Shown here: positions 1-64,000 of the stretch, piece after piece
Layout of the letters: every line of letters begins with the position of its first letter
Numbering within the stretch: position 1 is the stretch's first letter
NCBI RefSeq assembly: GCF_014698065.1
Contig: NZ_JACJSI010000028.1
Location: 1-64,000, forward strand
Length of the DNA: 64,000 bases
Direction: 5' to 3'
Origin: Nostoc flagelliforme FACHB-838
GTDB lineage: Bacteria; Cyanobacteriota; Cyanobacteriia; Cyanobacteriales; Nostocaceae
The notes under the pieces: generated by a model
The model's database searches: none
Seen by the model: only the letters and a program-made list of their open reading frames with translations
What the model was told of the DNA's origin: nothing
Position numbers and translations under genes: made by a program

Positions 1-130
1 GCAAGCAAAACGATTAATTAGAGAGTTTTATTTTTTCTGTCATTCTTTTACCGTAGTCAAGGCGTTATTTGAGCTATCGATTCATTGTCAAGTTTTTGAC
101 TTCTCCAAACTTCATGAGTATGGTGTTTTC

Positions 131-1246
131 TCATAAATCATTTAGGATTGCTATATCAGAATTGTTACTGTTATCCGTGCCATCAGAAAGCGATAAAAAG
201 TAATTAGTATTCCCTTCTTGTGCTCAGATACCTACATAATAAGTACCTGGAGACAATTGAAAGTCTTTAGATATATCGCCTACAAGACTCTTGTCAGAAT
301 TGAATACATCAGGATTTCTAGAACTTAAAACATTTCCACTACTATCAAATACTTGCTCAAGTACACTTTTAGAAAAGCTATAGTTAAATATTCTAAAAGT
401 GCTAGTTTAATTTAAATCGAAACGATAGTAGTCAAAAGGATCAGATGAGCCGACGTTTTCAAGTACACGAGTATAATTTGGATTTATTGGCAATTGGCGA
501 GGCTAAATGCATTTCCGGCATAGTCATTAGCAGCTTGGCGTCCTTCAAATACACCACTAAAACCAAAGTGTTCTACTAAATTAATACCTTGCAAAAAAGC
601 TAAATCTGGATTGTTGGCTTTATAGTATCCAGCATCAAAAGAGGGCGAAGATTTACGTCCCTCATTTATCCCATTTATTTCAAAATGCTGTAACAACTGG
701 CTGTTACTTAAATTAGTCAAGTCTTGGTTGTTAGCACGATAGTAGTTGAAATCAAACAATGGTGAAAACTGACGTCCTTCGTTTATTCCATTGATTTCAA
801 AATGATTCAATAGTTGAGAGTTACTTAAGGAATATAGGTCAGAGTTATAGTTTTTATACTTGATTAGATTAAAAAATGCAGAAAAAGAACGCCCTTCTGA
901 AATACCAGCGTCTTTGAGATGAATAAATAATTGTTCATTGTTAAAGCCTGTAAGGTCGCTATTGTTAGCGCGATAGTAGTTAAGACTAACGTTGGGCGAA
1001 AAACTACGTCCCTCAGCTACTCCGTGATTCACTAGATGATTCAATAATTGTCCGTTGTTGAAGTCTGGTAGGTCAGAACTACTAGCCCGGTAGAAACTCA
1101 AATTGATCAGCGGTGAGAATGAACGACCTTCTTAGACCATAGCTTTGGAAGTGTGACAAAGCTTGAGCATCATTAAAACCAGCTAAGTCTTGATGGGCAG
1201 CACGATAGAAACCGACATCAAACAGATTTGAGATACTTAGAGCCAT
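131..1246 (-). pseudogene. Broken repeat protein with C-terminal PPC-like domain
   Basis: The start (ATG at 1246) opens six tandem units of about 39 residues, each with the pattern [FY]YxAxxxDLxxxxxxQLxxHF followed by GxxEGR. This unit is common in cyanobacterial surface or calcium-associated proteins. The frame shifts near 1130, inside the first unit just before EGR, and again near 490-515. The second shift leads into a bacterial pre-peptidase C-terminal (PPC) type domain with motifs such as SDPFDYYRFDL and LSPGTYYVGI. That domain carries in-frame stops at 407-409 (TAA) and 224-226 (TGA) before the final stop at 131. Two shifts plus two stops make it a pseudogene. The parent was probably a secreted or cell-surface protein. 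The domain calls come from my reading of the translations; the function is unknown. Confidence 0.8.
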
Positions 1247-1627
1247 ATTATCAAATATCCAAAAGTTATTTTTACAAAGCGCATTACATAACACTACGCA
1301 GTATTATAAACTAAGTAAGAGTAAGCATCTCTTGATACTAAAAAATAAATTTAATGATTACAGGGGAACGACCAAGGCAAACGCATCTAAATTAGTCTTG
1401 ACCACGACCAAGATTAGAAATCAACGAAAGAATCAGTATTTCTCGCTTAGTCTAGTTTGCAGAACTCAAAGCAATGCGTGCGAGGGGCTACGCCAACGCC
1501 TAAAGTTTTAGCAATAAGCATAAGTTAATGAGATTGATTTAGGCTCTATCGAGAATATACTGCCCTTGTTGACATAATGCGGCCGCCCTGGGCGAACGAC
1601 CTTTTCTCCGCCTAGCAGTGGAAATGC
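1247..1627. other. Intergenic stretch, small dispersed repeat only
   Basis: No convincing coding sequence. Around 1473-1500 lies a piece resembling the small dispersed repeats of Nostoc (GGGGCTACGCCAACGCC). Near 1590 is a GC-rich patch containing a NotI site. Confidence 0.5.
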
Positions 1628-2149
1628 TTACTTATGACGACCAAACCATTTAGAGGCGATCGCTCCTAAAGCTGCTCCAACCATTGGATTACTGAGAAAC
1701 TTCAGAATTGCTGGTTGTTCAGCCATCACTTCTTGGAAGATGTCAGGATGGCTATGATATGTGAAAGATGCCAGCTTACTGAGGTCATCTGCACTTATGC
1801 GGTTAGGGTTGTGGGTAGAAAGCCCCAAATCTCGCTCCAGATGCCGCTCGTCTAGACCTCTTTGCTTTAAGTGTTTGAAAAATGCCCGTGCAACATCATC
1901 CCGTTCATTAGGCTTAATCTGAGCGATCGCCTTTTGAAGTTCTGGCTCCAGCTGGCTTGGTGGAATGCTGTTATGGTTGAAAGATTTACTAAACAATTGC
2001 CGACGTTGATCGTGAGATGAACGCTGGGCAAAATCGTCAAAATTTTGGTATTCCTGAGTTGGGTCAGATGAAACATCATCTAAAGACTCTGTATTACCGT
2101 GAGCCAACTCGTTGAGAATTTCGCGTTTATACTTGTCACTGCTGCTCAT
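1628..2149 (-). CDS. Conserved hypothetical protein, paralogue of the gene at 5879
   Basis: This 173-residue protein is soluble and highly charged, with no signal peptide. Its C-terminal half has the same plan as the gene at 5879-6583. Both carry a PxERxxxxR segment, then a helix ending HPDIFQEVM (here) or QPDILSQIM (there), then a glycine/alanine-rich tail, SNPMVGAALGAIASKW here and SNPLAKGAMAGIAALA there. I know no enzymatic motif for it. It sits upstream of a lipoprotein gene and a PRC-barrel/AvaK gene on the same strand, which suggests a shared stress or cell-differentiation role. That role is inference. Confidence 0.75.
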   Translation of the reverse strand: MSSSDKYKREILNELAHGNTESLDDVSSDPTQEYQNFDDFAQRSSHDQRRQLFSKSFNHNSIPPSQLEPELQKAIAQIKPNERDDVARAFFKHLKQRGLDERHLERDLGLSTHNPNRISADDLSKLASFTYHSHPDIFQEVMAEQPAILKFLSNPMVGAALGAIASKWFGRHK

Positions 2150-2216
2150 TTTAAATGTCTCCTTTTTATACTTGCAATCAACTGATCAACTCAGGTTTTC
2201 TCCAAAAAATGAGTCC

Positions 2217-2663
2217 CTATTTATACTCGATTTGCTGAGATTGCACATCATACTGAGCCGTCAAAATCAGTTTTTTGTCTGGTGCATACATCAAAACTTT
2301 TAAGTCTTGATTGGGGAAATTTTTGTGAAAACCTTGGAGTAAGGATTTTGCTAATGGTCGCACTTCGGTCGGGCGAACTTGAGGCGCAATCACGACACCT
2401 AACTTATTGTTGTCACGTACATAAGCATCTTGGACAATTCCTTTGGCTGTGCTGACAACCCAGTTCCCAAAATCTTGACCCTGTACACTGTTACCGCGTG
2501 ACAACAAGGCATAGTCGGCACTATGACTGATTCCAGACGGTAATTGAGTTGGTTGTTTAGCTTGAACAGTACCACTACAGGCGGCAGTCGTTGTTAGTAC
2601 TAATACCAAGACTAAAGCTGTTAAAACCCGACGAAACTTTTGAATTATTTTCAATTTAACCAC
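2217..2663 (-). CDS. Small predicted lipoprotein
   Basis: A 148-residue protein with a basic start, a hydrophobic stretch (about residues 13-28) and a lipobox-like TTAAC followed by Ser at about residues 25-30, as expected for a lipid-anchored secreted protein. The mature part is short and soluble and recalls small sporulation-type YhcN/YlaJ lipoproteins (a VVSTAKGIVQDAYVRDNNK segment, then a C-terminal alpha-beta pattern), but that likeness is weak. It lies between the 173-residue hypothetical and the PRC-barrel/AvaK gene, all on the minus strand with gaps of 70-115 bp. Confidence 0.7.
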   Translation of the reverse strand: MVKLKIIQKFRRVLTALVLVLVLTTTAACSGTVQAKQPTQLPSGISHSADYALLSRGNSVQGQDFGNWVVSTAKGIVQDAYVRDNNKLGVVIAPQVRPTEVRPLAKSLLQGFHKNFPNQDLKVLMYAPDKKLILTAQYDVQSQQIEYK

Positions 2664-2777
2664 CTCGTCTAAACTAATGACTCTTCTGCAATATCAATCG
2701 AAAGTATTTGGAGTAGAAGTAGATAGAAAACCCGCTCCTACTAGCTCAAAAGCAATGACCTTTGTAGTTTAAGTAGG

Positions 2778-3647
2778 TTAACCCCGGTCAGTTTTATTCT
2801 CTATTCGAGTTCCATCAGTATCAACATCTAATTCTTCGCGTCGAATGGTTTCTTGAGCTTCAACGGTTTCTTTGTCTACAACTTTCTGCACTTTGACTTC
2901 TTCGCGCAAAAAAGCTTCCTTTTGGATGTCTGGAACTTCTTCATAGAGGTCTATATGCGCTACCTCGCCCTCGCGGAAGTCCGTCGCTTCAGCAGACACA
3001 ACTTTGCCTGTGTCTTGAGAAGTCACTCGCTCAATCACGACTCGCTCTTTTTCCACCGGAACAGCAACTCTTGCAGTTTCGGTTTCAACATGCTTACTAA
3101 TCAATACTTCTCCGCTTTTCCGGCGCTGTTTATTAGCAACTAGCCTTTCTTGGTAGAGTTTGAAGGTTTGATCTTCGTGAGCGCTGACATCATACAGATC
3201 CGCGTCATCTGCGTAAGTGTAGCTGTTAGGATTAGGACTAGGAGTAGTGCGGCCAGCTGTCGCTCCTAGCGTGGCTGAACTTTCTACAGACGGTGTGCGA
3301 TATCCTCCACGCACCTGCTCTTCATAGTCGTAGTCAAGCGTTGTATGCTCTTGATATTCAGGTAAATTTTCCGCTTGCTCTCTTGTTATACCAACGACAT
3401 ATACACGGTTTGCTGTAGAGTCAATACGCGATTTACCAACTGGTAGTAAGATTTTCTTGCCAAAAATCCAAAAGCCTATATCAACAATTAAATAGCGGAA
3501 TGCTCCTTGGTCATCTACTACAGCATCATTTACTGTACCAATCTTCTCATCAGTTCCTTGAACATACACACCCATTCCTTTAATGTCGTTACCTTCAAAA
3601 GTATTACGGTAGTCGGGATCAAATTCATCTATTTTTTGGAGTGGCAT
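2778..3647 (-). CDS. PRC-barrel and YsnF/AvaK (DUF2382) domain stress protein
   Basis: The 289-residue product has an N-terminal PRC-barrel (about residues 20-95: KIGTVNDAVVDDQGAFRYLIVD). A low-complexity linker with a TAGRTTPSPNPNSYTY stretch follows. The C-terminal DUF2382 domain (about 160-280) is rich in charged beta repeats such as RVVIERV and EEVKVQKVVDKETV. This is the architecture of AvaK, known as an akinete-associated protein in Anabaena, and of YsnF-type general stress proteins. No catalytic site is known. An AAGGAAT ribosome site lies just before the ATG. The 615-bp divergent upstream region carries two tandem 18-bp repeats that could be regulatory. Induction by stress or akinete formation is inferred from the family. 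Confidence 0.88.
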   Translation of the reverse strand: MPLQKIDEFDPDYRNTFEGNDIKGMGVYVQGTDEKIGTVNDAVVDDQGAFRYLIVDIGFWIFGKKILLPVGKSRIDSTANRVYVVGITREQAENLPEYQEHTTLDYDYEEQVRGGYRTPSVESSATLGATAGRTTPSPNPNSYTYADDADLYDVSAHEDQTFKLYQERLVANKQRRKSGEVLISKHVETETARVAVPVEKERVVIERVTSQDTGKVVSAEATDFREGEVAHIDLYEEVPDIQKEAFLREEVKVQKVVDKETVEAQETIRREELDVDTDGTRIENKTDRG

Positions 3648-4262
3648 TATTTTATTCCTTGAAATCTCCCTGTGTCTTTCTATAAATTACACAATTTAGT
3701 TTCTATACATCTTCTCTCTGAAGATTGAGTTAAATCATCTTGATATTTAATCAATCGAAGTAATTAAATATAGTCTTACAACCCACAAGTATGATAAAAA
3801 ACAGGTTTTTAGTATTAATGTATTACTATTTATAAAATTTATTTTAATTAAATTTTTGTAAATACTGTGACTAGTTTCTAGCATTTATGTGACTAGCTTC
3901 TAGCAGCAAATATCAAAACTAAAATTAGCCAAATCAATACATACTATCAAACCTAGCTAGTTGGATCTGCTTATTAACACCTTACACTGAAATCCAATAT
4001 CCTTACATTGTTAAAAATTTATTTGCTTAAGTTGTAATACTTGCTCTATCACACTTATAGAAGACAAAATCTATGCCAAAAGATTGATGAGAAGGAAATT
4101 TAAAAATGCCTAAATATTATTAAAGTCCTAATAAGTTTGTAAATATTTAGCTGTGCCGCTAAGGAGTAAGAAATCTAGTTGCAAAGCAAGTGTTGCAAAA
4201 ATTGATAATAACAGAGTGTAAACTTTAAAACTGCTCTTATTGCAGAAAATCAGGAGATAATT
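3648..4262. other. AT-rich divergent intergenic region
   Basis: This region separates the PRC-barrel/AvaK gene (minus) from the CAAD gene (plus). It is AT-rich with no credible ORF. Its only clear structure is the pair of 18-bp direct repeats at 3866-3905, described separately. An AGGAGA ribosome site sits right before the plus-strand ATG at 4263. Confidence 0.5.
3866..3905. promoter_or_regulatory. Two tandem 18-bp near-identical sites, possible operator
   Basis: TGTGACTAGTTTCTAGCA at 3866-3883 is repeated with one change (T to C) at 3888-3905. The 22-bp period is about two helical turns. Each copy holds an inner CTAG-N3-CTAG palindrome. Such spacing suits a protein bound on one face of the DNA upstream of either flanking gene. 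No known regulator motif is recognised. Confidence 0.45.
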
Positions 4263-4718
4263 ATGGATACAAAATTACACCAAGATCAGTATGTCGATAC
4301 TGCCTCCGCAAACCAGATAGAAGCACTTAAAGGTTCAGAGCCGGGAAACCTGGCAATGTTGCCACCCGCCTCAGAAAATGAAGAACAATGGCAAAAAATT
4401 GGTAGCCAGATTTCTATATTTTTGGCAAAAATACCTGAGTACATAGCTAGATTCTACCAAGAATACAAATTGCTGATTATTAGCTTTGCGTTGCTTGTGA
4501 TAACAGTTACGGCACTAAGAATTTTTCTAGCGGTACTCAACGCCATAAATGATATTCCCCTAGTTTCTCCATTTCTCCAATTAATTGGACTTGGTTACAC
4601 AATTTGGTTTACTTTCCGCTATTTGCTCAAAGATTCCACTCGGCAAGAATTAGCAGTAGATATTCGCTTGCTTAAAAAACAAATTCTAGGCATAGAAGAA
4701 TCAGAGACTTTAAGCTAA
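4263..4718 (+). CDS. CAAD-domain thylakoid membrane protein (CURT1-like)
   Basis: The 151-residue product has a soluble acidic N-terminus, an amphipathic helix (about 45-68, SIFLAKIPEYIARFYQEYK), two membrane segments (about 70-92 and 99-121) and a charged C-terminal helix. This is the CAAD domain (cyanobacterial aminoacyl-tRNA synthetase appended domain), which also forms plant and cyanobacterial CURT1/CurT thylakoid-curvature proteins. The ATG at 4263 has an AGGAGA site just upstream. A hairpin terminator follows at 4760. The likely place is the thylakoid membrane. A role in membrane shaping or anchoring is inferred from the family. Confidence 0.85.
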   Translation: MDTKLHQDQYVDTASANQIEALKGSEPGNLAMLPPASENEEQWQKIGSQISIFLAKIPEYIARFYQEYKLLIISFALLVITVTALRIFLAVLNAINDIPLVSPFLQLIGLGYTIWFTFRYLLKDSTRQELAVDIRLLKKQILGIEESETLS

Positions 4719-4759
4719 CTACTAAAGTATCGTGGCGGATACAGTGTATTTGAACTTCT

Positions 4760-4790
4760 GGTCAAGTAAAAAGCTGAGTTTTGCTTGACC
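4760..4790 (+). terminator. Hairpin after the CAAD gene
   Basis: GGTCAAGTAAAA pairs with TTTTGCTTGACC (one G-U pair) around a 7-nt loop, 40 bp after the stop codon. The same stem recurs at 6655-6686 behind another gene of this cluster. Confidence 0.6.
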
Positions 4791-4828
4791 ATTGTATAAA
4801 ACTGTAAATTCCTAGTGTTCTTCTCTAA

Positions 4829-4858
4829 CGAGACGCTACACGTTGGCGGAAGCCTCTT
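4829..4858. repeat. Small dispersed repeat
   Basis: CGAGACGCTACACGTTGGCG and the following AAGCCTCT have the composition of the small dispersed repeats found many times in Nostoc genomes. Copy number must come from a genome search. Confidence 0.45.
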
Positions 4859-4953
4859 GTAAAGATGGCGGTTCGATAAATTAAGCTTTTTAGCACCTTT
4901 GCGTAAGTCCTATCTTATACCATATCAGCTAAATTAGCCGGAAAAGAAAATGT

Positions 4954-5436
4954 ATGATCAAGACAAATAGATTAGCTTCGCTGACAACAACAGTATTTCT
5001 TTCAACATTACTAACAATCCCTCTGCTTAATAGCTGCGGCGGAGGTTCCCAAAATGCTACGCAACCTCCAATTGACGATACTGTTGGGAGAAATTTAAAT
5101 AATCGCGCCCCCGTAAATCAACCCCAAGCTAGGAGGGGATTAAATACAGGGCAGAAAGTGGCAATCTTGGCAGGAGCTGCTGGACTTTACTACCTCTACA
5201 ATCAGCGAAAGAATGCCCAAGGAACGGGAGCGCAGGGGAAATACTACCTTTCTAAGAATGGGCGTGTTTACTATCGAGATGCTCAAAATCGCCCTGTTTG
5301 GGTAACACCGCCACAAGAGGGCATTCGTGTTCCAGAAGAGGAAGCGCAACAATACCGGGACTTTCAAGGATACAACAACAGACCCACAGGACGAGACTTA
5401 AGGGGTTTGGGTGCAGGTACTGTTCCGACAAATTAA
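4954..5436 (+). CDS. Predicted lipoprotein of unknown function
   Basis: A 160-residue protein with a signal peptide and lipobox: a hydrophobic run LSTLLTIPLLNSC with Cys at about residue 28, followed by GGGS. The mature part has a glutamine/asparagine-rich linker, a second hydrophobic patch (VAILAGAAGLYYLY, about 68-82) and a C-terminal GKYYLSKNGRVYYRDAQNRPVWV segment, which reads like a small beta-rich cell-surface domain. No known domain name can be assigned. It lies between the CAAD gene and the repeat protein at 5879 on the same strand. Confidence 0.7.
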   Translation: MIKTNRLASLTTTVFLSTLLTIPLLNSCGGGSQNATQPPIDDTVGRNLNNRAPVNQPQARRGLNTGQKVAILAGAAGLYYLYNQRKNAQGTGAQGKYYLSKNGRVYYRDAQNRPVWVTPPQEGIRVPEEEAQQYRDFQGYNNRPTGRDLRGLGAGTVPTN

Positions 5437-5563
5437 TTTTTGTACAGATTATAAATAGATGGCGTTTAACCGTCATTCTATTTTTTAATAGAAACTTTTT
5501 CCGTATTTTAAAGTTAATAATACTCCTAATGGTCTTTTATTACTTTTAAAAAATAAAATATTT

Positions 5564-5596
5564 GTAGGTTGGGTTTCGTTCCTCAACCCAACCTAC
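5564..5596. repeat. GTAGGTTGGGTT hairpin repeat in intergenic 5437-5878
   Basis: A perfect 12-bp inverted repeat (5564-5575 and 5585-5596) with a 9-nt loop containing TCGTTCCTC. This palindrome is widespread in cyanobacterial intergenic DNA and may end transcription of the lipoprotein gene. The rest of the 442-bp gap is AT-rich without visible genes. Confidence 0.6.
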
Positions 5597-5878
5597 GCCT
5601 AAATTTATGAAAACTCTTTTTTTAAAGTTTTATATTAGTATATAGAAATCTTATTTAATTATTAAAAAGATTTTGACCTCTAATTTTTGTACAACAGGGT
5701 TTTGAATTTCAGGATGCTTTCAAAATTTAAGTTGGACTTTTATATACTAATAGTTATAATTTTCTCAAGGTAACAGTAACCTTTGATAGATGATTTTGAA
5801 AAAATATAACAATTAATATGTTGAAAGTAATTACTTTACCGTTGATAGTTTAGTGAAATAACAGTTTAGGAGCCACAA

Positions 5879-6583
5879 ATGAATCTATTAGAAAAAATCT
5901 TCGGTGGCGGTGAGACACCAGAAAATGACTACCGCAATTTTGTTAACCGCTATGAGCAAGGTTTACCTCATGAGGGATACTCAGATGAAGAAGTTTTAAA
6001 CCGTTATCAGCAAGTATCTAGACAGTTACCTCCAGACCTTTATCAGGAATCTGCACAAGAAGCCTTTAGTCGGATGTCACCACAAGAGCGGATGCAGTTT
6101 GGTCGCTCTCTTCAACAGCAGACGCGCTCTTCAAACTTGAATTTTCCCGATCTAAACCAAGATGGTATAGACGATCGCTTTCAAGACCCAAATTATCTTG
6201 CTCAAACGACAGGCCGGGTTCACCAGCAACAACCAGATATACTCAGTCAAATTATGAGTGGTGCTACGGGGAGCTTTATGGGTGGTCAAGGTAGTAACAT
6301 TATGAGCAATCCATTAGCGAAGGGAGCGATGGCTGGTATCGCCGCTTTAGCTATGAAAAAGTTGATGCAAAGAGGCAACCAAGGAAATTCCGGGCAGTAT
6401 GGTAACGTCCGTCCAGCTAGCCAAGACCCCTACGGCGATCCGGCGGATTACGGGCAGTATGGTAACGTCCGTCCAGCTAGCCAAGACCCCTACGGCGATC
6501 CGGCGGATTACAGGCAGTATGGTAATATCCGCCCAGCTAGCGAAGACCCCTATGGAGATCCGGCTGACCAACAGTACCGCTAG
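5879..6583 (+). CDS. Conserved hypothetical with C-terminal 20-residue tandem repeats
   Basis: This 234-residue soluble protein begins MNLLEKIFGGG. An acidic helical domain (about 15-85, with YSDEEVLNRYQQVSRQLPPD and MSPQERMQFGRSL) is followed by a Gly/Ala/Met-rich segment (about 120-165), then three 20-residue repeats of the pattern QYGNVRPASQDPYGDPADYG. It is a paralogue of the 173-residue protein at 1628-2149, sharing the QPDI and SNP...GA motifs, but that one lacks the repeats. AGGAG lies upstream of the ATG. No catalytic residues are recognised. The proline-rich acidic tail could be a disordered binding region (inference). Confidence 0.75.
   Translation: MNLLEKIFGGGETPENDYRNFVNRYEQGLPHEGYSDEEVLNRYQQVSRQLPPDLYQESAQEAFSRMSPQERMQFGRSLQQQTRSSNLNFPDLNQDGIDDRFQDPNYLAQTTGRVHQQQPDILSQIMSGATGSFMGGQGSNIMSNPLAKGAMAGIAALAMKKLMQRGNQGNSGQYGNVRPASQDPYGDPADYGQYGNVRPASQDPYGDPADYRQYGNIRPASEDPYGDPADQQYR
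6391..6570 (+). repeat. Three 60-bp in-frame tandem repeats
   Basis: Units at 6391-6450, 6451-6510 and 6511-6570. The first two are nearly identical at DNA level and the third carries several changes. They encode three 20-residue copies in the tail of the gene at 5879. The high identity points to recent duplication or repeat slippage. Confidence 0.9.
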
Positions 6584-6654
6584 TAACCTCAAGCAGCAAA
6601 GCTGCAATTCGTAATTACAATCAGTGAATGCTTAAACTCATCACTGATAATTAT

Positions 6655-6686
6655 GGTCAAGTAAAAATCAATTTTTTTACTTGACC
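6655..6686 (+). terminator. Rho-independent-like terminator
   Basis: GGTCAAGTAAAAA pairs with TTTTTACTTGACC, followed by ACTTTTTATT. It lies 72 bp after the stop of the gene at 5879. The stem is the same sequence as at 4760-4790. Confidence 0.7.
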
Positions 6687-6858
6687 ACTTTTTATTAGAT
6701 TAGTATCACTTAGTAGAAAATCTCTTGGATTATTGGTGGTGTTTAAAGTGACGAAACTCGGCTGAGAGTTATATTATAGCAAGGTCAATCTGAAGAAACT
6801 CAGTCTTTATTTTATCATTGTAAATTACCTAAGTGAGCAGCAGATTGGTAGTAGAAAA

Positions 6859-8349
6859 ATGAAACAGTTAGCAAAAACATTATATTGTAAATTTCTGCAT
6901 CTATTTCACCAGGTAATGGGAATTACCATTTCCCATAATCCAAATTCAAGGGAAACTAATGTTGCTATTGATGAAGAATCTCTGGAACACTCAAATACTC
7001 AACTAAAAAAGCAAATTCCTCTTCAAGATAGAGTTAATAAATCTGAACAAAATTTAGAATTAAATTACCAGGATTCAGCAAAACCTCGGCAATTCAAAAA
7101 AGCTTCTTTATTTCCTGATAGTAAGACTAATGTTGCTGCATTGTCGCTAGTTTTGTATGGAGTTGCTGAAGTCTTATCTCAAAAAATGAATCTGTCATGG
7201 AAAAGTCAGGTAAATAATACTTTTAGTTACGAAAAAGAAGCTGAAACTGGAAAAGGAAAAATCTTTTACTATGTAACAGATAATCCCGAAACTCCACAAC
7301 CAGAAACTCTGGCAGAAGAGGCAGCTTTAGTTGTTATAGACGAATTTGATCCAAGGGCCTGTGCTATTCACCTGATTTACTGTGCCCTAGTAGCTAGCTT
7401 AGATAAACCTTGGTCAGGCAATTTTGTAATTGATGACAAGCAACTACTTGAATACACAGGGCTTGTGAAACGCAGGGATTTATGCAAGCATGAAAAATTG
7501 AGTATTTTGTACTCCTTGTTACGGCAACCTGCTCAAGTACTAGCTTGTATTGCATGGCCTAAACAGGAGAAAGCTGGAGCTTTTACTGTTGCTGATTTAA
7601 AGATTTGGGACATCAGCATAATACGGGATTTTGAAACAGATAAAGCTGGCAATAACAAGCTAGTGGGTTTAAAGGTAATAGGTCAAGCTGGAGTATGGAC
7701 AAAATACTTCCTCAACAAATCTAAATACCACTACTACACTGGAATTATTACCAAGAAAACCGTACAGAAACTATTTAGTATTGGTAAACAAAATGCTGGC
7801 GCGGCTAGAATGCTAGTTTGGCTAACCTTCCAAATTAAACCGGAATTGCAGGATTGTGTAATGGGCAAGACTCTGATGGAGATTGCTTACGGTGCAGAGA
7901 AAGTGTCAACAGCAGAGCAAGATAGACAGCTTAGACGGCAAATGGCTGATGATTTGGAAACTGACTTGAAAGTTGTCAAAGAAGCTGGATGGCAAGCAGA
8001 ACTGGAAACAGGCCCAGCTTGGTTAACAAGCAGCAAAACTGCTAAAAGACCTATAGGTTACTGGAATCAAATACTCAATTCTAGATGGCGTTTTCATTTA
8101 CCAGCAGAAGCACAGGAACGCTTGACCGTGGACTCGAATCAGCTAAGTGCAAACAATATCCAGCCTCTATCAGGTAATGTCATTAGAGAAGCGAGAAAAG
8201 CAAAAGGCTGGTCTAGAGCGTTTTTCGCTACAACGATGGAGAAAAGCGTTTCCTGGGTTGATGCAGTCGAGACGGGTACACGTCAGGTTTCTCAAAAGGA
8301 CTTGCCCAAGTTGCTCAATACACTGGAACTACACCTTAACAGGTATTGA
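6859..8349 (+). CDS. Unknown protein with C-terminal XRE-like helix-turn-helix
   Basis: The 496-residue product has no signal peptide. After a variable N-terminus (1-90) comes a long alpha/beta region (about 95-430) with a conserved-looking acidic patch (EAALVVIDEFDPRACAIHL) and a segment VTK/KKTVQKLFSIGKQNAGAARM that may be a winged-helix part. The last 60 residues (GNVIREARKAKGWSRAFFAT, VSWVDAVETG) form an XRE-like helix-turn-helix. It could be a regulator, or a replication-type protein of plasmid origin, but no diagnostic motif decides. It stands alone, with a 275-bp upstream gap holding a terminator. The function is unknown. Confidence 0.7.
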   Translation: MKQLAKTLYCKFLHLFHQVMGITISHNPNSRETNVAIDEESLEHSNTQLKKQIPLQDRVNKSEQNLELNYQDSAKPRQFKKASLFPDSKTNVAALSLVLYGVAEVLSQKMNLSWKSQVNNTFSYEKEAETGKGKIFYYVTDNPETPQPETLAEEAALVVIDEFDPRACAIHLIYCALVASLDKPWSGNFVIDDKQLLEYTGLVKRRDLCKHEKLSILYSLLRQPAQVLACIAWPKQEKAGAFTVADLKIWDISIIRDFETDKAGNNKLVGLKVIGQAGVWTKYFLNKSKYHYYTGIITKKTVQKLFSIGKQNAGAARMLVWLTFQIKPELQDCVMGKTLMEIAYGAEKVSTAEQDRQLRRQMADDLETDLKVVKEAGWQAELETGPAWLTSSKTAKRPIGYWNQILNSRWRFHLPAEAQERLTVDSNQLSANNIQPLSGNVIREARKAKGWSRAFFATTMEKSVSWVDAVETGTRQVSQKDLPKLLNTLELHLNRY

Positions 8350-8463
8350 TTTCAACTAAACTTTTCTTGGTTCTCTGAGGTAGTTTTTGCTACGTATTAT
8401 TACTCATTGCAACTGCGTTGGGAGGCAGGGCATTGCAAGTGTTGAGGGGATAAAAGCTATTTC

Positions 8464-8484
8464 AGACTTGTGTGTACACGGTAG
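8464..8484 (+). repeat. Remnant end of a dispersed repeat
   Basis: The stretch reads GACTTGTGTGTACACGGTAG. The same 20-mer, allowing one change, ends the element at 36104-36297 and lies inverted near 30095-30115. Here only the end is left. Confidence 0.6.
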
Positions 8485-8535
8485 CCTTGGCAAAGAGAGG
8501 GGAGACAAATTAGTATCTCACCGATATTTCAGTAA

Positions 8536-9000
8536 TTACCACTGGGAAAAAGGGTGTTTTACTAAATTACTGTTGAAATATCTGGCATCATCAGAAACTT
8601 CTTGCCCAATCCAGGTTGGTAGTTCAATTTGTTGATTTTCATCACTAAGTTCAACTTCTGCTAATATTAATCCTTTATTAACACCATCAAACTCATCTAT
8701 TTCCCAAATTAAACCACGCCACTCTATTTTATATCTAACTTTTTCTATAAAGGGACGTTCGCACAACGTCTCAAGCATTTCTTGAGCATCTTCAACAGGA
8801 ATAGGGTACTCAAACTCTAGTCTTGAATATTTAATACTGGGGCCTTTAATTGTCAAATAACTTTTTTTTCCTACTACACGTATACGTACAGCCACTTTGT
8901 CTTGTGTGGCAATGTATCCTTGACGATAGACACTGCCTTCAGCTAATCCTCTCCAGCTATCTCCTAAAACTAAATATTTCCGTTCTATTTCTTTCGCCAT
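8536..9000 (-). CDS. CYTH-domain protein, probable triphosphatase
   Basis: A 154-residue, single-domain CYTH protein. The N-terminal MAKEIERKYLV has the diagnostic ExExK metal/phosphate-binding motif (residues 4-8). Further basic and acidic residues follow along the tunnel fold: RQGYIA, VRIRVVGKKSYLTIKG, the EFEYPIP strand, and IDEFDG with LAEVEL near the end. Bacterial members hydrolyse inorganic triphosphate or thiamine triphosphate. The length fits the short bacterial class of about 155 residues. It is isolated on the minus strand. The family is certain, the exact substrate is not. Confidence 0.9.
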   Translation of the reverse strand: MAKEIERKYLVLGDSWRGLAEGSVYRQGYIATQDKVAVRIRVVGKKSYLTIKGPSIKYSRLEFEYPIPVEDAQEMLETLCERPFIEKVRYKIEWRGLIWEIDEFDGVNKGLILAEVELSDENQQIELPTWIGQEVSDDARYFNSNLVKHPFSQW

Positions 9001-9084
9001 TTTATCTATTTGCTTTTATGTATGAAACAAGAGTATGCTTATAAACTAAATATTATCAACTTAATCGGAATTTTTATATTCTGT

Positions 9085-9114
9085 AGTAGGGGCGCAAGGC
9101 CTTGCGCCCCTACT
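9085..9114. repeat. Perfect 30-bp palindrome
   Basis: AGTAGGGGCGCAAGG followed directly by its reverse complement. This GC-rich palindrome type (containing GGGGCGCAAGGCCTTGCGCC) is frequent between genes in cyanobacteria. Confidence 0.75.
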
Positions 9115-9217
9115 TCTAGTTGGAGCAATAACGATTAGCTCTCCTTTGACAGTTAGTTTTAATTGTAAGCCTCAGCTAGCAAGTGCTTACTAAATTAACT
9201 ACTCGTAAGAACTGTAA

Positions 9218-9393
9218 AGGGATGCAGTAAAGGTTACGACTGGCTGGGTATTGGTGGCAAACTTATAGCTAATATTAATGGATGAACCGACAGTCTGGCT
9301 GGATGTATCGGTTCAGGCGAGATTATTGAACTTGTTGCGATCGCCAGTACGTAATTTTCATCTCAGTGTGATTGTAGTAACACACGATTGCTG
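9218..9393 (+). pseudogene. phnK: Fragment of phnK (C-P lyase ABC-type subunit)
   Basis: From 9269 the plus strand reads LILMDEPTVWLDVSVQARLL then NLLRSPVRNFHLSVIVVTHD then a stop. This is the Walker B to H-loop stretch of PhnK (family pattern MDEPTGGLDVSVQARLLDLL, VTHD). Just before it, in another frame at 9219-9240, GMQ-stop-RLRLAG matches the signature-distal GMQQRLQIAR of the same protein. With a stop, a frameshift and no ends, it is a remnant. PhnK belongs to the phosphonate C-P lyase core complex. Confidence 0.7.
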
Positions 9394-9421
9394 AAATTAG
9401 GGCTGAAAATAGAAGTTGCAA

Positions 9422-9536
9422 TGCGATCGCCAAGTTAAAAGAGTTGTATCGCATCTACCTGCGAGAACATTTATAGACACTTTCTCTCACCACCTTTTCT
9501 GGAGGCGAAAAGCAACGGGTGAATATCGGTTGCGCC
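9422..9536 (+). pseudogene. phnL: Fragment of phnL (C-P lyase ABC-type subunit)
   Basis: In one frame the DNA reads LKELYRIYLREHL-stop-TL, then SLTTFSGGEKQRVNIG. TFSGGExQRVNIA is the ABC signature of PhnL, and the preceding LREHL(W)xL fits the PhnL stretch before it. It follows the phnK fragment in normal operon order, with most of phnL deleted between. The stop at 9474-9476 and the missing flanks show it is dead. Confidence 0.65.
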
Positions 9537-9557
9537 CAATCCCCAATTCAAACATAT

Positions 9558-10244
9558 TTATATGCAATAACTCACCAAATTTTCTTTTTTAAGTTCTTCT
9601 TTCGCTAAAGCCAATGCTTGATGAGCATTTCTAAACTTTGTTTCATCTGTAAAATTCTGGCCAAAACGCTTTAAATAAGCTTCCAGATAACGAATACGTA
9701 AGTGTGGATCAGCCGGACTTTGAAGAAAGGGGAGGTCAGCTTCAACCATAAACCGGATAGCCAACAAGGGAATAGGGCTACGAAGTGGACGAAAGTTTGG
9801 GTTATGCAGACCAGGGCTTTCATTACGTTTATGAAATTCTCCTATCATCAATCCTGACTCAACAAACAAAGGCTTAAGTTTTTGTTGGATACTATCTATT
9901 TGTTTAGGAGCATCTTCTATATGAATGTCAGGAAAGATAAGTAAAAAAGCTTTGTTAATTGCTAATTCTTGCCCTTTAACATCCATCTCCAGAAAGATAT
10001 CTCGGTAACGTTCAACAATCTTTTCTAATTGCTCTGGATACAAATGTTTTGTGTGAATAACTGCCAAACGAATACTATTTGATTTGAGAGAGTGAGGTAC
10101 AAAAGGACAAACTGCGCCGGTTCTTCCTAACTTAGGATGAGGTCTTCCTAAAAAATTTTTAACCCACTCCATAATTTCAATTAAGTAAGGAAGGTCTTCG
10201 TGCCGCTGGAGTTGTTCGATTTCACGAGTTGTATATAGTTGCAT
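9558..10244 (-). CDS. DUF6875-like conserved hypothetical protein
   Basis: A 228-residue soluble protein. The N-terminal FLGRPHPKLGRTGAVCPFVP, with its single Cys, and the later LMIGEFHKRNESPGLHN and FRPLRSPIPLLAIRFMVEAD are what I associate with the DUF6875 family, whose members often lie in secondary-metabolite loci. That assignment is from memory and only moderately sure. The C-terminal part (about 185-225) is helical and basic. Here the gene stands alone between phn debris and an 820-bp AT-rich gap, so context gives no role. Confidence 0.7.
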   Translation of the reverse strand: MQLYTTREIEQLQRHEDLPYLIEIMEWVKNFLGRPHPKLGRTGAVCPFVPHSLKSNSIRLAVIHTKHLYPEQLEKIVERYRDIFLEMDVKGQELAINKAFLLIFPDIHIEDAPKQIDSIQQKLKPLFVESGLMIGEFHKRNESPGLHNPNFRPLRSPIPLLAIRFMVEADLPFLQSPADPHLRIRYLEAYLKRFGQNFTDETKFRNAHQALALAKEELKKENLVSYCI

Positions 10245-11067
10245 GAGATTGAGTGAAACAGGTAATTTTTTAAGTCTGAATCCAAAATTAGTTTTGCAGG
10301 CTTACGTGCCTAAAGCTAATTATTAACTAAGTAAAAAAGCAAGCTTTTATCAAGCTCTTATCAAGCATTAATATTTTTTCACGTTGTGTTTGTCTGTAGC
10401 TTTGAGCAGATAAAAAGACTTTATCATTTTGATGAATTTAAATAAATTTACGCCACTAAAGACACGAACACCTTTTGCACCAAGCACTTGTGTTTATTAT
10501 AGATTTGGCACTTTAACTAGGTTACAGATGTATTATCCAGCAGATGCTCCTAATTTTTTATACTCTTAAGCTTCTATTATTTTTGGCAAAAATATTATAA
10601 AGTTTATGCGTAGATAGTTATTTTTACTGTAAAAATTTAGTATTGCTTTAATAGCAACCATGAGTTTAATATCAAGTTTGTATAAACTTGTTTAGTTAAA
10701 TATATAGATTCAATAAACTAACAGCAACCATGAGTTTAATATCAAGTTAGTATATTTTTTTTCAAATAAATATATGAACTCGATAAATAATAAATGGAAG
10801 TAATACTAATTTTGTATGAAGTTGCATAGAATCAAAAGGCTAGAAAGTATGCTTGGCAATCATTCCAGCTTTCTGTAGTTTCATGCAGCTTCACAATAAT
10901 TTGGTATAAGCTATAATACTGTTTGCCACGACAACCAAAGAGATTAAGAATATTTCCTCCCAAATAATAGTCGCCATTAATAAGATGGTTTCAGTTTCAG
11001 AAATGCTGAAACGCATAGATTAAAAAAGCTGATTAAGCTTGTATTGATAGCTTTTTGGCGTTAGGGA
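10245..11067. other. Long AT-rich intergenic region with imperfect 80-bp duplication
   Basis: No credible gene. A 26-bp sequence containing GCAACCATGAGTTTAATATC occurs at 10653-10678 and again at 10733-10758, with partly similar DNA after each copy (period 80 bp). Near 10835-10895 are short inverted pieces (GCTTTCTGTAGTTTCATGCA region). Nothing else is recognised. Confidence 0.5.
10653..10758. repeat. Direct repeat, 26 bp, period 80
   Basis: Identical 26-bp copies at 10653-10678 and 10733-10758. The following 40 bp are similar but diverged. Possibly a duplicated regulatory or non-coding RNA segment. Confidence 0.7.
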
Positions 11068-11916
11068 TTATAACCAGAACTGTCGATAATCTTCGACATA
11101 CTGCCGTATGGTTAGCGGTGAACGATTAAGCAATTGCTGTGTATCAGATGTAATGTTGCCTGCTAATCCTAAACGAGCGGTAGTGTAGATTGCTATCATT
11201 ATTAAAACAAAATCCATTGGCAACCCAGATAAGCGCATTTGTCGAACAAACTTTAGTAAAGAGGGATTGTACCGTATCGATTTACCTAAAACCGATGTGA
11301 AGATGTCTGCTACTTCGTAATAGGTTAAGGCTTCTGTACCCGTAAGGGGATATGCTTTTCCCTGATGCCCATCTTCAATTAAAGTACGAACTGCAACGGC
11401 AGCAATATCCCGCACATCAATGAAACTTGTTTTGCCATTACCAGCTGGCATTAGCAATTCACCACGAGCTTTGATGTCTTCTCTGTGTATGGTATTAAGA
11501 TTTTGCATAAAAAAGCTGGCCCGTAAAAAGGTAGCTCTAATGCCCAATTGGTTGATATAGCGTTCAATTTTAGAGTGCGGCACAAAAGGGTTACGTTCGG
11601 CTCCCAGTATTGAAAGAAATACGATATGCTCAACGCCTGCAAGTTTTGCAGCATTTAAGACTGGGGCAATTTGTTGGCGAACGTTATTCAGGGCAGGCGG
11701 ACGCACTAAAAAAAGTTTATTGACTTGAAGAAAAGCACGATCAAAGGTGTCGGGCTTGGTAAAGTCGAACGGGACGCTCTGAATATTGCTGCCTAATATC
11801 TGTTTAGCGCTGTTTGGATTTCTAACTGCGGCACAGACATCACAATTTTGGGATAGTAGTAAGCGAAAAACTTCTTGACCGACATTTCCAGTAGCACCCG
11901 TCACTAAAATTTTCAT
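11068..11916 (-). CDS. NmrA/NAD(P)-binding atypical SDR reductase
   Basis: The 282-residue protein starts with a Rossmann fold, MKILVTGATGNVGQEVF (GxxGxxG at residues 7-13). AAVRNP at about 30-35 indicates NADP(H) preference. FLSILGAERNPFVPHSKIE and TSFIDVRDIAAVAV follow, typical of NmrA-like/TMR-family proteins. There is no classical YxxxK catalytic pair, as usual for this atypical SDR group. Members act as NAD(P)H:quinone-type reductases or redox sensors. The gene stands alone with long AT-rich gaps on both sides, so the substrate is unknown. Confidence 0.88.
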   Translation of the reverse strand: MKILVTGATGNVGQEVFRLLLSQNCDVCAAVRNPNSAKQILGSNIQSVPFDFTKPDTFDRAFLQVNKLFLVRPPALNNVRQQIAPVLNAAKLAGVEHIVFLSILGAERNPFVPHSKIERYINQLGIRATFLRASFFMQNLNTIHREDIKARGELLMPAGNGKTSFIDVRDIAAVAVRTLIEDGHQGKAYPLTGTEALTYYEVADIFTSVLGKSIRYNPSLLKFVRQMRLSGLPMDFVLIMIAIYTTARLGLAGNITSDTQQLLNRSPLTIRQYVEDYRQFWL

Positions 11917-12408
11917 CAGAATCAGCTAAGTAATCGAACAAAAATATTTACAGTAATTGTGTAATTAATTATGTCTGACTACTTATTCCTGTTGGAGCGT
12001 ACTGAAACTTAGTCATCAATAACACTGGAAGTTATCACCGAAGATATATAAAGAAAGTTATTAATTTACAAAAGCTACCGGGCAATCTATTGAGAGCCAT
12101 TTAACATTTAATTGTAAATTATTTAATAAAATTAAAACATTCAGGCATATCTTGAACAAGCATCTAATTGCTGAGATCAGAACAGGAAAACACATTTATA
12201 TATGAGTATATTCATTGGTATATAAGGAGGTGATCTGAAAAAATCATCTGCCAACAGTTATAAGTTAGTGATAGTTTATAGCGATCGCAACAAATCAGCC
12301 CATCCATGCCCTCTGGCTCCAATTAATAAGCTAATGAGCATTTAAATTGCATAAAAGCAAGCTTATAGCGGTTCCCATTCAAATGCGGTACAAATTATAT
12401 CGCAAGGT

Positions 12409-12432
12409 GTAGGGGGCATGCCGTGCCCCTAC
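12409..12432. repeat. GTAGGGG palindrome
   Basis: GTAGGGGGCATGCCGTGCCCCTAC is a nearly perfect 24-bp inverted repeat. It sits just left of the MITE-like element at 12446 and may belong to one composite repeat. Confidence 0.6.
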
Positions 12433-12445
12433 GGGTGTACCTCAC

Positions 12446-12615
12446 GTAAGAGGATGTTTGAAAAGTATTTCTCTGTAAATTTAGGCACTTTTGATCCCCC
12501 CTAACCCCCCTTAAAAAGGGGGGAACCAGAGTCAAAGTCCCCCTTTTTAAGGGGGATTTAGGGGGATCTAAAACTTTTGATACCGACAAGAGGACTTTTC
12601 AAACAACCTCTAAGT
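12446..12615. mobile_element. MITE-like element with nested inverted repeats
   Basis: Outer ends AGAGGATGTTTGAAAAGT (12449-12466) and ACTTTTCAAACAACCTCT (12595-12612) are inverted copies with one mismatch. Inside are GATCCCCCCTAACCCCCCTT and its inverted partner ending GGGGGATTTAGGGGGATC, a repeat found widely in cyanobacteria. It encodes no protein; the short ORF across it is an artefact. The rest of the 760-bp gap 11917-12678 shows no gene. Confidence 0.7.
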
Positions 12616-12678
12616 GAGAAACGCTATATAGCCGCTTACTACAAACGAATCAATCTGGAAAAATGAATAACAATTAGC

Positions 12679-13722
12679 TTATCTTATTAATTCTGATAAC
12701 ATCTGCTCAAGAATATCTTCCATAATTTCTTCGTCTAAGGCGTGCAAACTTGGTGGCCCAGCGAGGAATTCTTTGATAGTGATCTTCTGTTCTCTAAAGT
12801 CCTTGACAAAATCCCGAATCTGAGAAACAACGTTAATTTGATTGTCTATTGTTTCTACCATAATAGCCATAGAGTCAATGCCTTTTTTAGCAGCTTTACG
12901 AGAATCGGAAACCATCGTTCCTTCGGGAGTATTTTTTGCCAAACGTAGTTCCCGTTTCAAGTTTTCATATTGAGTGAGGAGAATTTGGTTTTGTTGAGAA
13001 AGAGTTCGACATTTCCGAGTTAAATCATCCTCGCTATTATTGTCAATAACTTCCCCAACTTGCTGAAGTAGCTCAATTTCTAAAAGTCTTGCTAAATCAC
13101 CTTCTTGGTAGGCTTGATTGATTGATTTCATGATTTCTGTATAATATTTCTGTGTCTCGTTGTCTTTTACCTTGTCAGGGTGAAAGATTTCAGCTAACCT
13201 CAGAAATGTTTCACGAATTTTTCTTTTATCTTCTGTTCTAGCTCCAGACTGAGATTTTACAGACTCTTGTGTTTGCCAATGTTCATAGCCCTCTTCAGCA
13301 GTTTCTCTTGAAAAATCGGATTCGGGATTGTCAGACAATTCGTCTAGCTCTGTATTGAAGTGTTTGTGACTCGGTTTAAGACTAATAATCCCCGTCAACT
13401 GAAGATTAAGATAAACTGCCTCTATATTTTTGAGGGTTTGTTTCCCAAACTTTCTAGTAGTAAAAATTTCATCAAATAGAGCATGGATATCCTGGTCTAA
13501 CTCAGCCATTTTTTGAAAACTGGGACTGGCTTTATGCAACATTTCTGTTGCAAAAATTCGCGTTTGCTCAACAAAGTTCTTCAGTTCTGTGCGCTTTCTC
13601 TTAATCTGTTTAAGTAGCGATTGGTGTTCTTTTTCTAGAAACTGTAAGCGGATATGTAATTGCGAAAGAGCTAGTGGAGTTGCTTTAGTTGAGTGTGATG
13701 GAGGTGGAGTTTTTCGAGGCAT
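12679..13722 (-). CDS. J-domain (DnaJ-like) co-chaperone protein
   Basis: A 347-residue protein with an N-terminal coiled coil (about 18-70, LEKEHQSLLKQIKRKRTELK). A J-domain lies at about 160-215, with the HPDK tetrad near residue 182 (EIFHPDKVK), preceded by RETFLRLA and followed by IMKSINQAYQEGDL. After it come another coiled coil (about 230-265) and a helical tail. HPDK marks stimulation of an Hsp70 (DnaK) ATPase. There is no Gly/Phe or zinc-finger region, so it is a type III J protein, probably a specialised partner. The client is unknown. Confidence 0.87.
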   Translation of the reverse strand: MPRKTPPPSHSTKATPLALSQLHIRLQFLEKEHQSLLKQIKRKRTELKNFVEQTRIFATEMLHKASPSFQKMAELDQDIHALFDEIFTTRKFGKQTLKNIEAVYLNLQLTGIISLKPSHKHFNTELDELSDNPESDFSRETAEEGYEHWQTQESVKSQSGARTEDKRKIRETFLRLAEIFHPDKVKDNETQKYYTEIMKSINQAYQEGDLARLLEIELLQQVGEVIDNNSEDDLTRKCRTLSQQNQILLTQYENLKRELRLAKNTPEGTMVSDSRKAAKKGIDSMAIMVETIDNQINVVSQIRDFVKDFREQKITIKEFLAGPPSLHALDEEIMEDILEQMLSELIR

Positions 13723-13818
13723 ATATATAAAATTGATAATTTATTAACAAGGGTATAGGCTATCAGTAGAACCAGAATAAAAAACTTTACAAGGTATAGA
13801 GCAAGTATTTTTTATAAA

Positions 13819-13908
13819 AGACATCTCCAGAAATTAAATATGCATTATCCATAACCCTTATAGAGATGTAGTAGTGCTACGTCTCTATATTCATTTTTGA
13901 AGATGTCT
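13819..13908. repeat. 90-bp MITE-like repeat, copy 1
   Basis: The ends are AGACATCT (13819-13826) and AGATGTCT (13901-13908), inverted. The body TTATCCATAACCCTTATAGA is shared with 31397-31480, and the left end with 34285-34321. It looks non-coding and mobilised in trans. Confidence 0.75.
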
Positions 13909-14060
13909 AAAAAAGATTTTACCAGACACGTAGTGCGTTCGCCCTACAGCCCTTTGGGAATCCTACCGCGGGGCGTAATCGCGCAAAAACTTAGCGCTTA
14001 AGGACTTCCAGTTAAAAACATATCCCATCCGTGCAGTATGTGCCTAGGGATACGCAGAGT

Positions 14061-14104
14061 TGTTGGCGCAGCCTCTAGTAGAAAAGAGGCTACGCTATCC
14101 GAGG
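14061..14104. repeat. Small dispersed repeat pair in gap 13723-14183
   Basis: GTTGGCGCAGCCTCT and, inverted, AGAGGCTACGC flank a short spacer, the usual composition of Nostoc small dispersed repeats. The rest of this 460-bp gap holds the 90-bp repeat and no gene. Confidence 0.5.
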
Positions 14105-14183
14105 AAACTGACCTTCAGGAAACTCTTGGCAATACACTGGCTCCCCTACAAAAAAATTGGATATTTTTTTAATTGGAAGTCCC

Positions 14184-15857
14184 TTATTTGCCAACAAATT
14201 CTTTCACCACTGCCATAGCATCAGGAGGAATCTGCGTAATTAAGCGAAATGGGAATGCAGTCGTTGAAGCAAACTGGGCATAATCTGATGTCAGAAAGAC
14301 AGCATAGTTTTTAGCTTCTGGAGTCATCTGGAAAGCAAAGGCCAAAGCTATAGCTTTAACGTACTTGCGGACATCAGCGGCTTGTTCACCTACAATTTCA
14401 CCGCCACTAATCGGTGTATTTGGTTGTCCTATCTGATCCAAAGTTGTACTAGGGTCTTTTACACTCAGATGAGTAGCCCCAACTATACCAACTAGCCACT
14501 TTGGAGATGGGATTTTGTCAAATCCCACAATTTGTTCAGTTAAAGCTGGGGTGGTTTTATCTGCGGAACCTGCTAACACTAGGGTAGGAACTTGCACCTT
14601 AGTTAATCCAGTTTCGCCAAAGATCAGAGAAGTTGTAGGATTGAGTGCGATCACCTGTTTGATTCTGGTATCCCGTAGTTGATAGCTATTTTCTGGCAGT
14701 TGTTGAGCGATACACTGAATATTTTCTCCCAGACTCAAGATAGTTAAGTTCTCTTTACAACGTTGTTTGAGACGTTCCAGTTGTAACTCGGCTCCAGCAA
14801 GTGCTAAAGCTGTACTACCGCCCAAAGAATAGCCAATAACCATCGCTTTATTAGTTGCAAGTTTCCCTCGCAACGGATGATTAGCTGTTTGGTTGAGCTT
14901 TTCTAATTCGTCGAGGAGAAAACTAATATCTTGAGGGCGATACAAAAACTCCTGAGGCTTCATGACTCTGGTTTTGCCTTGTAATGCTGAATTAGTATTT
15001 GCCTCATTACTACCAGGATGTTCTAAAGCTGCTACTACATAACCGTGGGATGCTAAATGTTCAGCCAGGTAACGCAAATCTGTGCGGACTGACCCAAAGC
15101 CGTGAGAAAAGACAATTACGGGTTTGTCGGCAGTTGCAGCAGTTGAAGAGTAAATATCAACTGGAATTTTACGGTCGCGCTTTTGGTCATTCAGGCTGAG
15201 GTTGAGTACTTTTACTTGAGCTACTCCCGGCTGGCTGGGGTCAAAAGGAAAAGCAATCTGCGGTGTTCTGGGGTCGAGTTGGGGAGCGATGTCTGACGAC
15301 AAGCCGTTACGGGTCAACGCTAGCATAAATTGTTGGGTGCGCCAGAAAGTTGTATTCAAACTCCCTACAACAACGAAAGCTTTTGGCAAATCAATTTCTA
15401 AGCGTTTACTGGGATAAGCAGCAATAAAACTCAGTATGGAAAGACCCTGCGGTGCAGTAGCACCTAGTACCAATCCTGCTCTCAGTGCTTGTACTCCAGC
15501 TTTATCCTTTCGGGCTAAGGCAGTAGCGAAATCATTGAGAATAGTTGTGCCAATCTGAGTATTAATTAACTTATCAAGTGTGACAACATTCATCGGTATA
15601 TTCATCCCCAACGCTGCCAAGAAAGAGCGTCGTTGTTCTTCAGATAATCCTTGAGTGTAAGACTGCAAACTCTCAGGTAATTCCCCAGTTTTTGCAGCTT
15701 TTTGCAACTCAGCAAGAGAGATGGATTCTGTAAATAAACCCAGACGCACAACAACTGTGTCAGCCGCAGTGGCCGAAGTATTTGCCCCGAACTGTGTAAG
15801 TATAATTGCGCTAAAGAAACCCGCAACTGCCTTAAGACTTCCCCAACTTATTCTCAT
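14184..15857 (-). CDS. Secreted alpha/beta hydrolase with DUF1400 N-terminus
   Basis: The 557-residue product begins with a signal peptide (hydrophobic AVAGFFSAIILTQFG, cut near TSATA-A). Residues about 35-165 are the DUF1400-type domain found before hydrolases in cyanobacteria. From about 245 comes the alpha/beta hydrolase fold: VIVFSHGFGS (oxyanion loop), nucleophile elbow GYSLGGS (Ser near residue 341), a late acid in AGSADKTTP, and the histidine in GATHLSV (near 463). It is probably a periplasmic lipase/esterase or dienelactone-hydrolase-like enzyme. The substrate is not predictable. It is a single gene between repeat-rich gaps. Confidence 0.88.
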   Translation of the reverse strand: MRISWGSLKAVAGFFSAIILTQFGANTSATAADTVVVRLGLFTESISLAELQKAAKTGELPESLQSYTQGLSEEQRRSFLAALGMNIPMNVVTLDKLINTQIGTTILNDFATALARKDKAGVQALRAGLVLGATAPQGLSILSFIAAYPSKRLEIDLPKAFVVVGSLNTTFWRTQQFMLALTRNGLSSDIAPQLDPRTPQIAFPFDPSQPGVAQVKVLNLSLNDQKRDRKIPVDIYSSTAATADKPVIVFSHGFGSVRTDLRYLAEHLASHGYVVAALEHPGSNEANTNSALQGKTRVMKPQEFLYRPQDISFLLDELEKLNQTANHPLRGKLATNKAMVIGYSLGGSTALALAGAELQLERLKQRCKENLTILSLGENIQCIAQQLPENSYQLRDTRIKQVIALNPTTSLIFGETGLTKVQVPTLVLAGSADKTTPALTEQIVGFDKIPSPKWLVGIVGATHLSVKDPSTTLDQIGQPNTPISGGEIVGEQAADVRKYVKAIALAFAFQMTPEAKNYAVFLTSDYAQFASTTAFPFRLITQIPPDAMAVVKEFVGK

Positions 15858-16393
15858 AAATATTTATACCAAGTGTTACTTACGGGAATATAACGGATAT
15901 TTGTGTATTTGACTACTCTATTAATTCCCTAGAAATAAAAGTAGATTTTTTCCTGAACTTTATAGCGATGTCTACGACGGGCAACACCTACGTTCTGATC
16001 TCCTCAAAGTATCTACTAACACGAAGAAAGTTACATTAAAAGCGACGAATTGTAGAATTCATCACAGCTAAAAATTTAAGCCTAAATTCAGTGTTGACAG
16101 CCACAAAAACCCGATTGTTTCTCCGGTAGGTTTAATAGTGTAACAGCAACAATCCAAAATTCTTTATCCAGTGCAACCAGATTTTATATATGGAATAAAT
16201 CTAAAATCTAAAATCCTAAATTGAGTGATTGTAAGTTTTTATCACAGAAATGTTTGAGCGATCGCTTCATATTTTGTCTTTGCCCTTTAGAGCGTGTTGC
16301 AGGGGTGTTGTAGGTAGATAGTCTTACTGTTGTAGCTGCACTATCATTACTCATCAAATTCTACCAGCCGCATCAAAAATCTTCATTAGCTTT
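15858..16393. other. Intergenic stretch without recognised features
   Basis: About 535 bp with one HIP1 octamer near 16258 and short AT-rich runs. I see no gene, hairpin or repeat that can be supported. Confidence 0.4.
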
Positions 16394-16846
16394 ATGCGTC
16401 ACAGACTCCGCTATATTTTAATTTTGCTTCTCTCTCTGAGTATTATTACACTGTGGTGGCCTGTGAATGATTCTGATTGCAATCTCGACGATTTTTTAGC
16501 ATCAAAAACTACAAATTTCCAAGTATATGCTACTAAAGTTGTTGTTCAGCCGTGGCGTGGTCGTCACCATGTGTATGGAATCTTTATGATTCCTGATAAA
16601 TACAAACAATCTCCATTTTTTGTAGTCAGAGTTAAAGATGCTGGCAGTTATTGTTCCTACCAATTCGGTCATAAAAATAATTTTGATAATATATTTGCTG
16701 AACCAGAAACTTATCTGGTGAGAAAGTTTATTAGAACTCGAACATCTTTGCGGCTCATTCTCCAAGGTTTGTACTTCCAACTCAATGATAAACAGAACTG
16801 GACGTTGACTTTCCCGGAACCAAAAGTTAGTCAACCTAATTCGTAA
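16394..16846 (+). CDS. Hypothetical membrane-anchored or secreted protein
   Basis: A 150-residue protein with a basic start and one hydrophobic segment (YILILLLSLSIITLWW, residues 7-22) that would export or anchor it. The rest is rich in aromatic and basic residues (HHVYGIFMIPDKYKQSPFFV, SLRLILQGLYFQL), with two cysteines (about 29 and 80). No family is recognised. It is monocistronic. Confidence 0.6.
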   Translation: MRHRLRYILILLLSLSIITLWWPVNDSDCNLDDFLASKTTNFQVYATKVVVQPWRGRHHVYGIFMIPDKYKQSPFFVVRVKDAGSYCSYQFGHKNNFDNIFAEPETYLVRKFIRTRTSLRLILQGLYFQLNDKQNWTLTFPEPKVSQPNS

Positions 16847-17104
16847 TTATAACCCCATGTCTCTTTGTGGGGCGTGTCGTAGGCAAATAAATATGGTAAT
16901 TAATATAAATAGAGCATAACAAGTAGGGTAATAACGCTTTTTGGAAAATGAGATGTGACAATAAACTATCAAAACTTTACCGAAATATAGCCAGTTAGAT
17001 AGAGTAATTACGCAATTTTGTACTCTATCTACTGGCTTTGCTGTTTTTAATGAGAGAATTTAGAAAACTCTAGCTAGCTTCGCTTGGGCTATAGATCGTT
17101 CATG

Positions 17105-17845
17105 TTAAGTCAGAGTGATAAACGAGAAGTCTTGAGGCGAAAATTTAGCCTGATTAGACAAGCTTGTAAGATTAGTCAGATTCGCCAAAACGCTGATTGG
17201 GCCGGCATCAGCTAAATCACTAGAATACACTACTCTTGAAATGCCAAGTGTAGAGTTGTAATAAACAAATAATCCTGCATCTGATGTAATAGCATTGTTG
17301 TTAGCAATGGCTTTGGCAGCAGCGGCAGCATTTGGAAATGCATCCAGCAGTACTAGTACATTGGGATTACCCGATAGTTTAGAGCTAACGCCTTCCTTAT
17401 ATTTGACGCGCTCACCAAAACCAAGTCCGAGTTGCCCAGTTTCAAAGACGAAATCATCTACACCGATTTGGTAGTCAGTAATTCTATCTGGCTGATTCAA
17501 CACACCAATACCGTTGGCACCTCGTGCCGGAAAGCCGTTAGGAAAGAGGATATCTGCGTAATCGAAAGTATCTTTACCAGCTCCACCTGTGAGTGTATCA
17601 ATCCCAAAACCACCAGCTAAGAAATCGTTGCCATTATCGCCTTTTAAAATGTCATTGCCCTGCTCGCCAACTAAGAAATCGTCGCCATTACCGCCTCTTA
17701 AAATGTCATTGCCCTTATCACCGTAGAGGTAATCATTTCCATCCCTACCTTCAAGAGTGTCATTTCCCGCTCTGCCACTAATAAAGTCATTTTTGGCTGT
17801 GCCAAACAAGGCATTATTGCCGTTATTTCCAGTAATGTCTGCCAT
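17105..17845 (-). CDS. RTX-type calcium-binding repeat protein
   Basis: Of 246 residues, about 10-95 are tandem nonapeptide RTX repeats (GNDTLEGRDGNDYLYGDKG, GGNGDDFLVGEQGND), which form a calcium-loaded beta-roll. The remainder carries a DRITDYQIGVDDFVF segment and a C-terminal beta domain seen in cyanobacterial repeat proteins. There is no N-terminal signal peptide, as expected for type I secretion, where the signal is at the C-terminus. No enzymatic domain is fused to it. The probable location is outside the cell or the sheath. No secretion genes are adjacent. Confidence 0.88.
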   Translation of the reverse strand: MADITGNNGNNALFGTAKNDFISGRAGNDTLEGRDGNDYLYGDKGNDILRGGNGDDFLVGEQGNDILKGDNGNDFLAGGFGIDTLTGGAGKDTFDYADILFPNGFPARGANGIGVLNQPDRITDYQIGVDDFVFETGQLGLGFGERVKYKEGVSSKLSGNPNVLVLLDAFPNAAAAAKAIANNNAITSDAGLFVYYNSTLGISRVVYSSDLADAGPISVLANLTNLTSLSNQAKFSPQDFSFITLT

Positions 17846-17938
17846 AGTTATCCTTTACGCTTGCAAATTTATCTCTTGTGAACTGTATTGATCGTAGAGA
17901 TTCAACAAAACATAAACATCTGAAAAACGTCTCGAATC

Positions 17939-18067
17939 GCACCACAACTAACTAGAGAAATTCTCTATAACTTTCGTCGTCCACTAAGTAAATATGTCTA
18001 TAACTTTCGTTATGGATCAAAACATCTGTTACAACGAAAGTTATAAACATCTGACTTGTTGTGGTGC
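17939..18067. promoter_or_regulatory. Putative operator region: three TATAACTTTCGT sites inside a 10-bp inverted repeat
   Basis: TATAACTTTCGT occurs at 17966-17977 and 17999-18010 (plus, 33 bp apart, about three helical turns) and inverted at 18034-18045. The set is framed by GCACCACAAC (17939-17948) and its exact inverse (18058-18067). It lies just before the sensor-kinase gene and upstream of the divergent RTX gene. It could be an autoregulatory operator for the two-component system, or alternatively the ends of a 129-bp MITE. Confidence 0.5.
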
Positions 18068-18121
18068 TATAGATACAGTTGAGAGTATTAATGAAAGAAA
18101 GCTTTGCATCCAGCTACTTCT

Positions 18122-19318
18122 ATGAGTCTGTTATTTCCCATCCGCCCGAATCCTTTTCGCTTTCTGCTCTACACTGAATGGGTGATGCTCACCTGTTGCG
18201 GTTCACTCGCTGTAATTGAAGGTTTAGAACGCCGAAGTATACCTGTTCAACATGTGCTGATCTTGGTCTTGCTTGGTTTAATGGGTTTGAGATTACCAAG
18301 CGGTCATGCCTGGGTGAAAGTGCTTTATACTGCGATCGCAATTATTTTGATTTTTAGCGGCACAGTATTGGGATATCTGCATATCTTACCCACGCTGTAT
18401 CTGATTGTAGTTATTCGTAGTTGCTTTCTATTTGAATCACTTGGACGTTTAGTTGTAGCAGGTTTATGCTTTATTTTGTTTTTGGTGCATCAGGTACAGT
18501 ATCTTCAAAGCGTTATCCTGGTGGTGCCGCCGACACAACAACAGCAATTTTGGATGCATCAATTAGCTGAGATACTGATGTTTGCATTAGGATTATTCTT
18601 GGTTTTGCAATTGGTGAATATATTGCTAGTCGAGCAAAAGACGCGAAAACATCTCACTGTTGCCCACGAGCAACTGCAACAGTATGCTTTGCAAATAGAA
18701 GACCTCGCTGCTGTGCAAGAACGTAATCGCATCGCCCGCGATATTCACGACTCTCTAGGTCATGCGCTGACAGCTCTTAACGTGCAGATCCAAACGGTTG
18801 TTAGACTTTGGTCTGTTGATCCTACCTCAGCCGAGTCATTTCTGACTCAAGCTCAACGACTAGGAGAAATGGCGATGAAGGAAGTGCGCCAATCTGTGAG
18901 TGCATTGCGAGAAGATGTACGAGAAGATCAACCTTTAGAAGAAGCGATCGCATCTTTGGTAGAAGATTTTCGCCAAAGCACTGGTTTGTCACCCAGTACT
19001 AAAATCACCTTGAAAGTAATTGTACCACTGCCTATCGTCAAAACTTTATACCGAATTGTCCAAGAAGCCCTAACCAATATTTGCAAATATGCACAAGCCA
19101 CAGAAGTCAAAATTCAGCTTGTCGCTACCAATGACATTGTAAGCATTCTAGTTAAGGATAATGGTCGGGGATTCAGTCTCAACGAAAAAAGGACTGGATT
19201 TGGAATCACAGGGATGCAAGAACGAGTTGCTGCTTTAGAAGGCTACTTTCATCTGGAAACTGAACCTGGTTCTGGTTGTCGAATCACAGTTGAATTACCA
19301 TTGCGATCGCTAGACTGA
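18122..19318 (+). CDS. NarL/DesK-type sensor histidine kinase
   Basis: About 398 residues from the ATG at 18122; an upstream TTG at 18104 is also possible. Five or six membrane segments fill the first 165 residues, with no large extracellular loop, so it may sense membrane state. A coiled linker leads to the HisKA_3 dimerisation box IARDIHDSLGHALTALN (phospho-His near residue 207). The HATPase core has VQEALTNICKYA (N box), VKDNGRGF and GFGITGMQERV (G boxes). This is the DesK/NarX/LiaS class. It pairs with the LuxR-type regulator 105 bp downstream. The ligand is unknown. Confidence 0.92.
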   Translation: MSLLFPIRPNPFRFLLYTEWVMLTCCGSLAVIEGLERRSIPVQHVLILVLLGLMGLRLPSGHAWVKVLYTAIAIILIFSGTVLGYLHILPTLYLIVVIRSCFLFESLGRLVVAGLCFILFLVHQVQYLQSVILVVPPTQQQQFWMHQLAEILMFALGLFLVLQLVNILLVEQKTRKHLTVAHEQLQQYALQIEDLAAVQERNRIARDIHDSLGHALTALNVQIQTVVRLWSVDPTSAESFLTQAQRLGEMAMKEVRQSVSALREDVREDQPLEEAIASLVEDFRQSTGLSPSTKITLKVIVPLPIVKTLYRIVQEALTNICKYAQATEVKIQLVATNDIVSILVKDNGRGFSLNEKRTGFGITGMQERVAALEGYFHLETEPGSGCRITVELPLRSLD

Positions 19319-19422
19319 TTAAGTCTTTAATGGTAGGTAAATATATCTAAAAAATAATCAGAAATTCTGCTCCTCGCGTTGGTAGATTAAATAGTTGTTA
19401 CCTAAGTAAAGTTGCACTTCAC

Positions 19423-20070
19423 ATGATTCGCTTGTTACTGGTAGACGATCAAAGTTTAATCTGCCAAGGTCTGAAAGCCATGCTAACGCTGGAACCAGAT
19501 TTGCAAGTGGTAGGAACTGCTGATAACGGTGAAACAGCCATTGAGCAGGTAGCTGCTTTACAACCCGATGTAGTATTGATGGATGTACGGATGCCTGTGA
19601 TGGATGGTAGAGCAGCCACACGGATTATCTGTCAGCAGTATCCAGATACCAAAGTCTTAGTCTTGAGTACATTTGATGACGATCGCTATGTCGCTCAGTC
19701 CATCCGTGCGGGAGCGAGGGGCTATTTGCTCAAAGATATGCCTTCCCAAGAGTTGGCGCAGGCGATTCGGTTTGTCTATTCTGGATATACTCAACTAGGG
19801 CCAGGACTAATGGAAAAGCTAATGGTTAACGTCCCAGATCCAGACGCTGTTACACCAAAACCAGTCCACAAAGAATTAACTGAGTTAACCCCACGGGAAC
19901 AAGATGTCTTGCGCTTGATTGCCCAAGGCTTGACTAACCGTGAAATCGCTGAACAACTTTACATTGCAGAAGGAACAGTCAAAACCCATGTGACTCATCT
20001 TTTAAGCCGCCTCAATTTGCGTAACCGATCTCAGATGGCAATTTATGCTAACTCTATTTATACCTGTTAA
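19423..20070 (+). CDS. LuxR/NarL-family response regulator
   Basis: The 215-residue protein has a receiver domain (1-120) with acidic pocket DD at 8-9, phospho-acceptor Asp54 in VVLMDVRMP, the Thr/Ser switch in VLSTFDD and Lys in LLKDMPS. A GerE/LuxR helix-turn-helix follows (about 145-210: LTPREQDVLRLIAQGLTNRE and GTVKTHVTHLLSRLNLRNRS). It is surely the partner of the kinase just upstream. The TATAACTTTCGT sites ahead of the kinase gene are candidate binding sites, which is inference. Confidence 0.95.
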   Translation: MIRLLLVDDQSLICQGLKAMLTLEPDLQVVGTADNGETAIEQVAALQPDVVLMDVRMPVMDGRAATRIICQQYPDTKVLVLSTFDDDRYVAQSIRAGARGYLLKDMPSQELAQAIRFVYSGYTQLGPGLMEKLMVNVPDPDAVTPKPVHKELTELTPREQDVLRLIAQGLTNREIAEQLYIAEGTVKTHVTHLLSRLNLRNRSQMAIYANSIYTC

Positions 20071-20145
20071 ATTTTATCGGCTAATTTGATGAGAAGTTCT
20101 CATTCACGCGCCGCAGCGATCGCCACTTAAGTTCAATCGACTTAT

Positions 20146-21189
20146 TTAGCTTGGTGATTGAGTTTCCAAAACTTCAGCCTTTTCTAACAAGTTAGTAGTA
20201 GCATTAATTACAATTTGTGCTGCTCCTGTGAAGAACGATCGCTCGATAGTCGTCGGCATATCACTAGGTTTGTGGTAGTACGGAGTGCGTAAATTTGCGG
20301 TATCTGTCACCAACACAGCACCCACCCCCTGATACCAAAACGGTGCATGGTCGCTGCGTAGAGTATCGGGTGTCAGTAAACCTTTAAAGGGAATCGGCAG
20401 TGTTAAGACTGCTGGCAAATTTGATTCCTGTTTATTCAAGGCAGTTGAGGGGTTTTGAAAGGCATTCAGCAAAGGTAAATGTTCTGTATCACCGACTACT
20501 GCCAAAAAGTCACCTTTGTCGCTAGGAGGTGTAACAGGCAATCCAGCAGGGTATTTTTGACAGCCAGTAGTGTAACAAGCGTAACCTACCATATCCATAA
20601 TGATCGCCCCGCCTAAATTTTGCAAGCGTGCTGTCTTGCTAACGAAAGCCTGACTACCCAAAAGTCCTGCTTCTTCTTGGTCAAAAAAAGCTAGCTGTAA
20701 CGTTCGTGGTGTAGGACGGGAACCAAGCAACCGAGCTATTTCCAGCATTACGGCTACACCACTGGCATTATCATCAGCACCAGGGGATAAAGCAACAGTG
20801 TCGTAATGCGCTCCCACGAGAATTGCTTTAGAGGCTTTGTTAGTTCCTATACGTTCGGCAAAAATATTCACACCTTCAGAGAACTTTTCCAATTTGGGCT
20901 TCCAGCCTAATTTTGTGAGTTCAGTTGTGATATAAGTGCGAGTAAGCGATCGCTCTGTTGTTGTGTAGCGCTGAAAATTTAACTTTTGGATATGGGTTAA
21001 CAGCTTATTAGTAGACACTTGCGGCGCACTGTCAACTTCCTTTGATTCTGGCTGTGGTTGGGGTGTTTCCACTGGAGTGCGCTCAACAATTGCTGGCGAC
21101 GGACGCTGTTCAAAAAACGTGCTACCTATGCTACCTACCACGGCAACTGCCATCAGCACCAACAGCATCAGCCAAATCCATTTTCTCAT
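20146..21189 (-). CDS. M28-family zinc aminopeptidase, exported
   Basis: The 347-residue product has an N-terminal membrane segment (WIWLMLLVLMAVAVVGSIGS) acting as signal or anchor, and a Pro/Gln-rich linker (about 30-55). The M28 catalytic domain shows the first metal ligand in LVGAHYDTV, bridging Asp in GADDNASGVA, catalytic Glu pair in FFDQEEAG, and the late His in LRSDHAPFW. These are all zinc and catalytic residues of the family, so it should be active on peptides in the periplasm or thylakoid lumen. Its 5' end overlaps the decayed ORF upstream by 59 bp. Confidence 0.9.
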   Translation of the reverse strand: MRKWIWLMLLVLMAVAVVGSIGSTFFEQRPSPAIVERTPVETPQPQPESKEVDSAPQVSTNKLLTHIQKLNFQRYTTTERSLTRTYITTELTKLGWKPKLEKFSEGVNIFAERIGTNKASKAILVGAHYDTVALSPGADDNASGVAVMLEIARLLGSRPTPRTLQLAFFDQEEAGLLGSQAFVSKTARLQNLGGAIIMDMVGYACYTTGCQKYPAGLPVTPPSDKGDFLAVVGDTEHLPLLNAFQNPSTALNKQESNLPAVLTLPIPFKGLLTPDTLRSDHAPFWYQGVGAVLVTDTANLRTPYYHKPSDMPTTIERSFFTGAAQIVINATTNLLEKAEVLETQSPS

Positions 21190-21520
21190 GTGATTTATCC
21201 TTGGCTTCCAAACTTAGGCTAGCGCAAATCCCCAGGCATAACTTTTTACTTTGTTGATTAGTAACTAGATCGTCTGTAACTAAATGTCCCTGCATTCTCT
21301 GTCCATTTGATGTCAAAAGCTCTGGAATCAAAGCTTGTAAGTGGTTCAAATAAAAATAATTTGAATTAGTGTGGTTTATACTCACGCTGAATTTAATTGG
21401 AATATTAATCCCAATTTGTTTTTTGGGAATGGGATATATTCTAGTAGGAAAAAGTATTGTGTTAGGATTAACGATTTCTATGCTTGTACCATTCGATTCA
21501 GAAACTGTCATTTTTACCAT
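21131..21520 (-). pseudogene. Truncated third copy of the domain found in the next gene
   Basis: Residues 1-85 (IEIVNPNTILFPTRIYPIPK, LIPELLTSNGQRMQGHL) match both domains of the neighbouring gene at 21605 in pattern (start, PxxI, PxxxxxDGQxxQG). The match then breaks. Near 21240 another frame reads VMPGDL, matching the LVMPGENF that should come next, so there is a frameshift and the rest is missing. The open frame runs by chance 59 bp into the peptidase gene. It is a decaying paralogue. Confidence 0.6.
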
Positions 21521-21604
21521 TTTCTCAACTTGTAAAAATTAAATACCTTTAAATGGTGTTTCTCTTTCTGAAAATAGCAATTGTGACATCGTTTAAGTTC
21601 AAGG

Positions 21605-22819
21605 TTAGACTAAACGAAACTCTACTTTAGGTGTAGATACTATCCCCATCCAAATACCTTCTATTAATTTTGTATTCCTAGTTTCTCGGTCATATATCTC
21701 TGCCATTGCATCTTTGTTATTATAGGTAAGCCGAATTTGATAGACACCCGCTTTAATATCTGTAAAAATACAATAACCTCCATCTCCAGCTTCGATGCGA
21801 AGAATAAACTGATCGCGCTTTTGCCAATATAATAAGGAGTAGAGAAAAAAGGTAAAATTTTCTCCTGGCATAACTAATGGAAAATCTGATTCTAATCGTA
21901 TTTTAATGTGATTACCATAATACCCTTGCAAATGTACTTGACCATCTGCTCCCACAAGTTGGGGAATTATAGTGGCAAAAAAGCTAAAGCGGACTGCCTC
22001 GAGCATATTATTAGTAATATGAATCCCTAACTGCATACAAGTCTTAATACCGCGCTTTTTTTCTGGCAGTGTCAATACTCTTTCTGGCATTAAGGTTTCA
22101 AAACGTATACCATCCACTTTTACAGCACTATTATTAGGTTCCACAGGTTGAATCAGGCGAAAATTAACGAAGGCTGCTGTTGAATGACTTGATGCAATTT
22201 GTGGTAAATTTGTGACATCTATAGCATCTGATTCATTGTAGCTACTACTAAATTTGTTTAAATAAATGAACCGAAGCTGATAATTTCCAAGTTGTAGATT
22301 ATTAAAATAGTAATAAGTTCTAGGTCTAAAGTATTCAAAGTCTAAAGAAAAGTCTTTAGTAGATAATTTTAAAATCAGTAAGTCACTTTGCCAAAACAGC
22401 CTTCCATTTAAATGAGAAGCGCTCTTACTCCCAGGCTGGACTAACCAGAAATTGACATTTATAGGATATTTTCGCCTGTTAAAGTTAACTAATCTTGAAA
22501 ATAAGCATCTCAATTTAAGCCTCCAGTTTTGCTGCTGAGATATATTTGATTGATTTGTGGGTTCCTGCTCATAGATAACGAAAACTCCCTGTAATGTTTG
22601 ACCGTCCGAGTTCACAACTTCTGGAATGAAAGTGTCATCGAAACTCATAGTAAATGGCTCCAATGTGTTGTTAGTAATCTGAACAACTAGCTTTATATGA
22701 TAAATAGCGCCAGGTTTATTTTCTGGAATGGCTAGTGCTACTATGTCGGGCAGCAGAATTTCCACATGAATAGCATTTACTTCAAAATAGTTTCTGTCAT
22801 TTAATTCTCTAAATGTCAT
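21605..22819 (-). CDS. Two-domain protein of unknown family
   Basis: About 404 residues from ATG 22819; an earlier in-frame ATG at 22879 adds 20. It has two copies of one beta-rich domain: the first starts FEVNAIHVEILLPDIVALAI and the second GIRFETLMPERVLTLPEKKR. Each contains a TNNxLExxxxSF strand, then PxxxxxDGQxxLQG, then a PGxxxxF strand and a final GxYQxRxxYxN strand. It has no signal peptide or known catalytic motif. The fold is probably immunoglobulin-like, judged from the alternating hydrophobic strands. A truncated third copy lies next door. Confidence 0.65.
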   Translation of the reverse strand: MTFRELNDRNYFEVNAIHVEILLPDIVALAIPENKPGAIYHIKLVVQITNNTLEPFTMSFDDTFIPEVVNSDGQTLQGVFVIYEQEPTNQSNISQQQNWRLKLRCLFSRLVNFNRRKYPINVNFWLVQPGSKSASHLNGRLFWQSDLLILKLSTKDFSLDFEYFRPRTYYYFNNLQLGNYQLRFIYLNKFSSSYNESDAIDVTNLPQIASSHSTAAFVNFRLIQPVEPNNSAVKVDGIRFETLMPERVLTLPEKKRGIKTCMQLGIHITNNMLEAVRFSFFATIIPQLVGADGQVHLQGYYGNHIKIRLESDFPLVMPGENFTFFLYSLLYWQKRDQFILRIEAGDGGYCIFTDIKAGVYQIRLTYNNKDAMAEIYDRETRNTKLIEGIWMGIVSTPKVEFRLV

Positions 22820-23066
22820 TTTTGCTAGTGTGATTACATTACATTTATCCAACAAAGCAAAAAAGCTACTTACACGCAAGCTTTCTTTCCTAGAGTGAAT
22901 ATCAAGTTTGACAACTTGTCTTTTGACAGCGATCGCAACTTCATTTACAGTGCCCCATTAGAGGAGTGCTGAGTACTGAGCAAAGAAGAAAAGAATTTAT
23001 TATTACTTCTTCAAAATCTTTATTCTGACACTCAGGACTCATGGCTCAGAACTCAGGAATTTTTTT

Positions 23067-24338
23067 ATGGTAGATTTGTTGCTGATCACAATACTGGGGT
23101 TCCTGGGGAGTTTTGGGCATTGCTTTGGGATGTGTGGCCCGCTAACAGTGGCGTTTTCCCTGTCTCATCAGCCGAAAGTTCCACACACAGCTTCATTAGG
23201 GCGCACATTAACCTTAGAAAAGTCCGACACTTGGCAACAGCAATTAAAATTTCATATCCTGCTAAACCTGGGGCGGATGTTGAGCTATGCTTTAGTCGGC
23301 GCTGGCATTGGGGCGCTGGGTTCGGTATTGCTGCAAGGTGGACAGCTAGCGGGTGTTGGCAGTGACTTCCGGCGTTGGATGGCAATTTTAACTGGCATAA
23401 TGCTGATTTGGTTTGGTTTAGGACAAGTAAAACCCGATTTCCTACCGCGCATTCCCGTGTTACACCCCTTATTACAAGGTAGTTTACACGATCGCCTCAG
23501 CAGAGGAATGGTTAAGCTTTCCTTAAAAACCAAATGGTGGACACCAATGCTTTTGGGGATGACTTGGGGTTTAATGCCCTGTGGTTTCCTGTATGCTGCC
23601 CAAATTAAAGCTGCTGAAACTGGCAATTTATGGATGGGTGGGGCAACTATGCTGGCTTTTGGCTTGGGAACCCTGCCCACTATGCTAGGTGTAGGCGTTT
23701 CCACATCATTGGTAAGTAAAGACAGGCGCAATCAATTGTTTCGATTAGGCGGTTGGGTGACACTCACCATTGGCATTATCACCTTGTTGCGGACTGGTGA
23801 CACAATGGTAGATTACACCGGACACGCTGCGTTAATCTGCTTAATTTTGGCGCTAATTGCGCGTCCCATTAGTGGCTTGTGGGCTTCACCACTGCGTTAC
23901 CGCCGCGCCTTGGGGGTGGGATCTTTTGTGCTTTCTGTGGTTCACACTACCCACATGATAGAACACTCGTTGCAATGGAATTTTGCCGCCTTTTCTTTTT
24001 TACCGCCAGAATTTCAGTGGGGTATGGCTGCGGGTGCTGTAGCATTGATATTAATGTCCCCCGCCGCTTTTACGAGTTGGGAATCGTTGCAAAAATCTTT
24101 GGGCAAGCGTTGGCGACAGATTCATCTATTGGGTGTGCCAGCCTTGCTCTTGAGTGCTATTCATGCTGTGTTGATTGGTTCCCATTACCTGGGTTCCTTG
24201 CAATCAACTTGGGGAAATAAATTAGCGGCAGTACTGATGATAGTTATTACACTCAGTGTATTGATGGTGCGATCGCGCTTTTTTTGGTCAAAGTTAGCCG
24301 TAGAAAAGTTTTATGTTCCCCCAACAAAATCGCGGTAA
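23067..24338 (+). CDS. TauE/SafE-type membrane protein fused to a ferric-reductase-like domain
   Basis: This 423-residue polytopic membrane protein has a six-helix half (1-235) of the TauE/SafE-UreH/DsbD-like superfamily, with the typical GSFGHCFGMCGPL near the N-terminus and WGLMPCGFLYAA in the middle: paired Cys and Pro residues as in cytochrome-biogenesis proteins. The second half (about 250-420) resembles a ferric-reductase transmembrane domain: RRALGVGSFVLSVVHTTHMI and WRQIHLLGVPALLLSAIHAV, whose spaced histidines could bind b-type haem. A role in moving electrons or metal across the membrane is inferred. It overlaps the next gene by 26 bp. Confidence 0.85.
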   Translation: MVDLLLITILGFLGSFGHCFGMCGPLTVAFSLSHQPKVPHTASLGRTLTLEKSDTWQQQLKFHILLNLGRMLSYALVGAGIGALGSVLLQGGQLAGVGSDFRRWMAILTGIMLIWFGLGQVKPDFLPRIPVLHPLLQGSLHDRLSRGMVKLSLKTKWWTPMLLGMTWGLMPCGFLYAAQIKAAETGNLWMGGATMLAFGLGTLPTMLGVGVSTSLVSKDRRNQLFRLGGWVTLTIGIITLLRTGDTMVDYTGHAALICLILALIARPISGLWASPLRYRRALGVGSFVLSVVHTTHMIEHSLQWNFAAFSFLPPEFQWGMAAGAVALILMSPAAFTSWESLQKSLGKRWRQIHLLGVPALLLSAIHAVLIGSHYLGSLQSTWGNKLAAVLMIVITLSVLMVRSRFFWSKLAVEKFYVPPTKSR

Positions 24339-25008
24339 ATCATCTTTATTTTTTGGCTCCATGCCAACGAGTCAAAAACAGAGGCGTTACCCGCTCAAAG
24401 GCATTTCCTGGAATCAAGGAACAATAAAGTACTTATTATTCCTGAGTTGCTTAGTTATATCAATAACTAATATTTACCCTGCATCTGCTCATAAGGTAGA
24501 GATATCTGGAGATGTCGGCGGTACTCTCCACATTGAACCAAATGATAATCCCCGTGCTGGAGAACCAAGCCAAGCTTGGTTTGCACTTACCCGCAGAGGT
24601 GGAAGGGTGATTCCCCTGTCACAGTGTAATTGTCAGTTGGCTGTTTATGCCCAACCTTATGCAGCCGGAGAGCCACCACTCTTAGAACCAGAGTTAGAAC
24701 CTGTGGCAGCTGAACGCTATCAAGGCATCCCAGGTGCGGAAGTTGTCTTTCCCAAACCAGGGATTTATGAGTTGCAACTAAATGGTAAACCAGTCTCTGG
24801 GGCAAGATTCAAACCATTTCAGTTCAAATTTGAAGTTACTGTAGCAGGCGGATCTACACAAAACACACGAAACTTGCGGGATGCCAATGGTAATTTAGGA
24901 GAAAATGAATCTCAGCAATTACCAATTTGGGCGATCGCACTGCCAATCCTCGGATTTATTGGCATCTTAGTTGTAGTACTGCAAAATATGAGGAGGAGTG
25001 GGGAGTAG
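24313..25008 (+). CDS. Exported protein partner of the TauE/ferric-reductase fusion
   Basis: 231 residues; an internal ATG at 24361 may be the true start. It has a signal peptide ending ...NIYPASA-HKVEI, a periplasmic beta domain (about 60-185: HKVEISGDVGGTLHIEP, SQAWFALTRRGG, a Cys-x-Cys in QCNCQL, GIYELQLNGKP), and a C-terminal membrane anchor (IWAIALPILGFIGILVVVL). The His at the mature N-terminus and the CxC suggest possible copper or other metal binding (inference). The 26-bp overlap with the upstream gene indicates translational coupling. Confidence 0.75.
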   Translation: MFPQQNRGKSSLFFGSMPTSQKQRRYPLKGISWNQGTIKYLLFLSCLVISITNIYPASAHKVEISGDVGGTLHIEPNDNPRAGEPSQAWFALTRRGGRVIPLSQCNCQLAVYAQPYAAGEPPLLEPELEPVAAERYQGIPGAEVVFPKPGIYELQLNGKPVSGARFKPFQFKFEVTVAGGSTQNTRNLRDANGNLGENESQQLPIWAIALPILGFIGILVVVLQNMRRSGE

Positions 25009-25104
25009 GGAGTGGGGAGTAGGGGCAGGGGGCAGGGGGACAAGGTGATTTGAGTGAGAACTTACAACAAGTCTTTCCCCATTCCCCATTTCCCATTCCC
25101 CTTT
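25000..25104. repeat. Heptamer-type tandem repeats
   Basis: Runs of GGGGAGT/GGGAGTA units at 25000-25040 and of CCCCATT/CCCATTC units at 25076-25102, facing each other as a long imperfect inverted repeat between the convergent genes. These are short tandemly repeated heptamers of heterocystous cyanobacteria, and here a possible shared terminator. Confidence 0.7.
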
Positions 25105-25106
25105 TC

Positions 25107-26105
25107 TTACTTATGTCGCTTTTGATGCCACTCCCACGCATGAGCAACAATATCTTGGATGGATGGATACTGAGGCTGCCAGCCTAAAATTGTTCTAGCT
25201 TTCTCGCCACTACCAATGAGAATTGGGGGATCACCAGGACGGCGATCGCGTTCTTCTATTGGGATTGAAGCTCTTGTCACCTGTTTTGCAGCGGCAATGA
25301 CTTCTCTAACAGAGAAACCACTGCCATTACCTAAATTGAAAACTTCGCTATCGCCACCTTTTAATAAATATTCCAATCCCAGAATATGGGCGTCTGCCAA
25401 GTCATTAACATGAATATAATCACGAACACAAGTGCCATCGGGCGTCGGGTAATCAGTGCCGAAAATTGAGATGGATTCTCGTTTGCCTAAAGCTGTCATT
25501 AGCACTAAAGGAATTAAATGGGTTTCTGGGTTGTGATCCTCACCCAGTAAGCCATTGGGATTAGCACCAGCAGCATTAAAATAGCGGAAACGCACTGATT
25601 GGAAACCGTAAGCAACATCAAAATCAGAGAGAATCCTCTCTACCATCAGCTTTGTCGCGCCATAAGGATTAATCGGATTTTGGGGATGGTTTTCTGGAAT
25701 GGGTACAAATTCCGGCACCCCGTAGGTGGCACAGGTAGAAGAAAAGACAAATTTCTTCACAGATGCCGTCAGCATCGCTTCTAACAGAGTCAAAGTACCA
25801 ACAACGTTATTACGATAATATTTGGCCGGGTCAGTCACCGATTCTCCTACGTAGGCATAAGCAGAAAAGTGCATCACAGCAGCAATATCACGGGTTTTAA
25901 ATAGGTGATCTAGTAAGGCGCGATCGTTTGTATCCCCGACTATTAGTTCTACCTGTAAAACCTTTTCTACTAGGTCATGATGACCATAGACTAGATTATC
26001 AAGTATGACAACGTTATAACCCGCTTGCTTCAAAGCAAGCACTGTATGCGAACCAATATATCCAGCTCCCCCCGTGACCAAAATGGTAGGCTTTCCAGGC
26101 GACAT
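25107..26105 (-). CDS. galE: UDP-glucose 4-epimerase
   Basis: 332 residues from ATG 26105, chosen over the ATG at 26132 because AAAGGA sits 7 bp before it and the Rossmann fold starts at once. It has an extended-SDR fold with GGAGYIGSH (NAD binding), FSSTCATYG (catalytic Ser/Thr), YGATKLMVE (YxxxK catalytic pair near 150) and YFNAAGANPNG. It interconverts UDP-glucose and UDP-galactose, supplying galactosyl units for polysaccharide and galactolipid. Length and motifs are normal. The gene is single and convergent with the metal/redox pair. Confidence 0.96.
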   Translation of the reverse strand: MSPGKPTILVTGGAGYIGSHTVLALKQAGYNVVILDNLVYGHHDLVEKVLQVELIVGDTNDRALLDHLFKTRDIAAVMHFSAYAYVGESVTDPAKYYRNNVVGTLTLLEAMLTASVKKFVFSSTCATYGVPEFVPIPENHPQNPINPYGATKLMVERILSDFDVAYGFQSVRFRYFNAAGANPNGLLGEDHNPETHLIPLVLMTALGKRESISIFGTDYPTPDGTCVRDYIHVNDLADAHILGLEYLLKGGDSEVFNLGNGSGFSVREVIAAAKQVTRASIPIEERDRRPGDPPILIGSGEKARTILGWQPQYPSIQDIVAHAWEWHQKRHK

Positions 26106-26265
26106 AGTTTTCCTTTTGAGTGGATTACTCAATTAATTTAGTTTATCGGTGCCAGATTACTCTTCTGGAAAATTATAAATAATAGACGCAGTGTCAAAAA
26201 ATTGCACTAAAATCACTACGACGGTAGTCTTTGGGTGTGAGGTTTGAGATATCTTAAGTCAAACG

Positions 26266-26531
26266 GTGCGATTACAATTTGACAATAAAATAAATCTATT
26301 TCCCGAAACCTCTAGGTTGACCCTTACGGGTAACGCTTCTTGTGTTGCTACAGCTAAGAAGTCGCCAGTGGTTTCATGCAGGGAAATCATGGACGGCGGT
26401 TCCTTCTGGGGAGCCAATGCCTTCGTTACCGGGGTTCCCTCGGTTGAAGAAGTGGCATGGAAACCCCGATTAAAGGGGGCTGCCTCACCACCACACTGGC
26501 TCACCGCACCAGAAAATTTGAGAGTTAATGT
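26266..26531. ncRNA. GC-rich structured element before the next gene, possible ncRNA or repeat
   Basis: Within AT-rich flanks this 260-bp piece is GC-rich and full of short complementary blocks (GGGGTTCC with GGAACC, CCCCG with GGGGG). Both strands give short ORFs in the same place, which suggests structured non-coding DNA rather than protein. It could be a leader RNA of the gene at 26532 or a dispersed repeat. The sequence matches no riboswitch I can name. Confidence 0.3.
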
Positions 26532-27188
26532 ATGTTTCTATTGTTAAGCCGGGTACTGCTATGGCTGCTGATTGGCACTGTCGTATATTCTCTGTTCCAG
26601 CGATTTTATCCCTCTGGAAGCTTTGTCGGGCGATTAATCTTAGTCGTTATCTTGGTAATCGTAGCCTTATCATTTCTTAACCCCACTGAACCAGCTGTAG
26701 CGTCACTGTGGAGGATGCTGTCTTTTCCACTCAAGCCTTTAGGAGCATCTGTTTTACTGATGATTCTTGCAGCTCAGAAAATCAAAGGAGGTGGAATAGA
26801 GAAACCAGGAGGATACTTAATCGGTTGGGCACTAACGATTTTGCTGTTAGCAAGTACACCAGCAGTTGCCTATTTCCTTTATCGGGCACCTTTAGGAGCA
26901 ATGGCAGGTGAAACTTATGTAGCAACTGCTGCACCAACATCTGGGACACTGGTGGCATTGGGGCAACAAACCACGACAATGGGCATTTCAGATGTGACTG
27001 GGGATAGCATTTTTTCTTATAATTTGAGAGTGCCTCCCTACTTATTACAAGGAAATCCCCAAGATATTCGCACACGAGGTTTACGGCTTGAAGACTTTGT
27101 ACCAAATTCAGACACGTTGCAATTGACAACAAGAACTTGGGAAAGTTATCTCGTTGAAATTTACAGGTTCTTGCGTGTTCAGCGGTAA
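26532..27188 (+). CDS. Conserved membrane protein of unknown function
   Basis: 218 residues with four hydrophobic helices in the first 125 residues (LLLSRVLLWLLIGTVVY, LILVVILVIVALSF, VLLMILAAQKI, ALTILLLASTPAVAYFLY), then a soluble C-terminal part of about 90 residues. The membrane part recalls the N-terminus of cyanobacterial YdcF/DUF218 proteins, but no DUF218 motif follows. It may be a shortened relative. No partner genes are nearby. Confidence 0.6.
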   Translation: MFLLLSRVLLWLLIGTVVYSLFQRFYPSGSFVGRLILVVILVIVALSFLNPTEPAVASLWRMLSFPLKPLGASVLLMILAAQKIKGGGIEKPGGYLIGWALTILLLASTPAVAYFLYRAPLGAMAGETYVATAAPTSGTLVALGQQTTTMGISDVTGDSIFSYNLRVPPYLLQGNPQDIRTRGLRLEDFVPNSDTLQLTTRTWESYLVEIYRFLRVQR

Positions 27189-27312
27189 TAAAGTAAGAAA
27201 AATACTAAAAAGACCGCTATGCCACGCTTTAATAACGCTGCGCGAAATTCAAAATTACGAATTTGCAAGGGTTTCATTGAAATAAAAACTGGAGATTGGG
27301 AAAATTTAAACA

Positions 27313-27360
27313 GGGATTCAGCCCCCAATCCCCAATTCCCAATCCTCAATCCTTATTCCC
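27313..27360. repeat. CCCCAAT heptamer tract
   Basis: CCCCCAATCCCCAATTCCCA and following variants form an intergenic short tandem repeat tract between the genes at 26532 and 27424. Confidence 0.65.
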
Positions 27361-27423
27361 CTAAATAGCTGCCTTCTTGGACTAGCAGTTAATCTAGGAT
27401 GATAAAGTTGCAAAATTGCTTTA

Positions 27424-29175
27424 ATGGCAAAATCTCGACGAATCGCTAAACTCGGTGCTTACTTACGACCCCATTGGCGGGAGGTGTCTTTAGGCATTCT
27501 CGCTTTGTTGTCTGTCAATGCACTGGGCGTTTATATCCCCTTGTTGATTCGTGCTAGTGTTGACAAACTCTCCACAACCTTCATCTTAAACCAAATAATA
27601 CATGACGTAGTAATCATTGTATTACTAAGTTCGGCGATGTGGCTAATGCGAATGGCATCCCGTATTTGGCTATTTGGGGTGGGGCGGCAGGTGGAATTTG
27701 ACCTGAAACAACGGATTTTTGAACACTTACTCAAGCTGGAGCCGGCTTATTTTGCTAGTAATACTGCTGGCGATTTGATTAATCGAGCTACCAGTGATGT
27801 GGATAATATCAAGCGGTTGTTGGGTTTTGCAATTTTGAGCTTGGCAAATACCTTCTTTGCTTACGCCTTGACACTGCCAGTCATGCTGACGATTAGTGTG
27901 GAACTCACACTAGCTTCCCTGGCAGTTTACCCTTTTATGCTCTTGTTAGTGAGCATGTTTAGCGATCGCTTACGCAAACAACAAGCAGAAGTCCAAGAGC
28001 AACTCTCTGACATCAGCGAACTCATTCAGGAGGATATTAGTGGCATTGCCTTAATAAAAATCTATGCTCAAGAAGCAAACGAGCGTCGAGCCTTCTCCAA
28101 GAAAAATCAGCAGCTATTAACTGCTAACTTGGAATTGGCAAAAATCCGCAATACACTTTTTTCGCTTATTGGCGGACTAGCTAACGTCAGTTCACTAGTA
28201 ATCATCTGGCTAGGGGCGGCGCGGATATCTTCTGGGACGCTTCAAGTTGGCGACTTTTTAGTATTGCTAATTTATGTAGAGCGTTTAGTTTTCCCTACAG
28301 CCTTTTTAGGATTCACAATTACTGCCTATCAACGGGGTGAAGTTAGTATTGATCGCCTTGAATCTATTCTCTCTGTCACACCGAAAATTAAAGATGCAGC
28401 CGATGCAATCCATTTGCCTATAGCTGAACTTAAAGGAGAACTGACAGCTAAAAATCTCACCTACAATTACCCTGCTTCCACGACTCCAGCTTTAGCAAAT
28501 ATTAACTTTACCATTGCTCCGGGAGAAACCGTGGCCATTGTTGGGGCGATTGGTTCAGGGAAATCCACTTTGGCCAATGCTTTGCCGCGCCTGTTGGATA
28601 TTGAATCAGGACAATTGTTTTTAGATGGGGTGGATATTACCAAGATAGCTTTGGCAGATTTACGAGGTGCGATCGCCTACGTTCCTCAAGATAACTTTTT
28701 ATTTAGCACCACCATCAAAAATAATATCCGCTACGGCGATCCTGTTAGCGAACAAGAGCAGATAGAATCTGTTGCTAAACTTGCTCAAATTGAATCAGAA
28801 ATTCACAATTTTCCCCAGCAATATGAAACTCTTGTTGGTGAACGCGGTATTACTCTTTCTGGCGGTCAGCGACAACGTACTGCTTTAGCTAGAGCAATGC
28901 TAGTAAATGCTCCAGTGTTAATTTTGGATGATGCTCTCTCTAGTGTAGATAATCAAACAGCTACGCAAATCCTCAAAAATCTCTCTGGTGGTACTGAACG
29001 AAAAACAGTAGTTTTTATTACGCACCAATTATCAGCGGCGGCGGCTACTGACCGAATTTTTGTGATGGAAAAGGGGAAAATTGTCCAGGTAGGCAATCAC
29101 TTGGAACTTTTGCAACAAGAGGGTTTATACAGAACTTTGTGGAGCCAACATCAAGTTGAGGAATTACTACGGTGA
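27424..29175 (+). CDS. ABC exporter, fused permease and ATPase
   Basis: The 583-residue half-transporter has six membrane helices in the first 310 residues, with the exporter-type coupling segment AGDLINRATSDVDNIKRLLG. The nucleotide-binding domain shows Walker A GAIGSGKST (about 374-382), Q-loop YVPQDN, signature LSGGQRQRTALARA (about 478), Walker B VLILDDALSSVD and the H-loop VFITHQL. It works as a dimer, exporting lipid, peptide or drug-like substrates. The neighbours give no hint of the substrate. A stem-loop follows at 29217. Confidence 0.94.
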   Translation: MAKSRRIAKLGAYLRPHWREVSLGILALLSVNALGVYIPLLIRASVDKLSTTFILNQIIHDVVIIVLLSSAMWLMRMASRIWLFGVGRQVEFDLKQRIFEHLLKLEPAYFASNTAGDLINRATSDVDNIKRLLGFAILSLANTFFAYALTLPVMLTISVELTLASLAVYPFMLLLVSMFSDRLRKQQAEVQEQLSDISELIQEDISGIALIKIYAQEANERRAFSKKNQQLLTANLELAKIRNTLFSLIGGLANVSSLVIIWLGAARISSGTLQVGDFLVLLIYVERLVFPTAFLGFTITAYQRGEVSIDRLESILSVTPKIKDAADAIHLPIAELKGELTAKNLTYNYPASTTPALANINFTIAPGETVAIVGAIGSGKSTLANALPRLLDIESGQLFLDGVDITKIALADLRGAIAYVPQDNFLFSTTIKNNIRYGDPVSEQEQIESVAKLAQIESEIHNFPQQYETLVGERGITLSGGQRQRTALARAMLVNAPVLILDDALSSVDNQTATQILKNLSGGTERKTVVFITHQLSAAAATDRIFVMEKGKIVQVGNHLELLQQEGLYRTLWSQHQVEELLR

Positions 29176-29216
29176 AGTTCTGACCTATAAGTATATCTTC
29201 TTTACTACAAGTAGAA

Positions 29217-29247
29217 ACCCCAAGTTGGCTTCGCCTCAGCTTGGGGT
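29217..29247. terminator. Shared hairpin between convergent genes
   Basis: ACCCCAAG and CTTGGGGT pair around a TTGGCTTCGCCTCAG loop, between the stops of the ABC exporter and the methyltransferase. Confidence 0.65.
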
Positions 29248-29260
29248 AATTTATTTGGGA

Positions 29261-29923
29261 TTACTTCTTCAGTGCCAAAGTTAAGCCATCAGCGATCGCT
29301 ATTAAACTAAGATTAACTCGCTCGTCTTGATGCAGCTTTTGATTAAAAGCACGAATTCTTTTAGTTCTATTATCTTGCACTTGGGGGTCGGCAACCCTGC
29401 CTGACCAGAGGACATTATCGATCGCAATCAGTCCTCCCGGACGCACTAATTGCAGCGATTGCTCATAATAGCCATCATAGTTGCTCTTATCTGCATCGAT
29501 GAAGGCGAAATCAAATGTTTCTGCTTCTCCTGTTGTCAATAGCCGATCCAAAGTCTCTAAAGCTGGGGCAATATGTAATTGAATTTTCTCTGCCACTCCT
29601 GCTTGCTGCCAATAGCGCCGAGCGATCGTTGTAAACTCCTCACTCACATCACAGGCTACCACCTTACCGTCACTTGGTAACGCCAATGCCACCACCAAGG
29701 CACTATAACCTGTAAATACCCCAATATCCAAAGTTTTCTTAACTCCCAACAACTGCACCAGCAACGCTATAAACTGCCCCTGTTCGGGAGCAATCTGCAT
29801 TCTACCTATTGGATACTGGGCTGTTTCCTGTCTTAGTTGAGTTAGAATTTCTGGTTCTCGCAGAGAAACTGACAGTAAATAGTCATAGAGGTTTTGTTCG
29901 AGTCCTAGTGTTTGAGTGGTCAT
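29261..29923 (-). CDS. Class I SAM-dependent O-methyltransferase (CCoAMT-like)
   Basis: The 220-residue product matches the cation-dependent catechol/caffeoyl-CoA O-methyltransferase family: motif I LDIGVFTGYSALVVALALP, acidic loop VVACDVSEE, metal-site AFIDADKSNYDGYYE, then GGLIAIDNVLWSGRV and final IADGLTLALKK. Asp in DAD and DN coordinate the divalent metal. The length is normal. In cyanobacteria such enzymes methylate catechols or mycosporine-type precursors, but no such cluster is here. Confidence 0.92.
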   Translation of the reverse strand: MTTQTLGLEQNLYDYLLSVSLREPEILTQLRQETAQYPIGRMQIAPEQGQFIALLVQLLGVKKTLDIGVFTGYSALVVALALPSDGKVVACDVSEEFTTIARRYWQQAGVAEKIQLHIAPALETLDRLLTTGEAETFDFAFIDADKSNYDGYYEQSLQLVRPGGLIAIDNVLWSGRVADPQVQDNRTKRIRAFNQKLHQDERVNLSLIAIADGLTLALKK

Positions 29924-29949
29924 ACCGTGCGTTCCTCTTTTGTCTAAAC

Positions 29950-30115
29950 CCCATAGACGAATGGCACTAAAATAAGCCCAAAGTCTTGTGTTGCCTTGTT
30001 CCCAGGCTCCAGCCTAGGAACGCCTTCTAGGAGGCTTTGCCTCTCGTCAAGAAAGAAGAGGCAGCCCATTTGGAATACATTCCCAGTCTTCAGACATACC
30101 GTGTACACACAAGTC
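29950..30115. repeat. Rearranged copy of the 36104-36297 repeat
   Basis: GACGAATGGCACTAAAATAA and following (GCCCAAAGTC) match the left half of the element at 36104. The end sequence CCGTGTACACACAAGTC at 30099-30115 is that element's right end in inverted orientation. A small dispersed repeat (GGAGGCTTTGCCTC) sits between. It fills most of the 29924-30456 gap, where no gene is seen. Confidence 0.6.
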
Positions 30116-30456
30116 GAATTTCTTCTTAAATCCCAAACATTACCGACTTAATCGCACTGATGGTTAGGGTGGGGTAAAACTAAAGCTAAAACCTTAGTAA
30201 ATCAGGTTTCAGGTAAAGTTTTGAGAATTTATGCAATAAATATATTGAATTCGGGTGGTTATGGATACAAATGACTCTGAAAGTGATGTAGTTTGTAATT
30301 ATTATGCAATAAACCAGCACACAGACATTCTATATGTAGAGATATGTAGAGATATTGCATACCAAGCCATTGCTTGAGTTACTTGCCTAAACCCTTCTAG
30401 AATAAAAACTATTGTAGGGAAATTTTATTACTAAACTTGCTTTTATTCTGGGAGGT

Positions 30457-31398
30457 ATGATGAGCCGTCCAATAATTCTTGGTATTGTAGGCGACAGCGC
30501 TGCTGGGAAAACAACACTAACGCGAGGAATCGCTCAGGTACTCGGCCCAGAAAATGTTACGCTCATTTGCACAGATGATTATCACCGTTACGATCGCCAA
30601 CAACGTGCAGAGATTGGCATCACTGCCCTCCACCCTGATTGTAACCACTTAGATATTATGCAGCAACACCTGTCGTTGCTACGCACAGGACAACCAATTC
30701 TCAAACCAGTTTATAGCCATAAAACCGGCACATTCGAACCACCGCAGTATATCAAGCCCAATAAATTCGTAATTATTGAGGGATTACTCGGTTATTCTAC
30801 CCGTGTTGCCCGTGACTCTTACGATGTAAAAGTTTATCTTGCGCCTCCTGAAGAACTACGCACTAAGTGGAAAGTCAAGCGGGATACCCAAAAACGGGGT
30901 TACACTGCTGAACAGGTATTAGCAGAATTAGAAAAACGGGAATCAGACTCAGCACAATTTATTCGTCCGCAGCGGCAATGGTCTGATATAGTTATTAGTT
31001 TTTATCCACCTACTGGGGAAGATGATGAAACCAATGGACATTTAAATGTGCGTTTGGTACTACGTCCGTCAATTCCCCACCCAGATTTTACGCAGATTAT
31101 CAACCCTGGTTATGGTAATTCTGACTCAGCGATTCGCCTGGGACTAGACAGAGATATGAGTAAACCGGTGGATGTCTTAGAAGTTGATGGACACGCCACC
31201 TTAGAACAGGTGAATAAGCTAGAGCATATTATTTGTTCTGATATGCCCCATTTACGAAGTATTTGCGATCGCGAAAGTAATCCAGAACTGGGTAAAATTG
31301 CTGGTACAACTGGAGAAACACTGCAAAGTTATCCTCTGGCTTTGACTCAGTTAATCATTACCTACCACATGCTCAAAGCAACGCAAATTTATCAGTAG
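30457..31398 (+). CDS. Phosphoribulokinase-family paralogue
   Basis: 313 residues. It keeps the core of phosphoribulokinase/uridine kinase: P-loop GDSAAGKTT (about 12-20), ICTDDYHRYDRQQRAEIGIT and TALHPDCNHLDIM (substrate loop), KPVYSHKTGTF, and FVIIEGLLGY (Walker B). In photosynthetic PRK the P-loop reads GDSGCGKST. Here that redox-regulatory Cys is replaced by Ala and the C-terminal Cys pair near a PGI motif is missing, so thioredoxin/CP12 control is not expected. It may phosphorylate another sugar or nucleoside. A GGGAGG site precedes the ATG. Confidence 0.85.
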   Translation: MMSRPIILGIVGDSAAGKTTLTRGIAQVLGPENVTLICTDDYHRYDRQQRAEIGITALHPDCNHLDIMQQHLSLLRTGQPILKPVYSHKTGTFEPPQYIKPNKFVIIEGLLGYSTRVARDSYDVKVYLAPPEELRTKWKVKRDTQKRGYTAEQVLAELEKRESDSAQFIRPQRQWSDIVISFYPPTGEDDETNGHLNVRLVLRPSIPHPDFTQIINPGYGNSDSAIRLGLDRDMSKPVDVLEVDGHATLEQVNKLEHIICSDMPHLRSICDRESNPELGKIAGTTGETLQSYPLALTQLIITYHMLKATQIYQ

Positions 31399-31480
31399 AC
31401 ATCTAGTGAAATTAAATATGCGTTATCCATAACCCTTGTAGAGACGTAACACTGCTATGTCTCTATATTCTCCTATGTCT
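31397..31480. repeat. MITE-like repeat, copy 2
   Basis: It starts right at the stop codon of the PRK paralogue with AGACATCT and carries TTATCCATAACCCTTGTAGA and TCTCTATATTC, ending ATGTCT. Same family as 13819-13908. Its hairpin may now serve as terminator for the kinase gene. Confidence 0.75.
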
Positions 31481-31488
31481 AATTCTTA

Positions 31489-32250
31489 TCATGATAGTGA
31501 CTTGACGGGTGCTTGCAGCAGTTCAATATCTCTAATCTCAAGAATGCCACTACTCTCAAATTGCACACTAACCCTCTTCTGTCACTCTCCGAAAACATTT
31601 GCCTTTTCTAAAATCTAGAGCTTTTGTATAGCAAGCGATTGCGCGATTATTTTCTAATAACAAATACAAGACCTATTTTTTTCTAATAGTATAACTTGTA
31701 TTGATTGCCTCATGAGGCTTCTAGCGATAGCCTTCCCGGAGAGTGACAGAAGAGGGCTAATTTGAACTTTAGCAGCATCGGCTTCTTTTTTAAAATGGGC
31801 ACGCGCTTCGTAAGGCTTAAAATTTTCCGTTGGTGAAACTCCTGTAGACCATCAAGTTGTTCTCATTTCGCCCCATTGTCCTGTCCTACATAAACCTAAA
31901 CTCACATTAATTGGTTTTTCTGTGTCTAGCGCTTTCGCGTTAAATTGACAAGCAAGAACACACTCTTGGACATCGGGCGCTGCAACTTCAAACAAGATGA
32001 CATTTCGCAAAGGATTTGTACTAATCATTAACTGCTGAATATTGTCGTCATAGGCTTCAATTCGCCAACTTTCTCCGAAAATTGCAATGCCTCCCCTTGT
32101 CACCGTGAAATCGGCAGGTGTGAATCGACGAATCAGCACAAATGGCTCTGCGGGTTCGGGAACGCCGAAGCGTTTTTGCAGATCGTTACCAACTTCTTGG
32201 ATTTTAGAGTCAATAAAACCTTTGAGATTGTTGAATAAATCATCAAACAT
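31489..32250 (-). pseudogene. Small conserved gene broken by a stop codon and a MITE insertion
   Basis: From ATG 32250 (or 32274) the frame gives 132-140 residues (MFDDLFNNLKGFIDSKIQEV, then FTVTRGGIAIFGESWRIEAY) up to TGA at 31852-31854. The same frame then continues sensibly (WSTGVSPTENFKPYEARAHF, KKEADAAKVQ) until it hits an inverted-repeat element (31572-31756). Beyond the element the frame resumes FESSGILEIRDIELLQAPVK and stops at 31489-31491. The parent was about 190 residues of unknown function, with no signal peptide. A nonsense change plus an insertion make it a pseudogene. Confidence 0.7.
31572..31756. mobile_element. 185-bp MITE with 20-bp perfect terminal inverted repeats
   Basis: CCCTCTTCTGTCACTCTCCG at 31572-31591 is exactly inverted at 31737-31756. 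The interior is AT-rich and non-coding, with a small dispersed repeat next to the right end (GCTTCTAGCGATAGCC). It splits the small gene described above. No transposase is encoded, so it must have moved in trans. Confidence 0.75.
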
Positions 32251-32440
32251 AGCGTAGTTTACCGCCGTAGGCATCGCCCCAAATCATATTATTTTTAGTG
32301 TTCCCTTTGAAAGTTACAAATAAGATTACCCATAAAAACTTACCAAAATTAAAGATTTTCTCAAATAAAGATGATTTTAAGAGCAAACAAGGGATAAATA
32401 AAGATAGTTCCATCTAGGGTGAGTATTCTCTTAGTTTGCT

Positions 32441-33172
32441 ATGACCTATTGCCTCAGAATTGCCGACCTTCCTACAAATGAGCGTCCGCGTGAGCGATTA
32501 ATGACGCATGGTGCCAAAATTTTAGCCACAGCAGAGTTAATCGCAATTCTTCTAGGCACCGGTCAAGGGCCAGGAAAATTATCTGCTGTGGGTTTGGGAC
32601 AATATATTTTGAGCGAATTAGGCAAACACCAACGCGATCCTTTGGTAGTTCTGCGAGAAGTTAGCCCTGCTGAGTTGATGCAAATTTCTGGTGTTGGCCC
32701 AGCGAAGGCGACAAGTATTTTAGCGGCAATAGAATTGGGTAAACGCGCTTTTCAATCTCGTCCCAACGATGGCACATTAATTGATAGCCCACTTGCTGCT
32801 GCTGCTACCCTTAGCCAAGATTTGATGTGGCAGATACAAGAACGTTTTGCAGTGGTGCTGTTAGATGTCAAGAATCGCTTATTGGGTACGCAAGTAATTA
32901 CTATTGGCACCGCAACCGAAACCCTAGCCTCTCCTCGTGATATTTTTCGAGAAGTTATTCGTCAAGGCGCAACGCGGGTAATAGTTGCCCACAATCATCC
33001 TTCTGGGAACCTTGAACCCAGCCAAGAAGATATAGAATTGACGCGTCAGTTGTTAGCAGGGGCGCAGCTTTTGGGCATTCCCGTACTAGATCATCTGATT
33101 TTGGGCAATGGCAATCATCAGAGTTTACGGGAAGTGACAACGTTGTGGGATGAACATCCACAGGGAGATTAA
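32441..33172 (+). CDS. radC: RadC-family JAB-domain protein
   Basis: 243 residues. An N-terminal helix-hairpin-helix part (about 60-85, [20 protein letters not shown]) precedes the JAB/MPN+ domain with the metal motif [16 protein letters not shown] (near 183-198) and upstream Glu in DIFREV. RadC proteins are widespread. The old role in DNA repair is disputed, and the JAB domain resembles deubiquitinase-type metalloproteases. The start ATG is followed at once by the conserved [15 protein letters not shown]. It is single, with a strong hairpin downstream. Confidence 0.95.
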
Positions 33173-33213
33173 AATAATTCGTAATTAGAGACTCGTGAGA
33201 ATTGCAACCCGCA

Positions 33214-33244
33214 GATCCCGGACTTCTTTAAGAAGTCCGGGATC
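33214..33244. terminator. 15-bp perfect hairpin
   Basis: GATCCCGGACTTCTT and AAGAAGTCCGGGATC around one base, followed by TTGTTTCT. It lies between convergent radC and the SDR gene. The palindrome type is repeated in many cyanobacterial genomes. Confidence 0.75.
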
Positions 33245-33284
33245 TTGTTTCTGCGCGTTTGATTTAGGATTGCTATGGTAAAAC

Positions 33285-34076
33285 TTACTTACTTTCCTGC
33301 ATACTTCTCACTAATTTAGTCACTAGCTTTCTAGGAGTAAATCTTACAGATTCCGCAAGGAGCTTATTTTTAATTCCAGGAACAACAACAGTTTTGTTTT
33401 CTAATAGACCACGATAGCCGATTTGGGCTACTGTATCCGCAGTCATAATTTTTTGACCGCTTACTAGCTTTGAGTCTTCCATTGCGGCTCTTTGTTGAAA
33501 ACCTGATTCTGTAGGCCCTGGACAAAGTGCTGTCACCGAGACACCTGTACCTTCTAACTCATTAGCGATCGCTTCGGTAAATGATAAGACGTATGCTTTA
33601 CTAGCGTAGTAAACTGCCATCAGTGGCCCTGGTTGAAAAGCAGCAGTCGAAGCCACATTTAATATTTTTCCAGACCCCTGCTTAACCATATCCTTGAGGA
33701 ATAACTTGGTTAAATGTGTCAGACATAAAATATTGACCTGTAGCAATTGCAGTTCAGAATTAAGGTCAATTTCGTTAAATAATCCGTAGGTAGCAAACCC
33801 AGCATTATTTATCAGCACATCAACTCTGATAGATGCTTGTTTTAACTCAGTGAAAATTTCTTCTGGTGCTGATGGGTTAGATAAATCCTTGAATATAACT
33901 TTGACACCAATGCCAAATTTACTTTTAAATTCATCAGCAATTTCATTCAGCTTGTCCACGCTTCTAGCTACTAACACAAGATTGTAACCATCCTGAGCAA
34001 ATAACTTAGCGAATTCATAACCGATGCCGCCAGATGCACCAGTAATAAGAGCCGTTTGTTTGCGATTACTCTGCAT
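33285..34076 (-). CDS. Short-chain dehydrogenase/reductase
   Basis: 263 residues from ATG 34076, preferred over 34142 because GAGAGGA lies before it and the fold starts at once. It is a classical SDR: TGASGGIG cofactor loop (about 10-17), VARS with basic residue for NADP(H), NNAGFATYG, catalytic Ser in NVASTAA, YYASKAYV (YxxxK near 156), and LCPGPTESGF. The family reduces or oxidises hydroxyl/keto groups of small molecules. The substrate is unknown. Confidence 0.93.
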   Translation of the reverse strand: MQSNRKQTALITGASGGIGYEFAKLFAQDGYNLVLVARSVDKLNEIADEFKSKFGIGVKVIFKDLSNPSAPEEIFTELKQASIRVDVLINNAGFATYGLFNEIDLNSELQLLQVNILCLTHLTKLFLKDMVKQGSGKILNVASTAAFQPGPLMAVYYASKAYVLSFTEAIANELEGTGVSVTALCPGPTESGFQQRAAMEDSKLVSGQKIMTADTVAQIGYRGLLENKTVVVPGIKNKLLAESVRFTPRKLVTKLVRSMQESK

Positions 34077-34284
34077 AATTTTTCCTCTCTTAACAGATTG
34101 AACTGGGGATTGGGGACTGGGACAATTTTGATGAGGATTCAAACCCTAACCAAATTGGGAAAAAGACTCTTTCCCTGTACCCAGTCTCGGAGCTAATATT
34201 CCTCCCTGACAAGCTTTAGCTTGTTCGCCTAGGGTCTCGTAGAGAAGTTAGGGAAAGAAAGGGCGCAACCCGTTGAAAACTAAT

Positions 34285-34321
34285 AGACATCTCCAGAAAT
34301 TAAAGTTTTTCGGAGATGTTT
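34285..34321. repeat. MITE-like repeat, short derivative (copy 3)
   Basis: AGACATCTCCAGAAATTAAA, then CGGAGATGTT: both ends of the 13819-type repeat with the middle deleted. It lies in the 34077-34463 gap, which also has heptamer-like GGGGACTGGGA near 34100 and otherwise no gene. Confidence 0.65.
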
Positions 34322-34463
34322 TATGAATCATCAGTCATTAGTAACCTAACGCTCTTTAACCTTACTTATTCTCTCTTCAGAATAATTAAAAAGCACTAAT
34401 TAACTATAACTAATCACTGACTACACTATAACAAGCACTCTCCACAGTACTTAACAATCACAT

Positions 34464-35948
34464 TTATTGCCAGCGCGAAATTTCCAAGCGAACTGACGCG
34501 TTTGTTCCTAAAACTTTTTGTCCACGTTCAGGTAAAGGAACATACGCAACATATATATCAGAACTGGATTCTCGGTTGGAATTTAACTTGATTAATGGCT
34601 CTTTTGCATCAGAATTCCAACTGTATATAGCTCCATAAGTACTATTTGATTCGGCAACATCAGTAATTAGATAGTCAGACCACAGGGGTACTTGGTCAAG
34701 ATGACTATCACGCAACCAATTTGTCTCTTGTTTTGTGAAAGAATGCAGTGCTAAACGCAGAGCATATCTACAGACATTATTATCACTGGCTGAGTTTCTT
34801 GGTATTAAAAAAGCTGTAAATAGAGGAACGGGTTTATCTGTTCTAGTTAACTCTTGTGTGATTGGACAATAATGACCGATCGATTGCTCATATATAGGAA
34901 CAGGAAGACCACGCAAAGCAATTCTAGTTTCCAGTTGATAAAAATTCTTGTCTCGGTCTTTCAGCTGGATATTGCTCAAAGACAGTTTCACTTGGATATC
35001 ACCAAACAAAAAACGTTGCAGGTTTTGATAACCTTCTTCGGAGTTCAATATGCCATAACGTCCACCATGAGTACGGTGAACATAAGCACGATGAGATCCT
35101 GCGATGTAAGCTTTATCTATCTGAACTAGACCATCACTTTTGACCCCCACAGTCTTGCGTGAAAGACCAAAAGCATCTTCATAGTCATGTGCATTAGTTC
35201 CGATTAAAGAAAAAACGCGGTCTGGCGAAAACTTATTCTCTAAACTTTGTAGTTTTTCTAGCTGAAATTTATCGGGTAACTTATCGGTTCGTTGGACACG
35301 AGGTGTTAAGTACTGATACATCCGTTGAGGCCCAAAGTCATCAGAATTATTCAATTGGAACCTGTCTCTAAGTTCTTCAAGCATCCCACTTCCTACCTCA
35401 AAATAAATACCACCATGAGGTGTGGCGTAGGTAAATAATTTGTCAATGTGATCGACGGCTTTCTCACCTTTTTCTGGATAAATCTTTTGAATCAAGCTGC
35501 GGCAAACAAGTCCTCCCATTGAGTGCGCCACAAGGTAAACTTTGGCTGCACCTGTGGTTTGCTTCACATTCTGAATCAGTTTTCTTAAACCACTCGCTAT
35601 CTCTTCCATCTCCTGCCTAACTACACTTGAAGAACCAAAACTAGGTGTAGTTACATCATAAAATCGGTAGATCCAAATAGTTTTATAAAGTTGGTTAGAT
35701 AATCTTTTAATTTGATTGCTCACATTTTGATTGTCAACAATCGGTTGATAACCATGATCGGTCATTAGCCGCAGCAATGGACTCTCGAAAAAAAACTTCT
35801 GGGGATTTTCCTTTTCATCCACTCGAATATGAGTCGAACCATTATTGAATCCATAAAACGGATCATTAACTGTTTGCTCAACATCTTTTTGTGTACCTGC
35901 ATATCCACGAACAAAGATGATTGGTAAATACTGCATATATATCCTCAC
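34464..35948 (-). CDS. Lipase/PGAP1-like alpha/beta hydrolase
   Basis: 494 residues. YLPIIFVRGYAG near the N-terminus resembles the oxyanion strand of lipases (PIxFVHGF). VYLVAHSMGGLVCRSLI (nucleophile Ser near 143) fits LCAT/PGAP1-like enzymes, and TYATPHGGIYFEVG is the typical next strand. A late His in YVHRTHGGRYGI (about 300) may complete the triad. The last 150 residues form an extra beta-rich domain. No signal peptide, so probably cytoplasmic or lipid-associated. It lies beside the cytochrome/flavoenzyme block but is separated by a repeat. Confidence 0.8.
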   Translation of the reverse strand: MRIYMQYLPIIFVRGYAGTQKDVEQTVNDPFYGFNNGSTHIRVDEKENPQKFFFESPLLRLMTDHGYQPIVDNQNVSNQIKRLSNQLYKTIWIYRFYDVTTPSFGSSSVVRQEMEEIASGLRKLIQNVKQTTGAAKVYLVAHSMGGLVCRSLIQKIYPEKGEKAVDHIDKLFTYATPHGGIYFEVGSGMLEELRDRFQLNNSDDFGPQRMYQYLTPRVQRTDKLPDKFQLEKLQSLENKFSPDRVFSLIGTNAHDYEDAFGLSRKTVGVKSDGLVQIDKAYIAGSHRAYVHRTHGGRYGILNSEEGYQNLQRFLFGDIQVKLSLSNIQLKDRDKNFYQLETRIALRGLPVPIYEQSIGHYCPITQELTRTDKPVPLFTAFLIPRNSASDNNVCRYALRLALHSFTKQETNWLRDSHLDQVPLWSDYLITDVAESNSTYGAIYSWNSDAKEPLIKLNSNRESSSDIYVAYVPLPERGQKVLGTNASVRLEISRWQ

Positions 35949-36103
35949 TATTTAATAAATATTTTTGCTCGTTCCCAGATTTAACCGAGAACGAGTATAG
36001 AGTATCAAGACAACTTGTCTTAGAAATAAATCCGCTTGAGTTAAAGTTTTATCTGTCCTAAACCTTCTGAGAAAAAAGGAAATTAGAGTAAACCTTTTTA
36101 AGA

Positions 36104-36297
36104 CTACGGTGTATATACGAATGGTACTAAGATAAGCCCAAAGTCCTGTATTGACTCATTCCTAGCCTGGAGGCTAGGAATGCCGATTGGGGTCAAAAAC
36201 TAAGCCAGAGACTCAATGAATGCATTCCCAGGCGGTAGCCCAGTAACAAGTCAAGCCTTATCAAGCTAAGTTCTTAGGACTTGTGTGTACACCGTAG
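36104..36297. repeat. Dispersed repeat with inverted ends
   Basis: The left end CTACGGTGTATATAC and right end GTGTGTACACCGTAG are inverted copies with few changes. The interior holds a hairpin CATTCCTAGCCTGGAGGCTA. Related pieces lie at 29950-30115 and 8464-8484. It fills most of the 35949-36373 gap. Confidence 0.7.
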
Positions 36298-36373
36298 CTT
36301 TTGAAGTCAAGCAACTGGCATAGCTTGGAGGGATATTCCGGGGTCAAATATTATGAACCCCGGCATATTGGTG

Positions 36374-38383
36374 TTAGAAAGTTTTCACAAATTCAATTAA
36401 AGCTTTCTTATCTTCATCTGGCAGATTCGAGCCAAAATAATGACCCTCATCTTCAACGAAGTCAGGAGACTTATTAGCTCTTAAAAGCACGCGTGCCAAC
36501 TTACCCTTAATTCCACCACCTGGTTTCAAGTCTTGGAAAAGGCTACTCAGATTGAGAGATGTAATCGCCTCTCTGATATTGATGCTTGCCAGTAAATTTA
36601 CAGGTGTACCTTTAGGAACAGGAAGCCTAAATCTCGGATTCGGATCTCCTGGGGGAAGCTCTAATTTGGTATCTCGATTTGTCCTGCTGATAATTCCTTC
36701 ACGCTTTTCAGGCCACAATAGCTTCTCCATCGCATCCGTATAGGCTGCTACACGCCCTTTTACTGAAGGATCTTCATTGTAAAGTCCTAGTGCGTTGTTG
36801 TGAAGAAGTGGTGCTGTTGCCCAAATACTTATTAGTGAAGGTGTACGGTAATATCCCAAACCACCGTTTGGTATCTTAAATTCGATGGGTTTTTTCTCAT
36901 CGAAGGGGTTGTACAGGGTCAAATTACCTGGTGATGGTAGTTCTTTGTAGGTCTTCGAGGAGAACTGATCCCAAATATGCCCCTTGGTAGCATTTGTCCC
37001 CAGCGATCGCCCCGCATTAGTACCAATTAGTGTTACCGGATAACGCTGGTCATCAGACAAGAAGTTGTGGTCTAAGAAATTACTGCTAAGTACAGACTCT
37101 TCGTACCATTTTTGAGCCTGTTCGGGGTCAGCAGCAATCTCAGCAGTTGGCTTTTTGCTGGAATGGCAACCAGCACAAGTACTGGCAAAAACACGTTTAC
37201 CACGTTTGAGAACTTCCTCGTCTTTAGTTAAGAACTCTTCACCACCTGGCGCATCTTTCAAGTGCATCGGCTTGATGGTTTTCAGGAATGATTCTGCATC
37301 AGCCATGCGTGCTTCTGTCTCTCTCCAGTCTTTGCACTCCTTCCGCGCTTTTTCAATATCAAAAGGTTTTTGGGGAGTTCTGCCTAATAAAGGCTCATGG
37401 AGACTTGTCCAGTAATCACCGCACATCCCAATGTTGACGTAGACGCGTAGTGAGGCTGCTGCCACTCCTGTAGAGTCTGCACCATCCTTGAGAATATGAT
37501 TAACATCCTTGGTTGAACCATCGTTCATCACCTCTGGATATGTGGGGCGATCGCCTAAATTAAAAATGGCGTTAATCGCATTCGGATTGTTGATGTGATC
37601 GGTGGCAATCCGCGAAGTATCAGAAGTCCCCGGTTTCTGAGATTTTAGTACTTGCTTAACAAAACTATTGTCAGCGATACTTCTTCCGAAGAATTCGCTT
37701 TCTTTGATGTACTGATTACCTAATGCTGCTACTAGGTTTTCCCATTTTGGGTGTTCGTTGTCTTTGGGTGGGTTGAGAGGATCTAACGCTACGTGACAGA
37801 TGGCACAAGATTGCCCGATCAAGTAGGGAGGCTCAACTTTTGAGGTTTTGAAATACTCGTCAGGGTTCCATTTTGCCTGGTCGAAATTGGGGTTAGGGAA
37901 TTTACGCAACCCAATAACGCCAGTTGAAAGCGGGTCTTTACATTTATCTAGACGCAATCCGTATTCATCTTTTTCTGTGGATTTTTCACATCCAGGATCG
38001 TTAATTGCGCCATATAACTTGAATCGCTCGTCATGATCTTTTGAGTCAATCAGCTTTAGCAGGTCAGCACTACCATGCGTTCGCTTCGCTAAATCACGAT
38101 AGTACTTAGCGTTACCGCCAGTCCATAAGTACCAAGTGCAACGGCCCCGTTTCTCGGCATCTGTCAAATTCTCCGTTGTGTACTCTGGGAGATAACCGAT
38201 ACCCTCGCAATTATCCGGATATTCACTTGCATCAGTATTGGAGTATTGACTACTTATGGGCGCAGGTGTCTCACTATACTCATCAGCTAGAGCTGTAGGC
38301 GTTCCATAAAAGCCGCAGACTATAAACATAGTCACGAACAGCAGGAGCAGACAGCCCTTAAAAATGAGACTTGTCTTTTTCAT
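36374..38383 (-). CDS. Large di-heme cytochrome c, RoxA/CCP-like
   Basis: 669 residues with a signal peptide (GCLLLLFVTMFIVCGFYG, cut near ALA-D), so periplasmic or lumenal. There are two haem c sites, QSCAICH near 190 and STCAGCH near 401, the second after an EVLKRGKRVFAS lead. GYYRTPSLISIWATAPLLHN (near 520) and the C-terminal DKKALIEFVKTF are shared in pattern with rubber oxygenase RoxA and bacterial di-heme peroxidases. The length matches RoxA-like proteins of about 650-690 residues. The reaction is uncertain: dioxygenase or peroxidase. It is divergent from the flavoenzyme operon with a 670-bp shared control region. Confidence 0.85.
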   Translation of the reverse strand: MKKTSLIFKGCLLLLFVTMFIVCGFYGTPTALADEYSETPAPISSQYSNTDASEYPDNCEGIGYLPEYTTENLTDAEKRGRCTWYLWTGGNAKYYRDLAKRTHGSADLLKLIDSKDHDERFKLYGAINDPGCEKSTEKDEYGLRLDKCKDPLSTGVIGLRKFPNPNFDQAKWNPDEYFKTSKVEPPYLIGQSCAICHVALDPLNPPKDNEHPKWENLVAALGNQYIKESEFFGRSIADNSFVKQVLKSQKPGTSDTSRIATDHINNPNAINAIFNLGDRPTYPEVMNDGSTKDVNHILKDGADSTGVAAASLRVYVNIGMCGDYWTSLHEPLLGRTPQKPFDIEKARKECKDWRETEARMADAESFLKTIKPMHLKDAPGGEEFLTKDEEVLKRGKRVFASTCAGCHSSKKPTAEIAADPEQAQKWYEESVLSSNFLDHNFLSDDQRYPVTLIGTNAGRSLGTNATKGHIWDQFSSKTYKELPSPGNLTLYNPFDEKKPIEFKIPNGGLGYYRTPSLISIWATAPLLHNNALGLYNEDPSVKGRVAAYTDAMEKLLWPEKREGIISRTNRDTKLELPPGDPNPRFRLPVPKGTPVNLLASINIREAITSLNLSSLFQDLKPGGGIKGKLARVLLRANKSPDFVEDEGHYFGSNLPDEDKKALIEFVKTF

Positions 38384-39053
38384 AAAACTCTCTAGTTGTA
38401 AGACCTAAACCTTATTCACTGCACCTCACATTTGCAGAGGCACACTAATAATCCATCAATAATTTCCCATTTTCCAGATTTAGTCTTGGGATATTTTGAT
38501 GATTTAAAATGTACCTTACTGAGGCTCGTTATATATGAACTTACTACACAAATTCGCAAAACGTCATCAATAAACTTTTATACATTTATAAACCAAAAAT
38601 TTAAAAAATTGTAAATTTACAATGGTGTTCAATAACCAATTTGCTATCGTTATATCCGTTACCTATGTATTTGGTGATCTTTGTAACAGATTGTTAAGTG
38701 CTTCTTTTAAGCTTGCCTTAACCTTATAAAAGAGATAAAAAGACGAAAATTTCCATCTCTTTTAAGAATTTCTGTGTAAATACCGTAGGTTTACAAATTG
38801 CAAAAGTCTTTATATAACTGTAAAAACCAATAAAGGTAAATATCTATGTTGAAGGTTGGTAAGTAAAACTAAGTAACAAAAACTTAATACTTAGCGTTTG
38901 ATCCGAAAACCTGCACTGTGGATTTGTAGACATAAAAAACTTCCCTCCCAGAGACGATGAAAATATCAGTCTGTGGCGAGGCTATTAGCGCTACCAAAAA
39001 TTCTGCCACCTAATTTTATTACTGAAAATAACAAGTTAAAGACAGAGGAACAC
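38384..39053. promoter_or_regulatory. Shared upstream region of divergent redox genes
   Basis: 670 bp between the di-heme cytochrome (minus) and the OYE-led operon (plus). It is AT-rich with no ORF and no clear repeat. It must hold both promoters. An AGAGGA site precedes the plus-strand ATG at 39054; upstream in-frame codons from 38973 are an unlikely start. Confidence 0.5.
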
Positions 39054-40448
39054 ATGGAAAACGATATTATTTTTGAACCATTGAGATTTCGTCATCTCAC
39101 AGTAAAAAATCGGATATTTCGCTCTAGTATTTCCGGCAGGTGGGATAACTACGATGGTTCAGGTACTCAAGCCCGAATCAACTGGGAAGAAAAATTTGCT
39201 CGTGGTGGTGTAGGGGCTATTATTAGTTCCTTTGTCCCAGTCGCCATCCGGGGAAGAATTATGCCCAATTACGCCACAATTGACTCTGATAAAACCGTTC
39301 CTTTTTGGCGAAAAGTAGGAGAAAAAGTCCACGAATACGACTGTAAATTTATCTTGCAATTAAGCCATTCTGGGCGACAGCAGGATATTGCTGGTATCGA
39401 AAACTCAGGAAAAAAAGCGTTAAGTTCTACCAGCCAAACTGAGCCATTCCACGGCTTTTTGTGTCAAGCGATGACACTAGCAGAAATTAAACAAACAATC
39501 CAATACTTTGCCGATGGTGCTAGACGTGCCCGTGAAGCAGGTTTGGATGGAGTAGAATTACACAGTGCTAATGGATATCTTTTTAACCAATTTCTCAGTT
39601 CTGGAATTAACGATCGCCAAGATGAATATGGTAGTTCATTAGAGAATCGAGCGCGGTTTTTGCTAGATGTAATTAGAGCAATCCGCAAAGAAGTAGGCAA
39701 CGACTTTCACCTGCAATTCAAAATTAGTGCTGTTGACTATAACAACGCCGTTACCTTTTGGGAAAAACCAGGTAATACCATAGAAGAATCCATCCAAGTT
39801 TGTAAATGGGCGGAAGAAGCTGGAGCTGATGGCGTGCATGTGTCAACTGGTAGCTTATTTCCGCACCCACTCAATCCCATTGGTGATTTTAATTTTGATA
39901 TCATTTCTAAAACCTATGACGCGATGTTATCAAGTGGTGTAGAAACCACACGCAACTACATTTTATTCCGCAAAGCCTTTTTACATCCAATTTTCAATCT
40001 TTTATGGAACCGCGTCAAAAAGCAATTGCCACCTCAGGCATTTAGTGGTGATGACGTAAAAGATCCCAAAATCAAGCAGTTATTAATAGAGAACCAAGGC
40101 AGAAACTTATTAGATTCTAGAGAAATTAAAAAGCACGTTAATATCCCCGTACTATGTACTGGTGGTTTACAGCAGGCTTCTTATATTCGTCAGGCAATTA
40201 ATGATAAGTATTGCGATGGCGTCACAATGGCTCGTACCCTGATTGCTAACAATGACCTAGTTAAATCTTTTCAAGCAGGTAAAGACCTGGCAGACAAACC
40301 CTGTACCTATTGCAATAAATGTCTGCTGAATGTAATTGAAAATCCCTTAGGTTGTTACGAGCAGGATCGCTTCGATAGCTATGAAGAAATGATGGCAGAA
40401 GTAATGTCAGTCTTTCATCAAACTGAGTTTGCAAATTTATCTAGATAA
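39054..40448 (+). CDS. NADH:flavin oxidoreductase, Old Yellow Enzyme family
   Basis: 464 residues from ATG 39054. It is an FMN-dependent TIM barrel: FEPLRFRHLTVKNRIFRSS start, FILQLSHSGRQ (active-site His region), ARRAREAGLDGVELHSANGY, LFNQFLSSGINDRQDEYGS, SLENRARFLLDVIRAIRKEV, and a C-terminal phosphate loop in CDGVTMARTLIANNDLV. A terminal CTYCNKCLLNVIENPLGCYE has Cys spacing like the iron-sulphur site of 2,4-dienoyl-CoA reductase types. It reduces activated C=C bonds or demethylates. It is first gene of a five-gene operon with cytochromes c. Confidence 0.92.
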   Translation: MENDIIFEPLRFRHLTVKNRIFRSSISGRWDNYDGSGTQARINWEEKFARGGVGAIISSFVPVAIRGRIMPNYATIDSDKTVPFWRKVGEKVHEYDCKFILQLSHSGRQQDIAGIENSGKKALSSTSQTEPFHGFLCQAMTLAEIKQTIQYFADGARRAREAGLDGVELHSANGYLFNQFLSSGINDRQDEYGSSLENRARFLLDVIRAIRKEVGNDFHLQFKISAVDYNNAVTFWEKPGNTIEESIQVCKWAEEAGADGVHVSTGSLFPHPLNPIGDFNFDIISKTYDAMLSSGVETTRNYILFRKAFLHPIFNLLWNRVKKQLPPQAFSGDDVKDPKIKQLLIENQGRNLLDSREIKKHVNIPVLCTGGLQQASYIRQAINDKYCDGVTMARTLIANNDLVKSFQAGKDLADKPCTYCNKCLLNVIENPLGCYEQDRFDSYEEMMAEVMSVFHQTEFANLSR

Positions 40449-40513
40449 AAAGCGATGGGTATTAAATTGACAATTTCGCTTACAGATAATCTCGGCAATA
40501 TAGGGAGTGTTTC

Positions 40514-41980
40514 ATGACTCAACAAACAAACCCTACCCAACTCCCGACTTCAATCAAGGGAGTTTTCCAGCGAATTTGGGTTGTGATTGTGGGTGTTGTA
40601 GCAGTAGCAGTCTTTTTGCTTTGGCCTGTTTTGTCTAACTCCCCGGTGGATTATGCTGACATTGAAAACCACTTTAAATATGGTTCAATCGGCAGCGAAC
40701 CCATCAATGGCATCCCTTACTGGATTTGGAAAGTTTTACCAGAACTATTCCCAGATAAATTACCTGGTAAAGGTTATACATCCTTGGAATTTATCAAAGA
40801 ACCTGATAAAGATTTGCCTATAGGTTTTTCGCAACGGAGAGTTTTTATTGATCGCATTGGGTTGAATTGTGCTGTATGTCATACAGGAACGCTGCGAGAT
40901 ACCCCGAATAGCGAACATCAAGTGATCACTACGATGCCTGCTAATGTACTTAATTTGCAGGGATATATCAAATTCTTATCAGCAGTTGGTGTGGATGAGC
41001 GCTTTACTGCTAACCGGATGTTGCCAGAAATTGAAAAAATCAGTGGTGGTCTTAATCCCATTCAAAAATTACTTTATCGCTTTATTGCAATTCCCCAAAC
41101 TAGAGATGCGCTAATTAATCAGGCATATCGACTTAATTTTGTTGAAAAACAACCAGATTGGGGGCCAGGTAGAGTAGATACTTTTAATCCTTATAAAGCA
41201 ATTCAATTCCATTTTCCAATGGATAAATTGCGTGAGGATGAACTGATTGGTACTTCTGATTTCCCCTCAATTTGGAATCAAAAACCCCGCGAAGGATTGC
41301 AGTTACATTGGGATGGTAATAATACTTCGGTTGATGAACGCAATAAGAGCGCAGCTTTAGGAACTGGAGTCACACCCACCACCATTGATTTGCCTCGGAT
41401 TGATCGTATCGCCGATTGGCTGTGGGAACTACCACCACCAAAATATCCCTACGAAGTTAACGAAACTTTAGCGACCACAGGAAAACCACTCTTTGAAAGT
41501 AATTGCGCTAGTTGTCACGCTTTTGGTGGCGCTTATACAGGCAAAGTTGTTCCAATTCAAGAAATTGGAACAGACAGGCATCGCCTAGATTCATTTACTT
41601 ATGAAACTATCTCTAACCAAAATACCTTGTACGCGGGTTATCCGTGGCGCTTTAAAAATTTCCGCAAGACTAATGGCTATGCAAATATGCCCCTTGATGG
41701 TGTTTGGTTACGCGGCCCTTATTTACACAATGGTTCAGTCCCCACCTTACGGGATTTATTAGAAAAACCAGAGAACAGACCACAAGTATTCTATCGGGGC
41801 TATGACGTTATTGATAGAGCAAAAGTTGGCTTTGTCTCTGATGTTGCCGAAGAAAATGGTAAAAAATACTTCAAATTTGATACAAAACTTGAAGGTAATA
41901 GCAATAGCGGTCATTTGTATGGCGTTGATCTCTCCCCAGAAGAGAAAGATGCAATTGTTGAGTACATGAAGAAACTTTGA
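40514..41980 (+). CDS. Membrane-anchored di-heme cytochrome c, copy A
   Basis: 488 residues. One N-terminal membrane anchor (IWVVIVGVVAVAVFLLWPV, about 22-40) is followed by HFKYGSIGSEPINGIPYWIW. Haem c sites are CAVCHTG near 119 and CASCHAFGG near 332. GVWLRGPYLHNGSVPTLRDL near 395 and C-terminal EEKDAIVEYMKKL are typical of the di-heme peroxidase/RoxA-like superfamily. Copy B (42012) is a clear paralogue with the same order of motifs. It lies in the periplasm or lumen and may accept electrons from the flavoenzymes. 65 bp separate it from the OYE gene. Confidence 0.88.
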   Translation: MTQQTNPTQLPTSIKGVFQRIWVVIVGVVAVAVFLLWPVLSNSPVDYADIENHFKYGSIGSEPINGIPYWIWKVLPELFPDKLPGKGYTSLEFIKEPDKDLPIGFSQRRVFIDRIGLNCAVCHTGTLRDTPNSEHQVITTMPANVLNLQGYIKFLSAVGVDERFTANRMLPEIEKISGGLNPIQKLLYRFIAIPQTRDALINQAYRLNFVEKQPDWGPGRVDTFNPYKAIQFHFPMDKLREDELIGTSDFPSIWNQKPREGLQLHWDGNNTSVDERNKSAALGTGVTPTTIDLPRIDRIADWLWELPPPKYPYEVNETLATTGKPLFESNCASCHAFGGAYTGKVVPIQEIGTDRHRLDSFTYETISNQNTLYAGYPWRFKNFRKTNGYANMPLDGVWLRGPYLHNGSVPTLRDLLEKPENRPQVFYRGYDVIDRAKVGFVSDVAEENGKKYFKFDTKLEGNSNSGHLYGVDLSPEEKDAIVEYMKKL

Positions 41981-42011
41981 AGGACACTTTAGCAAGGAGA
42001 AACCTAAGTTT

Positions 42012-43448
42012 ATGGCAATACTTAAGTCAAAATTAGGGAAAATAATCACCTCAATTGCTGTAGTTATTGTCCTTCTTTTTGGGGTTGTGGGTTATGCGGG
42101 ATGGTACAACCTTTTCCGCGAAGTTCCTAGCGAAGTTTACAAGTCACCAGAGGATCATTTTAAATATGGTTCTATTGGTACAGAACAGGCGCAAGGTGTA
42201 CCATATTGGATTTGGTTAGTATTGCCGCGTATATTTCCCGATAAGTTACCAGGGCCAGGCGGTTATACTTCTTTAGGAATTACATGGGAAGAAGGTAAAG
42301 AGCTACCAGTGGGTTTTTCTAAAAAAACCATTGGGTTTCCGAGAGTTGGAATAACTTGTGCTGTTTGTCATAATGCTACTTATCGAGAAAACCTCAAAGA
42401 TAAGCCAACAATCATTGCAGCTGGGCCGTCGAATAAATTTGATTCTCAAGGCTATATTCGTTTTCTTAGTAACGCTGCTAGCGACTCCAGATTTCAAGCT
42501 GACTATATCCTTGACGAAATTAAATATAGCCATGAGTTTCCCTGGTGGGAAAACCTGCTTTATCGTTTTGTAATTATTCCCCAAACAAAGAAAGGGCTGC
42601 TACAACAAAAAGCTGACTTTGCTTGGACTGATTCTCGTCCCAATTGGGGGGCGGGTAGAATTGACCCGTTTAACCCTGTGAAGTTCACTACTTTAAGGTT
42701 GCCTAAAGATGACACCATTGGTAACTCAGATATGATGCCTTTGTGGAATCAGAAGCAACACCAAAACTTTGCCCTGCATTGGGATGGTTTAGAAACTTCG
42801 CTGCGAGAAACAGTGCAGACTGGCGCTATTGGTGACGGTGCAACTAAAGAATCTCTACCAGTAAAGGATCTCCAACGGGTAGAAGATTATATTTCGGAAT
42901 TACCACCTCCTAAATATCCGTTTGCAGTTAATGAGCAACTAGCTACACAAGGGAAAGGTATTTTTAGCAGTACCTGTGCATCTTGTCACGCATTTGGCGG
43001 TGAAAGAACTGGTAAGGTGATTCCTGTTGAAGAAGTGGGAACTGACCGCCACCGTCTAGATATGTGGACGCAGCAAGCAGCAGATACTTACAACAAATTT
43101 GGTGATGGCTATCCTTGGGACTTCAGCGAGTTGCGGAAGACTAATGGTTATGTATCTGTCTCCCTTGATGGTCTTTGGTTAAGAGCGCCTTATCTCCATA
43201 ACGGTTCGGTGCCATCCTTACAAGACTTGTTAGAAAAACCAGAGAATCGTCCCCAATCTTTTTACCGAGGATTTGATGTTTACGACCAGAAAAAAGTTGG
43301 CTTTATTTCCGAAGGAGAAGAAGCACAACGTGTAGGTTTTAAATACGACATTAGTGTTCCCGGCAATAGTAATCAAGGACATCTCTATGGCACTGATTTA
43401 CCCGCCAAAGAGAAACAAGCTTTAGTCGAATATCTTAAAACTTTATAA
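42012..43448 (+). CDS. Membrane-anchored di-heme cytochrome c, copy B
   Basis: 478 residues, paralogous to the preceding gene. Membrane anchor IITSIAVVIVLLFGVVGYAG; HFKYGSIGTEQAQGVPYWIW; haem sites CAVCHNA near 116 and CASCHAFGG near 322; GLWLRAPYLHNGSVPSLQDL; terminal KEKQALVEYLKTL. Both copies keep ENRPQ[VS]FYRG[YF]DVxD[QR]xKVGF. Two similar cytochromes next to each other may form a heterodimer or act on two steps (inference). It starts 31 bp after copy A and ends 7 bp before the next gene. Confidence 0.88.
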   Translation: MAILKSKLGKIITSIAVVIVLLFGVVGYAGWYNLFREVPSEVYKSPEDHFKYGSIGTEQAQGVPYWIWLVLPRIFPDKLPGPGGYTSLGITWEEGKELPVGFSKKTIGFPRVGITCAVCHNATYRENLKDKPTIIAAGPSNKFDSQGYIRFLSNAASDSRFQADYILDEIKYSHEFPWWENLLYRFVIIPQTKKGLLQQKADFAWTDSRPNWGAGRIDPFNPVKFTTLRLPKDDTIGNSDMMPLWNQKQHQNFALHWDGLETSLRETVQTGAIGDGATKESLPVKDLQRVEDYISELPPPKYPFAVNEQLATQGKGIFSSTCASCHAFGGERTGKVIPVEEVGTDRHRLDMWTQQAADTYNKFGDGYPWDFSELRKTNGYVSVSLDGLWLRAPYLHNGSVPSLQDLLEKPENRPQSFYRGFDVYDQKKVGFISEGEEAQRVGFKYDISVPGNSNQGHLYGTDLPAKEKQALVEYLKTL

Positions 43449-43455
43449 CCAAGCT

Positions 43456-44736
43456 ATGAATAAATATGCTGTTTGGTTTCGCCACATCGTCTGGCTAGGT
43501 ATTATTCAAGATTGGGTAATTGGCTTGCCGGCGATCTTTGCACCGAATTGGTTGCTGGAATTACTTCACCAAAGACCTAGCCAAGACCCGGTATGGACTT
43601 CGTTTGCTGGGTTGTTAGTGGTTCTGCTGTCGTTGTTCTACATTCCTGGAGCAAATGACCCCTACCGTTACACTCCCAACGCCGTATTAGCGACCTTTGC
43701 CCGCCCGCCTGGAGTTCTCTTCTTTTTCTTTCTTTACCCCAATATTTATCCTGCCTTCGGGATTATTGACTTAGTTTTGTGCTTATTCCAAATCCCATTG
43801 TTGATACTGACTATGCTCAACAAACCTCAACCTTCTACCCCAGACAACGATGTTTTCGAGTATGACGGGTCTACCTACAAAGAAGTAAAAGAAGTTGGTT
43901 TTAGTGGGCCCTATGGTGAACCATTGCCTTACCAACAAGGTGTGGGACTGACAACCTTTGTCCAATTGTTTAATGACGCAGCGCGGAATTTGTTCGACAG
44001 GCGAGATATCCGCCCCCATTACGACAAGCTAATCCACGCTAATGGTGTTTGCTACACAGGTCTTTGGAAAATCACTGAGGATTCACCTTACACGGGCTAT
44101 TTTAGCAAGGGTTCGGAAGGTTTAGTATTCGCTCGTCTTTCCGTTGCTGGTGCTGGAATTAAACGGGGCGATCGCAGGGCCTTAGGTTTAGCTGGCAAGG
44201 TTTATCCTACCCTCAATCCTGATGAAAAGGCAAAACCAGGTAATTTCGTGACTGTTGATTATCTGACAGGCATCAAGACGAAGCATATTACCGATACTGA
44301 GTTAACTAACTTTCCTGACGTTGGCCCAGATATTGGAGCCAAACTTGTTAACCGCGTGATTTTCCGACTAGTAGATAAAAGACCAGGGTTTCGCCAAGTC
44401 TTTCCGATCTCCACCCTCGGTGTCGAGCCAGGAGGCAAGGTTGTTACCCCAGACTTGTTTATGCTCAGAGTGGCAGAAGGCACACCTAAAATCGATGCGG
44501 AAGACTTTCGGGATGAACTGCGGCTAGAAAAGTATCCTAACCATACCTTGGTCTACACCATCAACGTCAAAAACTTCGATGAAAAAGAGTGGACGAAGTT
44601 GGGTGTTATTGAGTTGAATGACTATGCCATCTGTGAGGGTTGTGATAAACGGATACACTTTTGGATTCCCCGCGATATCCCTGTACCAAAAAGAGATAGC
44701 CTTGCCCGCCCTTCAGACCCTGTAGTGATTAAGTAA
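43456..44736 (+). CDS. Membrane domain fused to catalase-like haem domain
   Basis: 426 residues. The first 125 contain three or four membrane helices (HIVWLGIIQDWVIGLPAIFA, FAGLLVVLLSLFYI, GVLFFFFLYPNIYPAFGIID). From about 170 the soluble part reads HYDKLIHANGVCYTGLWKI and GYFSKGSEGLVFARLSVAG, matching the catalase core (VVHAKG distal His, FSKGxxxPVFVRFS), then DRRALGLAGKVYPT. The distal His is visible near 191, but I cannot identify the proximal Tyr ligand or the NNxPVF motif. It may act as peroxidase, hydroperoxide-converting enzyme or non-haem relative. Translationally close to neighbours (7 and 5 bp). Confidence 0.7.
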   Translation: MNKYAVWFRHIVWLGIIQDWVIGLPAIFAPNWLLELLHQRPSQDPVWTSFAGLLVVLLSLFYIPGANDPYRYTPNAVLATFARPPGVLFFFFLYPNIYPAFGIIDLVLCLFQIPLLILTMLNKPQPSTPDNDVFEYDGSTYKEVKEVGFSGPYGEPLPYQQGVGLTTFVQLFNDAARNLFDRRDIRPHYDKLIHANGVCYTGLWKITEDSPYTGYFSKGSEGLVFARLSVAGAGIKRGDRRALGLAGKVYPTLNPDEKAKPGNFVTVDYLTGIKTKHITDTELTNFPDVGPDIGAKLVNRVIFRLVDKRPGFRQVFPISTLGVEPGGKVVTPDLFMLRVAEGTPKIDAEDFRDELRLEKYPNHTLVYTINVKNFDEKEWTKLGVIELNDYAICEGCDKRIHFWIPRDIPVPKRDSLARPSDPVVIK

Positions 44737-44741
44737 ATTAT

Positions 44742-46328
44742 ATGAGCCAGCAATTTGATGTCATCATTATTGGCAGCGGCTTTGGTGGGTCAGTAGTTAC
44801 CTGCCGTTTGGCTGAATCAGGAGCGCGGGTTTTGGTGTTAGAACGCGGTCGGCGTTGGACTAAAGACCAATACCCACGTCAAGCCAAAGATGCCTGGATT
44901 TATGAACACACCCAGCCGCAAAAATATAATGGCTGGCTCGATTTACGTTTCTTTAAAGGGATGGCTGTAGCTCAGGGGGCGGGGGTTGGTGGTGGTTCTC
45001 TGTGCTATTCCAGCGTGGTTTTAGAAGCAAATCCCACGCGATTTGAGCAAGGCTGGCCACCGGAAATTACTTACAGTGAATTGCTGCCTTACTACGATCG
45101 CGTGCGAAAAATGATGGGTGTGCGTCCTATACCTCCAGGACAGCATACCCAACGGGCAAAATTGATGCAACAAGCGTCGCAAAAGGTGGGATATAGCGAT
45201 CGCTTCCAAAGTATGCCCTTAGCAATCTCCTTCGATCCAGACTGGAACTACCAACTGGAAGACCCCTTGAATGAAAAGCACTCGCGGCAATTTGTCAATG
45301 CCCAAGGGCAAAAACAAGGCACTTGTATCCATCTGGGTAATTGTGATTTAGGGTGTGATGTTCACGCCAAGAACACCCTCGATTTGAACTATATCCCGGC
45401 TGGAGAAAACAAAGGTGCAGAAGTGCGATCGCTCCACTTGGTACGCTATATTCAACCAGATGAGGGCGGCTATCGCGTCATCTTCGACCGCATCGAAGAC
45501 GGCAAACTAATTCGTGGTGAAGAAAGGGCCAAAATAGTTGTCATCGCCGCAGGTTCCCTTGGTTCTACTGAGTTGCTATTAAATAGCCGCGATAAGTACC
45601 GCACTTTACCTAAAATTAGTCAGCAACTTGGTAAAAATTGGAGTGCCAATGCCAACGTTCTTACCCCCGACTTCTACGGTAAAGATGTTGAAGTTAAACA
45701 GTCCATTGGCCCAACTATTACCGCAGGTATGGACTTTACCGACGGTAGCTTTGAAGGTGAAAGTTTTATTATTGAAGATGATGGTTTTCCCAATATGTTG
45801 CTCAATGCCATTAGCAGCAAAGTGAATTCTGGCAGATTCAGCCTATTCGCCCTAGCTTTACGCAACCATTTGCAACGTGGACTGGACGAAAAGAATCCCT
45901 TAAGCAATGTTATGGTTTGGCTAGGTGCGGGTGTTGATGCTGCCGATGGAAAACTTTCTCTCGGTCGCAACTGGCTCAAACCTTGGGAAACAGACTTAAA
46001 ACTTGACTGGAATATCCAGCGCTCAAAGTCTGCAATTGATGCGATACTGAATGTGCAAAAGCAACTTTCCCAAGCTAACGGGGGTAAACTTTACATTCCT
46101 TTATACTGGTCAGTTCTCCGCAGTTTGTTGACAGTGCATCCTCTGGGAGGTTGCAAAATGGGAACAACTGCTGAAAATGGCGTTGTCGATCATAAAGGCG
46201 AAGTCTTTGGCTACAAAAATCTTTACGTCGCAGACGGGGCAATTTTACCTCAAGCTGTTGGACGCAACCCTTCTATGACTATTGCTGCTTTAGCAGAACG
46301 GGTGGCTCACTTGATGGTGAGCAACTAA
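44742..46328 (+). CDS. GMC-family flavoprotein, cholesterol-oxidase-like
   Basis: 528 residues. FAD-binding VIIIGSGFGGSVVTCRLAES (residues 8-27), LVLERGRRW, and QGAGVGGGSLCYSSVVLEAN typical of cholesterol oxidase/ChoD-type GMC enzymes. LGNCDLGCDVHAKNTLDLNY contributes cysteines. The C-terminal active-site block VHPLGGCKMGTTAENGVVDH and GRNPSMTIAALAERVAHLM are present. It oxidises alcohol groups of sterol-like or other hydrophobic substrates. It is last gene of the operon, 5 bp after the catalase-like gene, which suits removal of peroxide or use of its product (inference). Confidence 0.92.
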   Translation: MSQQFDVIIIGSGFGGSVVTCRLAESGARVLVLERGRRWTKDQYPRQAKDAWIYEHTQPQKYNGWLDLRFFKGMAVAQGAGVGGGSLCYSSVVLEANPTRFEQGWPPEITYSELLPYYDRVRKMMGVRPIPPGQHTQRAKLMQQASQKVGYSDRFQSMPLAISFDPDWNYQLEDPLNEKHSRQFVNAQGQKQGTCIHLGNCDLGCDVHAKNTLDLNYIPAGENKGAEVRSLHLVRYIQPDEGGYRVIFDRIEDGKLIRGEERAKIVVIAAGSLGSTELLLNSRDKYRTLPKISQQLGKNWSANANVLTPDFYGKDVEVKQSIGPTITAGMDFTDGSFEGESFIIEDDGFPNMLLNAISSKVNSGRFSLFALALRNHLQRGLDEKNPLSNVMVWLGAGVDAADGKLSLGRNWLKPWETDLKLDWNIQRSKSAIDAILNVQKQLSQANGGKLYIPLYWSVLRSLLTVHPLGGCKMGTTAENGVVDHKGEVFGYKNLYVADGAILPQAVGRNPSMTIAALAERVAHLMVSN

Positions 46329-46359
46329 CCGCAGGAAGGCAGAGTAGCAACCATCAAGT

Positions 46360-46494
46360 GATATCATGTTCGGCAAATCACTTATAATATGTCATTGCGA
46401 ATGCAACGAAGTGGAATGAAGCAATCGCAAAGGTTTGGGATTGCCGCGCTACGCTCGCAATGACATAAGTATTAAGTCGAACATGATAGATATC
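46360..46494. repeat. Nested inverted repeat of about 135 bp
   Basis: Outer arms GATATCATGTTCGGC and, inverted, TCGAACATGATAGATATC. Inner arms TGTCATTGCGA (46391) and TCGCAATGACA (46455), the widespread GTCATTGCGA...TCGCAATGAC repeat. It may terminate the redox operon. The 46329-46615 gap has no gene. Confidence 0.7.
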
Positions 46495-46615
46495 GTGTCC
46501 GGTTAAAGACTTATCATTAAGACCGCAGGGAGCAGGGGGAAAGAGGGTTTTCCGATTTTTGCATAGATGTGGTAACTGTAACTAATTAGCCGGACATGAT
46601 ATGAGCTACCCTGCC

Positions 46616-48235
46616 TTAGATTTTGTGATTTACGGTTTGCAAAATACTTAAAGCCACCGCTTCCGCTACCTTAATCCCATCGATACCAGCTGAGAGAATT
46701 CCTCCGGCGTATCCCGCGCCTTCCCCAGCCGGATAAAGACCGACTGTATTTAAACTCTGATAATACTCATTGCGTTTAATCCGAATCGGTGATGATGTGC
46801 GGGTTTCTACCCCAGTCAACACGGCATCATTCATCGCAAATCCTTTAATTTGTTTCTCAAAAGCGGGAAGGGCTTCGCGGATGGCTGCGATCGCATAATC
46901 TGGTAAACTCTCACTCAAGTCACCTAAATGTACCCCAGGTGTATAAGACGGTTTAACAGTGCCGAATGCTGTAGAAGGGCGATGGTTGAGAAAGTCTCCC
47001 ACCAACTGTCCTGGAGCTTCATAAGTTCCACCGCCTAATTCAAAAGCTCGTTCTTCCAAGCGCCGTTGGAAGTCAATTCCCGCCAAAGCATTTCCCGGAT
47101 AATCTTCAGGTGTGATGCCCACAACGATCGCACTGTTGGCATTGCGCTCATTGCGAGAATATTGGCTCATCCCATTGGTGACAAGTCGCCCCGGTTCTGA
47201 TGCAGCTGCGACCACCAAACCCCCCGGACACATACAGAAACTATAGACGGAACGACCATTTTGGCAGTGGTGAACCAGTTTGTAATCAGCAGCACCTAAA
47301 ACCTTATGACCAGCTTGAGCGCCGAAACGACATTTGTCGACGAGAGTCTGGGGATGTTCTACCCGAAAGCCAATGGAAAATGGTTTCGGCTCAATGTAAA
47401 CCCCGCGATCGTATAGCATTTGGAAGGTATCGCGGGCGCTGTGACCCACAGCCAAAACCACATGATCGCTAGCGATATATTCCCCACTGGCGAGGGTGAC
47501 TCCCCGCACCTGCCCATTTTCGATGTTGATATCTTCCACCCGGCTTTGAAAGCGAATTTCACCGCCGAGGGATTCGATTTTGGCACGCATACTTTGGACA
47601 ATTCCCACCAGTTTAAAAGTGCCGATGTGCGGTTTGTTGATATAGAGAATTTCTGGTGAGGCTCCTGCATTCACGAGTTCGGTTAATACCTTGCGCCCAT
47701 AATGCTGAGGATCTTTGACTTGACTGTAGAGTTTGCCATCGGAGAATGTACCCGCCCCACCTTCGCCAAACTGGGCATTAGATTCGGGGTTGAAGTCTGA
47801 TTTTTTCTTCCAAAAGCCAAAAGTATCAGCAGTGCGATCGCGAACTTGTTTCCCACGTTCTAAAATGATGGGACGGAACCCCATTTGCGCCAGCATCAAA
47901 CCCGCAAACAATCCACAAGGCCCAGTACCAATCACGATGGGGCGAATCGCCAAATTGCTTGGTGCTTGTGCCACTGAGCGATAGCTCATGTCTGGCGTGA
48001 CCATTACATGAGGATCTTTTTTCAGACGCTTGAGTAGATGAGTTTCCTGAGTCGTTTCTACATCCAGAATATAAACAAGGGTAATCTCTCCTTTCTTACG
48101 GGCATCGTAGCTACGCTTGAAGATGGAATAGCTGATCAAATCTTCGTCCGTGATTTGCAGCTTTTTGAGGATGGCAGTCTTGATCTCATCTTCAGGATGA
48201 TCAAGCGGGAGCTTTACTTCAGTTAGTCGTAACAT
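46616..48235 (-). CDS. NAD(P)/FAD-dependent oxidoreductase
   Basis: 539 residues. An N-terminal cap (1-95) with the DDE-type sequence LRLTEVKLPLDHPEDEIKTA is followed by IGTGPCGLFAGLMLAQMG (FAD Rossmann, near 103-120), ILERGKQVRDRT, GGAGTFSDGKLYSQVKDPQH, and GEGAGYAGGILSAGIDGIKV at the end. This is the conserved bacterial family of uncharacterised FAD-dependent dehydrogenases of about 530 residues. The substrate is unknown. It is convergent with the GMC operon. Confidence 0.9.
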   Translation of the reverse strand: MLRLTEVKLPLDHPEDEIKTAILKKLQITDEDLISYSIFKRSYDARKKGEITLVYILDVETTQETHLLKRLKKDPHVMVTPDMSYRSVAQAPSNLAIRPIVIGTGPCGLFAGLMLAQMGFRPIILERGKQVRDRTADTFGFWKKKSDFNPESNAQFGEGGAGTFSDGKLYSQVKDPQHYGRKVLTELVNAGASPEILYINKPHIGTFKLVGIVQSMRAKIESLGGEIRFQSRVEDINIENGQVRGVTLASGEYIASDHVVLAVGHSARDTFQMLYDRGVYIEPKPFSIGFRVEHPQTLVDKCRFGAQAGHKVLGAADYKLVHHCQNGRSVYSFCMCPGGLVVAAASEPGRLVTNGMSQYSRNERNANSAIVVGITPEDYPGNALAGIDFQRRLEERAFELGGGTYEAPGQLVGDFLNHRPSTAFGTVKPSYTPGVHLGDLSESLPDYAIAAIREALPAFEKQIKGFAMNDAVLTGVETRTSSPIRIKRNEYYQSLNTVGLYPAGEGAGYAGGILSAGIDGIKVAEAVALSILQTVNHKI

Positions 48236-48364
48236 AGCGAGGAGAAATGCATACTGTCTATCAAAATATTAACAAGAGAGGCAGAAGGCAGTATTCTGCC
48301 TGCCTTCTGCCGAAACTTTACATAAACACTGACTTTTCACGTCATGGAAAAACCCACGAAAAAC

Positions 48365-48732
48365 CTAACCCCCCCGCAGCATGGCAATAGGAAAATCTTT
48401 CATCGCCGTATCAAAAAACGGAGCCTGTTCAGCCTGACATAGGGTGCTGGCGCTCTCTAGTACGGTTTTACCCAAATGATTGATCAGGTTTGAGAGCATG
48501 ACTTTGGAATCCCCTGGCTTATTAGCCTCCCCCTTTAACGGCTCAATTAGATAATAAGTGTAGATGCTCATGCTTCCATCAGGGGGTATGTAAGACCTCT
48601 GATTGCCTCTGGAGGACGTAAACACCCCCTTCCTTTGCCCTGCTTCAAGACATCGACTACGCCCTTGGGCAATGCCGTAGCAATAAAATCAGCAGGTAGT
48701 TCGCCTTTATTCAATATCGCATATTTAATCTA
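48365..48732 (-). pseudogene. Frameshifted fragment of an unknown gene
   Basis: One frame reads AILNKGELPADFIATALPKG and VVDVLKQGKGRGCLRPPEAI, then RGLTYP near 48590. From there a second frame continues PPDGSMSIYTYYLIEPLKGE to the stop at 48365. The switch lies in the run ATACCCCCTG, a typical slip site. The upstream in-frame stop near 48733 leaves no proper start. The protein family is not recognised. Confidence 0.45.
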
Positions 48733-48774
48733 GTGGTTTATTTGGTTATTTATCAGGGGGGTGAGAAACGAACT

Positions 48775-48822
48775 GCATTCGCGTTAGCGTTTCCCCTTCT
48801 CCCAAAGGGAGAGGCTAGCGCC
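48775..48822. repeat. Small dispersed repeat pair
   Basis: GCGTTAGCGTTTCCCCTTCT and, after CCCAAAGGGAG, AGGCTAGCGCC. Typical Nostoc small dispersed repeat composition. Confidence 0.45.
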
Positions 48823-48930
48823 AAGGGAGAAGAACGCAAAGACCGCAAAGGAATAAAAGTTAAGAATGAGTTTACTTTGTAGTGGGTAGCCATAACCCTA
48901 AATTCAAGAACTAAAGCCCTTACTACAAAC

Positions 48931-51900
48931 TTATTCTGCATCATCGTCAATTACTGCACTGCGATCAAGTATTAGTAAGTTGCGAAGTTGGTCTGTATCC
49001 AGTTCTGTCAACCATTCTTCACCAGCACCTACAACTTGTTCAGCTAGTTGTTTCTTACTTTCAATCATGTCATGAATTTTTTCTTCTAAAGTGCCTGTGC
49101 AAACAAATTTATGTACTTGCACATTCCGGGTTTGACCAATTCGAAATACTCTATCTGTGGCTTGATTTTCCACGGCTGGATTCCACCATCTATCAAAGTG
49201 GAATACATGATTTGCTCGTGTTAAATTCAGTCCGACACCACCCGCTTTCAGGGAAAGAATCATAATCGGTGGCCCTTGAGGATCGTGTTGGAAACGGTCG
49301 ATCATCTCCTCACGTTGTTTTTTGCTGGTACTGCCATATAAAAAGAATATTTCTCGCCCAAGCTGTTTTTCTAAATAGGGTTTAAGTAACTTACCCCACT
49401 CAGCAAATTGTGTGAAAATTAGAGCGCGATCGCCTTCTGCTAAAACTTCTTCTAACATTTCTTCTAGCCGCAGAAGTTTTGCTGAATTATGTTGCTCTAA
49501 TGTCGCCTGTTTCAAATATTGGGCTGGGTGATTGCAGATTTGTTTAAGTTTAATTAACAAAGCTAAAATCATCCCTCGACGTTGCAATCCTTCAGCAGAT
49601 TCTATCTCTACTAAAGATTGTTCTACAATTTGTTGATAAAGTGCAGCTTGTTCACCAGTTAAACCGCAAAATACGGTCATTTCTTGCTTATCTGGTAAAT
49701 CTTGAATGATCTCGCGATCGCTTTTCAATCGCCGCAGTATAAATGGCTGAACTAATGAACGTAATTGAGTCAAAGAAGCGGTATCACCATACTTTTCAAT
49801 TGGCATGGCAAACCGACGCTGAAAAAATTGCTTGTTGCCTAAATACCCTGGATTGAGAAAATCTAAAATAGACCATAGTTCTTGCAGCCTATTTTCTACA
49901 GGTGTACCCGTCAACGCAATCCGAAATGTCGCTTCTAATTCCCGGACTGCTTTTGACTGCTTCGCCTCTGGATTTTTCACATTCTGGGCTTCATCTAAAA
50001 CAATTATCTGCCAAGAGACACTTTGCAATGATTTGATATCTCGATGAAGCAGTGAGTAGCTGGTAACGATTAAATCGTGCTTTTTCACTGCTTCTAAAAA
50101 CGCTTTTCCTTTTGGGCGTTTGTCACCGTGATATTGCAAAATTTTCAGGCTTGGTGCAAATTTATTGACTTCCCTTTCCCAGTTGCCTAAAACAGAAGTT
50201 GGACAAACTAGCAGTGTTGGATTTTCTAATACATCCTGCTCTTTTAAATGTAACAAAAAAGCAATAAACTGGATGGTTTTACCGAGTCCCATGTCGTCTG
50301 CGAGACACGCGCCTAAGCCCCAACGTTCCAAGAAAGACAGCCAAGCAGCACCACGTTCTTGATAAGGCCGCAACTGTCCTTTAAAGGCTGCTGGTGTAGG
50401 CAAAGGTGCGATCGCTTGATTATTGCTTAACGCCCCAATTAACTCTTGCAATGCCCCAGATGCCTCAAAGCTGACCACTGGTAATTTTTCAATTACTTGG
50501 GTATCCCCTGTACTGAAACGCAAGGCATCTTCCAAGGAAAGGGCCATTTGATCTTTGCGAGTGGTAAAAAAAGTTTGGGCTGTCTTAATGTCTTGGGGGC
50601 GCAATTCCACCCACTCACCGTTAATTTCTACTAGCGGACTATTTAAAGCCACAAGTTTATCAAACTCAGCTTTGGAAATAGTTTGTCCTCCAATTGCCAA
50701 TTGCCATTGGAAATTTAGCAGACTCTGCAACCCTAAACGCCCCTGCTTTTTCTTTGGGGTTTCGGCTGAAATTTTCAAACCCAAACGATTCGCCCATCCT
50801 TCGCGGTTCGCTAAACTGGGAGGCAAAATTACTCCTAAACCACTGTCTTCTAACCTCCAAGCTACAGCTTTGATAAATTCATAAGCTTGCATGGGGGTGA
50901 TCCGAGAAAATTGAGGATATTCGGTTTCAAAACTGGGTGCGATCGCTGGATATAATCTGGAAGCTACCCCCAAACCTCGCAAAAATGTTTCTTGTGGTTG
51001 CTCAATTGTCCGATTTTCATAAACCAATCGTTCAAGTGGATTATTCCAAATAGTTGCCGCATCCACCACAAATTCAGGATCATCAGCCGCTTGCAGGAAA
51101 TACGCCAATGTCCACTCTGTTTCGCCAGACTCTGGAGAACGCAGTTGAAAACAGGTACGAAATAGAGTTTTAAGAGTTAATTGGTATTGTAGCGGCATAG
51201 TCCAAGCCTTTAGTGCCGCTTCCAGTCGTTTGAGTTCAATTGAATCTGCATTAACTGTATGAGATGCACTAGTTAAAGCTTGCAACCACTGCCGCACCCC
51301 AGATGATAAAGATGCAATCGCCTTAGCTTCAGTTGCAGGTTGAGAACCCGCCATCCCGCGCACTTGGGCATCTATCGTACTGTTAAGAAATCCCAAAAGT
51401 AATTCTTGAGGTTCAGTAGGGAAGTTTATATAAAGTAGGGATTGGGAAAACTCCTCGCCAGTCCCCAGCCCCCAGTCCCCAGTCCCTAGTTCCTCCTGAT
51501 AAGTCCGACAAACCAACGGCATATTCGCAGAAAATTTTTCTAAGCGAGTTCCATCTACAGCACTATCTAAAAGTACTTGCCATTTAGCAGCAGCACCATC
51601 TGATTGTCGGTTAATTGTTGGTAAAAACTTACACCGTGAGATTAAATCTAAACTCCACCGGGAAACTTGCGACCAAAAACGTAAATCTCCTCCTAAAAAG
51701 GCATCTTCCCCTTTAGCAGCATTTAAGGGAACAGCAGCGAGAAATTTTACCGCCTCGCTGGGGTTGAGACAAAAACCTTCAACTCGCCACGGTTGCAAAT
51801 ATTGTGGGGAGTCTGTATCTAGCCCTAAGCTGGCAGAATGTACCGGGAAAATCCCTGCTGTTCCTTCGCTACTGCCTTCTGGGATATAAGTTGGCACGGC

Positions 51901-52212
51901 AATTATCTGCGACTGCGTTGGCATTATCTGGGTAGGACTGGCGGCTTTACGTGTTTGCCCAGTAGTAGCCATGGCTCCGCCAACGCCAGGGGCGAACGCA
52001 ACTTGAGGTTGCTGGATGAAGTTGGTAATTGCCATGTTCTGGGAAACCAACCACTCACTCAACTCCACTGATGTCATTGCCAATGGATGTAATGGGATAT
52101 CTCCAGATCCATTAGACTCAAAATTCACTCGTGGCGATCGCCAAGTTTCCCCCCAAATAAATAAACAACCATTTTGATTTTTTAGTAACCAATTACAGTG
52201 TAAAATCGCCAT
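48931..52212 (-). CDS. SNF2/Swi2-family helicase-like ATPase
   Basis: 1093 residues. The first 500 are variable, as in bacterial SNF2 proteins, and include the low-complexity insert noted at 51459. The ATPase core has LADDMGLGKTIQFIAFLLHL (Walker A near 637), VCPTSVLGNW, IVLDEAQNVKN (DEAQ box near 737), ALTGTPVENR, then helicase C motifs LIFTQFAEWG, FLYGSTSKKQREEMIDRF, SLKAGGVGLNLTRANHV and DRVFRIGQTRNVQVHK. It remodels or moves along DNA/nucleoprotein using ATP. The length is normal for the bacterial group. Confidence 0.94.
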   Translation of the reverse strand: MAILHCNWLLKNQNGCLFIWGETWRSPRVNFESNGSGDIPLHPLAMTSVELSEWLVSQNMAITNFIQQPQVAFAPGVGGAMATTGQTRKAASPTQIMPTQSQIIAVPTYIPEGSSEGTAGIFPVHSASLGLDTDSPQYLQPWRVEGFCLNPSEAVKFLAAVPLNAAKGEDAFLGGDLRFWSQVSRWSLDLISRCKFLPTINRQSDGAAAKWQVLLDSAVDGTRLEKFSANMPLVCRTYQEELGTGDWGLGTGEEFSQSLLYINFPTEPQELLLGFLNSTIDAQVRGMAGSQPATEAKAIASLSSGVRQWLQALTSASHTVNADSIELKRLEAALKAWTMPLQYQLTLKTLFRTCFQLRSPESGETEWTLAYFLQAADDPEFVVDAATIWNNPLERLVYENRTIEQPQETFLRGLGVASRLYPAIAPSFETEYPQFSRITPMQAYEFIKAVAWRLEDSGLGVILPPSLANREGWANRLGLKISAETPKKKQGRLGLQSLLNFQWQLAIGGQTISKAEFDKLVALNSPLVEINGEWVELRPQDIKTAQTFFTTRKDQMALSLEDALRFSTGDTQVIEKLPVVSFEASGALQELIGALSNNQAIAPLPTPAAFKGQLRPYQERGAAWLSFLERWGLGACLADDMGLGKTIQFIAFLLHLKEQDVLENPTLLVCPTSVLGNWEREVNKFAPSLKILQYHGDKRPKGKAFLEAVKKHDLIVTSYSLLHRDIKSLQSVSWQIIVLDEAQNVKNPEAKQSKAVRELEATFRIALTGTPVENRLQELWSILDFLNPGYLGNKQFFQRRFAMPIEKYGDTASLTQLRSLVQPFILRRLKSDREIIQDLPDKQEMTVFCGLTGEQAALYQQIVEQSLVEIESAEGLQRRGMILALLIKLKQICNHPAQYLKQATLEQHNSAKLLRLEEMLEEVLAEGDRALIFTQFAEWGKLLKPYLEKQLGREIFFLYGSTSKKQREEMIDRFQHDPQGPPIMILSLKAGGVGLNLTRANHVFHFDRWWNPAVENQATDRVFRIGQTRNVQVHKFVCTGTLEEKIHDMIESKKQLAEQVVGAGEEWLTELDTDQLRNLLILDRSAVIDDDAE
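51459..51490. repeat. Heptamer repeats inside the SNF2 gene
   Basis: CCCCAGCCCCCAGTCCCCAG and CCCTAGT form four or five units on the plus strand. On the coding strand they give GTGDWGLGTGEEF, inserted in frame between CRTYQEEL and INFPTEP. Confidence 0.75.
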
Positions 52213-52355
52213 TTGCTAATTACTCAGTTTCTCGTAAAATTCAATAATGAAAATTGCAATTATTCTACTTTTTACATCTTCACGAAAAGATTTTTTAGCT
52301 CAAAATCGCATATAATTAATATTTAAACAAATATTTCATTTAAAAATTATTAATA

Positions 52356-52916
52356 ATGATTTTCCCCCTAATTAAAGTTTTAAAAAATGGGATATTAGTG
52401 GAACTAGATTATATGCATCCTCAAGAACAGGAGGTTGTAAGAGCATTACTCAATGTTGTAATTATTGAAGGTAAAACTTATCCCCAAAAGCAACCTCTAT
52501 CTCAGGCAGAATTTTCAGCTTACTGGTTGAGTAAGGATGCCTTTGTTGTCAGGACATCTGGTCAGGATGGTACACACAAGCCAAAAGAAATATTAGGGGC
52601 GTTTTATTTAAAACCCAACTTTCCCGGTCGGTGTTGCCATATTTGCAACGCTGGTTTTATTGTACAACCTGCCTTACGCGGTCAGGGGATTGGGCGGTTC
52701 ATGGGGGAGGCAATGCTCTTGATAGCAGCAAACCTGGGGTACGAAGCAGTGATGTTCAATTTGGTCTTTGAAACTAATATACCTTCAATTACCCTTTGGC
52801 AGTCGTTAGGATTTGAGATCATTGGGCGCATTGAGCGTGCAGCGAAGCTAGAGGATGAAGTAGTAGACGCGCTGATCATGTATCGCACTTTGGATTTATT
52901 AACTGTTGACGGTTAA
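52356..52916 (+). CDS. GNAT-family N-acetyltransferase
   Basis: 186 residues. It has the GNAT acetyl-CoA site FIVQPALRGQGIGRFMGEAM (motif A, RGQGIG near 109-114), then GYEAVMFNLVFETNIPSITL and WQSLGFEIIGRIERA (motif B). The N-terminal 50 residues carry QEQEVVRALLNVVI. The acceptor is unknown. It is divergent from the SNF2 gene. A palindrome overlaps its stop codon. Confidence 0.92.
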   Translation: MIFPLIKVLKNGILVELDYMHPQEQEVVRALLNVVIIEGKTYPQKQPLSQAEFSAYWLSKDAFVVRTSGQDGTHKPKEILGAFYLKPNFPGRCCHICNAGFIVQPALRGQGIGRFMGEAMLLIAANLGYEAVMFNLVFETNIPSITLWQSLGFEIIGRIERAAKLEDEVVDALIMYRTLDLLTVDG

Positions 52917-52926
52917 CCGTTAACAG
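52903..52926. terminator. Palindrome over the GNAT stop codon
   Basis: CTGTTGACGGTT and AACCGTTAACAG pair with one mismatch. The stem covers the TAA stop. A possible terminator or regulator of mRNA end formation. Confidence 0.45.
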
Positions 52927-53032
52927 TCATCAGTCAATAGTTATCTTTGTATGTACCAGAAGCCAGTCATAGTACATAAATGTTAGGATTGCCACAGAAA
53001 GAGAATAGCGAAAGAGAAGGAAAAAAAACTGA

Positions 53033-55189
53033 ATGGCAGAAGTTGATAAGTCAATATCCTTCGATGGAAGGGATATTCGGCTGAAAGTAGGCTTACTAGC
53101 TCCCCAGGCAGGTGGGTCGGTTTTGATAGAATCAGGGGACACATCCGTTTTAGTGACAGCTACGCGATCGCAAGCCAGAGAAGGCATTGATTTTCTTCCA
53201 CTCACAGTAGATTACGAAGAAAGGCTGTATGCCGCTGGTAGAATTCCCGGAGGGATTATGCGGCGCGAAGGTCGTCCACCAGAAAAAACAATTCTCACCA
53301 GTCGTCTTATAGACCGTCCCATGCGTCCCCTGTTCCCTTCATGGCTACGGGATGACCTGCAAATTATTGCCTTAACGCTGTCGATGGACGAGTTAGTTCC
53401 ACCCGATGTGCTAGCAGTTACAGGTGCTTCAATTGCTACCCTGATTGCCCAGATTCCTTTTAATGGGCCAATGGCAGCAGTGCGGGTTGGTTTAGTGGGA
53501 GATGATTTCATTATTAACCCCACTTATGCAGAAACCGAAGCTGGAGACTTGGATCTGGTAGTAGCAGGTTCACCACATGGCGTAATCATGGTGGAGGCGG
53601 GAGCCAATCAGTTGCCAGAGCGAGATATTCTCGAGGCGATTGACTTTGGTTATGAAGCAGTGCGGGACTTAATCAAAGCGCAGCAAGATTTAATCGCAGA
53701 ACTGGGTTTGGTAATAGTGCAAGAAGCACCACCAGAAGTAGACCAAACTCTGGAAAATTATATCCGCGATCGCGCTAGCGGTGAGATTAAGAAAATCCTG
53801 TCTCAATTTAGTTTCACCAAACCCGAACGCGATGCAGCTTTAGATGTCGTCAAGGATGAAATTGCCGCGACGATTACCGAACTGCCAGAAGAAGACCCAA
53901 TTCGAGTTGCCGCAACTGCAAATAAGAAGGCACTTGGTAACACTTTTAAAGATATTACCAAACACTTCATGCGGCGACAAATTATTGAAGATAACGTCCG
54001 CGTTGATGGTCGTAAACTCGATCAAGTGCGTCCCGTTTCTTGTTTAGTTGATGTCTTACCAAAGCGAGTTCACGGTAGCGGTTTATTTAACCGGGAACTA
54101 ACTCAGGTATTATCCACTTGTACTCTGGGTACACCTGGGGATGCTCAAAACCTTAACGATGATATGCAGCTAGATCAGCACAAGCGTTACCTGCATCATT
54201 ACAACTTCCCGCCGTTCTCAGTCGGGGAAACCAAGCCAATGCGGGCCCCAGGAAGGCGCGAAATTGGTCACGGGGCATTAGCAGAACGAGCGCTACTACC
54301 TGTGCTACCGTCAAAAGAACAATTTCCCTACGTGATTCGGATTGTATCGGAAGTACTTTCTTCCAACGGTTCCACTTCAATGGGTTCAGTGTGCGGTTCC
54401 ACCCTAGCTTTGATGGATGCTGGTGTACCAATTATCAAACCCGTCAGTGGCGCAGCAATGGGTCTGATTAAGGATGGGGACGAAGTGCGAATCCTCACCG
54501 ATATTCAGGGCATTGAAGACTTTTTGGGCGACATGGACTTCAAAGTTGCCGGGACGGATACCGGGATTACCGCCTTGCAAATGGATATGAAAATCTCCGG
54601 TTTGTCGTTGGAGGTTATTTCCCAAGCCGTTCACCAAGCTAAAGCAGCCCGGTTGCACATTCTGGAGAAAATGCTTGCCTGCATTGACACGCCACGGACT
54701 GAAACCTCAGCTTATGCCCCACGTCTGCTAACAATTAAGATTGATTCAGACATGATTGGTCTGATCATCGGCCCTGGAGGCAAGACTATTAAGGGTATTA
54801 CAGAGGAAACTGGTGCAAAAATTGACATCGAAGATGATGGCACCGTGACGATTTCTGCTGTGGATGAGAACAAGGCCAAGAGAGCCAAAAACATCATCCA
54901 AGGCATGACTCGCAAGCTGCATGAAGGGGATGTTTACGCAGGGCGCATCACTCGAATTATACCCATAGGTGCATTTGTAGAATTTCTGCCTGGAAAAGAA
55001 GGGATGATCCACATCTCACAACTAGCTGACTACCGCGTTGGCAAAGTTGAGGATGAAGTAGCGGTGGGCGATGAAGTGATTATCAAAGTGCGCGAAATTG
55101 ATAACAAAGGTCGCATTAATCTCACCCGCTTAGGTATCCACCCAGATCAAGCAGCAGCAGCAAGAGAAGCTGCGGCGGTGAATCGGTAA
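53033..55189 (+). CDS. pnp: Polyribonucleotide nucleotidyltransferase (PNPase)
   Basis: 718 residues, full length. Two RNase PH-like domains: [40 protein letters not shown] in the first, and [55 protein letters not shown] in the second. Then a KH domain (about 566-620, [20 protein letters not shown]) and an S1 domain (about 631-700, [20 protein letters not shown]). It degrades RNA 3'-5' with phosphate, and adds poly(A)-rich tails in cyanobacteria. A GAAGGA site lies before the ATG. Confidence 0.98.
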
Positions 55190-55198
55190 CTCGATTTG

Positions 55199-55249
55199 GG
55201 ATTTTAGATTTATATCTAAAATCCGCGATGCCTACTGTGAAGGCATCGC
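55199..55249 (+). terminator. Two consecutive hairpins after pnp
   Basis: GGATTTTAGAT-TTAT-ATCTAAAATCC (55199-55224), then GCGATGCCT-ACTGTGA-AGGCATCGC (55225-55249). They start 10 bp after the stop codon. The remaining gap to 55530 shows nothing else. Confidence 0.65.
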
Positions 55250-55530
55250 CGTATGCTTCTCTAATTAGTTGCAATCTTAACTTGATAGCAAGAAGACAGT
55301 TAATAAATGTTTTAAACTCGCCTATACCTGTTGAGCAACGTTATTACATTATTTATATTATTTTGGCAAGCCGTAATTAAAGTAATTTAAACTATACCTT
55401 TTATGTATTTACAAATTGAGCAGATTGTCTGATCATAACGACACAAGACAAAAGATGATGAACAAAACTTTTTTTTATAAGAAGTGTTAGTTTATGTAAT
55501 TTGTCTGATGAATGTTATATCAAAAATCTC

Positions 55531-56880
55531 ATGGCTTTAGTTCAAACGATAAATAAACTGACATCAACTCAAGTCCCCAGACTTAATGATTGCAGTTCAC
55601 AAAGCCTGCTCAACTACTTTGAGACTTCTTGGCGACTTGAAGAAACACTTATGAAAAGTTTGGTCGGGGAAGAAACTTTTTATCTTAACCCCGATCCTTT
55701 AAGAAACCGTCTAATTTTTTATCTTGGTCATTCAGCCGTTTTTTTTATCAACAAGTTAATTGCCGTTGGTTTAATCAAAGCTCGAATTAATTCAGAATAC
55801 GAAACCCTATTTGAAATCGGAGTTGATCCACAAACACCGACAGAACTCGAAGCAGCTATGCAAGGGGTTAGCTGGCCTGATGTAGAAAAAGTTTGGCAAT
55901 ATCGGGATAAGGCACAAGAGGCGATCGCAAAGGTAATTCAAAATACTCCCCTGGATCTCCCCATTCATCAACAGCATCCCTTCTGGGCTTTGCTGATGGG
56001 GATAGAACATAGTCGCATTCACTTTGAAACCTCTTCGATGCTGGTGCGTCAATTGCCTACCGATCGCTTAAAACGTCCCCAAGGCTGGAATTACGCACCT
56101 AGCAACGCGAACATTCCCAATAATGAAATGCGCTCCATTCCAGGCGGTGTGGTGAAACTAGGAAAACCCAAGGATGATCTTACATTTGGTTGGGATAGCG
56201 AATATGGCGATCGCACTGTTGAAGTTAAACCGTTTTTAGCTAGTCAATATCTAATCAGTAACGGCGAATATCTGAAATTTGTTCAGGCTGGTGGCTACAA
56301 CAATCCAGACTACTGGAATGCTGAATCTTGGGATTGGAAGCAACTCTACAACGTCCAACATCCCAAATTCTGGATACCTTTCGAGGATGGCTACCGCTAT
56401 CGAGCCACATTCGACGAAATAGACTTACCCTTAGACTGGCCTGTAGAAGTCAATTACTACGAAGCGATCGCATTTTGTCGTTTTCAAGGCTCAGAAATTC
56501 GCTTGATGACTGAAGCTGAATGGAATCAAGCTTTACTTATCTCTGAGGATAACCAGTTATCAAATAACTATAATCTCAACTTACAATTCATTTCCCCCAG
56601 CCCAGTGGGAATGTTCAAACCAGCTAATAGTGCTTCTGGACTTTACGATCTCAGAGGAAATCTCTGGGAATGGTTGGGGGACACTTTCAACGCCCTACCA
56701 GGATTTCAACCTCATCCGCTTTACGAAGATCAAGCAGCACCCTTTTTTGATGATAAACATCAGATGATGCTCGGCGGTTCTTGGGCTACTAATGGTTCAA
56801 TGGCATTACCAACATATCGCAACTGGTTTCGTCCCTACTTTTATCAACACTCTGGTTTTAGAATTGCCCAAGACATTTGA
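55531..56880 (+). CDS. ovoA: OvoA-type 5-histidylcysteine sulfoxide synthase, without methyltransferase domain
   Basis: 449 residues from ATG 55531 (TTG 55501 adds 10). An N-terminal DinB_2-type domain shows FYLNPDPLRNRLIFYLGHSA and iron-site HSRIHFETSS (HxxxHxE near 161-166), as in OvoA/EgtB. An FGE-sulfatase-type domain follows: YLISNGEYLKFVQAGGY, RLMTEAEWNQALL, LYDLRGNLWEWLGDTF, YRNWFRPYFYQHSGFRIAQD. These are the C-lectin-like catalytic parts. Full OvoA is about 700 residues with a C-terminal methyltransferase, absent here. It would join Cys to His C5 by oxygen. The DUF427 gene follows 16 bp later. Confidence 0.85.
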   Translation: MALVQTINKLTSTQVPRLNDCSSQSLLNYFETSWRLEETLMKSLVGEETFYLNPDPLRNRLIFYLGHSAVFFINKLIAVGLIKARINSEYETLFEIGVDPQTPTELEAAMQGVSWPDVEKVWQYRDKAQEAIAKVIQNTPLDLPIHQQHPFWALLMGIEHSRIHFETSSMLVRQLPTDRLKRPQGWNYAPSNANIPNNEMRSIPGGVVKLGKPKDDLTFGWDSEYGDRTVEVKPFLASQYLISNGEYLKFVQAGGYNNPDYWNAESWDWKQLYNVQHPKFWIPFEDGYRYRATFDEIDLPLDWPVEVNYYEAIAFCRFQGSEIRLMTEAEWNQALLISEDNQLSNNYNLNLQFISPSPVGMFKPANSASGLYDLRGNLWEWLGDTFNALPGFQPHPLYEDQAAPFFDDKHQMMLGGSWATNGSMALPTYRNWFRPYFYQHSGFRIAQDI

Positions 56881-56896
56881 AAGGAGATTACAGAGA

Positions 56897-57391
56897 ATGA
56901 GACCAAATGCAATCCCACCACAACCCGGTCAAGAATCAGTTTGGGATTATCCCCGTCCGGCTCGTTTAGAAGATAGCAACAAATCAATTCGGATAATTTG
57001 TAATGGTACTGTTTTAGCAGAAACAACTAAAGCTAAAAGAGTCCTAGAAACTAGCCATCCTCCTGTTTATTACCTTCCTTCTGAAGACATTAAACTAGAA
57101 TATCTGATAGAAACACCTAAAAAAACTTGGTGTGAATGGAAAGGTAAGTGTCAATATTTTGATATCAGCATCGGTGAAAAGTATATAAGGAACGCTGCTT
57201 GGCGATATATTGAACCCACACCTGATTTTGTAACGATTCAAGAATACTATGCTTTTTACCCTAGCTTAATGGATGCTTGCTATGTAAATGATGAGCTACT
57301 TATGTCTCAACCGGGTGATTTCTACGGAGGATGGATTACTGCTGATATTGTCGGGCCATTTAAAGGTAGCCCAGGAACAATGGGGTGGTAA
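56897..57391 (+). CDS. DUF427-domain protein
   Basis: 164 residues from ATG 56897, chosen for its AAGGAG site 10 bp upstream; longer in-frame extension into the ovoA gene is not credible. It has the DUF427 pattern: VWDYPRPARLE, IRIICNGTVLAET, LETSHPPVYYLPSEDI, TWCEWKGKCQYFDI, and AAWRYIEPTPDFVTIQEYYA with FYPS. DUF427 proteins are small beta-barrel folds of unknown activity. The 16-bp gap indicates co-transcription with the OvoA-type gene, so a part in thiol-histidine metabolism is possible (inference). A terminator hairpin follows. Confidence 0.85.
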   Translation: MRPNAIPPQPGQESVWDYPRPARLEDSNKSIRIICNGTVLAETTKAKRVLETSHPPVYYLPSEDIKLEYLIETPKKTWCEWKGKCQYFDISIGEKYIRNAAWRYIEPTPDFVTIQEYYAFYPSLMDACYVNDELLMSQPGDFYGGWITADIVGPFKGSPGTMGW

Positions 57392-57415
57392 CTTAGGGAC
57401 TTCTAAATAACAAAT

Positions 57416-57442
57416 ATCCCATCCCATTTTAAAGGATGGGAT
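57416..57442. terminator. Hairpin between convergent genes
   Basis: ATCCCATCC and GGATGGGAT pair around CATTTTAAA, between the DUF427 stop and the end of the MscS pseudogene. Confidence 0.65.
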
Positions 57443-57489
57443 GAACTTAACAGCACTTGATGTCAACATCCAACAAAATATATTACTGT

Positions 57490-59142
57490 TTATTTTTCCT
57501 GTTGATTTTTTGCAGATTCATTAGTAGCATCATTTGAAGTGTCTGTCTGCAACTGGCTTTTTAACAAAGCAATCAAACCTTCAGAAAGTTGAGATAAAGA
57601 ATTTTCTAACTGGGGTGAAAGTTGTAAGGGTAAACTTGCAGAATCTAAATGTAGTGAGCGTTGTGGAAAAGGAATATTAATATTTTGCTGCCGGAAAGTT
57701 TCGTCAATTTTAAAATATAAATCGCTCTTAATCTGAAACTGTTTGCGAGGTTTAGCAATCCAAACTAGCAATTGAAAATTTAAAAAATCCTCACCATATT
57801 GTTGAAACCAAACAAGAGGTGTTGGTTTTTTTAATATATCATGATTTTCATGCGCTACTTCTAATAATGCAGAGCGGATAGTACTAATATTTGCACCATA
57901 AGCCACGCGCACAGGGAATACTAAACGAGATACCGAACCCCGATGGTTCCAATTGATTACTTCTGTATCTAACAAACGCGAATTGGGTACAATAACTACT
58001 ATGTCGTCTAAACTGCGAATATGAGTACTGCGAGCATTTAATCGCTCTACGGTTCCCATAAATTCGCCAATTTCCACAAAGTCACCAACTTCAATAGCAC
58101 GCTCAAAGGTAATCACAAAACCGCTAACTAGTTCTTTAGCAACTCCCTGTAAACCAAACCCGATGGCTACACCAAAAATACTGGCTAATATTGCTAGGGA
58201 ACTGATATCCAAACCCCAAATTTGCAGCAACAAAACTGTACCGATAAAAATCAGACTGTACTGGATAGAAACTGCAATTGATTCTTGAACACCACGGCTA
58301 ACATTGGTCATGTTTAGTACGCGCGATCGCAGCAAATTAGTCAGAGTTCCAGCTGTAGCCAATACTCCAAAAAATAAGCTGATGAAGATAATTATATTGA
58401 TTACCTAATAAGAGCTTTCCCCAATGCTAATTACTGGTGACGTTAAGCTCATCCAAAGAATGTTGGCAATGCGCCTACTCCATTCTCGTGTTAAAGGAAA
58501 TAAGTCAGTAATATAGATTGCGATCGCTATCCATAACAGCGATCGCACTACAAACAGGGTCAATTTTAAAAATAATTCAACTCCTTTGGGTTGCGCTCCA
58601 GTTTCGGGGTGATTCACTTCTCTCGGAAGCAGCCGCCGTAACCAATAGCGCCAAACCCAACCTAACATTAAATGCAGAGCGATCGCACCCAATACTGATA
58701 AAATTGCAAATAATATTGCCCGTCAAAAATAACTTAATCTTCGTTCTTCTTGACCTTGCTGAACTGCCTCACGAATTCGTTGTACCCAAATTTTTGCTTG
58801 CTCTTGTTTTGTTCTACCAGTAAAAGTATCTTCTTGTGTTACCGTCAGTAAATGGCGGCTATTCACCAAAATTACAGGTAATTGATTAATTTCTACAATC
58901 TCGACCTTCACAGGATCTGGGAAACGGACTACTTCTCTTAAAATTAAGTTGGCATCCGCAGCACGACTTTCAGCACTAAATTGTCCTGCTTCACTCACTT
59001 CAAATAACTTGCGACCATCTACCGAAATCACATCTGTTGATATTGATTGAGCTTGCACCGACATTTCAGTGGTTAAAAGGCATCCTATAATCATGTTTGC
59101 AACAATTACAAGGATAAAAAAACCAGTTATTTTCTTTAGCAT
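57490..59142 (-). pseudogene. MscS-type mechanosensitive channel gene with two in-frame stops
   Basis: One uninterrupted frame of 551 codons. A signal peptide and periplasmic part (MLKKITGFFILVIVANMIIG; VDGRKLFEVSEAGQFSAESR) end at TGA 58723-58725. Three membrane helices (AILFAILSVLGAIALHLMLG, LTLFVVRSLLWIAIAIYI) end at TAG 58405-58407. The last part has the pore and MscS core (LAILASIFGVAIGFGLQGVA, KELVSGFVITFERAIEVGDF, VEIGEFMGTVERLNARSTHI, VVIVPNSRLLDTEVINWNHR) and a C-terminal tail. There is no frameshift, only two nonsense codons, so decay is recent, or readthrough occurs. The parent protein released osmolytes on osmotic downshock. Confidence 0.88.
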
Positions 59143-59304
59143 TTACTGTGTCAAAAGTAGAAAGCCCATCAACTTTAGCCCTGGGATAAATACTTTATTT
59201 CCCATAGATTATTCCATCCTATCGTGCTTCGTGCAGCGCAATAGGATGGCTTCGTTCATATATCTGTGACTTCAGTAAGGGAGCATCTCACTTTTGCAAA
59301 TATA

Positions 59305-59418
59305 CCAGGCGATTAGAAATCGCGGCTATACAAACCAAGTCCGCCTAGGCGGACTCAAAGAATTTAAAACCCACGAAGGTGGGTTTTGTTTGTATAGCTG
59401 CGAATTCCATTCGCCTGG
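59305..59418. repeat. 114-bp inverted repeat abutting the ilvC stop codon
   Basis: Ends CCAGGCGATTAGAAATCGCG and, inverted, GCGAATTCCATTCGCCTGG. Inner hairpins AGTCCGCCTAGGCGGACT and AACCCACGAAGGTGGGTT. This is a well-known type of cyanobacterial repeat. It ends exactly where the ilvC stop begins (59419) and probably terminates ilvC. Confidence 0.8.
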
Positions 59419-60441
<1,023 letters not shown>

Positions 60442-60589
60442 TCATTTATTGGCAGGCTTACGATTGTACCTCAAATTGAGTAACACAGATGAACTGTCAA
60501 TTATTGAATTTATCTTTTTGAACTCAGGGGGAGTGTTTACGACGACAATAATCGCCTAACTTCTTTATCTAACAAAAAATCCAATTGTT

Positions 60590-60935
60590 AAGTAGTAACC
60601 TTTCACTTACGTTTAGTATTCCCTCTTTTTTGAACTGAATACCACCTGTATCTATACACGCTAGGGCAATACTCAAGCGCTCATGATTGCTTTCATCCCG
60701 TTACCGCTACCTGGACTTTGTTCAATGGCTTTTGGTTGCTTGCCTACTTGGTAGCTTCAGAATGTGAGCGTACCACCTCCGAAGTCAAGAATATGGAACT
60801 CACTGCAATTATCTGGAATAAGGTTATTAGCTTCTAGAGATGCTCCGTTCTACTCCGGCTGGTATAAAACTCAGACAGGATAAACTTTTGCAGACTATTT
60901 TCCCGGAAATTACACGTATCTAATACTGTTGGCGA
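60590..60935 (-). pseudogene. Remnant of an actin-like ATPase (ParM/StbA type)
   Basis: On the minus strand three frames in sequence give KIVCKSLSCLSFIPAGVE, then LEANNLIPDNCSEFHILDFG followed by GGTLTF-stop-SYQVGKQPKAIEQSP, then LSIALACIDTGGIQFKKEGI. LDFGGGT is the second phosphate-binding loop of actin/Hsp70-fold ATPases such as plasmid ParM/StbA. Frameshifts and stops show decay. It hints at an old plasmid or mobile segment at this place. It fills much of the 60415-61090 gap. Confidence 0.55.
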
Positions 60936-61090
60936 TCGCCTTACCGAAAAAGAATATTTACATTATTCTCTGAAAAAATAATGTAAGTATTCTTGTTTGT
61001 TTATACTTTATTTCTCAACACTATATAATAAATTGCGTTTTACCCTTATCCTCGGTTTTGGGTAAAACACTGCCTTTGAGGTTGGCTTTT

Positions 61091-61960
61091 ATGGCAAAGA
61101 AAATTGCATTTGGTTGGTATGGCGGCAAGTACAGTCATTTAGACTGGCTTTTACCCTTGTTGTCAAAAACGACCCACTACTGCGAACCCTTTGGCGGTTC
61201 AGCAGCCGTGTTGTTGAACCGGGAGCCTTCACCTGTGGAAACCTACAATGATATTGATGGCCAGGTAGTCAACTTTTTTCGCGTACTACGCGACCAAAAA
61301 GACCAACTCATCGAGGCGATTGGTTTAACCCCATTTTCGCGTGAAGAATTTCGGATTGCTATTACCAAGGAAGAAGAGAGTTTATCAGACTTGGAAAAGG
61401 CTAGACGATTTTTCGTCCGGGCGCGACAAGTGAGAACAGGCTTGGCACAAACCGCCAGTGTTGGACGATGGGCGCACTGCAAACTTACTAGCCGCGCTGG
61501 AATGGCTGGTGCAGTTTCCCGGTGGCTTGGTAGTGTTGAGGATCTGCCCGAAATCGTGCAACGGTTGCTACGCGTGCAAATTGAGAACGACCGAGCAATT
61601 GATATTATTCGACGGTACGATAGTCCAGAAACATTATTTTACTGTGATCCCCCGTACCCGCACGATTCCCGTGGGGATAGCAAGGCTTACGCTTATGAAA
61701 TGACCGACGACCAGCATCGGCAACTAGCGGATGTTTTACGTTCAGTCAAAGGTAAAGTTGCCCTTTCAGGCTATGATTGTTCGTTGATGCAGGAACTATA
61801 TAGTGACTGGAACTGCATTAAAGCGCCCGTGAAACACTGCCATTCCATCAAGCAGTTACGGCAAGAAGTACTTTGGCTCAATTATGACCCTCAAGCTTCC
61901 ACACTTACTGTTGAAGAAATCGCTCCATGTCCACAACCCCAGCAGCTATCCTTGATGTAG
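61091..61960 (+). CDS. Dam-family DNA adenine-N6 methyltransferase
   Basis: 289 residues from ATG 61091; a TTG at 61058 adds 11 less likely residues. D12-class MTase: FGWYGGKYSHLDWLLPLL (motif X region), HYCEPFGGSAAVLLNREPSP (motif I, FxGxG-like), YNDIDGQVVNFFRVLRD, and LFYCDPPYPHDSRGDSKAYA (motif IV DPPY, near 192). Methylates adenine N6, here presumably to protect DNA from the adjacent endonuclease, whose start overlaps its end by 34 bp. The target sequence cannot be read from the protein. Confidence 0.9.
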   Translation: MAKKIAFGWYGGKYSHLDWLLPLLSKTTHYCEPFGGSAAVLLNREPSPVETYNDIDGQVVNFFRVLRDQKDQLIEAIGLTPFSREEFRIAITKEEESLSDLEKARRFFVRARQVRTGLAQTASVGRWAHCKLTSRAGMAGAVSRWLGSVEDLPEIVQRLLRVQIENDRAIDIIRRYDSPETLFYCDPPYPHDSRGDSKAYAYEMTDDQHRQLADVLRSVKGKVALSGYDCSLMQELYSDWNCIKAPVKHCHSIKQLRQEVLWLNYDPQASTLTVEEIAPCPQPQQLSLM

Positions 61961-62940
61961 CTTTACAAAAAGCCGAACCATCGATAGTCCAACCGATTGT
62001 CACCAATCCCAGCATTGCTGAAAAAATTGACTATGTATCGCGCTATGTAGGCAATCGTGCTGTAGTTCGTTTGTTGCTGGCCTGCTCTTTGGCAGCAATT
62101 CACCGTGGGAATGTTGATATCCGTAAGCCTTACACCGAAATAGGCACACCAGATGCTTACTCTGGACGCTACTACGATGAAAGTTACATCACAGCATTCA
62201 TTAACCAGCATGAGTTGCCTTGCAATCCCACTACTGCGTTCCTCACTCCTGCCCTGCGGAATCGTAACATCACCTTAACCCCAGCAGTCAATCTAGTGGG
62301 ACGACCGCCTAAACTCTACGAAGTCGCCTTGGAATTACTTGATGATGTTCATGAAGGCAGAATAACTGCTGAGGAACTGCTAGCCCAAACTATTCGCTGT
62401 CTAATTATTGCTCGCAACGAGAAGCGGCAGCGCATGGAAACACTACTAGCCGACCTGAAGAAGTCGGAAGATGCAATACCTTTGTCAGCAGAGGAAATTA
62501 TCACACTCCTGAAACAGCATTTGGCTTGCCGAGGTTCAAGCCGTCTTCCTGTACTAATTGTTGCTGCTGCCTATCAAGTAGCAGAACAATATATTGGGGA
62601 GCGTTTTTTACCTCTAGAATCCCATAATGCAGCGGACGAGCAGACTGGAGCTTTGGGAGATTTGGAAATTACTTTAGTTGATGACGAGAAGGTGATTACC
62701 AGCTATGAAATGAAGACCCGACGTGTCACCTTAGCAGATATTGACCGTGCCTTGCAAAAAATCAACAGTACAGGCAAGCGGGTTGACAACTATATTTTTA
62801 TCACGACGGATGTGATAGAGGAAGCTATTCAGGAATATGCCTCAAGTCTGTACGACCGTACAGATGGTATAGAGATTGTGGTTTTGGATTGTATCAGCTT
62901 TGTAGGTCACTTTCTGCATTTGTTCCATCGGCTGCGTTAG
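61927..62940 (+). CDS. SacI-family-like type II restriction endonuclease, truncated by a small repeat
   Basis: 337 residues. ATG at 61927 lies inside the methylase gene, a translational-coupling layout. YVSRYVGNRAVVRLLLACSL, NPTTAFLTPALRNRNITLTP and VGRPPKLYEVALELLDD resemble the SacI endonuclease family as I remember it. GDLEITLVDDEKVITSYEMK (about 240-260) fits a PD-(D/E)xK site (D, then E-x-K in YEMKTR). The stop TAG (62938) lies inside a 27-bp repeat. After it the same frame runs on (SQFLSAYQQLVLTEPDSAV, EAFLGLRQAAESAREF) to 63081. About 47 residues are therefore lost. It may be weak or inactive. Confidence 0.75.
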   Translation: MSTTPAAILDVALQKAEPSIVQPIVTNPSIAEKIDYVSRYVGNRAVVRLLLACSLAAIHRGNVDIRKPYTEIGTPDAYSGRYYDESYITAFINQHELPCNPTTAFLTPALRNRNITLTPAVNLVGRPPKLYEVALELLDDVHEGRITAEELLAQTIRCLIIARNEKRQRMETLLADLKKSEDAIPLSAEEIITLLKQHLACRGSSRLPVLIVAAAYQVAEQYIGERFLPLESHNAADEQTGALGDLEITLVDDEKVITSYEMKTRRVTLADIDRALQKINSTGKRVDNYIFITTDVIEEAIQEYASSLYDRTDGIEIVVLDCISFVGHFLHLFHRLR

Positions 62941-62957
62941 CGCAGCTTACCGAAGGT
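62931..62957. repeat. 27-bp small dispersed repeat inserted in the endonuclease gene
   Basis: GCTGCGTTAGCGCAGC is a hairpin, followed by TTACCGAAGGT. ATCG stands at both sides (62927-62930, 62958-62961). Removing 27 bp restores an open frame (CAT CGA TCG CAA), making the protein about 375 residues. Confidence 0.7.
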
Positions 62958-63081
62958 ATCGCAATTTTTATCAGCCTACCAACAGCTAGTGCTAACAGAA
63001 CCAGATAGTGCTGTTAGCCAACCTCTAAAAGAAGCTTTTTTAGGATTGAGACAGGCTGCTGAAAGTGCCAGGGAATTTTGA

Positions 63082-63416
63082 CCGACAAGATACCGTAGGC
63101 TATTTTGAATTGGTATAAAGGCAGATTTGCAAGCAGCGATCGCAGATCCAACTTGTTTTCAAAATCAAACAATTTCAAAACGATCAACTACCAGAAAGCA
63201 ATTTTACGACCCTATTGGCAAACAGACTTGTTGCAGATATTTTTTGAAATAATCTCAAATGACTTGCTAATAATCTTTTTGAAATATCTCATCAAGATGA
63301 ATTCTCATTCTCTGTAAATAAAAATGACTAATCCTGTTACATAAATCGCAACAATACAGGCTTTGAGTTTTACTTCAGCAATACTGGGGTTAACTTCATC
63401 CATCTAGGGGTAGATT
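63082..63416. other. Intergenic gap before the last gene
   Basis: About 335 bp, AT-rich with one HIP1 octamer near 63138. A short plus-strand ORF (63105-63317) has a biased, unlikely composition and no ribosome site. Nothing else is seen. Confidence 0.4.
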
Positions 63417-64000
63417 ATGTACGCTTCAACAAAATTACCGCGCACATCTGCTTTTTTTGTAAGTGCGTTATTAGGAGGGTTGATTTTCACTAGTTGTGCC
63501 TCTTCCGAACAGACGGCAAATAAGGCTGCACCTCCAATTGCAGCCAATGGCGCGGTAAATCAATTACTTGCTAATGAAGGAAGTATTTCCCAAAAAACCG
63601 AAGTTGCATCAATAGTCCGTTCTCGTCCCCAACTCATCAAAAAAGCAGCAATCTCTTTGACTGTCAACTCTGTAGAGCAGACTGTTAATGCTGTTTCGCA
63701 AATTATCAATAAACAGCAAGGAGATTTAATTGGGTTGAAACAACAACAACCCAAAAACGACAACCCGCGTTACACAGCAACAATACAATTGCGGATACCA
63801 GAGAATCGGTTGGAATCTACTTTAGAACGGCTAGCTAAATTGGGCACTGTAGAGAGCCGTAATATCACTGCCGAAGATGTGGGCGATCGCCTGGTGGATT
63901 TCCAAGCTAGATTAACCAATTTGCAAAAAACTGAAGCCAATTTGCAAAAAATTATGGATCGGGCAGGTTCTGTTAGAGATGTGCTTACTGTTGCTCAAGA
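63417..64000 (+). CDS. DUF4349-domain lipoprotein, cut by window end
   Basis: The frame opens at ATG 63417 and runs off the window after 194 residues. It has a signal peptide and lipobox (SALLGGLIFTSCASSEQ, Cys near 27). The body reads LIKKAAISLTVNSVEQTVNA, then TIQLRIPENRLESTLERLAK and DRLVDFQARLTNLQKTEANL: the DUF4349 pattern of a beta-alpha domain followed by a coiled coil (DVGDRLVDFQARLTN). A C-terminal membrane anchor is expected beyond the window. Probably a cell-envelope protein of unknown role. Confidence 0.85.
   Translation, partial: MYASTKLPRTSAFFVSALLGGLIFTSCASSEQTANKAAPPIAANGAVNQLLANEGSISQKTEVASIVRSRPQLIKKAAISLTVNSVEQTVNAVSQIINKQQGDLIGLKQQQPKNDNPRYTATIQLRIPENRLESTLERLAKLGTVESRNITAEDVGDRLVDFQARLTNLQKTEANLQKIMDRAGSVRDVLTVAQ

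What the first reader, a model, noticed from the sequence alone, without database searches (positions are those of the whole stretch)
36374..46328. Candidate undescribed oxidation pathway: three di-heme cytochromes c with OYE, catalase-like and GMC enzymes
Seen: a RoxA/CCP-like exported di-heme cytochrome (36374, minus) is divergent from a tight operon (gaps 65, 31, 7 and 5 bp) of OYE-family reductase, two paralogous anchored di-heme cytochromes, a membrane/catalase-like fusion and a cholesterol-oxidase-like GMC flavoprotein. Known: GMC and OYE act on sterol or lipid-like alcohols and enones, RoxA-type cytochromes cleave isoprenoid double bonds, and catalases handle peroxide. Inference: the set oxidises a hydrophobic substrate (hopanoid, sterol, carotenoid/isoprenoid or oxylipin), with periplasmic or lumenal electron transfer. 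I know of no described system with this combination.
Basis: partly seen in the sequence, partly recalled or inferred. Interest (0 to 1): 0.9.

Follow-up and report, generated by a model that had tools for sequence, protein, structure and literature searches.

The report
Di-heme oxylipin-type enzyme operon
This cyanobacterial gene cluster is one version of a widespread but apparently undescribed bacterial system, built on a pair of membrane-anchored two-heme proteins, that most likely makes or processes oxidised fatty acids (oxylipins).

Summary
In detail: five tight, co-directional genes (OYE, CYTA, CYTB, CAT, GMC) with a divergent di-heme gene, CYTX. It is not a chance assembly. A CYTA search hits 17 of 195 genomes of the order; in 14 of the 17 the same Fe-S-type OYE is linked. 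A wider scan kept 80 loci from many phyla: 67 with two or more cytochrome segments, 56 with CYTX, 29 with OYE. CYTA and CYTB form two multi-phylum groups. CYTA has the RoxA fold. The substrate clue comes from relatives: loci carry lipoxygenase (4 of 80) or fatty-acid alpha-dioxygenase (7 of 80), and one Nostoc operon reads alpha-dioxygenase, CAT relative, OYE, CYTA, short CYTB, MEMB. I favour fatty acids/oxylipins over sterols, hopanoids or isoprenoids. Against: the window locus has no LOX or alpha-dioxygenase; 51 of 80 loci lack OYE and only 2 of those have a fatty-acid dioxygenase; CAT is only weakly catalase-like and its fold prediction failed. The chemistry is inferred, not shown. Nearest known thing: the Pseudomonas aeruginosa oleate diol synthase pair.

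The parts
33285..34142 (-). SDR-family oxidoreductase, recurrent flanking gene (probable accessory)
   Evidence: PF00106 E 3.3e-48; family present in 6 of 80 genome-contig loci and in L020, L025, L027, L045
34464..35948 (-). alpha/beta-hydrolase (lipase/PGAP1-like), probable accessory
   Evidence: PF07819, PF01674 above cut-off; present in 5 of 80 loci (L050-L053, L055) and in L045
36374..38383 (-). CYTX: probably exported di-heme cytochrome c, distant RoxA/CCP relative
   Evidence: CxxCH at 193 and 403, N-terminal hydrophobic segment; linked family in 56 of 80 loci
39054..40448 (+). OYE: Fe-S-type old yellow enzyme family reductase (ORF opens at GTG 38973; ATG 39054 more likely)
   Evidence: PF00724 E 6.1e-61; C-x2-C-x2-C-x10-C in 31 of 31 OYE ORFs of the cluster
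40514..41980 (+). CYTA: membrane-anchored di-heme cytochrome, RoxA fold; probable catalytic partner
   Evidence: H123, H335, H405, H467, H265-W266-D267-G268 and E275-R276-N277 identical in 33 of 33 CYTA rows of A6
42012..43448 (+). CYTB: paralogous membrane-anchored di-heme cytochrome with more variable pocket
   Evidence: 49% identical to CYTA; separate multi-phylum group; pocket positions vary
43456..44736 (+). CAT: membrane domain (MEMB, about aa 1-125) fused to a distant catalase-related domain
   Evidence: MEMB relatives stand alone between CYTA and CYTB in other loci; C-terminal relatives follow alpha-dioxygenase in L035 and L054; hhalign to catalases
44742..46328 (+). GMC-family FAD oxidoreductase, cholesterol-oxidase-like subfamily
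   Evidence: 68% identical GMC in the same operon position in L036

Best explanation
The locus is a fatty-acid oxygenation (oxylipin) system. Proposed working: (1) a lipase-type hydrolase frees an unsaturated fatty acid [inferred]; (2) a dioxygenase makes a fatty-acid hydroperoxide: lipoxygenase or alpha-dioxygenase where one is linked [gene linkage shown], otherwise an unlinked LOX (this genome has one on another contig) or CYTA itself [inferred]; (3) CYTA and CYTB, anchored in the membrane with their hemes on the periplasmic/lumenal side, act as a pair on the fatty acid or its hydroperoxide. CYTA has the invariant heme pocket and is the likely catalyst; CYTB is an old paralogue with a relaxed pocket, likely the electron-transfer or second-step partner [inferred]; (4) MEMB sits in the membrane with them; in this genome it is fused to a distant catalase-related domain that would turn the hydroperoxide into an aldehyde, ketone or allene oxide, as coral cAOS/cHPL do [inferred]; (5) the Fe-S OYE reduces the conjugated enone/enal or dienoyl product, and GMC and SDR adjust alcohol and carbonyl groups [inferred]. 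CYTX is an exported third di-heme protein that passes electrons or acts on the released product [inferred].
For: Conserved linkage: OYE with CYTA in 14 of 17 CYTA-hit genomes of the order; of 80 loci, 29 with OYE, of which 25 also have MEMB, 20 CYTX, 12 GMC. Fatty-acid enzymes in loci: LOX PF00305 E 6e-62 directly after CYTB in L045, and downstream of CYTB in L028, L046 and L050-L053; alpha-dioxygenase (L025 copy: PDB 4kvj 'fatty acid alpha-oxidase' E 1e-125) in 7 of 80 loci of Cyanobacteria, Alpha- and Gammaproteobacteria and Kiritimatiellota, plus L025, L027, L216; P450 in L025/L027; patatin-like proteins in L021-L024 (weak, under Pfam's cut-off in the two scanned). One operon alpha-DOX, CAT relative, OYE, CYTA, short CYTB, MEMB with gaps of 7, 3, 19, 34 and 195 bp. 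In the 195 genomes LOX is in 9 of 17 CYTA genomes and 39 of 178 others (Fisher p 0.008), alpha-DOX in 4 of 17 and 10 of 178 (p 0.023). Nearest functional precedent, PA2077/PA2078: also an adjacent paralogous RoxA-type di-heme pair, acting on oleate (PMC4496055; results read).
Against: No LOX, alpha-DOX or P450 lies in the window locus itself. 51 of 80 loci lack OYE; 2 of those 51 have alpha-DOX and none has LOX, so the fatty-acid link does not cover the whole cytochrome family. In the 195-genome set 1 of 9 CYTA genomes with a LOX has it linked (G186); the rest have it on another contig or over 1 Mb away. The Fisher tests ignore relatedness; L045, L046 and L050-L053 are close kin. RoxA's F317, kept in PA2077/PA2078 by the paper, aligns to Ala281 or Leu282 in CYTA, so the oxygen chemistry may differ. 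CAT: no Pfam or relevant PDB hit, failed model, and the Tyr near the C terminus that four relatives keep is absent in the window copy.
Confidence: 0.55

Rival explanations
1. Lipid-hydroperoxide defence: CYTA/CYTB is a membrane-anchored peroxidase that reduces lipid hydroperoxides with electrons from photosynthetic or respiratory cytochromes, and OYE and SDR detoxify the enals that arise. No product is made on purpose.
For: CCP/MauG-type fold among the matches; invariant polar residues E275, R276, N277 and H265 in CYTA would suit a peroxidase pocket; Fe-S OYE suits enal/dienal clean-up; broad spread including loci without any dioxygenase. PMC4496055 proposes a detoxifying role for PA2078.
Confidence: 0.25
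2. RoxA-like cleavage of an isoprenoid, carotenoid or hopanoid double bond, with OYE, GMC and SDR working on the ketone/aldehyde ends.
For: RoxA is the only Foldseek match of CYTA under E 0.001 (E 7.5e-13) and the best profile match (E 4e-28); Trp302 of RoxA is kept as W266.
Against: RoxA/RoxB/RoxC equivalog scores are 55-84 bits against cut-offs of 900-1000; F317 is not Phe in window CYTA or CYTB; several recurrent neighbours are fatty-acid enzymes, and the domain scans of neighbours that I ran gave no isoprenoid-specific family.
Confidence: 0.08
3. Sterol- or bile-acid-like catabolism, with cholesterol-oxidase-like GMC and BaiCD-like OYE as key enzymes.
For: Best NCBIfam hits of GMC and OYE are cholesterol oxidase and BaiCD.
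Against: Both are far under the curated cut-offs (258 of 850; 188 of 825 bits); the window's GMC subfamily is in 2 of 80 loci, other GMC subfamilies in 14 and 5, so GMC is a variable add-on.
Confidence: 0.05

Closest known systems
Pseudomonas aeruginosa oleate diol synthase, PA2077/PA2078 (FadCcp; PMC4496055)
   Same: Two adjacent paralogous di-heme c proteins of the RoxA/CCP kind, exported, with CxxCH twice, MauG motif PY-[FL]-HNGSVP and a C-terminal axial His; there one partner lost the inter-heme Trp, as 6 of 23 CYTB rows have here (window CYTB keeps it).
   Different: Window proteins are 488/478 aa with N-terminal anchors against 634/624 aa; F317 not Phe here but kept there; here linked to OYE, CYTX and MEMB, and to LOX or alpha-DOX in some relatives. 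I did not obtain the PA2077/PA2078 sequences, so no direct alignment was made.
RoxA rubber oxygenase (PDB 4b2n)
   Different: 23% identity on that alignment, F301 to His, F317 to Ala/Leu, shorter by about 170 residues, membrane-anchored, paired.
10S-DOX plus catalase-related hydroperoxide lyase of Nostoc punctiforme (Brash 2014, not held; told in passages of PMC9579011 and PMC13049297)
   Same: A fatty-acid heme dioxygenase working with a catalase-related protein; here alpha-DOX stands beside the CAT relative in L035 and L054.
   Different: The dioxygenase is alpha-DOX type; the CAT family is far from typical catalases and has no known activity; the di-heme pair and OYE are additional. The Nostoc protein itself was not compared.
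Coral catalase-related AOS/HPL-LOX fusions (passages of PMC5617202)
   Same: Catalase-like domain paired with an oxylipin dioxygenase.
   Different: Fusion partner here is a membrane domain; the distal-His block is the only clear match.

Membership tests
NCBIfam NF040606 di-heme-cytochrome C peroxidase | score above curated cut-off (150 bits) | tested here: met
   CYTA 185.5, CYTB 178.1 bits; CYTX 42.5 bits, not a member
RoxA/RoxB/RoxC rubber oxygenases | equivalog score cut-off (900-1000 bits) | tested here: not met
   RoxA/RoxB/RoxC: CYTA 60/60/84 bits, CYTB 55/62/76 bits
RoxA/RoxB rubber oxygenases | Phe at F317, given for every RoxA and RoxB in the table passage of PMC6311187 | tested here: not met
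   A281 or L282 in window CYTA; A281/I282 in CYTB. The two alignments differ by one residue and are weak there; neither gives Phe. Position 282 is Phe in 14 of 33 CYTA rows
RoxA fold | same fold as 4b2n | tested here: met
FadCcp (PA2077/PA2078) | paralogous adjacent pair, two CxxCH each, MauG motif | tested here: met
FadCcp (PA2077/PA2078) | Phe at F317 and length about 630 aa | tested here: not met
   As above; 488 and 478 aa; features from PMC4496055 Table 1
FadCcp (PA2077/PA2078) | closest relatives by sequence or tree | not tested
   The PA2077/PA2078 sequences were not obtained; a genus search could not be resolved to P. aeruginosa
FadCcp (PA2077/PA2078) | oxygenates oleate / isomerises its hydroperoxide | not testable with these tools
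   needs biochemistry
Catalase superfamily (for CAT aa 126-426) | PF00199 above cut-off | tested here: not met
   0 families for all 5 members of A4, E up to 10
Catalase superfamily (for CAT aa 126-426) | profile similarity at the distal-His block | tested here: inconclusive
   hhalign E 0.0019 (probability 14%) to true catalases with IHANG over VHAKG, 3.6e-4 (37%) to catalase-related proteins, 0.55 for one control profile; each a single comparison
Catalase-related AOS/HPL | distal T66-H67-N137 and proximal Y353 (PMC5617202) | tested here: inconclusive
   His kept (H194); Thr is Ile; no clear Asn; the C-terminal Tyr of relatives is absent in the window copy. No structure to place them
Fe-S-type OYE (2,4-dienoyl-CoA reductase/BaiCD group) | OYE barrel plus four-Cys cluster motif | tested here: met
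   PF00724, four Cys in 31 of 31. That this is the Fe-S motif of the group is recalled and its spacing is not identical to the recalled one; the long second half of BaiCD (642-position model) is absent
Cholesterol oxidase | NF058674 cut-off 850 bits | tested here: not met
   258.2 bits

The most novel reading that the evidence does not exclude
A cross-phylum bacterial oxylipin machine, undescribed so far, in which an old membrane-anchored di-heme heterodimer (CYTA/CYTB) is a new class of fatty-acid hydroperoxide isomerase/oxygenase working with a dedicated Fe-S ene-reductase, fed by interchangeable dioxygenases (LOX, alpha-DOX) and finished by interchangeable tailoring modules (CAT, GMC, P450): a prokaryotic counterpart of plant LOX-AOS-OPR routes.
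Probability: 0.3. Interest if true: 0.85.

Novelty: new variant of a known kind. Interest (0 to 1): 0.68.

Why it matters
Characterised bacterial oxylipin pathways are few (recalled). The P. [quoted passage not shown] A related di-heme pair kept from cyanobacteria to Acidobacteriota, Nitrospirota and Proteobacteria, with its own reductase and swappable dioxygenases, would widen that kind to many phyla, give tens of clusters for substrate prediction, and make the question of what oxylipins do in cyanobacteria testable by gene removal and lipidomics.

Tried and rejected
1) Pfam, single-sequence and profile PDB searches for CAT: no catalase hit; I take the Na/Ca-exchanger (best E 0.0058) and TAL-effector rows as chance. 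2) AlphaFold of CAT with 3 sequences failed (pLDDT 30); not used for any fold search. 3) Looking for CAT elsewhere: the C-terminal part hit 1 of 386 genomes of the phylum, the window's own, and in the 195 of the order weakly G054 and G147; plasmids 1 record, Mesorhizobium. My first reading, that this plasmid has no di-heme gene, was wrong: HMMs find a CYTX relative (E 5e-178) and a subfamily-a GMC directly after it, 3.7 kb before the CAT relative with three opposite-strand genes between; no CYTA/CYTB or OYE in the 28 kb. The MEMB-CAT fusion itself was seen only in the window and L055. 4) Cluster 6 (603 aa) is mostly ORFs antisense to the cytochrome genes in GC-rich genomes; dropped. 5) Idea that the linked heme peroxidase is the Nostoc 10S-DOX: rejected, it matches alpha-DOX far better than cyclooxygenases (E 1e-125 against 5e-14), and 0 of 7 copies hold the FtdsF block told for 10S-DOX; 10S-DOX itself was not compared. 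6) P. aeruginosa diol synthase for a tree: a genus search of 119 genomes gave mostly one copy per genome of a family with an open frame of about 612 aa; I could not tell which genome, if any, is P. aeruginosa and stopped. 7) Promoter scan: 20 sites against 17.6 in shuffles, terminators 4 against 8.5: no sign that the operon is split, but the scan has little power. 8) Literature; by titles and starts of abstracts none is about this locus. Only open-licence full texts were searched, so this is weak evidence of absence. 9) For CYTA the absence of other folds from the lists is not used.


Full report
Observation. OYE, CYTA, CYTB, CAT and GMC follow each other with gaps of 65, 31, 7 and 5 bp, and CYTX is divergent. 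CYTA and CYTB belong to the di-heme cytochrome c peroxidase subfamily by NCBIfam cut-off; CYTX is more distant. Each has two CxxCH motifs and one N-terminal hydrophobic segment. The OYE reading frame probably starts at ATG 39054, as in the Nostoc relative L055.

Is it more than chance? In 195 genomes of the order a CYTA search (E up to 1e-60) hits 17. I looked at the neighbourhood of all 17: OYE is linked in 14 (window, G024, G027, G031, G054, G084, G096, G101, G120, G121, G135, G160, G186, G187; in G084 a transposase gene lies between); G018, G072 and G129 lack it, G129 near a contig end. Of these 80, 67 hold two or more cytochrome segments, 56 CYTX, 29 OYE, 26 MEMB, 21 a GMC of any subfamily, 7 alpha-DOX, 4 LOX. 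Some loci are cut by contig ends, so these are lower bounds; L103/L104 come from one genome.

Kinds of locus. With OYE (29 of 80): MEMB in 25, CYTX in 20, GMC (subfamilies a and c) in 12, LOX or alpha-DOX in 9. Without OYE (51 of 80): C3, a short protein family, in 36; C4, a protein family of about 720 aa with CxxCH, in 32; MEMB in 1; alpha-DOX in 2; 13 have neither C3 nor C4. The window is of the OYE kind. A tree of 120 CYTA/CYTB rows, labelled by best BLAST hit to the window pair, has one side with 55 CYTB and 1 CYTA rows and the other with 59 CYTA and 5 CYTB rows; the five are the rows beside the large GMC-hydrolase protein and branch off below the 59. Each side spans Cyanobacteriota, Acidobacteriota, Nitrospirota, Pseudomonadota and more (quick method, SH-aLRT only, midpoint root). 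The pair thus looks old and kept together.

Substrate clue. Directly after CYTB the close relative L045 (36374-41984: 90% identical DNA) has lipoxygenase (PF00305, E 6.4e-62), then two small genes; the window and L055 have CAT and GMC there instead. Past 41984 CYTB falls to 79% and nothing further is shared with L045. So the 3' half looks like an exchanged cassette. LOX also lies downstream of CYTB in L028, L046 and L050-L053. Elsewhere the partner is a heme peroxidase: the L025 copy matches PDB 4kvj, 'fatty acid alpha-oxidase', end to end (E 1e-125), and all seven copies of the cluster keep WWD-x-SQIY and YR[ML]H. Linked alpha-DOX occurs in Cyanobacteria, Alpha- and Gammaproteobacteria and a Kiritimatiellota genome. 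In Nostoc sp. FACHB-152 (L054) one operon reads alpha-DOX, CAT relative, OYE, CYTA, a CYTB cut to 236 aa, MEMB. A CAT relative also follows alpha-DOX in L035. On a Mesorhizobium plasmid the CAT relative lies 3.7 kb beyond a CYTX-GMC pair. Weak patatin-like proteins (under Pfam's cut-off in the two scanned) follow in L021-L024, a true patatin is in L022, and P450 is in L025/L027. L087 appears to be the same contig as L021.

Statistics. LOX: 9 of 17 CYTA genomes against 39 of 178 others, p 0.008; alpha-DOX: 4 of 17 against 10 of 178, p 0.023. Relatedness is not corrected. Physical linkage in this set: alpha-DOX within 10 kb in 3 of the 4 (G054, G084, G160; in the fourth, G031, it is on another contig), LOX in 1 of 9 (G186). 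The window's own genome has a LOX on contig C24 and an ordinary catalase on C706, neither in this locus.

CAT. Its first ~125 residues match the stand-alone MEMB protein of other loci; in L024 (and L021 by hit pattern) MEMB is instead fused to the C3 domain. The rest has no Pfam match and no PDB match that I take as real. Profile comparisons place IHANG on the distal-His block of true catalases (E 0.0019) and match catalase-related cyanobacterial proteins (E 3.6e-4), against 0.55 for one control. A Tyr near the C terminus, kept in L030, L035, L054 and L130, is missing in the window and L055 copies, which have C-x2-C there. I call it 'distantly catalase-related, function open'.

Other parts. 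All 31 clustered OYE proteins keep C-x2-C-x2-C-x10-C, suggesting an Fe-S-type OYE (motif recalled). GMC of the window is 68% identical to one in the same place in L036 but unlike the GMC of alphaproteobacterial loci: GMC seems to have been recruited more than once.

Verdict. A real, conserved and apparently undescribed gene system; fatty acids/oxylipins are the best-supported substrate class (0.55), with lipid-peroxide defence the main rival. That GMC and CAT of the window belong to one pathway rests on operon position, the L036 and L055 copies, and the links of CAT relatives in L054 and the Mesorhizobium plasmid. No reaction has been shown.

Noticed in passing
L045:12495-14147, L028:12961-14595, L050-L053: The linked lipoxygenases end in ...NSINT, so the usual C-terminal Ile iron ligand (recalled) is replaced by Thr in all six examined.
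   Followed up: no
L080:7786-9942 and the C4 cluster: Operons without OYE carry C4, a protein of about 720 aa with CxxCH and no Pfam match, beside C3, another family without a Pfam match.
   Followed up: partly
window 43456-44736, aa 393-396: The two MEMB-fused CAT proteins have C-x2-C where four relatives have a Tyr; could mean a changed heme ligand or heme loss.
   Followed up: no
L054:7687-8397 and L036:2212-2847: CYTB is cut to its N-terminal half (236 and 211 aa), in L054 with one CxxCH, while CYTA stays whole.
   Followed up: no
L113, L114, L118, L119, L120 (also L029): A further arrangement: a GMC-alpha/beta-hydrolase double protein of about 1140 aa (shorter in L113, at the contig start) near a single cytochrome.
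   Followed up: no
L221:13593-26160 (Mesorhizobium plasmid pOM4): CYTX-like gene, a 4.7-kb GMC gene and a CAT relative without CYTA/CYTB or OYE in 28 kb.
   Followed up: partly
window 55501-56880: Formylglycine-generating-enzyme-like protein (PF03781) near a polynucleotide phosphorylase gene.
   Followed up: no
window 48931-52212: SNF2-family helicase with DUF3670 downstream of the cluster, and RadC at 32441-33172 upstream.
   Followed up: no
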